A DNA stretch of 64,000 nt from Diprion similis. Its lineage: Eukaryota > Arthropoda > Insecta > Hymenoptera > Diprionidae. The notes beneath the pieces are model-generated. The model was not told where the DNA came from. It ran no database searches and was given only the letters and a program-made list of their open reading frames with translations. Of the stretch, positions 1 to 64,000 are shown in pieces. Numbering within the stretch: the stretch's first letter is position 1; every line of letters starts with the position of its first letter. A program made the translations under genes and the position numbers. Location: positions 17,548,584 to 17,612,583 of the forward strand of contig NC_060116.1 of NCBI RefSeq assembly GCF_021155765.1, read 5' to 3'.

Positions 1-2145
1 AATGGGCGGGACCAAGAGCTCAGGGTACTCGAGCGATACATACGACATCATACACCTCCAAATAAGTAGACGATTTTCGTTCAATCGATTCGTTCACCCG
101 GCCGGAATCGATGTATAAGCATGTTAGAATTTTATGCTAAAATACACGCATAACAATAATCAATCGATTGCCTACGCATGCTTGTGAAGTCGTTGTCATT
201 CACACTTGAATCGTTCTATACATCCTGCTTGAGAAATAATATATCTATAATATGATAAATGTTGACATTTAAATGAAAATTTGAACGGTATCGATTATTC
301 TCGTTATTGTCTGACAATGTGATTGATAAAGAAGCTGGAGTGGATATGCAACCAACATAATATTCCCGTAATGAGTATAGGATATTAAGCTTGCTTTCGG
401 GACATACATGAAATATTTACGTATCGAAATTATTCAATTGAGGCGGTGAGCCTGCCATAATTGCGGCAACGCATTGAAAAATGCCAATGGGCGCGGAATA
501 TATTCACTATTATTTCATCTATTGATTATTAATCCCCCCAAACAACTCTGATGGCAAAGATTAGTAGGTTCCTACTGTTAAAGCACAGTCATGGTCCACT
601 TATCAGACGGTTATGGGGTTAATCTAAATAATTATAAGTATGTTGAACGGCGGAAAATTGTATTATGATTTGTCTTTAACGGGTGTCATCAATTGTGGTT
701 GACGGTGTATAGGTAGCGTACTTTTTACTCAGATCTCCAAATTAATTGAATTTTTTTATTTGTGGGTATTTGAGTCATCTCGATGCAGTTTGTAATCCCT
801 CTTTCGGCATATTAATTTTCCATTTAATCTAATTCGAAATTTATATGTTCAAAAATACAAACCTGATCGATTCACTCTGCCGTACGCTTCACAATACGCA
901 ACCTGTTGACACATGATTAGTTCACGGTTTACAAGCACTGTTTAGGATGGCGCCATCAACTGGTATCGAGTAGAGAACCTAGGTAACGGGCTAGCGGAGT
1001 CCGGTCACCCTCCAAATTGGGGGAGTAAGAGACATATTCATATCGTATCGGTGATACGGACCTTAGACCACACATATACACATAAGGGAAGCATCACAAT
1101 GAAGAAACTGGAAGAAACGTCTCGAGTAGACAAGTGAGAGGGATATAGTAAAACTACATGCCTCTCTTTCTACGGCAGAAGCGTACCTATTGTGATCAAA
1201 TGCCCCAGGCACTAATCGTAAGTTGACATAATCCGAATAATGTATGGGGATTATGGAGGTATTGAATCTGCTTTTTCCCTGAACTTTCGAGGCTTTATGG
1301 TTCATTAATGAGTAAACGACCGCATCAAACAAAATCATTGATACAGAGGCAGTATCAGTTATTACGTGTATCGATTATTCAGGGACTGGCAATATGATGA
1401 TTTCAATTAAAAAAAAAAAATTAAAATTCACACAACGATCAATGCCTAGCAAAATCTTCTATAAGATAAGGCGTATATACATACATACAAGCGATTAGTG
1501 AAGAATACAAGACACAGCGAAGCCCAGGCACCAACGCCCTATGCTACGAGCGTGATTGCGCGGAGTGCTGGCGAGACTTGACCAATCACAGCCTGCTAGA
1601 CAAAGGAGGGACGTGATCTACTACTTCCTTCTCTAAAGTATGCCATGCTTCCTTCATGACTGTATTCCTCCGAGGGTACAAATCGGGTTGAGAGTCGGGT
1701 TTACTCGACTGTTTTCCCGGACCGTAGTGTAGAGCTAAGTTCAATCCCGTTCGTAGCGCCGAAGTAAGCCAACTCCACTCTTATCGTTTACACCGATTGC
1801 TTTTTTGACTCCGAGTAGAAATTTTTTAAAGTAGAGTCGGGTGAAAAGTTGGTATTTCCACCGCGACAGCGCTCACCGCCAACCCTACTCTGATCCGAGT
1901 GCTACACTCGCTGGAACGTAGTTTATGTGTATCCATCACTGATATATACTCATAGATACTGCACTGGATAGAGGATTGCCTATACTTTGCGCGCTAGCGA
2001 CCATAGACATATAAGTCACGGACTATGGACGGAGCCCAAACTAGCATTTGTTGGTGCGAAGAGTTCAGTGATGCGAGGTAGTAGCCTCGCGGGGAGTAGA
2101 TGAGATATTAGATCGGCCATATTGGTAGGAAGTGTTTGCGCGCCA
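1..2145. other. Stretch without a recognised gene
   Basis: AT-rich DNA. Open frames here are short and resemble no family I know. The region lies downstream of the ApepP gene on the minus strand and ought to hold that gene's last exon (about 35 residues) unless it lies outside the window. I scanned for it and did not find it. Confidence 0.5.
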
Positions 2146-2271
2146 TATATAAATTACAAACTATGCGTGTTCAGTCTTGAACGACAATTCAGTTCACACG
2201 TAGACGTCATGTTTTCCCAGATATTATTAAAGAAGTATTACAACGTGTATTAAAATATTTATTCAACTACT
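2146..2271 (+). promoter_or_regulatory. Candidate TATA/Inr core promoter and first exon
   Basis: A TATATAAA box lies at 2146-2153 and a TCAGT initiator at 2171-2175, 27 bases from box to the initiator A. The putative first exon then runs about 100 bases to a strong splice donor, CTG|GTAAGTAT, at 2271/2272. The only ATG inside it (2209) opens a 14-codon frame, so the exon would be non-coding or carry a short upstream ORF. I could not identify a following coding exon. It may drive a non-coding RNA or a gene spliced far downstream, or be chance. Confidence 0.35.
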
Positions 2272-2525
2272 GGTAAGTATAGAAGTGTATTTCTTATATA
2301 AGTATCCTCTCATATTTCTGACTATTATTTGAGTAGCAGGTTATGTATGTACTTCAAATTAAGAGTGACTTACCAATTACAAACGTTGCAATATTTTATT
2401 GATAAGTTTTACGATGGGTTATATTGGTTTGTTGTATGTGGCGCATAAACACTTTCTGCCAAGATGGCTGTCGTGGTTAATTTCCCTTCCGTCTTTCACC
2501 GCGCGCTGCGCAAGCCCATGTCCAT

Positions 2526-2804
2526 CTAGCTGCGGCCGAAATTTTGGTAAATAATAATTCTAATTCTTGTCAACAGCAGCGCTGGCGCAGATAATGTTCG
2601 GATTTATAATTCGAAGTGGGGTAGGCACCGTGTTCTTTCATACCTATATGTCGATGTTTCATACACATATATATCGAGAAAAACCACGGACTTAAGAAAA
2701 ACGTCGTGGACGCCACGTAGTGGCGAAAAGAAGGGTTACTATTTATTTGAGTTTCAGCATCACGTGTAGCGCAGAGTTGAGCCTCCTTCTCTCTACCCTA
2801 CATA
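2526..2804. repeat. Diverged copy of the 28-kb MITE-like repeat
   Basis: This stretch aligns along its length with 28278-28520. Both begin with CTAGCTGCGGCCGAAAT, share CAGCAGCGCTGGC in the middle and end with GAGCCTCCTTCTCTCTACCCT. The copies differ by many substitutions and a short insertion around 2650. The left terminal inverted repeat seen in the other copy is not recognisable here, so this copy looks 5'-truncated or older. Confidence 0.8.
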
Positions 2805-4156
2805 GTAAAATCAGCCAATCGCTTGCACGGTTCAAGAGAAATGTTCTAGATTCGTTTCCATGATTAGTAAGTCGCTTTTATGGTTCGCAGCAAATCAATG
2901 AGTTGTAAATATCGCTTACATGAACTTGGCTTGTACCATGTTTTTACCGACGGACTCAGGGACAGAGCGTAACGTGAGTTTATTGGAGGGAGGGGGGTAT
3001 AAATTTTTTGGGGATGGATCTGTGAGTGTAAGGTTTTTTCAGATTTTAAAGGAAATTTTTATCTTGTTCCGCCGATCCGGTAGTCAAGCTTGTGGCCTCT
3101 ATTCATCCACACAAACGCAAATAATTCAGTGGGTCGATTTCATAATACGTCGGTCATTATTTACCGAATATCCTATTACAGTTTTGAATAATCATAATCA
3201 GCAGTCTGGTACTCGATTAATTTGCGTTTGAATCGAGGATTTTTAAAACTCTCAGTCACAGTCACACAAATCTGGCACAGATTATCGTACTTATAGGCAC
3301 TTGTCTGAGCATAAGAATATAGCCTAACGGAAAAAGAACAAGAAGCTGATTATCATACCATTAATCCTGAGGATGAAAGGGAAACTCTTTAGCGGGCAGA
3401 TTAATACATGGAGATGTCGTCCTGGATGATTCGGATTTAGAACCAATATCCGTTAATCTTTCCACTGAAATTATGTTGGGGAAAAAAAGCGTCATTATCC
3501 AACGAATATGAATCTCCAATGATAATACCTGTTTTGACTTTGGCTCGTATTGATGGTCCTTGGTAGGCTTGATAATACCTAGTACATATACTTAGTGCTC
3601 CATTATTCAAAATTGACTGGGTATTGTTCAGCATTGTAAAGTTAGAATGGAAATACGTTTTGAACAGCTGATAATGAAATATAATATAGTATTTAAAAAT
3701 AATTGGTATTTACATGTCATCCTTATGCCGACATTGTAAGAAGTGTAGTTTGCATGAAACAATTGTTATCTGGTTATCGGTACTGTTGCACGTTGCAGCC
3801 AAGACAGGGCTTGCTGGTTTGCTTCTCCTTGCAATAGAGGGCCCACTTTTTTCAGACACTTAGCGTGATAACAATTTAAATAGGCAATCTATAAGAATAA
3901 TAATTGCAGAAGTAATTTCTGGCCCCCCCTGTCCCTCCCCTTCTTTAAAGGGCAGCGGAGGTTTGTGAACATTAAAAAAACCAATAAGAACACTGGAAGA
4001 TAATGACACTGAAGCTAGGTGACGATACATATTTGCATCACAAAACTACTTAAATCAGTAGACAAATGTCAGAATTGTTAAACGTGGTTCAAGAACCTTT
4101 TGTGATGATCAGCGACTAACTTCAGTATCATTGGAAAATATGGGCTAAATACATAC
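2805..4156. other. Non-coding stretch downstream of known ApepP exons
   Basis: Probably the last intron and/or 3' flank of the minus-strand aminopeptidase gene. The open frames at 2920-3231 (plus) and 3437-3634 (minus) have no recognisable domain and no convincing splice context. I see nothing else. Confidence 0.5.
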
Positions 4157-6551
4157 CTCTTGATCAGTGAGAAGAGATTTATCTAGTAAATTGCTCTGTA
4201 TAGGGACCATGGTGACACACTCAAAGGTGAGAAAGCCCCGAGATTTAAAATTGTGTGGGGTAGCTGTTTCCACAATGACCTCTACATCCTCCAGGCGAAT
4301 GCCAAACTTTTCATCCTCATAGTATCCTGGTTCTAAATGATGTAAGTGGCTTACATTACTTGAATTTCTTGATAAATTGATTCTAAATTTCTTACCGTTG
4401 GAGAGAAACATGCCGATCTGTAAACCAGGGTCATCGGGATGCAGACGCCATGAAATACCCATTGGTCCCTCGTGAACGTTCAAATATGCTCCAACTCCGT
4501 GTGCAGTACCATGCAAATAGTCTAGCCTGTTTTCATAACCATATATTAAATCTTGTCAATCTAATAGAATCAAAAATTCAATACGGATCATTTCTTTGCA
4601 ATTTTTTTAAATTTTTTGCTTAACTGGGAGGTAAGCTACCTTACCCAACTTCCCACAGAGATTTGCGTGCCAAAATATCCAGATAGTTGCCCTTGATCAT
4701 TGTAGGAAAAATAGCATTTGCCAGGGCACACTGTCCCTTGAAAACGCGTGTAAAACATTCTCGCTCAAAAGCAGTAGGTGATCCAAAATGCACAGTTCGT
4801 GTAATATCGGTAGTCCCATCAAGGTATTGGCCACCGGAATCACAGAGATAAAACTCTCGGTCATTGATAGGAGTGTCTGTTTCAGGACTAGGTGCGTAAT
4901 GGATAATAGCACCGTGTGCTCCAACCGCCGAAATTGTGCAAAAGCTTGGTCCAATGAAATCTTCTTGTTCCCTATTTTGGTGAAATTTTTAGTGAATACA
5001 ATTAGTATGGTTTAAAATATGTGGACAATAATAGTTTATCGTGTGACAAAAACAGAAAATAGGCAATATCCAAACTAGCATAGCTCGCAGCATGAGCCAA
5101 AGGCAAGTGTTTTAATCACACAAGGCAGATAATCGCAATCCGCACGTGTGACAATACGATATTTTCTGCAATATTTGCACGGAAAATTTTATTGAAAATG
5201 CACCGAGGGGTGCACAGCGTGTAAAATTGAGTTATTTGAAAGTGCGCATGTATCAATATTGTTTTCCGGTACTTTACATACTATCTACAGGCTTCAAAAA
5301 TCAAACTTTCCAAGCACGTGTTGCATAATATATGTTGTAATTTTGGCAATGGCAACAATCCGGATATGAATGATACTTCACAAGATCATGCAGCAATAAA
5401 TTTTATTAAGGGTGTACCAATACTTACGCTCTGAATTTTTCTAGTTGAGCAGCACCAGAAAGTTCAGTAACCAGTGATTCCTCGCTCTTTGACTTGACCT
5501 TTTCTTCCAGCCAGGCCAAGTATTTTACAACAGCAACACCGTCTTTCAGATGAGCTTTCTTCATTCCTTTAATTTCTACAGTGTTCTTAATGGCTTTCAT
5601 TACACAAATAGGCGTGATATTGGTATGCAGTTTATTATTAATCTCTCCTGAACCACAACTAACGTGCAGCGCATAGCTGGAGCTGTTACTGATCCAAGTC
5701 TTTCCGTCACTAGCAGTACTCCTTTCTTTCAAATACATGCCAATAGTGTCATATGGATGATATTGTGGGTCCACACCCTCATCTTTAAGCTGTTGCTTTG
5801 CTTCCTGTGTAACCTTCGATTGATCAATGAAAATATGGACTTTGTCCAGCGTAATAACTACATAAGCAAAAAATACAGGATTGTAGTGAATGTCGCTTCC
5901 CCTCCAATTAAGAAGATAAGCGACTTCATCAAGAGCCGTTACAACCAGTGTAGTAACACTTTCGTCTCTCATAGCTTGGCGGCATAGCTCTACTTTTTCA
6001 CCTGCTGTTTTTCCCGTATATTTCAAGGGCTGACCCACTACTTTGTTGGCTGGCATGCCTGGTTTGTCTGATCCCCAAACCAAATCTACAAAATTCTTTT
6101 CCAGTGGTAGGAAACTATGTCCAGCTGCAACGAGGCTGGCATTTATGGCTGACCACGCCATATTGCTTATCAAATTGGGATCAACAGCGACATTGGATTG
6201 TGAGGATAAATTTGAAGCAAGCCAAGAGGCCTGTGTAGGAGTGCCAACGACTCCCTCCTTCATCAGCGTCCATGCTTCAGGTGGATCCAGTTCTTTTGTA
6301 GCCTGTGCAAAATATCGCCCATCTGTCCACAGCAGAGCTTGATCTTGAGTTATAATTGCCGTTCCAGCTGAACCACTGAAACCAGAGATGAATGATCTGC
6401 GCTGATCTTTTGGTGCCAGGTACTCGGACTGATGAGAATCTTCCGATCCAACTATATAGGCGTCAATCCCTTTCTTGTTCGTACCTACAGTTGCTGTCCT
6501 CAGCAAGTCTCTCAACTTGGCCAGCTTGATTGCTCCTTTTCCGGCTACCAT
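4157..6551 (-). CDS. ApepP: Xaa-Pro aminopeptidase 1 (cytosolic aminopeptidase P), 3' exon missing
   Basis: Metallopeptidase of clan MG, family M24B, which removes an N-terminal residue preceding proline. Exons on the minus strand: 6551-5428, 4971-4645, 4526-4396 and 4332-4157; all junctions are GT-AG and phase-consistent, giving 586 residues. Two creatinase-like N domains come first (DGRYFAQA, DEVAYLLNWRG), then the catalytic pita-bread domain. Metal ligands are visible: Asp419 and Asp430 in CDSGGQYLDGTTDITRT, His in HGTAHGVG, Glu in EPGYYED and Glu in FECVTMVPI. I chose the ATG at 6551 because a good acceptor (TTTACAG) lies just upstream at 6562-6563 and the longer open frame reads into intron-like sequence. 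The family runs about 610-620 residues, so the sequence after SLLTDQE (donor GTATGT at 4156) needs one more short exon that I did not find. The third intron is only 63 bp and stop-free. Confidence 0.93.
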
Positions 6552-6561
6552 TTTTCCGTCT

Positions 6562-8494
6562 CTGTAAATTGTATTTACCTCGTTAATAATGATTGTTAGT
6601 CTTGCAGTGTTTAGTGTAACGTAAATCACAAAAAATTAGAAGACAGGTGAATGGTGAGAAAAAGTAAATTGAAATCGAGCTTGAATACTTTTCGTGATGT
6701 TCGTTTTCGTACCCGGTCATTTTTGAGGTTAGATAATCCACTATTCAGAACGCTAACGTTTATCAGTTTCAGGTTGCAGCACCTGCGGGCCGAGTCCACA
6801 CGCCGATCAGGTTTTAACACGATACCTTATCAATCGTAATGTAACGTTAATCCTATTTATCATCCAAACATTACCGTTGACCGTTGTTGCAATCGCGCTG
6901 TCTGTTGTCACGCAGAGGATATTAACGTTGATGCCTGACTGACAATGGCTGACAAGCTATTTTGCCGTCAAGGTTGGCTGCGGTGTTGACTTGTAAGCTT
7001 ACATGGGCTTACAAAGTCTATTGTGACTTCACACGTACAATGCTGTATGGGACATGGCCTATGAGGCTTATACATAATAGTTTGAAAGAAAATAAAATAA
7101 ACAATGCTGTCTTTACGTGTAACGTCACCGACGGCTGCGCAACTCACATTGATTCCATAAAAATCCAATCACGAGTGCTGTGCTTAAATTCCAATTAAGG
7201 AATCATCTGCAATTGTTTTACTATCATGCAGTAGTACAGTATGAATGTTTACTGCAAACGCTCTGCAAAATTCGACTATAAAATTTTTTATTTCTTTTTA
7301 TTCGAATTCTAAGGAATACAAATTAAAGATGAAATTTATAATCTAGAAATTCTAATTGGCTTTATATTAATAAAAGTATGCATAATAACGAAATGGTTAT
7401 TTACAAAAAATTTATTCGACTGTAGCTGTGTCATGTCACTTAAGACGATCTTAGCAGATTGACGCATCATCGATAAACACGTTTTGTATAGGAGAAACAA
7501 TCGCAGAGTAAATGAGCCCTGCGGATTAGTTTAATCGGCGTTTCGAAGAAAGATTTATTAGGTATAATTTGCAGATTACGAAAAATTGCAGATGGATAGA
7601 TTATCAGATATTACACAATTCAAGCAAGTTGGAAATGTTATAATTTGTCGCCGTCAGACTGTTTGAAGTTTCTATGTATGTACAATACAACATCGTCCGA
7701 CTAAACTGCTTTCGGTTTTCTTACAAACTTCTCGTGATAAAATCTTTGGTCTGCGATAAGCTAAATGGTGAAAATTATACAAAAAAAAGTTTACTTGAAA
7801 AAGAAAAGAAAATTTTAAAACCTACTCGACGAGGTAAATTGGCGCTCATCATCTTGTAGTAAAACTCGATAAAAGTGTAGAAATTAATCTTAGCACAAAT
7901 ATTAATTCATATTCCCTCGAAGTTAACTCACAATAAGTTCCTGTACAATATACGTATCTATACGTAAAAAATCTATATATAAGCACGAAACGCGGCGGCC
8001 AAAGTACGACGTACTAGCCGTTATCGTATTATTATAGCAAGATTTGATCTTACCAGACAAATCCAATACGTATGCTATGCTCACGATTACAGTTTTACAA
8101 AACATAAATCGAAATTCAGTCGAGCCGCATGGTTTGACAAAACATACCTAGACGCGCTCGACGCAAAGAAAATAGTTCTAGCTTCTAATTAACGCGATGT
8201 TCACTCTTAATCCTTTGATCGAAACATCATGGTATGATTGTGATACAATTCACAACTCATTGCTAAAATATACCCAGACATATCATCATACTATTACGAT
8301 TGCTAAATGGCTGAAGGTACATTTCTATTTATTATTTTTTTTCATGTTCTTCAAATTTCATATCACACGTGTTATATTATGCCCATGATTTTTAGAATAT
8401 TCGGAGTGGCACATAACATTATACCTATTGGCACCTGGCAAAAAGCGAGAAGTAATCCCCGGAGAACGTCTCCGCATGGTCCTATGACTATAGT
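6562..8494. other. Upstream flank of ApepP and 3' flank of CYP307
   Basis: The part nearest 6562 is intron or 5' UTR of ApepP; a first exon probably lies between about 6600 and 6900, where GC is higher. From about 7200 onward the DNA is AT-rich and I see no gene. Confidence 0.45.
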
Positions 8495-8500
8495 TTTATT
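8495..8500 (-). terminator. Candidate poly(A) signal for CYP307
   Basis: AATAAA on the minus strand, about 200 bases past the CYP307 stop codon. The position is plausible, but cleavage was not observed. Confidence 0.4.
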
Positions 8501-8700
8501 ACGCCGAAAAGAGTTCCTATGCCTCAAAGACGTCACAAAAATGTGTCGTATTTTTGGGGAATCATAAAACCGGACATTTTTCTCGTTTTTGCTGTATGGA
8601 TAGTCTAAGCCAACCGCAGCGCAGTGTTAACTATCGCGTAATATCTAAAATATTAGAATCGTTGATATGTGCCTGGCATTATTAATGGAAATCCAATTGA

Positions 8701-11700
8701 CTAGATATAACATGTTTCGTCGGAAACCTGTAGGGTTTCCTTAAGCTTATCGCGGTACGTTAGAACAACGTGAAATGTATCTGGCGGTAGAGCGACGCAA
8801 CCTGGTGTAAGATGAGCTTTTAAATTTTCGGGAGTGATCCCGTCTGCGGCTGCGACGTTGTACTTCGAAAAAATTGCAGCTACAGTGGCGAACGTAAACG
8901 CCTGAACAAGCCGCTGCCCGATGCAAGTCCTCTGGCCGGTAGAAAATGGGAGAAAGTGAGCGGGTTTGATTAACCTCCGTGAACCTCCCCCCGGATCCTT
9001 CGACTGGGCCAAGAAACGTTCAGGACAAAAATTTTCCGCCCCGAAGCCCCAGTATCCCTCTCCGAAGTTGAGCTCGTAATTGTTGACGAAAACAACGGTG
9101 TCCTTGTTTATTGCATACCCGTCGACCTCCGTATCTTGCGTAGCGACGTGAGGAACTATCGGGGAACTCGAGACCCTCAGAGTCTCGCATATAACGGCTT
9201 CCGTGTAGGGCATTTCGGGCCTGTCGCCGAGATCCGCAAGCCGGTGATTACGGCGTTGTCGAGCGGCGTCGCATTCCGCTTGAATCCTCCCCTGGACCTC
9301 AGGATGTCCGACGGCGTGAGCGAGAACCAGCATGACCAGATTGCCTATGGCCGAATGCCCGCCCAAGAAGTCCTCTAGCTCGTAGATTACGTGCTCCCAG
9401 GAGAGGCTCGTGTCCGGAGACTCGAGGTGGAGGAGTAGCGCGTCGGTGAAATCCCGGGGGACCTCGTTCTCCGGATCCAGACTCGACCGACGCACGTTTA
9501 CAATCCTTTCGAGGATGAAAGAGCGGATATCCGTGCCCCAAGTCCTCAGTCGCTTCATGTGACTTTTGTAAAAAGGGCTCAACCACGGGAGAAAGTCGAT
9601 CGCGTAACCCTGGTTGATTTCCCAGAATATTTTATCGAATATTCGTACCGTTCTCCGGAACTCCGGATCCGCGTAGCTGAACCAGGAGGAGCACATGTAC
9701 CTCGTAAACATGTTGGCGACGGCGGCCAACAGCAACGGCTTTACAGGCTTCTCGCCCCGTCGCACCGGTAGCGCCTCGTCGGCACCGAGGACGTCGATCA
9801 AACGATTCGTCTCTATCGATGCTACTCGGTCTATATCACCCTGTTGCACACTTCCGCTACGAGGTGAACAGTAGCTGCGGGCCAATGCGCGACGGGTTTT
9901 TTGCAACTCCGACCAGTCGCACAATGCAAGCGCTGAAATGCAAAGAAGTCATCACGGTTATGTGTGATATTGGAGACAAAGAGATGTGGGGAAGTGTGGA
10001 GCAAGAAATCAAAAAGAGAAAGAAAATGTCAACAACAAAAACCTGTAGAGTGAGGTGAAACCGGCCGCTCCCAAAAAAAATTATAAGTAGATACAAATTC
10101 GTAATAGGCTGAAGAAAGTATTGAAAAATTTTAACACACTTGATGTTTTTTAAACGAAGCGGATATTAGAATATTTAAAATAAACGGAAAAATTATATGG
10201 ACTGTATAAAAAAACTGCCTTCCGAGAATTCTCCGGCTTCAAAGCTAGTGGTACCACAAATCAATCCCGATATTTCTGACTCAGTTGACCGACAAATGAG
10301 TGTACTTGGGGATTAATTTTGATTTTAATCCTTAATTTATTTCTCAAGCCGGCGAATCTGTTGGTTTAATTTTTGTTTTCAAGTGAGACCTCGTGCATAA
10401 GTGAATACGAATTGCGATAAATATATCTCGATAGAAGTTTAAGGTATGGAAATTTATGTGCATAACTTGTCATAGATATTAATAATCGCTTCAGTTTTTT
10501 TCGATGAATTGCATTTGCTTGTATCAATGCTTAGTCGAAAGAAATTTTACAAGTTGCTTGATGTTCTATAAAAGGCTATATACCGTATAACTTTTCACAT
10601 TTCAAATTTCCCACCATCCAAGCATTCTGATTGGTTGACTAAACTTTGCAAACCAGTCAGAATGCTTTGATGGTGGGAAACGTGAAAATGTGAAACATGA
10701 AAAGTTACATGATAGATAGCCTGTAAAAACATTCACAAATACATGTCTACGTCAATCACGTGCACTGGATAACATTGCTAACGATTTGAAATATGCAGTC
10801 ATGGCTATGCCGAGTCAGTGACTAACGAACGACGGCATGTCGTTTAATTGCAACTCAAGCATTTTCTATTTTACTCTAGAAGCTCAGAAGCATATTCGTT
10901 ATTTGGAAAAGGGAGAAGAACTTCGACTTGCGTACGTAAAACGCTGAAATATTTTATAGCGGGTTCAACTTGGAGTGTAAATACAGATAGCAAAATTTTA
11001 GCATTAGCGACCGGATCGCTGTTAATGAAGTTGTAAAAATCAATTCTATTTTTTAGTCAGCGAAATTATTAACGAATAGTACGAGAAAATAAGTAGCAGA
11101 AAAATATAATACCCACGAAAATTCGCAATGCACGAGTGCAAAAGTTATAATGAGACGTGCTTGCGAGAGCTTCTTGTTTTGTTTTATTATATATCTTTTC
11201 GACTTTCTTTTCTCTTTTAGGTTGAGACTAGTATAATCAAGTTGTGCCGAGTATCCTGTATCTTTCTTTTTGTTTACTTGCAATCACATTTTGTAAATCC
11301 ATATGGATTCACGATTACGCATGGGTCCAAAATTGTCATGGATACAAATAAAATTTACCCGAGAATTTAATACAAATAAAAACATGTGATAGATGCTACG
11401 ACGGACGTAACGTCTAGATCGTGAAAGGAAATTCTTCATTTAGATTGTGTTCTGACGTAGTAATTACATCTACATCTCCGCTTACGGAGTCGCTCGAGAA
11501 ATTCGCGGAACTCTTTACGTGCAATGTCTGCCAAACTCTCCCACGTCATGTGAAATGTAAAAGCATAAGGTCAGTACATCGACAGACTAGTTGAGCATTT
11601 CTTTGAAATCAAGCCAGTATACATATATTATAATTGTTATAAGCATTTATATACGTTTGATAATCAATATTTCTCAAGCCAATGAAATTAGATGGAAGTA

Positions 11701-13247
11701 CCAAAAATTAAGTGATTGACATTTATGGAGTTGATGTGTAATTCCCCGCCAAACTCGCCGCACACTCTCGTTACGCTCCGATTTTCAAATTCCACAAAAA
11801 TTCGTGGATATGTTGCTTTTGTAGAAATACAATTTTAACGATTTTCTCAGAAACTTGGTAACGATATACTTGAACTTATGTGGAGCAGAAGAATTTGAAA
11901 GAAACCACAAACCCTTGGAGCACCTTGATCTTCAAACGATTATATGGTCGGACGTATTCACCATACAGGGTCCTGAGAGGGATCATTTCAAAGCTATATA
12001 GTGAAATTCTAAATAAACTTGGTTTTATTGTTTCGTCGAATTCTCTAATTCTCTGTACTTCCGAAAATATTGACACTAAAATTCTAAAAAGAAGGAAAAT
12101 TTTATTTCGACATAAACACATTCAAGAAGTTTTCGTGACATTTGAAAATGTCGATACAAATTTTGGCCTCAAAGTGTGCGGCTTGGCATAAAACTTATAC
12201 TCATTGTCAGATATGGAGTAGCTCGTGGACAGAAATCACAATTTTTAACGTGTGCGTGGGAATTTAGAGACGGCGGAATTGAATTCATGTGACAATTGCG
12301 TTTAACATGTGCTCCTATATCTCAAAGCCTAGCGTTAAAAGTGTAAACAATCTCTTTGAAAGTAAAATTTGAAAAGCCCTCCTCGTGCCCATAAGCTGCA
12401 TAAGAGCGTGCGTCCCGAGATGCTAATTTATAAAACGGTATGTATAATAATTCAGAGGTCAGGTCGTATTTGAGTTCAAATTTCGCGTATCGATGAAGAG
12501 ATCGGTTTTCTAACACAAAGGTGGAAAAAATAAACTGAACCGTCTTTCTTCTTCGCTATTTCTACATTACTCCTGTGTATAGGAATTCGGTTTACTACAG
12601 CATCGATTAACTGCGATATAAAAAGTGTTACATGTAGATTAAAGCTCACAGTTATTGCGGTCACCGCCAAATAACTCGTGGAAGCGAAGAAAGTCAGGTC
12701 GACCACCGAAATCTTTGCCCCTGGTGACCAAGACTTCCTTGATGAGGCGATAGCTGCTGACGACGACGCACCTGGAGGATCCCAGCTTGAGGGCGTAAAT
12801 TTCGCCGTACTTCCGGCTCATCACAGCGAAAGCTTGAAAAGGTCCACCTGGTCCTCCCAGCAAGTGTAGACAACCCAGAAATGGCAGACCTGAAGGGCCG
12901 TTAAGTGTTTTTTGCTTTCGTAAGCCCATCTTCGCCCTGCTGGTTTTGAGTTTCCCAATTACCGATTCATGTGCAGTATCGACTATATTTTGAACTTTAC
13001 GGGCATACTTTGACGCGGGATTTTCACCGTGACTAAAACCACTGCCCCTACTGTTGTTCCCCATGCACCTATTGAGGCAAAATTTATGATCGGCAACGAT
13101 CGATTTCGAGGCCCGACGACCAGTCAGTTGTTCCGGATTTGAATAACACCCAATTCTAATTAGAATCCTCGCAATTGCCGTTCGAATCAATGTAGAAATA
13201 AAGGATAATAAGTGCCACGTCCACCTGCACAAGATTTCCCGGGCCAT
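8701..13247 (-). CDS. Cytochrome P450 family CYP307 (spook/spookiest), ecdysteroid synthesis
   Basis: Halloween-family P450 acting in the 'black box' stage that turns 7-dehydrocholesterol toward ketodiol in the steroidogenic gland; CYP307 enzymes are known as ER proteins. Two exons, 13247-12650 and 9932-8701, give 609 residues. The split codon rebuilds the CYP307 signature around GGDRNN-SLALCDWSELQKTRR. Other motifs: proline hinge GPSGLPFLG (117-125); the atypical CYP307 I-helix GGHSAIGN (390-397), which lacks the usual acid-Thr pair; ExxR as ETLR (449-452); PERF (503-506); haem loop FSTGQRTCIG with Cys536. The ATG at 13247 has a G at +4. About 116 residues precede the proline hinge, far more than usual, so the true start could be internal or the N terminus is truly extended. 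I cannot say whether it is CYP307A or CYP307B. The gene points away from neverland. Confidence 0.93.
9933..12649 (-). other. CYP307 intron (2.7 kb) with a foldback repeat
   Basis: Donor GTGAGC sits at 12649 and acceptor TTTCAG just before 9932. The intron holds a palindromic element (10573-10722, listed separately). No other coding segment is convincing. Confidence 0.85.
10573..10722. repeat. Foldback (palindromic) element inside the CYP307 intron
   Basis: Two imperfect inverted arms of about 60 bases lie around a short loop. The left arm contains TTTCCCACCATCCAAGCATT and the right arm its near-complement AATGCTTTGATGGTGGGAAA. The outer ends GGCTAT and ATAGCC also match inverted. The A-rich flanks are similar (TATAAAA/TGTAAAA). 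It has no coding capacity and is consistent with a small non-autonomous DNA transposon. Confidence 0.8.
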
Positions 13248-16200
13248 AGTTTAGGGTTTTGCCCTCTGTCTGACAATTAATCGGAGAATCAGTGATCGTT
13301 TGGAGTCACCTGTAGTAATTACTATATGTATATATGATAATCTACGTAGCTATCGAAAACTATGAAAGCCGCGCAACACGTTCCGAACCATCGACGCTTG
13401 CAATTTCACTGCTCCGATTATAAAAACACCGACGTCAGCCGAAGAGGTGCCGTTTACAAGCGTGTAGTGACGAATCAGCATGTACGCGGAACTCGGATCC
13501 CAATGGGGAGGCTATTCGAGGCGTGAATGCCGACGACTTCTTGTAAATCACTCTCCCGCCACCAGGGAAGAAAAGATTCTCCTTGATTTTGCTCGACTGG
13601 GAAGTAGTATCACGGTTTTTACAACTTCTTGTCTTGCTAATATTCAGACATTCGAAAAATATTTTTGACGACCAACACCTCGGCACTCCATCATACCGCT
13701 CCAAACACTCGAGTGACACTACGTTACAAACTCAGTATGCAGCATTCGTGGTGTGGAACAGAGTTGGGATTCACGGTGTTCATTGCACCAATTTTGGCCT
13801 TCCCCTCCTTCACCGTGAGATGATTATAGATACGGTTACACCGCGTGAGAAGATAAACAAACAATCTCAGTCCGTTATACCTATTGTTAGAGCAGTTTAG
13901 CACTGTCCAAGAAGACGTATGAAGCAATCTTTGTCTGGCATTACTCACAGTATTATTGCCAATGTCGACGTTTCCGTACACAGATCTAACAGGACGAAAA
14001 CGATACGGTTGTATTGGAAGTACAATCCACAAATGTCAGCTGGCTACTATACCTATACATGTAGGTATGAAAACTCTGAACTTGGGACGGTGGTTTTACG
14101 TTTTCCGTGCCTGGAAGTATCCCAAACTGAATAGTAATATTATGATTTTATTTTGCATGCTTTTTTTCGGAATAGAAGACAACTACCTAAACCAATAACA
14201 CGCGTGTACACTAGGGCTGTTCGGTATGGAAGATTTGATATCGATTTTTTTCAAGACTTTTTTGACCGGTGCATTCGGTATACCGAAATATCGTTTTTTC
14301 AGTAGAAAACCATAATTTTAACAATAACCAGAAATCTCCGCAAACATTTAAATTCTGATACCTAATGAACATCGATATATTAATACACGTGTCTAAACTA
14401 CTAATCTTATGTCTTGACATATAGGTATTGTATATCTCACGAAGCAAAGCCACGTAAACAAAGCTCCGTTAAATTTAATGATCAGGAATTTTTGGTATGA
14501 TGCAAATGCTCGTAGGGTACGGCCCATTACAAAAGCCCGCTTGAAAATAATGTCTGGGCTTTCAAGCAGACTTCTGCTGAAGAGAAATGCTCTGAAAATG
14601 TCCCTGGTAATATTCGACATTAAAAATGCGTTACAGAATCAAGAGAAATAGTGTGAAATAGTGTGAAATTCTGGTAAACTGAAGTTTCTCTCTGCAATCC
14701 GTTGCGCTCCCCCGTTCTCGCGGCACATGCACATGGCACAGACACACAGTAGCAGGGATGCGGCACGCATGGAAGAACGTCGTCGTCCTTCTCATCCCTT
14801 TCACCCCACCCTTCGATCAATCGGCCAGACCCGTGACGGATCTTAAATCGGGCAGACCTTTACAGTCTCCGGTCTTCGAGCGAGCGTAGATGTGCAACGG
14901 GGCTACCTGACACGCGGACAACACCTTGCTTATTGTTAGTAGATACGGAATGGTGTATCACCTTGCGCCGCGTTGTACACCACGACTAGCGATACATACT
15001 CGATGCATAAGTACAGGTATGATACGTTTTTATATGCATGCAAACTATACCTACCCATCTGCCCACGTCTGTTTATCATGCGTTCACTTATACCTATGCT
15101 CCGCGTCAACTTAACACTTCGCGGAATATTTATGTCAGCAAAAGATCATAGACTCGGCTCAACTACCCACCCCGCGCGCCTTTTTTGCGTCATTATCTTC
15201 CGAACTCCACCTCTGCTTGCCAATGGTAAGTAATAATTGCCTCCTACAATTATATAACCACTGATTGAAATTCTGTTAAATCTTTGCCTTGTAACGTTAT
15301 TCTGGGTCTTTTTCTCCCTTATACTTCGTACATCACCGCATACGGTGACGCTTCATGCCATACGGAGAGTAAATCGTTAAAATATTTTTTCGGCTCCGCA
15401 ACCCTATTTACAATGATTATCGGTATACCTACTACTTGTTCCAATTCTTTCGAAATTACTTTTGAATTTGCATTCAAATGCAATTGCAATAAAGCTCACG
15501 ACTGGGAGTTCAGAGCTTGTGCACTGTATATAATTACTTATAATATGAAGAGGCTGCAAAATAACGACGATAATTGTGTGCTTGCTTTGCAAATTAGGGA
15601 AAAATGTTCTGAGGAAATCGTGATATCCGTGTTGTCGGGATTTCATCGTTAAAGCGAATGTGTGGAGCGTAACGTAGATCTCTATCATAGTACGTATTTG
15701 TGGACGCAGAAATCGTAGAAAATGGGATACGAATGATCAATATGGGTTGATAATCATTTAATGAAGCTAAAATCCAGGGGTTCGTTTACGGAATGAACCA
15801 AACCTGCTGGACGAAGGTTTTTTACACCTTTCTATATAGAGGAAATGCATACTATGCACAGTCGTATTGTACTACTCATCACTCGTTGGCGGCATTAACT
15901 TGTGTCATATTATATCATATAATGTGTGTATATAAATAAGTGCACGCCTTTACAAAAATTACTTACCCATGAAGATAGATTATATGTATAAGCGTACGAC
16001 TCAAGCAATGCGTAATACCTTACCTACGCATAACGAACAATTTCGAAATTAATAAGTCTGTTTCCACGATTGCCGAACAATACTTAATTATAATAATTTT
16101 AATTTTGTTTTTATCGTCAGTTTCATAACAAAACTTCCAATAGATTTTCCAATCTACAGGTAATTACCGGATGCGTTATAGGCCAAATGGTTTTCGGTCA

Positions 16201-16990
16201 AAACATGCATTTGTTTTCAATCTTTTGGATGTTGATATTGTTGTCTAGAGCGATGAGCTGGATGAGCAAGAATTTCTATAAAAGATCACACTGCAGCAGC
16301 GTCAAATTTCACTACGATGTAGAGAATTTTTACCCAAAATTTCATGATCCTGATGTAATTAATTATGTTCAGTGCGTGTAATTTTCATGACAAGTTATAC
16401 CATTTATATTCAATAACTAATAGTATGAACAAAGATTTTCATGAAGATTATAGTAGTATCCCATTCCAAGGGCACGTGTGTTGAAAAGGTACTATCACTG
16501 TACTCCAAGTCGTGGGAAGTCAGTATAGAAATATTTTTAGCTGAACCGTGTCTTTACTAAACTTACAGATAACTTGAACATTACACGAATGAGGTATTTT
16601 CCAAGTTTTGACAGGAAAAATATGATTCTACGTTTAAATATATGTCAAAGAGGTAAAGAATGTTATCCTTGAACTCGTTTCGTCGATGAACGTCTCTTGA
16701 TACAAAACGGTTGAAGAAGCGTCGGGAATTGTGGCAACCGGTACGCCATTTGCGGGTTGGTAGGTAGAGGCATACGCCTATTAAAGGCAGAATCAGGCAA
16801 GTTCAGGGACTTCCAGTTTCTTACTCGGTCCTTCGCATTTCTCCCCACTTCCTCCGGCCCTTCTTTGTAAGCCCGTCTCTCCGTCTGCCCCCGACTCTCC
16901 ACCCGCTGCCAAAAGGCGCCTGGTAATTGACTTGACGTTGATCAGCTGACATTTACCTCGCGAAACATATACTTATTCAACTAACTCATG
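13248..16990. other. Intergenic region upstream of CYP307
   Basis: Contains the CYP307 promoter, whose start site I cannot fix; minus-strand TATA-like stretches occur near 13330 and 13420. A 64-codon plus-strand frame at 16187-16381 is listed separately. Other open frames look random. Confidence 0.5.
16187..16381 (+). CDS. Small ORF with a signal-like hydrophobic N terminus (doubtful)
   Basis: A 64-codon frame. Its first 25 residues include the hydrophobic core LFSIFWMLILLSRA, resembling a signal peptide; the rest is basic and aromatic with two cysteines (SHCSSVKFHYDV; QCV at the end). An acceptor-like TCTACAG lies 26 bases before the ATG. I recognise no family. It could be one exon of a secreted protein or chance. 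It sits between CYP307 and the retroelement remnant. Confidence 0.15.
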   Translation: MVFGQNMHLFSIFWMLILLSRAMSWMSKNFYKRSHCSSVKFHYDVENFYPKFHDPDVINYVQCV

Positions 16991-17345
16991 GGAGGGTGTA
17001 CGTTATCGAGCAAAACAGATAAAGGAGAAAACAAATCAACAGAACTTTTAGCAGAAACTGTTTATCACGATATTATAATATACACCATCGCGACGTATAA
17101 CAGTTTGAGGTGGGCGATTTAGTGTTAAAGAGGAATCGCGTCCTGTCAAAAGGGTCGAAGGATTCGCATCAAAGTTAGCCCATAAGTTTGCGAGTCATTT
17201 TGAAGACACGCGTGTGATCTACCCGATCGTATATGAGCTAAAATATAGCGAAGGAAAGAATGTAGGGAGACACCGTATCAAGTTTCTCAAGGCATATGCT
17301 AAAAGTAAAAGCGCCCGAGGAATCCTTGGACTTGAGCAAGAGTAG
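16990..17345 (+). pseudogene. Decayed LTR-retrotransposon integrase C-terminal region (Ty3/gypsy-like)
   Basis: The plus strand carries recognisable pieces of the integrase C-terminal module of LTR retrotransposons: a YYN..HHRDV-like segment, then VGDLVLKRNRVLS, and in a different frame KLAHKFA and later YELKYSEGKNVGRHRIK. At least one stop interrupts the first part and a frameshift lies near 17160, so no intact protein can be made. The frame after the shift ends at a stop near 17345. No reverse transcriptase or protease domain was found nearby, so only the 3' part of pol survives. Confidence 0.75.
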
Positions 17346-20300
17346 TAAAGCGTTGTGGGGTTGGTGTTTTTTGTTCATTTCAGGTACAGTCGGCGAAAAG
17401 CAAGCAGTGGAAAAGAATTTCGGTTCTGACGAACATCGTCAACGACAGTAGCGAACAGCACCCGTCAAATTCGTGACAGACGCTAACGGGTGCAGTTCAA
17501 AAGATTTTCGTTTATTTTTTCATTTTCTGTTACTCTTGATTAGTTGGGGCAGAAGGTAGCGGGTGCCATATTTATTTTTGTTTTAGTTTGTTTTGATTAA
17601 GGATTTTAGCGCAATTACGCTATGAGTACCCTAAGCTAATGGTCACCGCTCACAAAGAGATCGGTCCGCAGGAGGTGATAAAATAAACGAGTTTACCATA
17701 ACATTATAGCCTACTCTTTTTGTTATTTTTATTTTGTGAGGAACGGTTCATGTGGAGAAAGACGAAACGGACAGGACTAACGAATACCGACGGTAGTAGC
17801 GACGGATCACGAGGGATGATGGCAAGGGAGCGTCGAGGTTGCGGGGAGGGAACAAATCACCTCGTCAAGGAAAACCAAGCGCAGCAACTGATCGCGAAAT
17901 TCGGGTAACGACGGACCAGCGACGAGGACGGACCAACAAACCCTTCTACAACGGACCTCCTAGAAGTTGCACAAACGACGATATTACGACCTAGTCGATG
18001 AACATCATCTAGAATCGATTGTCGCGAAATTTTGCAAGTAGGTACGTGATGTCACGGAAACAGGTGGCGCAAAGGGTCCGCGTTGAGGTAGTCCGTAGAA
18101 AGATTTGACATTCTTCCTTATTATATCCGTTATTGATAGTAGACAGGTCGTTAGGAAAGAGAAATTTTGCATTGTTCTCATTTTGATAGTGAGTTTGCGA
18201 GGTAGAGTACGTCACACGAGTAAATTGCGAAGAATTTGGCATAGTGTAAACGATTCCGTTGTTTTGGCTAAGAGGCGGAAAGTCAGATCGATACTTCTCG
18301 TGATGCAATTTTGCACCTATTTAATAAATCAGTTTGCGGTACCTTGAATATTCGCGCCAAACGTGGCACTACGTTACGCATACTATCAAGGCAAGTGTAT
18401 AATGTAGAAAGGCGGTGCTCGTACCTAGGACAGAGGACCCAACTATTGGCACATACTCTTAGGGGGCATAGTCAAAAGAGGAGGAAGAAGAAGAGGACCC
18501 CATCCAAAAGCAGATAGAGTTGAGCGTGCTAGCGTAATACAGCATCCAAGGAACCTCTGTAGTTCAAAGTAAGTTAACACCCGTACGTTTATTATTACGA
18601 ATAAAATATGTACCAGTGTTTAATTAATATACTGTGCATCAAGTTAATAATTTCCTATCTCGCCGTATAATACACGAATGACTCATAAAAATGTCAATAG
18701 AAAAACTACGGTAATATTCAGCAAGTTTTGACCGGTGGTTTTGCACCGTTATATTAAGTTTGTTTGGAGCTCCAGAATTTTGATATCGTTCTCCGACGTA
18801 CGTATAGCCGTAGCCGGATTTTTATTCATGAGTTTAAATTCCGAGGATTATCATTAGTCTTTTTTTTTGTTATTATCAAGACTTAATTGTGTCTCGTATA
18901 GTTTAGGTAACCGCGCAAGCTGTGTCGTTGCGGAATTTTAAATGATATTTTTAATTTCGTTTGATTTATCTTTTGTTAGTTAACAAGTGAAATGGTGGAA
19001 GTGAGTTTACGCGATTATCAACTTGCATTACGCCTTGAGTTAGATTTTGCAAGACATCAGTTGCGCCCATTCTCTAAGTTAGCTTATTTCTCTTTTGATT
19101 TCAGTTGCTTTTCCATTACGGTAGATTTCAAGTTCTTCTGTGGTTAGTTCGACGAGTCAGTTGGTTGTGCTCGTGCTTGCGGTCAGAATACCGTAGTTTT
19201 CGTTATTTATTTTGTGAATTTTGATTGTAAATTGTTGAATTTGGAAATTTCAATTATAGCGCAAGTACGTTAAATTTATTTCCCCATTTTTTTTTTCTCA
19301 ATCTCTGTTTCCCTCAACTCTTACGATTAGCCGGGGTTGTCGCGAAAGGGCAGATTAACCGGTTGCTTATTAAAAAATCATTCGCAATCAAACATTTAAT
19401 CCGGGGTCATCCCGTGTGCCCAATTATAGTACGCCATAGCTAACAGCCGTCCTAGAACATTGACCCGAGATGAAATGTTGCACCCGACCAATGCTCAAGA
19501 GAGAATTAATAGTGCTTGACAACTAATTAGCATTCAGATATTCTATTAGAGCGATAAACTTACAGTCAGTGACACAGCATCATCATCTTTCTTTGCATAA
19601 TTGATTGCTTTCTTGGTGAAAATATTTCTCTGAGAAACTCCGCCCGTGTCCCATGAGTATGAAAATTGCGGAGAAATATCGCAGACTTTTTCAGAGAAAT
19701 ACTTTCGGCAGGGTTGCAAAAGCTCATGAAACATATTCTGCGGTTAAGATACTGCAGTTACGTATAGAAACGGAAATCCTGCAACAGGACTTTACATCTA
19801 CGGTGGAGCCAAACTTGCATAACTGTGTACGCAAAGTCTGGAGTTCCCTCGATTACCTAATGGTATGGCTCGCTTCGGAAGATCTTTTAATTAGTGCTAT
19901 GCGTCCTTGGTACGTTATGCATTGTAAATACAAAGATATGTATAAATTGTGAGTTGTTATCCAGTGCGCGGGAAATTTTAGTCAGCGAAGGTGGGGCATG
20001 ACATGACTACTCTTTAGTCGACGAATACGTGCCACGAGAGTGGGGTCCGCCGGGACGACTGGGGGTGGGGGTTCGGGACGTAGGACAGACGAGATCAAGT
20101 CTCCAGAAGTGGCCGAAGAAACGAATAAATTAGGGCTTGAGGCAGAAGATCGCAACAAAAACGAAACAGCGACATGGCAGCAACCCTACCAAAAACCAGC
20201 AGCGCGCAACATGTTGCGCGTGATATTTTTTTATTATTCATATTATATATTTCATTGTTCTCATCCGCTGTCGTACCGAAATGTCATTGCCATCGCCATT

Positions 20301-21301
20301 ACCATCGTCATATGTCAACAAACAACTCGCACGACATCATTTTATGCTTGCGAGCTGAATATAAATTACAGGCGAGACTAGGCGGTTCGCCAAACCCCAC
20401 CTGAAATTTCATTTCGACTTTAACAAGATCCCCATAGATTACCATTAACGAACTTGGGAATGGATTTTACACCAGATTCGTTACCATCCCTTATATTCCT
20501 ACCATGAAAAATGCATGTTCTCACATTCACAATGCGCCTCCAAAGTCGGTCGACCGATCAAAGGACTTGTCTCTTGTCTCCGCGAGGGGATACTCAGAGT
20601 TGAAAATAATACACAGGTATATATGTATAATATAACACGCAGCGGGTAGAAAATGGTAAACTGCTACTGACGGGCAATGGATGAATCTCATTCAGTTGAC
20701 GAAAGATCGATCGAGATGATAAAGAATGCCTCATGAGCTGAAGATATTCGGTTTAGGATTTTAGATCACGGATCTTGGATCTTGAATCTTGGATCTTGAA
20801 TAATGGGTTCCGGATACCCGAGGACATCAGCGGTCAACAGAAGACTATGCATAGTTAATAGTGAATAGTAATGGAATAACGGTGGAACAAACAGTTGCCG
20901 GAAAGAAACACTGCACGCGGGTCCGATCGATCGTATATGTATCGATTCGTATGGTAAAAATATGCATGATCGTGGATTGTGGGGAATTACAAATGTCGTT
21001 TCAGTGAATAAAATACATTCCAATATTAGCTTGGCGTGAGAACACCCCACCATTCTGCAATCCCCACCACTTTCTCACATCCCTTTGCGGATAGGTCGAG
21101 GATAGGCCGATGGGTCTCTTAACATGCGAACAAATTTATTTTATTACCCCAAGCGCTATGCACCCTCGTATCAAATGCGGCGATCCTATTATATGCGTAA
21201 GAACTACAGGCGGGGATTATCACATTACATACAAAAAATCTGTACATAAGGTTTCGTACACTAACTCTTATACTATACTCGACATACTCTTAAAGACGCT
21301 C
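17346..21301. other. Intergenic DNA, probably including retroelement 3' remnants
   Basis: Directly downstream of the integrase remnant. Purine-rich and GC-richer patches (17750-18000, 18400-18540, 20030-20210) stand out from AT-rich DNA and may be 3' UTR or LTR remnants of the same or related elements, but I could not pair two LTRs. A 14-bp unit (ATCTTGGATCTTGA) is repeated twice in tandem at 20772-20799. No gene is supported. Confidence 0.45.
20174..20404 (+). CDS. Small ORF, signal-like segment plus His/Cys cluster (doubtful)
   Basis: A 76-codon frame with a hydrophobic segment (IFLLFILYISLFSSAVV) followed by PKCHCHRHYHRHM. No family recognised. It lies in DNA that may be a retroelement remnant. 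Reported for completeness, since a chance ORF is the most likely explanation. Confidence 0.12.
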   Translation: MAATLPKTSSAQHVARDIFLLFILYISLFSSAVVPKCHCHRHYHRHMSTNNSHDIILCLRAEYKLQARLGGSPNPT

Positions 21302-21340
21302 TATATAAAGGATGTAGCAGTGACTTAGTTTTCCAGTTAT
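21302..21340 (+). promoter_or_regulatory. Candidate core promoter of neverland
   Basis: TATATAAAG at 21302-21310 is followed by an initiator-like TTCCAGTT with its A at 21335, 33 bases from the first T of the box. This is the usual spacing for arthropod TATA promoters. It would give a 5' UTR of about 230 bases before the ATG at 21565. A second TATAAAG (21338-21344) is too close to the putative start to be the main box. Confidence 0.55.
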
Positions 21341-21564
21341 AAAGAACTGAGCACACGCCTCGGGACTGATTTCGAAGCTCCGTAAACTCCACCATTCCTA
21401 AGTTCCGTGTCACTGATTCCTCTTTTTTGTGATTTTCGCGGATCGATCGATTGATTTTACTTCCGCAGTGAACGAAATTTATATACTCTTCACTAGGCCG
21501 ATGTGCGTTTGTGTTCGATTTTACTCGAGTAGCTATAATAATTGATGCTCTTTGTTGTAGAATA

Positions 21565-23673
21565 ATGAGTGATACTACCGTCAAAGGTAATATGGCAGTC
21601 GTCTGGTGGATAGTGAGTGCCGTAACATCCGTGCTCATTCTAATTTATCTGGCGTTCTTCTGGAAGATCAATTGGATCAAGGTAAGAACTATAGAAACGA
21701 CGAGTTGCTCCAAGTGCTTTGGAAAATGTTTGATCTATTATATTCGAAACAAAGTGAAGATAATTTGTTTGCGCACACGAGAGATTAACGCAAATATCTT
21801 TATTCACGACACTTCAATAAGGATTTGAGGGAAAATGACGCGAAGAGATCTTGGCTCAACAGGCGATCAGGTGACGGTAAGAGTGGAGGTGGCTCGCGGA
21901 ACAAGAACAGAAAAGTAGGTCACCTACCCCCGGTGTATCCAAACGGATGGTTCGCGCTGTTGGAAAGCTCGCATTTGAAACGTGGCCAAGTCAAGCACAT
22001 CGCAGCTCTTGGACAGAACTTTGCAGTTTTTAGGTAAGGAAACATTCATCCTTCATTTTGATGAAAGACCAATATGTAAGGAAATACGAGGGAAACGAAC
22101 GTTACACGGGTTATCAATTAAAATATTTAATCAATCCTAGAACGCAAAAGGGAACTGTTAGTGTACTGGATGCTTATTGCCCACACCTAGGCGCCAACAT
22201 GGGAGAGGGTGGCAGAGTTCGAGGAGAGTGTCTCGAATGTCCCTTTCACGGCTGGCTTTTCAGAGGAGCCGATGGTCGATGCCAGGATATACCGTACTCG
22301 GACAAAGGTATTAAATTCGCTTGCATAAACACAGCAATTGATTTTTGTAAGTCGGAGAAAAAATATAAGATCAAAAAATCATAATACCAATAGGCACTAC
22401 TGCAGTAATCCCATCTCAATTTTGATGCATGTTTTGCTTCCTCACGATCTTAAAATCGATGAAAATCGTGGGTTCTTTGAAATCTCCACCCCATGACGTG
22501 TTCTTGTCAATTTTTTATAGTGCCCGAATTCGCGAAAACCAAGGCGTGGGATTGCTGCGAAGTCAACCAATTGATCTTCGTTTGGCATCACGCAGAGAAC
22601 GCAAAGCCAAGCTGGCGGCTGCAACCTCTCGGAAAAATATCTGATGGGAGCTGGCGTTACCACGGAAGAAACGAGTTTATTGTCAACAGTCACATACAGG
22701 TGCGTCGCAAATTGCTCATTGAATATTACATTACAGTGACACAAACAATGCTAACTTATTGTTCTTCACGTTCATGTAACATACACTACGAAACAAAGTA
22801 AACTTCATTGCGAAATGATTTGAGCTAGGACTTGCCTTGATTTCTTGTTACCTCTGTTATCAGGCATCGAGTATTTTACATGTAACCCATAAGAATAGCA
22901 ATTAATTTCCGTATTTCAACGATTGCCAGGAAATACCAGAAAACGGAGCGGACTGGGCTCACCTCAGCGCAGTTCACGGTCCTTCGATTCTACTAAGCGA
23001 ACGTGTACCGTGGCTTGCACGTCACAGTTGGACGGCGGCGGAATGGACGTCGTATGTACCGCCGTCGCAGGAGCAAACGATACCAAAAGCCGAAGAAGCA
23101 GGGACGACCGAGGTTGAAAAGGAATGCGGGGCTGGTATCGATAATGTACCGGAACGCGAGCCCAGAATATCGGAAGAAAATGTAGCAGGAACGGGGGAGT
23201 TCGAAAACGGTGGTGGCAAGATTAGCAAAGATAAAACGCCGATGAGCAACAAGTCGCACAAGGCGATAATGCGGTTACGTCACAGCTTGATCCTCCTCGA
23301 ACGCATCGCAATCCTGCAGCTCGACGTTCGAGCCGAGCAGATAGGACCCGGTTACGTGGAACTGCTCGTGCAAAGCAGCATGGGGCCGATGTGTATTCTG
23401 CAAACGGTCACGCCACTCGAGCCCCTGCTGCAACGCGTCATACATTTAATGTTCGCACCCCCCCTGCTTGCGCCGCTCGCTACTCTGGTACTATTTGGTG
23501 AAAGCGTCATGTTTGAGCGGGATGTTGCCGTCTGGAATCACAAGCGTTTCGAGCAGAGGCCCCTTTTGGTTCGTGAGGATCGATCGATCCTTGCCTACCG
23601 CCGGTGGTACGCGCAGTTCTATTCACCCCACAGTCCTACCTATCAGTCCACGACGCGGTCGCTGCAATGGTAA
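21565..23673 (+). CDS. nvd: Neverland, Rieske-type cholesterol 7,8-dehydrogenase
   Basis: Converts cholesterol to 7-dehydrocholesterol, the first step of ecdysteroid synthesis. Exons: 21565-21681, 21822-22033, 22141-22307, 22521-22699 and 22930-23673; all GT-AG and phase-consistent, 472 residues (family about 430-460). An N-terminal membrane segment (about 10-32, [23 protein letters not shown]) is followed by a basic linker and the conserved [15 protein letters not shown]. The Rieske [2Fe-2S] ligands are Cys123-Pro-His125 and Cys143-Pro-Phe-His146. The mononuclear iron motif [16 protein letters not shown] supplies Asp233, His236 and His241. The C-terminal part has [28 protein letters not shown] and [13 protein letters not shown], all neverland-like. 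Odd: an acidic, glycine-rich insert of about 60 residues (roughly 270-333) falls where known members have a short linker. The gene diverges from CYP307. Confidence 0.97.
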
Positions 23674-25384
23674 GACGTCGATAGTGATTTTTCATTTTTC
23701 GAATCACACACATATTACACACGTTGTCGACAATCATTTTTTGTCTATCAACATTCAGTCGGTTTCTCTGGACTGATATCATTGCAGCGGAGCTGATATA
23801 ATTAGCCGAAGAGCCCGTAATTTTGTCCGAGTAGTAAATTCGTTGTTTTTACGAATAATGCCACAGGATACTTGTAAATGAAAACGTCTACTGTATTTGT
23901 GAATTTATGCTCTTATAAGACCAAGCTAATTCATTTGATTAACTCTGCTTGGAAATTGTCAAAGGAATCAGTGTCTTGCTTTCCATAAATATAATATTGG
24001 TTCAGCAAAATTGTCATTAATGACACTGTACATAAATAATGGTAATTCTATCGCCAAAAACTATATAAAACAGTAGAAATTCTTTAAAATAATAAATAAT
24101 AATGCAGATTATTACAAAGAAATTGTGCTACATAGATTTATTTGCTGCTAACAAATATTCAACTTCCCTTTCACCGTGTGTATTATTAGTTATCACAGAA
24201 CTCTTATCTTATTATTAATTCTACTGCTTAAGCCTGTTAGGGTTATTTGAAAACAGTTGTTTGCCTTTAATTACTATATTCCATCCTTCAAATCTGTTGG
24301 TTCTAGTTTATTCTTAAATGCTTTGAAGTCTGGGTACTAGAAAAATATCTAAAATAAAACGGTTCGACATACGCATGGCCGGCATGGCAGTGAGTTCTAC
24401 AACTAGTAGAAAACACTGTAGAGATTATTTCCAATCACGTATGGGTGTACCAGACTAAAGAAGAACCTATTGCAACGGAGCCTGCTCAGCATAAAATGAA
24501 AGTATGATCAAGATACAATCGAAATGTTCCGAATGCGATATCGAATACAAGATGATACAAGATAATTCAATCCAAAATGGATTTGAATCTTCACTCATCC
24601 CCACAGATCTCGCTAAGGGAATTTACGACGATTTTTGTATCTCATATATCATCTTCAAATAAATGAAATGAACTGAAATTATTGAATCGAATTGTTGCCG
24701 TTGATTCAAATTAAGAATTCGCTCACTTGAATTAACTTGGAGTCAAAAGGAATGGGTAAAGGAAAGAAATGGCAAAGAATGATAAATTAATTCATAGAGC
24801 TGATCAAAATGCTTGTTTGGCAGCAGGCTTTAGGCATTAACTCTGAATGAAGAAAAAGCGTGAACCAAAATAAATCTTAAGCGATAATGTTTTGTTATCC
24901 AAGGACAGAGTAAACTACTATTGTGTGGAATTATGGCCGATGGGAGAGAGCCCTCTTTTCTGGAATAGTTCCATTCTGACATTAAACACCAAATGGACAC
25001 TGAGAGGACTGAAGATTGAGTAAACTCACGCAATAAAAGAAAGCGTAGATTCCGTTCTGCTTACACAGATTTAATACTATAAATTGTCCTATTTGGTTGC
25101 CGAATATTCAGGAATGCATTTCGAGCATGTGCATTCATATAAAAATAAATATCAATTTGACATCAGTTTGATATCTGAGATTCACTAGCAATCGAACGTG
25201 ATTAACGATAGCTATTGCGTTTTAGTTTGACATCGACATTAGGCATATTTACATATATTAAGGACGTAGCTGAAGTCAAATTCGCTTGTGCTGTTTACCC
25301 AAAAACAGTTACATGAATATCAGCTTGAAGGAATGTTTTCGTGTTATATTGACTTCACTACAGCCTTATAATCAATCCATTTTG
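23674..25384. other. Tail-to-tail intergenic region of nvd and the PH/PDZ gene
   Basis: AT-rich. A plus-strand AATAAA at 24091-24096, 418 bases past the nvd stop, is the best poly(A) candidate for nvd. I see no coding segment or repeat of note. Confidence 0.5.
24091..24096 (+). terminator. Candidate poly(A) signal for neverland
   Basis: AATAAA inside an AT-rich run on the nvd strand, 418 bases after the stop codon. Plausible but not unique in this AT-rich DNA. Confidence 0.35.
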
Positions 25385-27554
25385 TTAGTTTAGTACATAA
25401 TTCTTATATCCACGATGACTACGCAAGCATTTTTTCAAGGAAGATACCAGATCAGTTGGTTGCATAACAATGGAAACGTCAAGCCCGACACCTCCAAGAC
25501 GTTCTCGAGCGTCTTCTCCTTGGCCTAGTATGTTTAATGGCCGACCATTTACTTCCGTCAATGTCCAATTGACGAAAGTTCCCGCTGGCATGGTTGGATC
25601 AGCCGCAAGAGCTGCAGGTGGTAATCCAGAAGTCAATGCCATACCTCCAACCCCTATCACTTCGTTGCCCTGTAGCTCGAGCCCAAATCCTTGACTGTCA
25701 GTTTCGCGATCGCTTCCCCTAATCAAAGTCATTGTTCGACCCTGTGGGAGCCTCCTGACGATCATCTCTACCTATAAGATGGATTACATGTCAATCGAAG
25801 TGTTTGACGCAAAAATTTACAGATCAAGTTGATCGTAGTATAAAAACAAGGCTGAAGCTAGTAACGATAACGTAACAAAAGATGATGAAATAAATCGTTG
25901 TTCTAAAATATTTTAGAAGGACTTTCAAGGATTTGACTTTTCAAAATACCAACAAGTCTTTTTTGTTATATGATTCACTAGCTGAACTTCGGAGCGTCGT
26001 AAGGCTGTGAAGTAACGATTTTCCTAAACATGCATTGTTAAAGTAACCATTCTGACTTCAACCTCATGAATAAAAAAAGACAGTCAAGATTTCATTATTT
26101 ACAGTGGATATTAAAAAAGTTATCAGCTTACATATGGAGTTGTGCAATTCTTGAGAATATCACGTGCAGACGTCGCACTGTGCACAGGACTTCCAGCTAA
26201 ACTGAGCACCTGATCCCCAATATGTAGCACATTGTAAAGCATCGGCTGTTCACGTTGTTTCCATCCGGCGATCCTGCAAGTAAAACATATGAAACCGAAG
26301 AAACGAACATGGTAACATAAGCACATCCTTATATGTATTGCAGTCTTGAATCAAACCCGTTAACTTCTACTCTCGTATGAAAACTATATATGAGACTAAA
26401 TTCTTACCAGACAGTCCCAAATGTGTCAACAAAGGCAATGTTGTCCTTACAATCTCTTCTTCTCAACTGTAATCTGACTCCAGCATGGTGGCCCATTTCT
26501 CGTTTGAGTTGAAGTACCTGTTGCTCCCTCAATGTCAGCTGTCTACCATTCTCTTCTCTCATCACAGCCCTGTGAGTTCCACTTTGTTGCAGTCGGGGAG
26601 GAGGAGCGAGACTTCTATATTCTCTCAGAGCTGCATAATGTCTGCTCTCTGGCGATTCTGGACTGTTATTGCTTTCGATCAATCTACCAGGTGTGATCGG
26701 AGAATGAGAGGATGCCAAAAACAGACTCTCGTAACTGGAGTTATTATTTTCAATATTGGAGACATTCTCACTATGTCTATCTCGGTGTCCTCCAGGTATG
26801 AATCTAGGCTGAGTGAATGGCTCCCTACCATCATGCACTGGTATATTATCAAAGGTAAAGAAATTCGGCATACTTTCAGACATCGAACCTTGATTCATGA
26901 CAGCTGAGCTCTCCCCCTGATTCATCGGATTTGTCTGGTTTGCCGGCAAGCGAATAGAACCCACACGAGTGATTTCAGTCTGATTTTCTGTTACGGTTGA
27001 GACAGAATTTGTTAAAGGAACGTGAACCTGTACACCAAGTGACGGGGGTGGACGAGGTGGCAGGGGTAAGGGACTGGTCGGATCCCTAGTAGGGCGCCTC
27101 TCAGCTCCGGGTCCTTTGGAATAATAATTTTCCTTGGGACTTAGAATTTTCATCTCAGTTAATTTTCTACTAACAGTTTGTACCCAGTCGTACATATCCT
27201 GATAGGTTGGAGCTGCCAGCCGCAGGACCCTCTGGTCAGAAAAGTTGACGCAGAATTCAAAATCTTGCTGTTCGGTAGCACAAAGTGTGGGGGATAAATG
27301 TAGAATGTTTTGTAAGGATGAATTCCAAAGAAATGAATGATTGGCTGCCTGTTTTTGGTTGTTGTAACCTTCAAAATAAGGCTCAACATCGTCATGGATA
27401 CAAAAAACTACCCAAAATCTCGCGGCTTCTCTTTCCGCCGTATCCGTGCGTCGCAGCCACCCATTTTTGTGGATTTCTCTAAACACAATGCTTCCATTGG
27501 CATCTTCCATTTGCAGAGCATTAATAGTGCCAAATATGCTTGCCCATAAAAAAA
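25385..27554 (-). CDS. PH domain protein with tandem PDZ-like modules
   Basis: Exons 27554-26408, 26273-26132 and 25771-25385 join in phase. The first begins mid-codon after an acceptor (ATAG), so a start exon lies upstream; a fit is ATG-TCA-A at 27825-27819 with donor GTAATG, giving 560 residues. A PH domain (about 30-138) runs from NGWLRRTDTAEREAARFWVV to the closing Trp of MYDWVQTVSRKL. Then comes a proline-rich, Ser/Asn-rich linker (PLPLPPRPPPS). Two PDZ-like folds follow: one with LQLRRRDCKDNIAFVDTFGTVW and LHIGDQVLSLAGSPVHSATSARDIL, the other with GFGLEL, VNGRPLNILG and VSIVMQP. This suggests a membrane or phosphoinositide-linked scaffold. I do not recognise the gene name. It converges on neverland. 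Confidence 0.85.
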
Positions 27555-27818
27555 CTATTTACATTCAATTCTAATAAATAGAAACAAGTTACTTCATAAT
27601 GTACGAGTCTTATAAATATTGACTTTTTATACAATAATAACAATAGGTCTTTGCCATCCGTTTAATCATACGAGTCAGTTTTCAATTTTAAACGTTCTTA
27701 TGATAAAAGTCTCGAAATAAAATTCGAAAGTAAAATTAAAATGTGAAATGACTTAACTTCTTAAACCGAGTGTATGGTCTAAGATTAACTTGCTGCATTA
27801 CATACAACTTGACATTAC

Positions 27819-27825
27819 TTGACAT
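27819..27825 (-). CDS. Candidate start exon of the PH/PDZ gene
   Basis: ATGTCAA followed by donor GTAATG. It ends in phase 1, exactly what the 27554 exon needs, and would start the protein MSIFLWASIFGTINALQ. Only seven coding bases, so this rests on phase and donor alone. Confidence 0.35.
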
Positions 27826-28231
27826 GCGATCATTAACGGGCTCAACTCTGCCATGAACTGTACAGTATGAAAACTCTGGTGGCGAATTTGACTTGCAGTA
27901 ACGTGCGCATCGAGTGCAAATTTCTTAGTCCTCGGCCAATGGAAACGCCAGAGAACTGGGGGGTCGGCAATCAGTTGTGACGTCCTAACGGACACTTCCG
28001 GATAGATCGAAAGTCGGAATTATATCGTGAGAATGAACTAGAACGCACAGTTCATCGTTGGTTGTTGGTCGCCAAGTATCGACTAATCATTGAAATGCAG
28101 TGGGCGGTGGATGTTACACCGGCTTTCAGAAATATAGTAAGGTTAGTTTCTTTCTTTGGCTAACGCACCCGTAGAAAGATAGTAGAAAGAGAGGACATCT
28201 AGTCTCACTGCGACTCTCTCTCAGCCCCAAG

Positions 28232-28520
28232 TATGGAGGGTAGAGAGAAGGTCCCACTCAGCGCTTCTTACGTGAAGCTAGCTGCGGCCGAAATTTCGAC
28301 AAATAATCATTTTAATTCTTGTCGACAGCAGCGCTGGCACAGATTATTCTTGGATTTGTAATTCGAAGTCGGGGTAACACTGTGTTTTTTTATACAGATA
28401 TACATATCGAGAAAAAGCGTTGTAGGCGCCATGTACCGGCGAAAAGAAGAGTTACTATTTTCTTGAGGTTTGGCATGGCGCATAGCGCCGAGTTGAGCCT
28501 CCTTCTCTCTACCCTCCATA
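28232..28520. mobile_element. MITE-like element with terminal inverted repeats
   Basis: The left end TATGGAGGGTAGAGAGAAGG is the exact reverse complement of the right end. It is flanked by a 7-bp direct repeat CCCCAAG (28225-28231 and 28522-28528), with one extra T on the right, which fits a 7-8 bp target-site duplication. At 289 bp with no coding capacity it is a non-autonomous DNA transposon, superfamily undetermined. An older relative lies at 2526-2804. Confidence 0.85.
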
Positions 28521-28528
28521 TCCCCAAG

Positions 28529-30373
28529 CCTAACCAGGTGCACTTACCCACCGAGCAATAGTCAGAAAAATTTGCCCAGAGATAACTGTGTTTAAATTGG
28601 TTTAAATTCCTCCGTCCACGACAATTCTTTTATCAACAGATGTAGATAATTAGCTGAGCTTAACTGACATAGGTATTTTTCAACTGAAATAGCATAGTGG
28701 AATGCGATCAATACAATACGTATATGATATCTCGTATCTAATGGCATAAGGTGATAATCACCAAAAATGCGATTTTAGTGGCAAAAGGGGGCATAATTCT
28801 TTCTTTCTTAACTATTTGCTCTGATAATGATCAAAACGTACAATGCAATTGAAATCAAGTGTTTGAAAATAGAAAAGGCAAAATGTCGTATGTTAGGCAG
28901 ATACAACCTGTTTCCGTTAATAACTATACATGATAAAGGAGATAAAGAAAAGAAGAACAGGTCGTAATGGCCATTTGTTTTTGTTGTAAACACTTTGAAG
29001 ACTACTAAAATCATGAAAAATTGAAACTATCAAAATTATACAGTGAGGATGTCGATTTTCTGAACGTTGATTATACAAATCGTTAATTATCGCAACTATG
29101 GGAATAACGGTAATAATTTCTGGTGGTTACGCCATTATGCAATTACAATAGCATGTTCTTTTTTCAATTTTCATCAGGACCAAAAGGTTGTATCTACGAG
29201 CACATACGACGTTTTGCTTTTAGATAATTAATTGATAACTTGAGCCCAAGAAAAGCGGAAAAATTATTTTTGAATCATACAACCTGAGAGAATTAGCCGA
29301 TATGGGTTTTTATCGTTGTATCAGTAGTAGAAGATTGTATCTACCAATACACACGACCTTTGGTTCTTGATTAAACTGTTTAATTAATTTCATGTTTTAA
29401 GCCAAGATACGTTCAAAATAAAATGTACGCTCTTTTGCTTGTTCAATAGTAAAAGGTCGTAAGATGGCGCTTACGATCTTAAGCCATTGCACACGCGATA
29501 TATGTAGGTGATTGTATTTTCTATGATATGGGAAGAGAGAAACGTTAATTTACGGAACTTTTTTTCAAACCGTATAAAAGAAATATTTTTCATTTAACGA
29601 AGATGAGAGGTAGTGTATTTACGTGATTTTGTTATTAAATTATTTGAACATATAAGGGAAGGAATAAATTAGAAATAAAACAAAAGAAAATATGAAAATG
29701 ACACCACCACTTTCTTTGTAGGTGTATAGATGTGTAAGAGCGTTTTGCCTCCTTGCAGATGCAATTTTTTTTTAAAGAAAAAACCGCGAGAAACTCTCCT
29801 ACCATTTGTTTTCGCTTTTCAACATGCAAATCGGCCCGATAAAAATGTAAACGGTACCGTTGACTGAGGAATATTCTACTGTCAACGGCGGCACTTTTTT
29901 TGTTATAACAATCTGTTGAATCTCCACCGCTTTTTAACTCTTGTTGATTCCAATCTTTCCATATAAACCTAAGAAACATCTTGACCTCAAAGATTTTACG
30001 TAGGATCCTTGAAAATGTAGATCTTGTTAAAAAAAAAAAGTACCTTTCATATAAAACCTACCGTATTTTTCATTATTCCATACCAATATTATGTTATATA
30101 TGGGCTCATTTGATTTTTTCAATTGCAAATATGTCAAACTTGAGCAATATCCCTTAAGTGTTCCACCTTGAGGGACCCCTTCACTCCTTGAAAACATATT
30201 TTCGCCGCAAGGGAAACAGCTTCTCTCAAGATTTTCATAGAGTATAATAGATTGAAAATTTATGAACAAAATTCTAAGGGAACACCAGAATACAATGTCA
30301 TGGGACTATGCATTTCATTTGTCAAATCTACTGCGTTGCGTCTATTCGCACGCCTATGATACACAGTGCGCAC
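28529..30373. other. AT-rich intergenic stretch
   Basis: Between the MITE and the foldback element. Open frames are short and unrecognised. I see no feature I can support. Confidence 0.5.
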
Positions 30374-30503
30374 GTACACCGCCCGAGGTGGATTCTGACC
30401 GATTTAAAGTCACCCATGTCGTCTGCTACGCAGGGTGGACAGATGATAGCAGACGAAATCAGTGACCATGAGTCGGTCAGAATCCATCTCTGCACAGGTG
30501 TAC
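30374..30503. repeat. Foldback element upstream of ASPP
   Basis: Inverted arms: GGTGGATTCTGACCGA on the left matches TCGGTCAGAATCCATC on the right in reverse complement. CACCCATGTCGTCTGCTA further matches AGCAGACGAAATCAGTG inverted, and the ends GTACACC/GGTGTAC also pair. About 130 bp, non-coding. Confidence 0.75.
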
Positions 30504-30589
30504 ACCAATCGAATGATTGGAAAGATTGAAAAGACCGGCGACGAGCCGTTGTGCGTAACTGTTTTCCGTCTCCTCCTTTCGAGCTTCCT

Positions 30590-30900
30590 TCAAAGCTTCC
30601 CACTTCGTCCTCTCCTCCCCCTCTAGCCAGTCAGAATCCACGCGCGTACACATACACACGCACGCACTCACACACACACACAGCTCACTTGGTGCTCTCT
30701 CTCTGCCCCTCACTGCCGCTTTACTCTTCATCGCTCCGTGCCCTTGCTCTTCCTTCCTTGTCGCTTCCCTGCACCCGCGCCTCCCATCGCCGCCGCCGTC
30801 GTCGCCGCATACTCCTTTCGCTACCCCCTTACCCCACCCCCCGCCGTCGCCGCGATCAACGTCGGCTTCCCCCTCCCCCTGCCTACCTGCGCAGGTAACG
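30590..30900. promoter_or_regulatory. Pyrimidine-rich, CpG-containing tract before the ASPP region
   Basis: About 300 bases with strong strand asymmetry: the plus strand is mostly C and T, with CCGCCGCCGTCGTCGCC-type triplets near 30790. This is unlike the AT-rich surroundings. It precedes the candidate ASPP promoter by about 170-450 bases. The 115-codon frame through it is a composition artefact. Confidence 0.4.
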
Positions 30901-31059
30901 TGCCAACGTCAGGGAATGGCTGCTTTACCTGTGCACCTGGCTAACCGTTCTCCAGCGGACCGAACGACCGATTGGTCAAGATTCTTTAATCTATCTACCG
31001 ATTGGCTCACGGCCAGGTTCTAACAGCAGTAGGTTTTAATCTGATTTACTATAGTCCGG

Positions 31060-31411
31060 CAGCACTCAGTTTGTTACCTTAGCTACATAGGCAGGCAGAC
31101 ATTTTGTAAGCCTGTAAAGCCGAATAACGCGTTTCTGCCACATGAGCCGTGGTACTCTGTCGGAAATTGTCGAAATCGCATTGACCGAACTGCTGCTCGG
31201 CTAACGAATCGTTATGCTTGCGGTACAACGTCAAGTTTCATCTAGTTGATGATGTAGTATTGAGGAAAGGCTTCAGCGCCGTTACGCCAGCCTGTCCGTC
31301 GGTATATTACAAGTCAGCCGCTGCACTCTACAGCGCAATCGTCGGCACAAGCATTGTTATTTCCCTTGCGCTAGTCCTTCGTTCTTTCGGGCATTAATTT
31401 CAATGAAAATG
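31060..31411 (+). promoter_or_regulatory. Candidate ASPP promoter and first exon
   Basis: A TCAGT initiator in CACTCAGTTTG lies near 31067. About 340 bases on, ATG-AAA-ATG (31403-31411) ends at a good donor GTGAGA in phase 0, which fits the phase-0 acceptor of the first certain ASPP exon at 44012. A transcript joining them would start the protein MKM-LPVGGSG. No coding evidence beyond phase and signals. Confidence 0.4.
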
Positions 31412-34229
31412 GTGAGAAAATTCCCATCGTGCCGACCGCGAGTGATATGTGTACCACTGTGTCCCAGTATAATATAATTGTACACTTGGACGTGTCGAGT
31501 TTCCAAATTTATACGTGCATGTCTATAGTACCGCCCTCCTGCCGCATTTCCAAACTACCTCAAAGTATTTTCCCGCCAAGAAGTCTATTAACCGTTTAAT
31601 CTATCGGAAGATTCTACCAGCTGTGGAATACAACCGGTGTATATAATCAGATAATTTTACATATAGTCAGGATGAAGTGCGGGATGTGCTACAATATTAT
31701 ACAGACGTAGTTGTTGCTACTGTTATTGAAATTTAGTGTGTGGCTATAATTCGAAGGTAGTACGTTGCTGTTCAGCCAGCCCGTGCATACACACGTAGCA
31801 CCTATATACCTATGTATGGTGTGTATCTAATATGGTAATTACTATGAACGTGAGATTTAACAGTGAGTGAAAACTTGTGTCTCCAGCCCATACGTGAGAT
31901 TACCGAAGTCTGGATTACGCCGACGAATTACGAAAAGTCAAAATTTTACCCGTTCGACAAAAAGGTACGTCAATGCACTTCTCAGGAGAACTTGGACCTT
32001 TTTTCATTGAGTCCCAAAGGCTTTATAACGCCTGGCAGTCATTATGTCTATCTAGTGTGTAACTATAACGCGACAGTCACTCTGTGAGCCGCTTTTGCGT
32101 CTGACTGCACGCACCTCAGTATAGTACGAAAAAGAAAACTTCAATTTTCGATAATTGTCTGATTGAAATCGATGAAGATAGTAAAAAAAATATCTGTTTC
32201 TCAAACATGAAGTTATAGATCTGTATTATATACGTGAAAAGAATGGCATAATACAACACGAACTGCGCCGCGCCGGGGTAAATGGCAACGCTGCTCCACA
32301 ATTATCATGTAACGTTGAATACTTGTACAAGTTTATCGAATAATAATTTATAATATAGATACCAGATTCCCAAACAACAAACTGCTTTTCGTTGCTCTAA
32401 TGGGTAAAAAGCCTGTGTTACTGGGTGCGCGCACACAAGGTAGAGGCATATACATATGATATATGTATGTACATGAATCTACTTAGGCACCACCACCGCA
32501 CACGCACGGACGCTTATAATCTGATAGACACCACCGTGCCGAAAGTTTCTCAAGGCTTGAATACTTTCTACTAATAGCTACAAACCGACATTGAACCGTT
32601 GCCTTGCACGCCGCCATGGACCAACGGCGCAAAGGTTTCCGAAATTTCATTGCTTTTCGCTGACTATGTGCTGGTTATACGTATTCCATTCACCATTCGG
32701 GTATGTCACTATAATATATGTATAGTGTATGCAAGAGTGTCCGCTTGCAGCGTATGTGAAGGGTGTCCCATAGAATATGACGTGACCAAAATTTATATAA
32801 CTTGAACACTATTAGGATCAAGCAAATTAAAATAAAATGTCTCCTAATTGTGGGTGTCAGCTATCGCTTATACTGCGAAATCCTATCCTATAAGGTTCAA
32901 AATTATATAACACAAATGCGGTCTAGCGTGCCTTCGCCGATACTTCGAAGGACATTCGTAATTGTGTCTTTTGACACAGTATTAAATACAAATTATACCA
33001 AGCATACTAAGGCCATCGAGGAGTTGAAAGACGTACATACTTAGTTAGGGACGTCGTTCGAAGTATTGGCGAAGGCACCATAGACCGCGTTTATGCTACA
33101 ATTCGACGTTCTTTGTGAAGGCGAAAACGTGTAAACCACTCCGCTTACGAACGATCTTGCCTAACAACGAATATTTAACTCTCAACATTATATAGTGTTG
33201 ATGCTTAGTTATGTAAATCTTACTTTTGTTTTATCCCATGGAGCACCACGTACATCACAACCTTATACATATAGTTCGGATCACTACGCGTATCACATCA
33301 GCGTAACTTGGGTGTAGCCGTTAAGCAAAATTTCGGTGGCTATTTCACGTATAATGTGTGTATGTACCACGTAGAGTACACGCGACACAAGTTAATCGTT
33401 AGCTTGTGTGACTGACTTCTACGCGCAATCGGCGTTTAAAACTTGGCCTACATCGGACTGGGGAATTCCAACTATATGGCTGGCATTTCATTTAAAAAAA
33501 CTTATAAAAAAATTAACATCCCACCGACATACTTATCTTGTGTTAATAGATAATGTGGGTGCGTACAAAGCCCTAGGGTATAAAAACTCTTATAGGCAAT
33601 GTTGCACACTACGTGTAAATGATTAACACTATCGATTTCAACCATACCTGTAGTATATATAACAATTACAATAGAAAATATTACATTTGAAGGGGCGCAT
33701 GTATTGAAATGCATTTCAAAGGAATAGATGAGACGAGAAAGTTTGCGCTTGTGAGCTTGTAAAGCAACTTTGTAGCGTTTTACGTATCCAATGTTTTACG
33801 GTGAGCTAGGCTGCTCCACGCCATGGCAAACTCCGCGCAGGCATACCTACACCACGTGCGTGAGACTCGTTCTGGCAGTTACAAAACCGAACCTCAAGCA
33901 CGTGGTTTACGCTTGGGTGAGGTTTGCACCAGTTGCGGCTGGATTCGCAGAAGACTGGGTAAACAATAGAATCTCGATTATCCGTATCTCCGTCATCCAA
34001 ATCCTGTTACCCGAACCCACGGCTTATAAACTTTACCAAACGAAGGCCTAATATTTAAAAATATAGGTATATACATAATCTGTTTGGAAGAAGATTGTCG
34101 GAAAGGATCCGTTTACAATCTTATGCCGTGAAATTGACATATTCATAATAGCTTGACGCAATGGAACATGCATAACTATATGTACACGGTATATTATACG
34201 GATATACGTAAAGTCATATCTAATTACAG
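31412..34229. other. Probable ASPP 5' intron with repeats
   Basis: Holds the foldback element at 32913-33093. Other open frames are short and unrecognised. Confidence 0.4.
32913..33093. repeat. Foldback element
   Basis: The left arm has GCGGTCTAGCGTGCCTTCGC then ATACTTCGAA; the right arm carries the near-exact reverse complement (TTCGAAGTATTGGCGAAGGC then ATAGACCGCG). Arms are about 50 bases with a loop of about 77 bases. Non-coding. Confidence 0.75.
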
Positions 34230-34285
34230 GTGGCCGGATAGACAGAGATGGCATGAAGGAGGGCTCTGGCAACGTAACCGAGGTG
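34230..34285 (+). CDS. Candidate alternative 5' exon of ASPP
   Basis: Bounded by acceptor ATTACAG and a consensus donor GTG|GTGAGT. An ATG at 34253 gives MKEGSGNVTEV and ends in phase 0, compatible with the 44012 exon. A mini-ORF (ATG-GCA-TGA) overlaps just upstream. Repeat-like sequence follows directly (CCGATCGAAATCGGTTCGG near 34520), so the exon may be fortuitous. Confidence 0.35.
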
Positions 34286-34580
34286 GTGAGTTTGTATTCC
34301 TCAATTCCAGTTCATCTTCAACTTTTTACAAAACTGTTTCGAACTGCACGGGGGGTGTTCTTCCCTGCCCGCCTGTCTCCGATCGTCGCGCACGTTTCGA
34401 CGTGGTCAAGGAGTTGTTATTTCCCAAGTATTGTACACCTACGTGTGATACCTGCATACGTTGCAATTATGACACAGAACTTGTGCCACCCGGATGATCA
34501 TAAGAAAATATTCGTGAAAATCCGATCGAAATCGGTTCGGTAGTTTTTCGCGTTTATCCTGTATGCGTACGAACAGTTTA
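34286..34580 (+). repeat. Possible LINE-type 3' tail remnant
   Basis: The segment GAAAATCCGATCGAAATCGG followed by TTCGGTAGTTTTTCGCG resembles the 3' ends of retroelements common in insect genomes. Resemblance only; no open reading frame of a reverse transcriptase is present. Confidence 0.35.
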
Positions 34581-37269
34581 CAATTATTCTTTTTATTATG
34601 TAAGGTTGAAGTAAAACCCCCGGAGTATCCGCTGGTCGGTTCTATTCGAGTTCATCTCGATGTTATGTAAGCCTGTGTTATCCAAGCCATGGCGGTTTCT
34701 ACTTACAGGAGAAGGCCCCCCAATCTGTCTATTGCGAATTTGACCGGTATATTTTTGTATATTAAAAATTAACACCGACGATTCTCCAAGCCGTTTGTCC
34801 CCAAAATAAGATTTATTTAAAATTACAGACTTCCTAAGTCAGTAATATTGTAAATTTCATTCGCACGGATTTAAATAACGAGCAAAAAATTTCTCATGCT
34901 GAAAGTCATTCAAGCTAAAATAGAAACGATAGTTAACTTTTTTTTAAATTGAAATGATGTTTTTTTTTAAATATTTTTGCTCACAATGTATATTTTTACC
35001 TGTTGGATCCTTTCGAAGCTATCGGCAATCGTTAGTTACAGCATGATTTGGTATACCAGAAGAGTTGATTCAATACAAAACGCAGTTTCAGCAGCGTAAA
35101 TGGAGCTTATTTTCGGCAAGTGAACGTCGAATCTAACGCTAATCAACGTCATTAGTTTTAAATTCCTACTTAATCCCAAATGTGAAAAAAGTCTCCAACT
35201 GTTAACAAGTTTACCAAATTCTTGCACTTAACGTATTGTATAAATTTTTACAGTAAATAAAAATTGATTCTTTTTACCATGCTGACTTTAGAGATCGTTC
35301 TAGTATGAAATTTTTTACAGAGATATAGCGAGTAAAGGATATGCAATTGCCGACTTCAAAATCCTGTAACTTTTGATACCTAATTTCAATTTGCCGGCCA
35401 ACGGCTTGAGGAATCGTCTAGTCTAAACTTAATATATATTTAAAAAGATATTTCACCAAAATCCGTGCTGGGAAAGCCTTCCCTTATGTTACGCCGAATC
35501 GTTCAAACTTTTCACCTGAAAATATCATTAATAACCGTATGACTGCAGTACCTAACTTAACTTAAGACTTTCCTCGAATCCCTGGGATATACGGCAGCGA
35601 GCGAAGAGGCGCTTCAAGAAAGCAGGCGGGCAAAGGGAATTCGTCGAGAGTCTTAGGGAGGCCTAGAAACTCACTGTCAGTAATATTTCAAGCACTCGGT
35701 GCTGAGACACTGCATGGCTCGAGGTGCAAGCTTCCACTTATTGTAAGGATTCAAACGACCTGTTTTCTATCACTGCGCCACGTACCTTATTCCTATATTA
35801 ATTACATATACATATATGCATACATACAGTGGGTATGCATAGATATATAATTTGGGTATATGCGTGTACTAGTGAGCTCGTCTTACAAGTTGACAAACTC
35901 CTGTGATACATTTACACAAAGAGATTGCAATATTTGACTGAAATCGAGATCGTAGTTAAGGTCAACAGGTGGATTGAGCTTCCTACTGATTTCATAAAAA
36001 ATTTAAAATTCTGCAAGCATGTGTATTAAATAATTGATCTTATTACTATAATTTCAGGATGATTCATTATTCACTCTCTATGCTTTTTATACCAGGATTA
36101 TCCTATAAAACAGATATTACGAAAATCATTCACCAAGGCTATACGTTCCACGTATATGCAAAGGTCGAGAGTTATCAATAAGAAATGGCAATTCTGGTGA
36201 AAAAATACGAAGGGGGAAAACGTGACTAATGCCGATCCTGTAGATACGATAAAATTGCAAGGGTGGAGGCATGGTTAATTGGTGTGTCGAGAATGACACA
36301 ATAATGTCATGAACACGAACAAAGCATGGGCTTACAAACTTTTTTTCCGAATTCAGGGATTAGAAGAAAAGCAGCCTCAGGCTTTCATGTATATAGCATT
36401 CCCACCTTTACCGACCGAGCAAACTCACCCTTTTCCTTTCAACATTAAATAAACAAATGAACGTTTTGTTCAACGATTTTTCATATCCGAGTAATCGACA
36501 GCAACTTTAACCTAGATGTTTTGGCTTTTTTTTATCGCACGGGTAGGAATTGTTGAAACTGTAGGCTTTGTCGATTAGTGCCGGCGGTCGATTCGGCTGG
36601 AGTCTGGATGGGCACTGACGAGAAAGCCAGTCAGCCAGTTCCATGCAAGATATATTATGTGTAACGTAAAACGCTGCTCCATTCGAAAACTAGATATACC
36701 TATATCTGGGGATCTTTTGTGAAACAGGTCAGGATAAGAACAGCGCACTAGCACCACTTGGAGCACCTATTCTTCTTACTCCGTGGCCGGATACCGAGTC
36801 CCTCCTGTGCACCCTCCGACCACGGAGATCTTTCTTCGTCAGACCGCCGCGTCGCCATGCGGCTATTAGGGTGCAGGCACCCCGTTCAGCTTATCTTTGA
36901 TGATAAGAAATTTCCTGACATTAATATTAACCTCTAGTCGCTGATTCATAAATCCTTGATCAAATCTCCGCTCGGCGATTGTTACATAAGCTTTTGTACC
37001 TTGCAGATATCTATTGTGCTCTTTATGTAGTACGGTATACGTATACGTACGTCATACCTCTTTTATTTCACCCTTCATCTCGTGCAATTTTTCACCGATA
37101 ACGGTATTTTTCAATTACGATACTGAATATTCTTATAATACTGTATCGCAGTTGTATATCTCCGTAGGTTTTTTCTCTGGGTATATTGTAAAATAATTTT
37201 CCGCTTTGTAGCTATTGCTGTCTTTTTGCTGTAAAATTTGCCCGCATATTGTTATCTCGGTAGCCGGTA

Positions 37270-37640
37270 GGTGTGAAAATAGCAGGTACATTGTGCATCA
37301 GGGGCGGAAAGAAAACGATTACGAGTGTTATCGCACGAGCGAAATCGTCTTCCGTCCGTTATGCAAACGTTTATTTTTTGAACTTCCCATTTCTCTGTTT
37401 TCAGAGAAAAAAGGAAGTTATTTTTATCGCCCCGAAAATGAAAATTTGAGTTTTCACTGTATAGGTCTCTAAGTTTTGAAGTTTAGAGAATCACCTCGAA
37501 TCATTTTCAGATGGATATCTGTGTGTGTACGTGCGTGCGTGCGTGCGTGTGTGTATGTGATCAATTTTTTTGTCCAACGGTATCTCGAGAACGAGTTACC
37601 GGACTTCAATGTCTGTGAACAATGTCGAACTATTTTTCCA
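37270..37640. repeat. Probable dispersed repeat with embedded microsatellite
   Basis: A block including GTGTGTGTACGTGCGTGCGT (37521-37556) between CAGATGGATATCT and CCAACGGTATCTCGAGAACG, phrasing typical of high-copy insect repeats. Copy number cannot be judged from one window. Confidence 0.35.
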
Positions 37641-37745
37641 AAATAAGAACTGATTAAATTTTCGCTTTGATCGCTACCGTACTTTTTTAATTATTTAAAT
37701 AACAAAGTTCCAAAAAATCAACTAAGAATGATGAAATTTTGAGTT

Positions 37746-37990
37746 TGGGTGTTTGGGGGGGTAATCACGAATCTAAAGTCAGAATTGCAAAATTTGAATT
37801 TGGCATACTTATTCAGTAAACTGAAAAAAAAAAACTAAAAACATTTGGATTTTGATGATGATCGGTGATCGTCGGTTTGTTGGGTGGTTGATCACGAATC
37901 TGAAGTCTGATTGCGAAATCTAAAATGGCGATCCAATACGGTAGATAAAAATCTCAAAATATTCCGATTTTCGTAGAAATTTGGTTTGTC
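37746..37990. repeat. Degenerate direct repeat, period about 127 bp
   Basis: ATCACGAATCTAAAGTCAGA (from 37764) recurs as ATCACGAATCTGAAGTCTGA (from 37891). Each is preceded by a GTTTG..GG(T/G)GG run and followed by TTGC(A/G)AAAT. This looks like two units of an old tandem array. Confidence 0.6.
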
Positions 37991-38077
37991 GGCCAGTTTT
38001 CCAAAAGGTTCATGCAAAGAAATATATTGTTAGAAATAAATTTTACTTGTAGACGTCACCAAATGTTTCGCTGTTGG

Positions 38078-38103
38078 AAAAAAAAAAAAAAAAAAAAAAA
38101 AAA
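38078..38103. repeat. Poly(A) run of 26
   Basis: Uninterrupted A run on the plus strand, possibly the tail of an old retroposon, though no matching element or target-site duplication was identified. Confidence 0.9.
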
Positions 38104-41100
38104 CAACAATTATCCACAGCTGCAACATATTTTTTGGCGCCACCCGTAATGAAACATTTTGTTGAATCTGCGATTCTATTTTCTCAGTGTATGAAGAAAG
38201 ATGAATATCTTCTCGCGGGACGATCCTGTCAACCAAATAGATTTCAATTATCGTGCGCATGCGGAGTCGTTGGTCCGGCCTGCTAACTTTCACCATTTCC
38301 TATCGGTATACTTGACTGTCTGGTGTAGATTGGTCCACTACTGTTGTTTTGCGGCCCCGAAGCCGCATGCACAGGGCATCGGAATTTAGGCATGTGACCA
38401 GTGTGATTCTGACACGGCGCAGCATACTACCTAGCACATGGCCCTCTCAAACATAGTGCGCGTATGCGTATAGGCATACCTACACTGCAGTGGTACCTAA
38501 CTGTATATTTGTAAAATGGCTATAACCACTTTTACAGATAAGAAGTAAACTTGACTTATCACACCCATAAATGCCTGCACATACATAGGTACTTCCGCCT
38601 CCTCGGATTTTTACACGCCTGGAAATCAACGCCCAGCCAGGTTCGATTCAGATTCAAATCCGAGACGTAAAGTTCTACGATATGATCTCCTTAGGAGGTA
38701 CCCTTTGGCGAGTCATTTAAAGTGTTTCAATTGTTGCTGGTAGACTAGAAATCTATTCACAATCAGTTAGTGATGTCATGAGAAGAATATCTTCTGCAGT
38801 AAATATCAATCCAGATTTCGACTACTCGATTTTTTGAAAATCAAATTTCGAAGCACTCAAGGCCGACTATTAAATACTTAGAATTGAGTGCAGCTGTACT
38901 CAAGATTTTTTTTTCATGTTAGATATTGAGTTGGATGAAAAAAAGTACAGCAACATCCCATCGAGTCTCACTCCACGTCAATAGAGTGAACTTGTATGAG
39001 ATATTTTGGATCCTTAGACAAAACATTTGTACGTAACTTTCGAAAATCGTAAAATTATTGGAATAATTATATTAATAGTCAAGTGATGTATTACTTATTT
39101 TCGACTGAAACTGAAACTCCATTGGTTCAAACAATTCAAAATGCAATTCAAACAAACTGATGTTTGAACTAAAATGAACTGTTACTTTAAATGAAACAAC
39201 TCATAACTTGGGTAGATCGTAAAGCAAGTGCACGGCGCTTATACTATAATATAGTACAGATCGTATTGTTCTGACTATGCACATTGTTTCTTTCCAGTCT
39301 ACATATGCCTTATGCATATAGGTATATTATTGGATCGGTTGACTGTTAAATCCTTATCGCCACTGTGACTGATATACGGGGGCGTAGCATTAAATGTCTA
39401 CTAATCCTCAGCGACATAATACATTTTTACTCGATTCGATGTGATTAATAATAAGACATCATATAGTTGTCGCATACGTTATAGTATATTGCGTTGCAAG
39501 ATGATTGAAAAAATCGTTTTCGTTTCCGAGAGTATAATTAAATCGGCCCAGTCAAGATTCGCATCACTTCCCTCTGTACCATCGATGCCGATATTTTTAC
39601 AATTTAACTGTGCCGTGTAAAATTGTCATTATATTCGGTAGCTGTAATCAATTGGAAACTTTTTGTGCTGAAATTGGAAAATTACCAGCGTCAAAGGGTA
39701 TTTTGAATGTTTTCCGGTATAATTATTAATCTATCAGTAATGAAAATTCGATGGTATCGTAAGACGTGACATTGAAATTTAGGCACCTTGATCATATTAT
39801 GAGATTAATGTAAAAGAGCATGCAAACAACTGCACGTGCTGTATCACGTAGTAAATTATTTGTTAAAATCTTCTTTGATTACTTCTCTGGGGCTTCGGTA
39901 TATTTTATTATACTTTAAGATTGAGTTCAAAAGGTGTTGATGGCTGTCTTTTAAAAGCCGTTCTTTTGGTTTCTCATCTATTCTCAAGATTGACAAAACG
40001 CTTGCAGATATTTCGAGGTTCGGTACATTTTTAACCCACTTGATCAAGATTCTTTTGCAATTGAGGATTATGAGTATTGGAAAGAATCGACTTAATGAAA
40101 ATAAGCACGAGCAGTATTAAGGTATAATGTCGAATATCTGCAAAGTACCGTAAAATGGGAGCGCAATAAATAATCAACTTTTTCCAAATTCAATCGATCT
40201 TTTCTTATTGTTAGCTCCATTGCGCGGCATACCTGCAGATATTCCATAGACACACGTACAGTATAATGCTTAAAATTTTTGCTTTTCGTATAAAATTATG
40301 CACAGAAATTGGGTGTTTCGGTAATCTCACATTATTCCTCGCAATTCGATACCTCCTAAGCTTGTCAACAAAGGATTGTTTATGGGTTTGTGTCAATAGC
40401 CCGCAGCAGCAACTTATTTAGGATATTTCGGGAAGTTGATAACGAGTGCAAATGTATGAACGAAGCGACATAAATTTCTCGCAATCTCTAAATATTGTTC
40501 CTAGTCTAGTGAGTCGAAAGTTTAAAATTTTGTTTTCGTTCCGGCCTATAAATTCTACAGTAGCTGGTTGACAGTGCAGATTTCACAGATTTCATACGCG
40601 CGCGGTAGGGAATGCAATATACATGTGGAAATGTATATGAGTCATGAATGTAGGTAGGAGTAATATAATGATGTGTATATACCGTGCTTAAACATAGAAG
40701 TAGACCAGCTCGGCGCCTGCAAGGATAGCTAACGGGAGTGACAATTTACCATCTCACAAACGAAATTGTACTCCGGTTCCTTATCTCATTTGCACCGCGC
40801 TGCTTCATTTTCACGGTTAAGCCGTGTATGTATAGCATCCTATACACACAATTATCGTACCGTATACATACTTGTGAGTGCGTCGTATGCCCTGTAAGTA
40901 TGTACAGTCGAACCGTCGTTGGTTGAATGGAGAGTGTAATAGGCAGACACGAATTGAAAATTAAATTTCAAAACGCGGGGCCTGAGAAGTTTTGGTTGGT
41001 AGGTACATATATGGAGCCATACGCACCATCTATTACGTAAGCATGCATGCATAGGTGCATAGGTTACATGCGTATACATAGATATTGCGATTCGCGATTG

Positions 41101-44011
41101 CTCTGCGATAAACCCCCGGCACTCGGTGAAGTCCGGAGCTGCCCGGGTACCTCCGATCGTGCCCGATGTTTCGGGGTAGTATACGGTTTTATACCTACGC
41201 TCGAGGAGCCTCGGCGCTCTACTCGGCCTTCGAGAAATAGTTAAAAGCGTCGAGTCGAACGACCGACGACGATGCTTCTCAAGCCTAACGCGTAACGCCA
41301 CGTACGTCGCGCCAGCTGCCGCGTAACTCCTGACGTTCTCGATCACCACGTGTTTCCTTACACAGATCATATACACACACCTAGTATATTACAAACGATA
41401 CTTACCTTGATTAAATTGGTATAGCGGAAACCGTACAGTTCGGAAAACGGATGTCCGTCATACGCGGATGTTGTATCGCTGAAATGCCAATTGGTATAAT
41501 AATATTATAATATGGAAGGCGTACCGGTTAAAATTCATATTCATACCACAGACGTTATTATCTGTATAACACATGAGGACTGGTATAGGTTGATGTTGTA
41601 AAAATTACCCTTGGCGCAATCTCTCCTCAAATGTTGAAAGCTACCCAAGTATTGCTCGCCTCTTGGAAATCCACACAACAAGTTACTTCAATCGGAGAGG
41701 ATAGTTCCTGATCGCTATAACTTATAGATACTGCGGGATTCTTCAGTTAATAATATTGATCTGGAATTTTTCGAGGCTCTCTTCCACTTGTTGAACAATC
41801 CCTTGTCTGGACATTACCGTAAAAATGGAACTGATCACGATCTGATGAGGAAAAATGCAAGTATATTTCGTCTACAATCCAGAGTGCTGATATAGGTATA
41901 ATACGCGTGCACTCTAGATATTGTAATAAGCAAATTTTATACTCGTATATCATGTATAACGCAATGTTATACATCGAATGCGAACGTTCTATGCAAACAA
42001 AATTTGTGAAGTACGCTCGCATGTATTACGTCTGCAGGTCTGATAGTATCGGTTCTGGATCTGTGATTATCGGCATTGCACAAAACTGACGAACGATCTT
42101 TCGACCAATTAGGATAACTAGTTTAACAAATAAAGCCGGTGGGTTTGAGCATGAAACAAAAGCATAAGAGTCCAAATGCATTTTTATTCCTCGTCATTCA
42201 ATTGAAATAATATTTACCAACAATTTAATTCACAGTTTCATAAGGAACAACAAATACTCACGGTCTACCATGACAAATAAACGCCAGTGTGCTTTCTTTA
42301 GATTGAATTATCGTGATAGGCAGATATCAGGGGATCATAAATTTTAACAGCAGAGCCAAACTATTTTCAACGCACAGGGTTGGAAAAAAAAATCTTTCGG
42401 ATGAAGATTGACAATAGCATAGCTTCAGAAACAATTTGTTGTTTACAGTGTGTATGTTAATCGTATAGGGAAATGAAAGACTAGTTTCACCAAACACTTA
42501 GGTCAGCAAAATTCTTCATAAAGCCAGAAAATTTGAGACCTTTCAAATTTAATCATTATACAATCAGTAAATCATGTAATTATCAATAAGACTTTATTCC
42601 GGGTTGAACATGTTAAGGAGATTTCGTACCATGCTGACAAAGTGAACAGATCACAGTTTCCCTTTTTCCCCCAGAATAATGAAATCACTTCAAAGTTCAG
42701 GGAATGATAGTGTTTGCAATTGCATTTATGAGGTGATTGCAGAAAGTTCAGAAAATTGATGAAAACACTGAATATATGTATAACTTACAAAAGATTCTCA
42801 GTTTCCTTAAACTTACGCTATGCTATACTGATATCCGATTGTGAATTCCATGTTTTCTGTATTTTTCCATCAATTTTTCAACTTTACATCCATTAATCTG
42901 CAAGCAGAATAGCAAACACTATCGTTGCCCAACATTTGAAACTATTTCATGACTCTGAAAAGAAATTGAATTGGAGCGTCAAGGTCCCGGAAAAATTTCA
43001 CTTCTCAGCACTCGTAGCGAATATATTAGCGCGTGCGATATTACCTAAACCCCCCAACTGACGTGACTCTCTCTCATTGCCAGACTAACAATAAGTAAGC
43101 ACATAATATATTTCGCTACTCGTTTACTCTTAGACTTTTTACCAAGCGATAGCCGTTAGCCAGACATCTGGGCTTCAGGTAATATCAGAGGTCGTTACTT
43201 CCATTGAAGGATCTCTACGAGCGGTAAAGCATGATTTACCCTGCAGTATAAGGTATACAGGGCATGTTTCTCGAAACGGGCCAGCCCATGCGGAGTTTGC
43301 CTCTTCTTGATCCAACTTTAGCGATTGAGAGGTGGTCAAACGTTGGTTCAGCAGTATCAACTAGTGCTGAGTAAATACTCGCTTGTCGTTTCCTCGGATC
43401 TTGTATCAACCCTTGACTTGCCGTTGGAGCCAAGGCTGGAACGACGTGAATCCCAAAGTCAGCCTACGCGTGGTTTTAAACTTCGTTTCACTCATGTCAA
43501 ACAGTGCTGTGTAGATACTCGAATTGTCATTTTCCAGATCCTCATATTGAGTCTTTGAGTAAACATCGAACTTGAGACTGGTCCGTCGGAAATCCTAAGG
43601 TCCGTCCAAATGTAGCTCTGAACGTCGATTTACTGACGCCAACGTGCGCTGGGCTGATACATCTTGTAACGTAGCCCTATACTTTACAACGCACACTTCG
43701 GCGCTATCCCTTAGTCTCTATTCACAGAGAGAGAGGGAGAGAGTCCACCCTAAAGCGGTATTGAAGCTTACAGAGGCCACCTCGGCTGTCTCGAGTGGCC
43801 CGCTTCGTATATGGAATACACTGACAATGAGCATAATGTTATTGCATCTACATACGTTGTACGCATACTCATTGTCATTCGTTTTGTATAATGTATGTAT
43901 ATCCCCAGGCGCCCGATTGACCATATGACGATTCTCTTCACTGCAATAGAGTGCAATCGCGAACGAGTATATCAAGAGTCAGAAATTTGATGTTGGAATT
44001 TTGTTTTTCAG

Positions 44012-47000
44012 TTACCAGTGGGAGGTAGCGGGGCTGTGCTGGTGCTTAGCGAACTGGAGAGCATGGCGGCCAGGCAACAGAGGGAGATCGCCCAGCAGAA
44101 GCGACTCTTGGAGCAGAGGGAAACTCGCCTAGCCGTGCTCCGGGGCGCACAGGTTATAATCACGTTTTTATATTATGCACAGTAATGGAGTGGAGCGAAT
44201 CAGGACTTATGATGATAGATCATTGCTAAAAAATTTCAGAATTTAATAATTTCAAGCACATTTCGAGATGATCAGTGTAATGAAAAGTACGGTCGAAATC
44301 TACACACCTTTTTACTTAAAATCTCAGCTCTGATTGTGCGTAAATTTGATCGGCGCAACCCACTCAAACTATATCATACATATACATAAAAAAGAGTCAG
44401 AATTAATTGATCTCTTCTGTCAAAGAGCTATTCACGTGCACGGTGAAAATCATAACATTCTAATGCCTATTTTAACAGGTTGCGTGCGGCGCTTGTGTTC
44501 AAGGCGTACGCTGGTCACACGGTTAAAAAAATAATGTCGAATCTGTTGTACGCCAATAAATGACTCTGATTTAGATGATTTTATCAAAGAATCACGTTTG
44601 TTCACATACACCTGCTGCTGTAAAAAATAAATAAAAAAAGAGCTGGATTGATGGAACAGCTTCAGTTTTCTCACAATGTCTACTCTATTTTCAAAAGTAC
44701 AATTCTCCGTTCAAGCTATTGTTTCATTCATGCTTTCAACCACGATACGAATACAGTGAACGTAGTGGGTATCTGGAGTAATTTCGCAATTTGTTAGTAT
44801 ATTCCTGATACAGCTGACGTGAATAGTTTACTCTTACTTATTACGCAAAATATCTCAATTCTCGCGGCTGGAATGTCATATTCAATTTCGAACCTTCACC
44901 CTGTACTGTATGGTTGAATAAGATTATCCGCGTGGTGAAGTATGGATATAGGTACATCTTATGTGCGATTGGGTATACATTCACATGTGAATAACTCGAA
45001 CACCGATGAATCACTAAGGTTGATGTAGATGGGTGAATCCAGTTCAACTCGTTTACCCTCCAGTTTGCAACAGCTTCGATTTTTTCCTCCTTCTGAGATT
45101 TCATCATACTATGTGAGAGTACCTCCCGAGATTTTTTTTTTTTAATTCCGGGTTACAGTTCCGGAGTTTTCAACACCTGAAATTAGACAATTCCTAAACT
45201 GGAATTTTGTATTTCGTATTTAAAATGGATTTGAAAATGCATTTTCTATTCTGCATCTTAAATGAAAAAATGTAAGCATTCAACTATTTGTCAAATTCCA
45301 ACTCTATTAAAATGGATTTGAAACTTTTCAAAAAATTCCATGGCTAACATTCTGGAACGAAATTTTCTCACATTGCAATGGATAATGTTAGAATCGCCTG
45401 GTCTTCATACTCAATTTTTGACTTAACGAGAGTTAAATTACCAATGCATCAATTCATTCGCTCGATTGAAGCGGTGATTTTATAAATCTCTTGAATGTAT
45501 CGAATTACGTAATTCAAATACGCCCACTTGTAGTCTCTCATTATATAAAAATGACCAGATGAGAGCACCTCCATAATTTTAAGTGATATTCAACAAATAA
45601 ACCGCATGTCATAGCAATGTGTCCCACATGTTTGTTATTTTTTGTAAAAATATAGAAAAAAAATTCGGCCCACGTTTTCCTTAACGCGGGGTGTTTTGTG
45701 TCATTCGCTAGATTTTTGAGAATTTTTTCAGATTTAAAAAAATGGGCATTAGCAATCTACTTCAAATATTTATAAAAACTAAACGGTTTGACAAAAAAAA
45801 TTTGAGAAAAATTCAGGTTGCGTTTTTACCGAGTAGAATGTTAGAAAAAGTATGAAATGATTTTGAAATGGTCAAATATATATATATATATATATATAAA
45901 CGTAATCGATGATATGTTTGCAGGAGCCAGCACAGCAGGACAGACTGGCAAGGTTGAGGCATCGTCTAGATCAACAACAAAGCAAGCTCAATCGCCTCAG
46001 GCTCCTGAGGTCGCAGACGGATCAGTCAAGAGCGAACAATGCCACGCTCAGTAAGTTACACAAATTTAATGACCATCTTAACTATCTCATGATGCTTTCA
46101 ATTTACTGATGACAGTTTACGCTGCAACATCCGTAGAATATATTTCATGTCACTCGGAAGTTGATTTCAGCTGTTAGTTATCGATCTTGAAGATTTTTAG
46201 AATATTGAAGGACAAAATGGTATCAGCGATTTATTTATTTTACTATGATTTTCCGATTCACCATCAGGGTGTTATTGAGTAACTCAAGCACTGACCATCG
46301 TAGTTATACAGGTTTACTGATCGTGATCTATTCGGTCAAGTTCCTGCAGAGTTTTTCTGACTATGGTGCAACGTACACCAAGGGTGATTTTTTCGTGAAT
46401 CAAATCAGAAGTAGATTCAGAAAATGTCAGAAGATAAGAATTGAAAGGGTTAAAATCGGTAGCATGATGATAAATGTGGGCGAATTTGTACGTCGCGACC
46501 GTGTTTCAAGTAATTCGATTACATGCGTGTATCTGTTTGGTACATTACGCACATAGATGGTTTATTGTAGCCGATAAATATGCTGGAAATGGCCGACAGC
46601 CTTAAATGTCTCTAGTTCATCGAAATTTGTATTTCTGTATTTGACTGGTGAATGATAACGTTCAATTGTAGTAGATTGAGTGATCGAACTTGAATGACGA
46701 GGATTTAAAGAACCTACAAACGGAAAAAAGATTTTGGTTCCGACAACAATTTCAAACTTACTATTTTTATTCATTTTAACATAGAAAGTTTGAGGATCTT
46801 TCCAAGTTCGCTAATTGAGGAATCGATTCGTAACTTTTGGCACAGCCCTTGCGCCTAGCCACAGTGCGATGAAAGTATCTCCTTTAAGAGCGTCTCATCC
46901 AAGAAGCCATTGAAAGACTTCCTCAGATATTTCCGCCTTTCTACCGCTTTACCTCGCGATAATATTTCCTATGGAAATGAATATTCGCAAGTCCAAGAAA

Positions 47001-50000
47001 GCATTGCCCATACCGAGTATATTCGTTATACGATTATGCGTAAAAAAAAGTTTTCTCTTAGTTTTCGATAAATATCTGCTCATTACAGAGACCTATGTTA
47101 AAACCGTTCTGGATAGGTGAAATCCGAATAAAAAACCATTTGAAATATAGAAAAAGCTGTCTAGTATTAAAACTATAATTCGCAAAGAAATGAAGCGCTG
47201 GGATCTTTCGGGAAGTATCCGTTGCGAAGTTGGACCTCACTGTTGCGCAAAGAGTGTTTGAAGCAATTCTTGAAATATGAAAGTTTTGCTTGCTTAGTTT
47301 TTTTTTACTATGACTTTAAGTAATTTTACAGTCGACTTGTGCACTATATTGTCTATCAATCGAGAACCTATAGCAGATATTTGTGGACGTATGGTCGACA
47401 TGTAGTCAACTATTGGTTTCCAATACGCCCTCTTCATCACTGTCCAATTGGTTGACTTCATTTTCCGCCGACAATAAGTCAAATGTGAGTCAACCATGTG
47501 CTACTTGGGTTGTAGCGCAGTTTCACCGACTGCTGTGTCTTGCTCTAGATGTTCTATACCGCGAATGCAGGATGAAAGCCGTCGAGCAATGCAATTTCTA
47601 TTCCTTTATAATTATAAATCGTGTATTACGTACAATGTCACGAGAGATAATTTTCACATGTAAAACGAGTCAACTGACTTTGAACAAACAGCTATACGTT
47701 ATGCAAATTATACATTTTTACTCATATTGGAAATTCATACTTGTTATATTGTTGTTAACGTTTAGCGTCTGACCTCGACTGCATCAGAGCGCTTTTCAAT
47801 GAGAAGGAAAAAGAACTGTCGCTAGCGGTAGCCAAAGTGGAAGAGTTGACCCGGCAACTGGAGGAATTGAGGGGTCGACACAACAATGGGACAGAACATC
47901 TACCAACTCCCGCGAGCGCTGAACTCGAAAAACTGCGTAGAGAACTCATGGTGAATAAAAAATAAATTATTATACCCAGATATATTTATCTATGTATATA
48001 TAACGTTTGTCCGTATGAAGATTAAGATGGTGAATGTAAGAGTGAGTAGGCAATTCGACACAGTTTCATTGTTAACCAGTTATTCTTATGATTTTGCATA
48101 ACTCCAGGATCAAATGTCAAATCTGCAGCTTGGGCTCATTCTCTACCAGCCATCGACCAAATCGCCGTCCCTTAATCAAAATTTAGACTATTAATCGTGC
48201 CTATTGAATATTATATTGCATTGACAAAAACTTAAGGGGTACTTAAAATTCAAACTAGACATTTCCATAGTAACATTTTTAAGAGAAAAACAAAGCACAT
48301 ACTCGTATAGTTACTCGGGTAGTATACTACTCTCATTTGCTGTAACGATAACCAGGGTAACACATATAAACGAGGAAAATTTTTTCTCGATTATCCAATT
48401 CCTGTACAACAGTGAACGCCCTAGACCGGCCAATCAAGAAATATATTCTTTTTTATTGGGGGGCGCGGGCGGAGGACTTGGATAGTGTGACATTTCCATG
48501 AGTTGGGGTGGCGAGATGGACGTGACGTTCGGTTGTTACTTAGTATTTTGGAGGCTAACGATAGAAATTGTAGGAACGCTTGCTTGTGTCGAATGTGTCT
48601 TTGAACAATTGGCAGTTGTTTTCAGTGCACATGATTGAGTTACTATAAATTGGCATAAATTTCTGATTCCAGTACCGTAACAAAATGAACGAACAGCAAA
48701 ACCAAGTTGTATCCCAACAAAGGTTGGCTTTGGTTCAACGCCAGGCGGAAATGGCATCCATAGATGCAAGGATAGCACAACTCCAGGGCCGCCTCCAACG
48801 TAAAAGAGCACTGAATCAACGATTGAGTCAACAATTGGGATCAAATCAACGCGTCAGTGTGAATCACTCGAACTTTGCCGATTCAAAACTTGAGTTTATT
48901 AGCAACAAAACAAGGCCCGCAGGTAATATCGCTGCGATAGAGCCATACTCGCACATACCCAATGATGATTTTTCATTGAACAAGAATGATCCGAAGTACC
49001 AAACATTGCCGTATAATACAAAGTTTGCCGTCAACTTCAAAATTGACGATGACGTTAACAAAAACAAAATACAACACAGCGCGAGTGCATCGCAGATAGG
49101 TCAAAGGTCGTTTCAGCAATACGGACATCAGATTGCTCACAGTCAATCGCAATCTCACATTCAAGGCCAATCCCAGCCGCTGATGTCACCGGCGATCCTC
49201 AACTTTGTGCATCCAACGAACAATAACATAACCAAAAACAACTTGAGCGTCGCCAGCGCGAGCATTACTAACACTGCATCAACCACTATCATTACTCCGA
49301 CCTCTCTTACTGCTGCAACTGTCGCGGTCGCTTTTGGCGCCAACACCACTGGAAGTACCAAAGGTACTACCTCCACCACAATAAGTACGCCCACTCCTGT
49401 CACCACCATCACTACCACTACCAACAGCAACAATAACGACACAAGTAGCAACAGCAACGTTACCACCACAAATAATAATAACAGCAGTAACAGCAACAAC
49501 AACACCAACAACAACAGCACCACCACCACCACCAACAACAATAACAAAAACGAGAATAACAGTAGCAGCGGCAGCAGCAGTAACAATAATAGCAACAGCA
49601 GTATCAGCAACAACAACAATAACAACGCCGTGTACAGTTTTGGCGATCAACAAAACTTGAGGATTCATAATCAAAAACAGCACGGTGACGGCAACTCCTC
49701 CTCCGGTACGAACATTGTCAGCAACGTCACTCAATCTCTTTCGCACAATCAGAACTACAGATCTATGACGTTTCATCAGAAGCCTGTATCAAGCGTGGCA
49801 CCCAGTTTCCCGGTAAAATCGCCTATTTATCAGACATCTTCGACGAAGATTCATCCCGTAATGCCACAGACATTGAGCCTGATCGGCCACGGACAATTAC
49901 CTGCCACGCAAGCTTACAACTCAAACGGTCAAGAGCACAACTATTTCGGTAACCAGAGACAGAACTTCGCAGCCATTAATCAAGCGCATGTATCTCAAGG

Positions 50001-53000
50001 TAGCGGAGTCAGCGATAGCATGTATAATAATCAATTACAAAGCTCGTCGAATCTATTGACGAACGGAACAAGTCTTACGCAATGCTCCGCGAATTTTCAA
50101 GCTAACTACTCCGGCCATCCTTTCGCTCAGAGTCAGAATCAAACTCAAATTCACTGTCAGCAGAACCAACAACTATCGCCAAGCACGATTTCTAGTAATG
50201 ATGTGCAAAACGACAACATGATCAAGACAGATTCCGTAACGAAGATTGACCAGAATATAGTAAAGTACGATAATTTACAATCCCAGTTTGACGAGCGACG
50301 AGAATCTATAAAACCTTACGAACAACCGACAAGACATGATCAAACCCACGGTAAATACGACCATGCGCAAATAAAATATGAGCAGCAACAATTAAAATTT
50401 GATCACCCCGCAAAGTATAATGACAACAACCAACTCTTGGCCAAGTATGAACATGTACAATCATTGCAACAATTCAAACAAGAACAAAGTCAATCGATAT
50501 TTGATAACGCAGCTGGACATATGTTACTTCAGAACTCAAAGTTCGACCACCACACGGCAAAGTATGACCACCCTACCAAATTCGAACTTTCGGGAAATAA
50601 ATTGCCGGAAAAATCACACGAGCATGAACGATTAAAGTACGACTCTGACCGGAGGCTCGCAAGGGGGGATGATAAGATCAAACCAGCTCTACCACCGAAG
50701 CCGAATAAACCGAACCCACCGCCCAGATTGATTCACCACGAGAAAGTCGAAGTCAGTTCCGATATCGCCGATGGAAAGGCCTTGGTTATCGTCGGGGCGA
50801 GGTAGCTATATACACATAAATCACTTCATTTTGTACATGGGTATGAATGTGCTTTGTATTATAGTTATGTATGTATCTCTAAACGTACAATTAGGTATGT
50901 ACATACGTATGTGCGTACGTGTCCACTTATAGCGTACACCTAGACACCCGAGTGAGGTCGATTCTGACCCCCCGTCGAGGTGCTGCGGAAACAAAATTTA
51001 TGCACAGTACTGAAAATTTGGAATTCTGGCCATTAGAAAGCTTGAGTAAAAGTCAGGATCCAAAATGGGAAGCTCAATATACTAATATATGCACGCGAGG
51101 GAGACAATTAGTATAAAATTGAGGTAAAGTTCGAAAAAAGAGGAACGGGATCTGGAAGTTGCGCAGCTATACCTATATATGGTGCGTCAGTACAAACTGC
51201 GGGAATAGGATGAGCTTCTTTAATCAATAGTTGCCCTCCTGTAATCGTTTAGACACGTGAATAAGCAGCATCTTCACGTATTCGTCAACTCCGTCAATTG
51301 TCACCTTAGATGTACGTGTTTACGGTAAAATACATAATTACCTTAACCTTTCGGCAAATTTGTTTCCGATCCGAAACAGAATGTCAATTCAATTCTATAC
51401 GAATTATGTGACAATGACTGACCATGCAACTGACGTGATAAAATGGGATACATTGTCACATAATTCGTATAGAATTGAAGTGGCATTTTGTTTTGGATCG
51501 AAACAATGTTAGCCGTAAGATCAAGTCATCTATGCATTTTACTGTACCTATGTGACACACGGCTACTCTGATACTAACGATAAAAACAATTGCACTAATG
51601 AATGATATCGAACTTGTTGTCAAATATTACTTCTATCATATGCCGACTGGTTTCTCAATACACTCCTAACGTAATTTTGTTATCAATGGAGACACCTCTC
51701 AGTTTGAACAGCTTTCTTAGAAATCAGGAACCCCAGTGACTAAACACTTCTTATTATATGTAGTTGGGGGTATTTTGCTTGTCATACGCCGCCAATATGA
51801 AATCATCGAAATTTCCCTTCTGTATCGATATTGACGTTGTTTTAATTAATGGTAATGTAGCCATCCGGTGATCACTGGTCTCATTGGCTACGGGCGGCAA
51901 TTATTGATAAGCTAAGCTCCTCTTATTCTCGGATTTGTACAGGCTCATCCCGTACGTATATGTGTTATTTTTCTTTCATTTTAATCACATTTTGTACGTT
52001 GACCAACACCAATATTTTTCCAAAATCACATATATAGTGTAGTAGACTCAAAAACTTTTGTAAACTAAATCGCAACTTAACGTACGATGTTATTTAACCA
52101 AATCCTGAGAAACGATGTTATTCAATCAAATTCGGAAATACGACATTCTCGAAACAATTTCTAAGATACGACGTTGTTCTCCTCAGCCGTCGACCAGGTA
52201 TAAAGCATACTTTCCTTTCATTGTTTCTCCGAAAGATTGCGAGACTCCTCTGTCATGACAACGTACTCAACATCCAAAACTAAAATGCTGACGGACCAGC
52301 AAATCCAAATCCGAATCGTCGATACGTCCCTAAATCGATACATAATCAAGGTGTGCGGAAAGCAACATCTGAGTTTACGCATTTGCTACAGAAAATTTAT
52401 CTTCGAGTCTCAAAATGCCATGTCGCAAGCAATTGAAGAAAGAAGAAAAAAAAGGACACAGGCTTGAAAATACATATATGTACTGCAGGTAATACGAATG
52501 CGATGACTTGTAGACTTCGGTTTTTTCTTAACAAATTCCTTGTAATCTGACGGCAGATGAACGTTCATTAGAACAAGTATACGACTGAAAAACAATCGCT
52601 CCGGGGTAAATAATAAAAAGACACTATGCGTACGCTTCTGGAACGGTGCTAGTTATTGAAATAATCTGTCCGGAGGGGTCGAGGAAGTAGAAGAGATAGC
52701 ATAGATCGATCACTTGCGGTTGCATATCTAGGTATATTTAATATTGGTTTGCGTATTTTCTTCAGTGAGAAATTACAACACGATCACCGGGTTAATTATA
52801 AATGTTAATTAGTCCGCGATCGATTTGGCGAGACGATCGTGGACTGTCGGGAATAATGCATCTCAGAATAGAATGGTTGGAATGGAGGATGGGGGGGCAT
52901 TCGTGACACGCACAACAGTCGAGTCCCGGGTTCTATGCTCTCTCTTGTCTCGAATTCGATTACTCTGATTGATAGACAAGTGTGATCGAGTCTTCAGTCT

Positions 53001-56000
53001 CGTCGTATACGTAAGTCGGCCGTTCAAAGGGTCTCGGGTCCATCGGCGTAAAATTTCCGGTTCACCTCAGCTTCCGCATTTCATAGTGCGTCGAACGTAT
53101 ACCCCCCACCCTTACTCTCTCGCCTCGACAGGTGTGGAGTTTTTCTTCCAGTTTTCCATCAGTTTACTGTAAAAAAAAATTGTTTCATGATTCTCATCAT
53201 CGCATCGCAGAAGAAATCGTGTGAGTTTCATTTTATGTTTTTATTCATCGAAAGTCTCGAACCACCAGTCCCGCCCGCCAGAGTAGATGAACCTTACACG
53301 TAACATTAGAAGACTTGATGTTATGATTTTTACCTACCATACGCTTTACCTAGCACATGCTTAATGAGTATAAAATTTATCAAAATGTTTGCGTTACCCT
53401 TCGCTCGATTTTGGAAATACAAAAATTGAATATTAGAGTCGCGTCAAATCATATTTAGAATATTGCGTGAACTATACATTTTGAATCTCTATGTAGAAAC
53501 GGGTACTCTAGATTTTTTTTTACGTGTTTCAAAATATCCTTCTTGAAGCTGCCGATGATGAGGGATTGAATATGCTAAAAAACAACAAAACCCACTGAAG
53601 TTCCGTAAAGTGAAGGAACAGAATCTAAAACCGAAATGTCTCATCTCTCAATATTATCGACGCACGCCAATAATCCGCTGGAGTACACTGAATGTGAATT
53701 ATTTTGCAATATGATCCCTGCGAAAATTTAAAACAAGCATGCGCTCTACATTGACGTTAATGACGGAAAGATAGCTTCATAACCTGTGTTTCAAGAGCTC
53801 AATGGTAGGTTCTGCCTGGTCCTCTTCGCCCTCACACACAGTCACTGGGCTTCAATATTTTGTTTTCAATGCTGCACAATTGGGGTATCTGAAGAGACCT
53901 GAGTCCTAGGGTGAAATAAATTCATTCATCTATATCTATCTTGAGTTTCCTGATATATTTTCAGTATTGAAGTTGGGAAAAATTGGCTGAGGAGATTTAT
54001 CGAGGGAGAGAAATGCTTGTTTTCAAGTTTGCCACAGAAGGGATTAAGTAACATTTGCTTAATGTGCATCTATTGGGATTTCCATAGCAACTCGACCAAC
54101 GGTCAACCCTGATGATTTTCGATCTCTTCCATCGTTTTTTGTTATTATGATTTTTAAGATGCAGTGGATATCGGGTACTTGTTCAGATTTTTTGCTCACA
54201 TAGTTTTTAATATAAAATTTCTAATTACGACGATTTATGCTGCGGAAAATATTTTTGTAACGTCTGCGTGGGAAATTCGATTTCTTGTACTGCATGGAGT
54301 GCGCGAAGTAACCGATCGCTGAACTTCCCATCACAAGTTTGATAAAAAAATATGGTTTGTAACTAGTGTGGGAAATGAAACATTACACACTTTATGAAAA
54401 ATCCTTTTTTAAATTTTAAGGTACAATATCGTCATTATAAATATGTTGTATAAGTTTTGAGTATTTTTTTTTTTTTTTGCAAAAAGTGCATTGCACTACG
54501 AAGAATTTGAACTTACAACTTTGCTCATCCAATTTAGGGTTCAGGAGTCGTAGCCAATTCAACATATTCTTCGCAGCAGTAATCAATCTCCGAATTTTCC
54601 TAAATTCCAGTAACATAGGATTTTCTATGCATTTATGTTCATTTTTGTTTCCTATCGATGTGTCATGTGGAAAATCTGAAATTCACTAAATTTCTTGTCG
54701 TCAATGGTATGTATTTGATGAAAATTTTACAGATTTCAAGACAGAAAAATTATTCTGAAAATAATCACTTTTCGTTTTGATTTCATCAAAACGTGGAACC
54801 TATCATTATAAAACCAACGCCATACTCATATTTCAAAGCAATCTTATTGTAGAAACTGTGAAATTTTCATTTTGATCGCAGTCATCGACTGTGAATTGAA
54901 ATTTAATTTTATATCACAGTATTGAAAGGTGCATGACAAAAGAGTGCAATAATTTAGAAATTTTCTATTATCACCATATATCAGTGGATAATTTTTCCGC
55001 GACATAAATTTTCAGGTGAAACAAACTCTATGTTATGTACAACGTTAGAACGGTACTATAGCTTATACATGATGTATCATTACGGCCCAGCTTAGATTTG
55101 AGTAGGTAAAAGTATATAAATGAATTACATGATCGAAAGTGTGTTGTGTATCATCTCAGGGTGGAAACGGACGAAGACATTCCTCCAATCCCAACCTCGG
55201 AACCCCCGGAATCACCTACGGACGGCCAGAGTCATCAAATAATCAAGGCGCGACCGTTGGCGCTGAAGAAGGCTTCCCTCGCCGACCAACCCAAGCTCAG
55301 ATACTCTAAGTCAAATGTCCACGTATCTATAAACAGACGTATTGAGATGCCCCCCGCATTCCTATTTCCTGAAACGGAAATACCTGCGGACCTCATGCAA
55401 AGTGATCAGATTGAAGTGCCGGAAAACAGTGGTATTAAACGAAGACCAGAGTCCGCGGAAAAGGTGGATCAATTAGAACAGCCAAACAATGAGCGACCGA
55501 CGGAGGAATGCGACATCGTCGATGCGTTAAACGTCCTGAATGCCGACGAAAGACAACCGTTGCAAGCCGGAGGTGATAAACTTGCGTCCAAGGGTACCGC
55601 GGGTAACAACAACAACGACATGGTCGATCGGGGCAGGACGGACGGTGACCAACATCAAGACTGCTCCAAAGCTGACGTGATAAGGAGGAAAAAGGGTAAT
55701 CTCAAATCTACGACGGGAAAAGCTAACGTCTCACGGAGGGTATCGTTTGATCCTCTTGCGTTGCTATTGGACGCCAGTCTCGAGGGTGAATTGGAATTAG
55801 TGAAGAAGACAGCGAAGGAGGTCGCAAACCCGAGCTCCGCAAATGACGAGGGTATAACCGCTCTCCACAATGCAATATGCGCGGGACATTTGGAGATTGT
55901 CAAGTTTCTCGTAGAGTTCGGCTGCGACGTAAACGCGCAAGATAGCGATGGTTGGTGAGTTTCTTTTCTCCACTCTACGTACATTCCCTGCAAGTATATA

Positions 56001-59000
56001 TATATTTAATTCCTTCTCTTTCCCCTCTCTACTTGATTGCCATGCGTGAATTTAGTGTTGTAAAGATATAATATGTAATATTTCCTCGAACTCAGCTCGT
56101 TCATCTTTAAGTCCTCGCCACGTATCAACTTCTGCTCAGAAATGTGCGGCAGCGACTGACACTTTAATTTTCAATAGTCATGCGGTTTTATATTGAATTC
56201 ATATAATGGAATCATGCATATTCTGCCATGTAGGACACCCCTGCATTGTGCAGCCAGCTGCAATAATCTGTCGATGGTAAGATTTCTGGTGGAGCACGGA
56301 GCATGCATATTCGCTACGACGCTCTCAGACCACGAGACCGCTGCCGAAAAGTGTGAGGAAGATGAAGAGGGTTTTGACGGCTGCTCTGAATACTTATACA
56401 GTGAGTGAAATTTTACCAGTTACATTTTGATTATCATGTACTCAGCATTGCGTACAGTATAATACAGTATACAGGTAGATATCAAACCATGGATATTGAT
56501 AAAATAATAATTCGTCTACCTTATAGCTTCCATTGTGTAACACAATAATTACCAACCCAAATAATATGGTAGACGAACAGAAATTTTAGGAATAACATGA
56601 CCAGATGTGATACTCGCTGGTTGCCAATCAGTGAACCAGGTGTAGGTACATATAATGCATGTGAAAGCTGATTTAAATATGTTATACATGATTGTATAAT
56701 ATCCAGACCTTATTAGATACTGTCTTCTAAGCAGTACTCTCATTACCAAGTTAGATTTTATCATCATTCCGTAAACGACAGATCAGGTAGTAAAATAGAT
56801 ATGCTACATGATCTACATGTTTACGCAGGAATTCACCATTAATAAATATCTGATAACGTTGTCGTCAATATCGTACCAGAGTGGTCATACTCTGTAAATC
56901 TAATATCTTTTCCTAAAGTAACGTCAGCGCGAAAAAACTATCGATTTTAATTGCCACACTCTAGTTTTTGAAGTAGGATATTTTCACCACCGCTCATTAA
57001 ATTACCTATTATAGTTTGATATCATAAAACTAATTTTTACGTTAGGTGGAAAACAAGAATGATACCGCAGAAGGCTCTGCAGCTTTTAGTCTATCACGAA
57101 TGTCAGTGTAGTTTTCCTTCAAGTTGTTCATATGAAAATTATTAGTAATTCACATTTTTCTACGGTCTCTCTGTGTTATATTCATAGTCATCCCACTTTC
57201 AAACGAATCTTAGATATCTGTGGTCTTAAGACGACGGTAAATCTTGAGCAAACTGACCAATTTGATGAGAACAGAAATACGACAGATTATACATCTCAGC
57301 TATCCGGTCACTGATTGCATTAAAATAGATTAATTAAACTTTTTCAAATCCACATTCTGAAAAAATTCTCGAATTCTTCAGTTAATCGCGTAAGGCGGGA
57401 AATATGCGACAACGTTTTCGTCGTATAGACTGTAAGATTCTCTTCGCGATAAAGAGACTGGGCCGGCTCGCTCGCGATTTCTTTTTTATCGCGATGGCGC
57501 GAGAATTTACTGTGGATCTTGATGCATTATAATACGCGTCGCGCAGCACTTAATCGTATTGTATTCTACGCACTCTTCACTTTAGGAGTAATTGAGTGCT
57601 GCGTAATATGTAAATAATTTATAATTCATTGCGTTCAAAGCAAGTGTAGCTTGCTATTGTTATCACTTACCCTCATTTCGTGGAGAACTTAATTTTCCAC
57701 CAAAGTGTCTATTGAGCGAAATCCGTAGTCAAACGGTCAAAAGTTATACATACGTCTTGGCAGTGAATCTTATTTAAAAGAATTTATCTTTAAATGTTAC
57801 TTACATACTTACATGCACTTACATAGTAGCTAAACGAATGACTTTATAGCAAAAACTCGATTGACAAATTGCGGCTCAATGGTTACGGTTACTCTAGAAA
57901 ATTACATCTTCCCTATGTTATTAGAAAAACTTCAAACTCCGGGAGTAGATAACGTTTTAAAATTGGATTTAAGACATATTTAACTGCAAGAATTTTTTTT
58001 GTCTAAAATGGACAAGTTTTTCAGGTGGAAGCGGAAAAAAATGGTGCTTCTTTAGAAGCACCGTAATCTACAGTAAAACGGTATTTTTCTACTAGAAACG
58101 CTGGAAAAGTCAGGGAAATTCGTTTCGACCGCGGTCTGTTTCGACATTTTAGTATACACCCGAAAAATTAATAAGCTAAACCTAACGTTCTAGGCGTGCA
58201 GGAGAAACTGGGCATAATGAACAACGGACAGGTGTATGCGGTATTCGATTATGATGCGCAGCACAGCGACGAGCTCTCTTTAAAAAATGGTGACTCGCTG
58301 ATTGTGGTCAGGAAAGGTGACGACAACGAGCGAGAATGGTGGTGGAGCAAGCTCGCACACCGAGAGGGATACGTGCCACGAAATTTACTCGGGGTAAGTC
58401 GGAAATTGGAAACATTATGCGATTTGCGTACCTATAATACTTACCGCACGCTCACAATAAAAAGTTGAATGTTCGTGTGTCTTTAGACGGTCAAATTCAG
58501 CGTGTTGTATTTCATCGCATGTTTATATAATGTAGGGTGTAATCAAGTATAAGAATTGCTCCGAAACAGTTGATCCCAGCATTAGACAGGCCGTTATCAC
58601 AGATAGTCGAAAATATACGACATTGGGCGGTCTGACAAGTGCTTTCCGAAGGTATCTTGTGGAATCCAATACCTCACCTAATTCTTTCTGATGCGTCCCT
58701 TCATGTGATAATATCGACTCTGTCGCATATTAAAAAATAACACATTATTTAATGAAACTGAGTTGTGCAGATTGTACAAAAAAATCCCACTATACCAGTA
58801 ATGATTCACGCATTATAATGTTCCAGTTAAAAATTACTCGTGCTAATAAATACTGAATCTCCATTACATTCACACGCAAACCCCAGTTTAAAAATTCATG
58901 CACTTGATATTCGTCCAGTAACCTGCCACTTAGTTTGCTTTATAAATGGATACTTGACGCGAAGTAGGCGCCTAAGCTGGGCTACATGATAATTAAAAAT

Positions 59001-59251
59001 TCAGTTCATAATATACATTTTCAGGCATAGCAGGGCATCCAATTTTATAATTATGACGTGTACCCTACTTTTGGAATAAATATTTTTTGAGGACAGTAAA
59101 TGCTTCACTCGCGCAAACAATACATGTACCCTGCAAACGAAGTATAAAAAAAGATTGTGACGACGTAAAATAATAATACAATTAATGTTTCAAACTTTTT
59201 TTTCTTTAATTCCAGCTGTACGCGCGAGTCCAACCGGCGAAGATGGACTAG
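44012..59251 (+). CDS. ASPP: ASPP (apoptosis-stimulating of p53 protein), 5' start unresolved
   Basis: Certain exons: 44012-44152, 45924-46050, 47766-47950, 48673-50801, 55160-55954, 56234-56400, 58194-58393 and 59216-59251 (TAG); all GT-AG and in phase, 1259 residues before the unknown N terminus. N-terminal coiled coil: [18 protein letters not shown], then [14 protein letters not shown], as in vertebrate ASPP1/2. The 2.1-kb central exon is Gln-rich, then Thr/Asn/Ser-rich, then repetitive, ending in [14 protein letters not shown]. The RVSF motif fits the RVxF site that binds protein phosphatase 1 in ASPP2. Ankyrin repeats follow ([36 protein letters not shown]), then a C-terminal SH3 domain ([36 protein letters not shown]). 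The family regulates p53-like factors and, in flies, Csk and junctional Ras signalling. A possible 45-nt extra exon lies at 53255. Confidence 0.95.
45876..45898. repeat. (AT)n microsatellite
   Basis: An AT dinucleotide run 25 bases upstream of an ASPP exon, within its polypyrimidine-poor 3' intron end. Confidence 0.9.
49260..49626 (+). repeat. Coding low-complexity tract in ASPP (Thr/Val then Asn/Ser/Thr)
   Basis: Within the central ASPP exon, AAC/AAT/AGC/ACC codons dominate and encode about 70 residues made almost only of Asn, Ser and Thr (for example [20 protein letters not shown]), preceded by about 50 Thr/Val/Ala-rich residues. The codon mix is varied rather than a single pure triplet run, so the amino-acid bias is more than simple slippage. 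Confidence 0.95.
50802..53254. other. ASPP intron, first half, with a foldback element
   Basis: Contains the palindromic element at 51321-51546 and a short degenerate tandem motif (ACGATGTTATT / ACGTTGTT) at 52080-52180. Open frames are short and unrecognised. Confidence 0.7.
51321..51546. repeat. Foldback element with a perfect 29-bp inner stem
   Basis: 51388-51416 is the exact reverse complement of 51451-51479 (core ATTCTATACGAATTATGTG). Weaker pairing extends outward through GTTTCCGATCC/GGATCGAAAC to TACGGTAAAATACAT/ATGCATTTTACTGTA at the ends. 226 bp overall, loop 34 bases, no coding capacity. Confidence 0.85.
53255..53299 (+). CDS. Candidate 45-nt proline-rich cassette exon of ASPP
   Basis: A pyrimidine-rich tract and GAAAG acceptor precede it, and donor GTAACA follows. 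The length is exactly 45 bases. In the phase set by the flanking exons (2 in, 2 out) it is stop-free and encodes [16 protein letters not shown], running smoothly into [11 protein letters not shown] of the next exon. PVPPAR matches the class II SH3-ligand pattern PxxPxR. Confidence 0.55.
53300..55159. other. ASPP intron, second half
   Basis: AT-rich, with poly(T) runs near 53510 and 54468. No repeat pair or coding segment that I can support. Confidence 0.6.
56401..58193. other. ASPP intron
   Basis: AT-rich. A small hairpin (CGCAGCACTTAAT near 57543 against ATTGAGTGCTGCG near 57590) is the only structure noted. No coding segment. Confidence 0.7.
58394..59215. other. Last ASPP intron
   Basis: AT-rich DNA between the main SH3 exon (donor GTAAGT) and the 11-codon terminal exon (acceptor TTCCAG). 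No other feature seen. Confidence 0.8.
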
Positions 59252-62200
59252 AAGACATTCACATAAGACATTTTTATTATTGTACTTGTGTACTTGGTGT
59301 CTTCGCCCAGACCCACCGTAATATTAAATTGTAATCTATAATTTCAATCACCTCAGGTTTCAAACTCTATCTGTGGTTGGTCGGTAAATTCCGTGCCGCC
59401 AGACGCAAACGAGCGATTCATCTATCCCCGTAGAGCTCTCTCAACTACTCACCATCCTACTTGACTCACTGACAATGAGCGTTCAGATCATGAGCTGCCA
59501 CCCGTCGTGTCCGACACCGTTTATCTTTCAGCAGCAGGCCCCTGAAGACCGTTTCATACGGGGTGAGAGTCCTACCTACCCTTACAGTTTTTTTTCCAAC
59601 CAAGTATTATTTTTTATAGATGTCCCACACGAAACATTTACGCTCGACGGACGTACCATGGACATCCTGCATGTAATGGATATGCAGTATCTTTATTAGA
59701 CATCGATTTCAACCGAAATGAAGCACATTAGAACTCTATTAGAGATTCAAATGTCCGCTTAATATACATCTAATGGAACTCTACTAGATATCCACACAGA
59801 TGTCTATTAGAGATCTCATGGATTTTGTGGGGAAGAAATTAACGTTATTTTTATATCATCCACTCCTGTTTACCTATCATCGAAAGTATTAAAAAATTAT
59901 CGTATGCACATTTTGTTATACCCTAGACAACAAGTCCAAGGCCTAGGTAATATGAAGTAGACACTCGAGGACAGCTAACATAAGTATGTTAATACTGGAC
60001 GAATTTCGAAGTAAACAAAAAGGTAAAATTGCTGGGGATTTACACCATTTGGAGCTCTCTTTTACGGTGACAGAGAAGGACGAAGATTCGTCGTCTGGTG
60101 GTTGTCTATGGTACCTCCACTTATGCGCATGGATGTTCATAGAAATCCAATGCATATCCATCATCGGCTTCAATCTGACCGTACATATTGTGAATTTCTA
60201 TAGATGTCTATTAGAGATACATCATGAATATGTACATACTATTTATGCAGCTATGGATCCTGTATGGACCTCTAATAGATGGCGTGTTCCGTGAGGGGTA
60301 TAATGAGGTAGTATAACATTGGACCAGTGCATAGCTTTCAGAGTTGGCTAATTAACAACCTCTATTCTCAAATTTATAAGTTTTCAACGGAAACGGGCAT
60401 GGCATTAGTAGTGCGACTATTTTTCAATAATTTTTTCGGTCTGGACCGGGGGAGCTCTTATTGTTATTTAAAAATTCCCATGAAAAAATTATATCAACTG
60501 ATATCACGATAATGCGTACGAATTGGTTCAAATACAACCGAGGGAGACGCAATTCTGTAATTTGTCGTAAATGATCCCGTACACGTAACACGATTAGCCA
60601 TTACTGAGTTCCAACAGTAAGTTCCTGCAATTTCCGTCAACCATCAGACGCCAATATCGAAACATGAATTCACGGTTAGATGGCCGACGATAGCAGCAAA
60701 CGACTAATCTCTCATTGTTTGGTTTTAATAGTGATTTTTTCTTGAAAACAATTGATCCCGCCAGCTTCGTCGTTAGATGTGCATCAAAATACCCCCCTCC
60801 CAACCGCTTTACCACCACCCCCACTCAAGTACATGATTGGCAGTTGAAATACTTACATCTTGTCGACTTGTTCAGAGAATAAACTGTTATTTGGCTCGTC
60901 ATGTAAAAAATTTTACTTCCGAGTATAACACCTTAGAGATTTGCTTCAACTAAATATTTTAGTTTAGTCGAAGTCAAATATTGTTTTCCTAAAAATTTTT
61001 TAGGGTTCTTCTCTCTGCAATTTTCAATATCCAGCAACGTCCTTCGAATTGGATGCATATCCCGTTGAATGAAGATGTGTAAAGACTGCTAGCCTTACGG
61101 ACTTTAGCGTGTGGGTAAGGGGTTTTGAGGGGTGGGGGAGAAATTTGCAGTATTCTGCTATATGAACCTGATTTTACATTTGAATCCCATAAGACGAGCT
61201 AGCTGGTACGTGTAAACTCACCTAGATGCGTTCAACTGTTACGAAAATAATCCAGGGCGAGCAGTTTCTATGTACCTTCAGTCAACGCTGTTCCTGGCAA
61301 CTGTATGCTTCAGGCTTGACAATCTATTATTACATAGTTTGTACATAAATGATGTTAAATAGGCCACAAGAATCTCTGGAGGTAAGGTTCCCTATCCATA
61401 AAGTTGGGACCAAATAACATGAGCACTACCTACTGATAACATGGATTTTGAATAGGTAATAGAAAAAGGTCATAACAATATGAAGGCGCCTTTTGCTTTC
61501 AGCTTTACGAATAGGGCACTCCACTCCGATGTTATTATAATTATAATTATTGTTATTATACAAAAAAACTCTGCTTAAGCCTTCTAGCATAAGCAAATAG
61601 AAAATCCTATTATATTGTTACAATATTATAATCACACGATTAGGAGAAGCTGGAAAAAAGAATACCTACGGTTTGTTAGCAAATAAAAAATGTGCCTTCA
61701 AAAGTAACAATTAATACGTTATTTCAAAGAATAGTGAAATGTATTATCAGAAATAAACTGTTTTTAATAATATATACAACGTGGGATTAATTTTCTACAT
61801 GAGTTTGAGCGCCTGATTTTACAACTCATACATAGATTTCAGGACCTGGCGATCTTTACTCACGCACCTTCTTTTGGAACGTTCAAAATACAGCGAAGGC
61901 AGAGAGCCCATGCTTGGTTTAACCAGTAGCAGCAATTTATGTAACTCGGTGTTATGTATCTCAGACAAAATAAATTTTTTTTAAGTTTATTCAAGTTTTG
62001 TATACATCATGTGAATGTCGAATGGATGTTTATATATTCATAATAAACCGACGCTCGTTTGTACGGACTGGCAGACTAAACAAATCAGGAAACTTACTTA
62101 GTTACTTACTTAATAACATTTCATGCCAACAACTTTACGAAATCTATTAGATATCGACAAAATTCTACAACTGTCTATGCCATATACCTAAAAATAAGAT

Positions 62201-62852
62201 TGAAGGGGAAAGTGTATCCAGTACACATGTACATTATTATAGTCAATATTTATTGAATGATTCACAACTTAAAAGAAATTAAGTAATGGTTCTATCCGGA
62301 ATAATCTGTAATTATAGGCCTGTCGGACATGCTTATTGATCTACTACGTGGTCTACTGAAAATAAATAGCAGTATACTCCGCATATTACGAACTAAACTG
62401 GTACTCGTTTCTACATGAGTATGTCAATTTTCGGATAATTTAAAATAATCTTATGAATCATATAATAATAAAGTTGACCCGCTAGTGGCACTGGGAAAAC
62501 AATGATGATGCCTCAAATAAAACATGATACTTCACACGCAAATAGTATAAAAATGTTTAGCTGTGTAAACCGTTAAAAGCCACGGAAAATTTGTCAACAA
62601 CAATCATATAAGGCACAACATGGATTTGGGGAAACCATCCAAAGTGCAAAACTTTTGTACGATATAAAAGTTTTGCAGTATGTAATGGATTCATAAAAAA
62701 AGCCATTAAGTCAAAGGTTATAAGAGTACAGTGACAATTGGTAGGTCACCAGGAAAATTCTCTCATGTGTTTTAATCTAAGCGAGAATCACGCAGTGTGC
62801 ATAACTGAATTGTCACAATACTGTTCTGTTTTAGCAAGAGCAAGTCATTAAA
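59252..62852. other. ASPP 3' flank and intergenic region
   Basis: Begins with the ASPP 3' UTR, whose end I could not fix. A repeat-bearing segment (59688-60218) follows, then AT-rich DNA to the terminal minus-strand gene. No further gene is supported. Confidence 0.5.
59688..60218. repeat. Segment bounded by related inverted ends with an internal direct repeat
   Basis: GTATCTTTATTAGACATC at the left resembles the reverse complement of the right end (GTATCTCTAATAGACATC). AGATGTCTATTAGAGAT occurs exactly at 59798-59814 and again at 60202-60218. This may be a 530-bp non-autonomous element; no target-site duplication was identified. Confidence 0.45.
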
Positions 62853-64000
62853 TCATTTTTCCGCATTGGAAAGAACCTTGTCTTTAGCCACTTGAAGGCA
62901 GAGTCGTAGATCTTCACAATCTGCCGACATTCTTTCGAGTCTGGAAATGATACAACAGTTCAATTATAATCTAACGAACATGTATGTATCATACCAACAG
63001 TAATTGTTATCAACATAAAATTTTACAACAAAATATTTACTATTGAATTCCGGTAGAGCTAGTAGTTGGAATTTATCGTTTTTTAAAGTGGAACGGGCCG
63101 AATTATTTGTGTTCTATTGGTTAACCACCATCATTGGATGTGTGCAAAAGTGATAATAACAGAATCATAACAACTTGGTACCATGCGTCGAAAATTCGTT
63201 AAGTATCGCATTTGAAGAATAAATGGCCAACTTACTGGTTCATGTAAATTTCCAGTCTCTGAGGCTGAAACTTTCCTCGCTGTAAGGCTGCAGCACAAAA
63301 GCACGCCAAAGCTTTGAAGCAGCTTCGACTGACGTTTTTCAATCCATTATGTTCCCAATTTGGAATTTCTTTAGATATAGCCCAAGCAGAAAATATATAT
63401 TCCATAACAGAGATCCAGTGCTGAGACTCGACAAGGAGCTTACCTTGATTTACCAGGGTAGCCTAGATCCGTTCAGAAACCAACATTTATTCACCGCATT
63501 AAGATAACCAAAATAGAAACAAATTATGGTAACTATCCTTGTAATAGAGCGAACGGCGATATTCTATTCCACAAGAGAACAACCTACGACACATACGTAG
63601 TACATTGTGCTGTCCCATCTGGACTATTTTTCTCACAAGTCAAAGTTCTCTCATGTAATGCAGTACATGAATTGTCATACAAAAGATGACACCGGGGATT
63701 CATATCCGTCCAAGAAATTTCAAATTAATATTGCAGTACTCAAACTGAATGAAAAACTTTAAATGATCAAGTATTGGTGTGCTTTCATACCTGATACGCA
63801 TCGAGATGAACCGTAACATCACTGTAGTTCATCGCATCTGTGTCTGATGATAAACTTGCATGAATGTTTGTTCTTAGGCTTTTCAATCTCTCTTCTAAAG
63901 GTTTAATATCTACCATTGGGATTTGTTTTAAAATCACTTCTCGCAGAGGTCCGTCAGATGATAATGATCCACCCTCTTGCATTGATATAAGATTCATTAT
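62853..64000 (-). CDS. C-terminal exons of an unrecognised helical protein (partial)
   Basis: Three minus-strand exons: 64000-63791 (open at the window edge), 63462-63236 and 62940-62853 (TGA). Junctions are CAG|GTATGA to TCTAG|GCT, then CCA|GTAAGT to TTTCCAG|A, all in phase, giving about 174 residues. Segments include VDIKPLEERLKSLRTNIHAS, LLVESQHWISVMEYIFSAWA, SCFKALACFCAAALQRGKFQ and a Leu/Asp/Lys-rich end LERMSADCEDLRLCLQVAKD. The composition suggests an all-helical, partly coiled-coil subunit of a larger complex. I recognise no family and assign no function. Confidence 0.8.

Follow-up and report, generated by a model that had tools for sequence, protein, structure and literature searches.

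We found that two genes of ecdysteroid synthesis lie side by side in the pine sawfly Diprion similis (Hymenoptera, Diprionidae; Table 1). One is a CYP307A of the spook type and the other is neverland (nvd). Neverland turns cholesterol into 7-dehydrocholesterol, and the "black box" steps, in which CYP307A acts, come next. A third gene, ApepP, is next to CYP307A. The whole stretch of DNA that we analyzed, 64,000 nucleotides, is referred to as the window.

Table 1. Features of the CYP307A-nvd locus, numbered from the first base of the window.
Feature	Position	Strand	Remarks
ApepP, Xaa-Pro aminopeptidase	4145..6551	-	open stretches 5424-6551, 4641-4988 and 4145-4555
CYP307A (spook type) exon 2	8701..9932	-	I-helix GGHSAIGN, ETLR, haem loop FSTGQRTCIG
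CYP307A (spook type) exon 1	12650..13247	-	start codon at 13247; ends GGDRNN/S (slash, intron)
Inter-start gap	13248..21564	.	8,317 bp; 41.1% GC; no Pfam domain in six frames
nvd coding exon 1	21565..21681	+	second in-frame ATG at 21592
nvd exon 2	21822..22033	+	acceptor 21822 picked by alignment to Neodiprion
nvd exon 3	22141..22307	+	Rieske CPH...CPFH
nvd exon 4	22521..22699	+	gene model, alignment
nvd exon 5	22930..23673	+	catalytic domain with NGADxAH....H iron site; Pfam KshA_C

The two exons of CYP307A are separated by a 2.7-kb GT..AG intron in phase 1, which splits the serine codon of GGDRNN/S behind its first base. The spliced product is 609 aa long, its reading frame is intact, and it was 100% identical over all 609 aa to the deposited protein "cytochrome P450 307a1-like [Diprion similis]" (P0001). 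The exons matched the Pfam family p450 (PF00067) with 171.6 and 47.4 bits, above the curated cut-off, and the P450 motifs ExxR and FxxGxRxCxG were present as ETLR and FSTGQRTCIG. Ten CYP307A proteins, ranging from sawflies to Daphnia, were aligned, and GGDRNNSLALCDW was identical in eight of them; the two exceptions, Daphnia pulex (N198D) and Drosophila mojavensis (D205E), had one substitution each. The I-helix GGHSAxGN was unchanged in all ten. The original prediction had recognized CYP307 by its I-helix and the GGDRNN region, and the Pfam match, the alignment and the deposited protein bear this out. We take these signatures, and those of Nvd, to be diagnostic of their families.

The names of the matches and the number of introns bear on whether the gene is a CYP307A or a CYP307B. 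Among the best 120 of 520 CYP307A matches (identity was 100% for Diprion and 64% for Athalia), every name that gave a subfamily was 307a1 or 307A. Insect spo genes are reported to have one intron and spot to have two (PMC2276477), and the Diprion gene has a single intron, as in spo. The first gene can hardly be a CYP307B (spookiest) or a pseudogene instead of a working spook: a CYP307B1 is reported in Neodiprion lecontei besides CYP307A2 (PMC10542623), but the Diprion gene has a full open reading frame, one consensus intron, every P450 motif and a perfect match to a deposited protein, the subfamily names among its best 120 matches are all 307a1 or 307A, and its intron number fits spo.

The second gene, nvd, is intact and has five coding exons that encode 472 aa. 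There were five in-frame options for the acceptor of exon 2, and we chose the one that agreed with the protein of Neodiprion fabricii. That protein, "cholesterol 7-desaturase nvd" (P0121), is 91% identical to our model; the Neodiprion protein begins at the second in-frame ATG of nvd (21592). Pfam recognized Rieske (PF00355, 54.7 bits) and KshA_C (PF19298, 70.8 bits), both above the curated cut-offs. The motifs CPH, CPFH and NGADxAH....H were invariant in all eight aligned Nvd sequences, including those of Daphnia and Calliphora, and a search of solved structures with the catalytic exon returned only three rows, of the KshA type. Nvd had been identified from its Rieske CxH/CxxH motif and iron site, and the Pfam domains, the alignment and the N. 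fabricii protein confirm this.

CYP307A and nvd are divergent, at a distance of 8,318 bp from start codon to start codon (8,345 bp if the second in-frame ATG of nvd is counted). This is the head-to-head layout that had been predicted, with starts about 8.3 kb apart, and the predicted span of the pair, 8701-23673, is correct. A six-frame Pfam scan of 13300-21560 (stops read as X) gave zero families at E<=0.05. That is, there is no intact gene between CYP307A and nvd, as far as known Pfam domains reach, and to this extent the same claim of the original prediction holds. A transposon or a buried gene in the gap was considered and rejected, as no Pfam family was found there in six frames (13300-21560). 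Rfam gave no match at gathering score over the whole window. In a search of 8600-23800 for repeats of at least 25 nt, no pair had both copies inside the gap, and three weak pairs (70-84%) had one copy in it. Both promoters are expected to lie within this gap.

The next recognized gene on the CYP307A side is ApepP, 2.1 kb past the CYP307A stop and on the same strand. It has the Pfam domains Creatinase_N, Creatinase_N_2, Peptidase_M24 and Peptidase_M24_C, and the 375 aa queried were 100% identical to "xaa-Pro aminopeptidase ApepP [Diprion similis]". The deposited Diprion CYP307A and ApepP are both on a contig of 17,816,656 bases. The presence of ApepP beside CYP307A went unmentioned in the original prediction. 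In its 8.3-kb gap free of Pfam domains and in its ApepP neighbor, the locus conforms to the spo-nvd block described by others.

That block, and with it the linkage of CYP307A and nvd, was published in 2008 and is not new. Rewitz & Gilbert (PMC2276477) reported spo as the neighbor of nvd in Anopheles gambiae and Daphnia. For three Drosophila species (D. pseudoobscura, D. willistoni and D. mojavensis) they gave a distance of at most 60 kb between spok and nvd. The legend of their Figure 2 includes ApepP, and they place the split between insects and Daphnia some 400 million years ago. Among the papers examined, this was the only one that stated the spo-nvd microsynteny; the available text of papers on Varroa, panarthropods, bumblebee, honeybee, mud crab and bed bug does not mention the linkage. 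What is new here is the sawfly instance and a wider count of linkage.

We compiled this count by hand from the best 120 of 520 CYP307A matches, the best 120 of 766 nvd matches and the best 120 of 3377 ApepP matches. Only rows with a species name and a stated contig size were taken in, and identical length of two contigs was used as a proxy for one contig. Each row is a 90% cluster, and its name and its longest contig could stem from different members. Counted in this way, the best 120 matches represented 84 species in the CYP307A list, 86 in the nvd list and 54 in the ApepP list. Diprion, with no row among the best 120 of 766 nvd matches, is outside the comparison of the two genes.

CYP307A and nvd were on contigs of equal length in 21 of the 22 species common to both best-120 lists. 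The sole exception was Periplaneta, in which the contigs differ; Daphnia pulex had two CYP307A rows, one of which matched the nvd contig. The 21 comprise Hymenoptera (6), Diptera (3), Hemiptera (2), Thysanoptera (2), Ephemeroptera (2) and one each of lice, Orthoptera, Phasmatodea, Blattodea, Odonata and Daphnia. Contigs were smaller than 3.2 Mb in seven of the 21, including Cephus cinctus (427 kb, the smallest), Chelonus (573 kb) and Phymastichus (986 kb). In the other 14 they were larger than 3.2 Mb; several were chromosome-sized, and these are weak evidence. Sharing a contig does not amount to adjacency. In three species in the best-120 lists the locus tags of CYP307A and nvd were one or two apart: Eretmocerus (QAD02_019595/019594), Menopon (PYX00_007407/007405) and Diploptera (L9F63_011518/011516). 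This rough count suggests that the linkage of CYP307A and nvd is kept in some ten insect orders and in Daphnia. The original prediction had proposed a comparison of distance and orientation across insects and crustaceans; scored by contigs of equal length, the comparison came out in favor of linkage.

We used ApepP as a comparison neighbor. In the best-120 lists, 6 of 14 species (Diprion, Neodiprion pinetum, Athalia, Cephus, Eretmocerus and Malaya) had it on the CYP307A contig, and 5 of 22 (Athalia, Cephus, Eretmocerus, Orussus and Vespa velutina) had it on the nvd contig. The Eretmocerus ApepP (QAD02_019442) shares the contig with the pair at a distance of about 150 locus tags. ApepP was on a different contig in several of the aculeates; the same was true of the remaining braconids and chalcids in the comparison, and of its orthopterans, stick insect, cockroach and beetle. 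Two pieces, one of CYP307A (P0007) and one of ApepP (P0244), each with a listed contig of 11,064 bases, were left out of the counts. Thus, ApepP keeps company with the pair in sawflies, but mostly not elsewhere. Because it shared a contig in only 6/14 and 5/22 species, a contig match is no automatic product of the method.

These comparisons bear on why the pair has stayed together. It is possible, although somewhat improbable, that the block is a relic of slow decay of gene order, retained by chance and with no selection. ApepP, for which we know of no ecdysteroid role, is also kept near the pair in sawflies (in the Diprion window, and on the same contig in Athalia and Cephus), as would be expected of such a relic. 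Rewitz & Gilbert termed such cases remnants (PMC2276477). In contrast, ApepP was separate in 8/14 and 17/22 comparisons and CYP307A and nvd were separate from each other in 1/22. This difference exceeds what equal decay of neighbors would give, on a comparison in which the species sets differ and only sharing of a contig was scored.

Loss of one member can also break the pair, and our lists point to such losses in Hymenoptera. All 31 named aculeate species among the best 120 of 766 nvd matches were without a named congener among the best 120 of 520 CYP307A matches. The nvd list also held 19 other named Hymenoptera; in the best-120 CYP307A list, 6 of these were present, or 8 if congeners are counted, and 11, including Orussus, Leptopilina, Trichomalopsis and several braconids, were absent. 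The lowest named hymenopteran CYP307A row scored 575 bits, compared to 472 at the end of the best 120. Gaps of this kind can arise from clustering at 90%, from missing annotation or from unnamed rows, so we regard only the aculeate pattern as suggestive. A report that Apis and Bombus are without spo (PMC4414376) is in line with that pattern. Sawflies and some parasitoids keep the pair, and ants, bees and wasps seem to retain nvd without CYP307A. That is, nvd seems able to persist without CYP307A beside it, presumably with CYP307B.

The original prediction took the linkage as a hint of an old or selected co-regulated block. The age of the block stands (PMC2276477, and the 21 of 22 species above). 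Co-regulation did not fare as well. When the 1.2-kb regions upstream of the two genes were aligned locally, the best score was 24 in either orientation, a value matched or exceeded by 176 of the 200 pairs drawn from the window as controls; the controls avoided listed coding stretches and may contain unlisted exons or parts of the gap. The upstream regions of CYP307A and nvd are therefore no more alike than random pairs from the window, and a shared promoter sequence was rejected. A bidirectional core promoter was judged unlikely, with 8.3 kb between the start codons. With up to three mismatches allowed, the window had three matches to the Ouib element (4.39 expected) and two to the Sean element (2.39 expected), none of them in the gap. 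Thus, neither the promoter alignment nor the element scan found a shared or enriched element near the two promoters, and they gave the prediction of shared regulation no support.

The Drosophila facts on which that prediction drew hold as far as the available text goes. In D. melanogaster, nvd and spok are both in the pericentromeric heterochromatin of the third chromosome (PMC5788525). Both genes require Mld. Of the other two factors, Sean targets nvd and Ouib targets spok, with no cross-reaction, and the two promoters carry separate elements of their own (PMC5788525, PMC4684333). In the available text of these papers all three factors are reported from drosophilids only. The fly mechanism is therefore not transferable to a sawfly, and the negative result for the Ouib and Sean elements was expected and says little about sawfly regulators. 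The original prediction had also named a separate CYP307 gene carrying the expression as a point against it. A second CYP307 gene is reported in the same family (CYP307B1 of N. lecontei, besides CYP307A2; PMC10542623), so that this point is partly borne out.

We consider it unlikely that the two genes are driven in the prothoracic gland by one shared enhancer or chromatin domain located in the gap, and that selection for this co-regulation keeps the pair together and divergent. The divergent arrangement in Diprion, the persistence of linkage from insects to Daphnia across some 400 million years, and the need of both Drosophila genes for Mld are all consistent with such a block. However, the start codons are far apart for a single bidirectional core promoter, the upstream regions did no better than the controls, the Ouib and Sean elements did not exceed the expected number, and the Drosophila factors belong to drosophilids and act there on promoters with elements of their own. 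A distal enhancer common to both genes, acting at long range, is possible. The larger claim, that a long-range element in the gap has served both genes and held them together by selection since before the insect/branchiopod split, with Mld, Sean and Ouib as a late replacement, is quite doubtful. If it were true, CYP307A and nvd would be among the very few animal pathway gene pairs so kept by selection.

The reading that we favor, to which we give a probability of about 0.93, is that the locus is an ordinary, functional-looking ecdysteroidogenic pair that keeps an ancient pancrustacean neighborhood. CYP307A and nvd would lie divergent beside ApepP because this neighborhood was inherited from a time before insects and branchiopods parted. 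The two genes most likely have separate promoters on either side of the 8.3-kb gap, and weak selection, rather than chance alone, probably holds them together. The observation is real, was correctly read, is ancient and is known in kind. Diprion adds a compact sawfly example (8.3 kb, divergent, with ApepP alongside) to the wider, rough count of linkage. The reason for keeping these two steps together becomes testable, above all in Hymenoptera. Only a demonstration of selection or shared control would make its significance more than modest.

The locus can be compared to three known systems. It resembles the spo(k)-nvd block of Rewitz & Gilbert (PMC2276477) in having CYP307A next to nvd, in the single intron of CYP307A, and in ApepP, which is in their legend. 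It differs in coming from a sawfly, a group not mentioned in the available text of that paper, and in its divergent arrangement across an 8.3-kb gap. The nvd and spok genes of D. melanogaster carry out the same two steps and are both pericentromeric on one chromosome (PMC5788525, PMC4684333); in contrast to the Diprion pair, they are controlled by ZAD zinc-finger regulators reported from drosophilids only, the elements of which are not enriched in the Diprion window. CYP306A1 (phm) and CYP18A1 are likewise an ancient two-gene neighborhood of ecdysteroid metabolism (PMC2276477), linked also in Apis (PMC1761136). Those two genes are paralogues and are described as tail to tail, whereas CYP307A and nvd belong to unrelated families and, in Diprion, are divergent.

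The distribution of protein matches suggests that CYP307A (spook type) was lost in Aculeata. The matches to nvd, the neverland gene for cholesterol 7-desaturase, included 31 named aculeate species (ants, bees and wasps) among the best 120 of 766. Because none of these nvd-bearing species (0/31) was named among the best 120 of 520 matches to CYP307A, we infer that the gene may be absent from this group. Loss perhaps extended beyond Aculeata, judging from the same matches. Among the other named Hymenoptera with nvd, counted in the same way, 11 of 19 had no congener among the best 120 of 520 CYP307A matches.

We also compared the position of ApepP, the Xaa-Pro aminopeptidase gene, across species, using the best 120 matches per gene. 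In sawflies, ApepP and CYP307A were on one contig. The two genes were on separate contigs in 8 of the 14 species compared.

Features in and around CYP307A and nvd
Feature	Position (nt)	Strand	Details
ApepP	4145-6551	minus, as CYP307A	neighbours CYP307A
Inverted repeat	10600-10687		CYP307A intron; 37-nt arms, 89% complementary, 14-nt spacer
Extended CYP307A N-terminus	within 12650-13247		conserved GP at residue 117 in Diprion; CYP307A alignment
Charged Nvd stretch	catalytic exon, 22930-23673		residues about 266-334; Nvd alignment
Open stretch, PH-domain-like (nvd side)	26404-27558	minus	PF00169, 22.9 bits, under cut-off of 25.1
Long Q/N/T-rich open stretch	48667-50805	plus	Pfam search
Open stretch with ankyrin repeats	55110-55958	plus	

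A Pfam search found no match for the Q/N/T-rich stretch or for an open stretch on the nvd side (25385-25771, minus strand). The two distal plus-strand stretches could be a single ASPP-type gene.

The CYP307A N-terminus preceding the conserved GP was longer in Diprion, Neodiprion and Athalia than in the aligned beetle, cockroach and fly proteins. In the Nvd alignment, the long charged stretch of Diprion and Neodiprion was poorly conserved; it was shorter in Cephus and almost missing in Daphnia and Calliphora.
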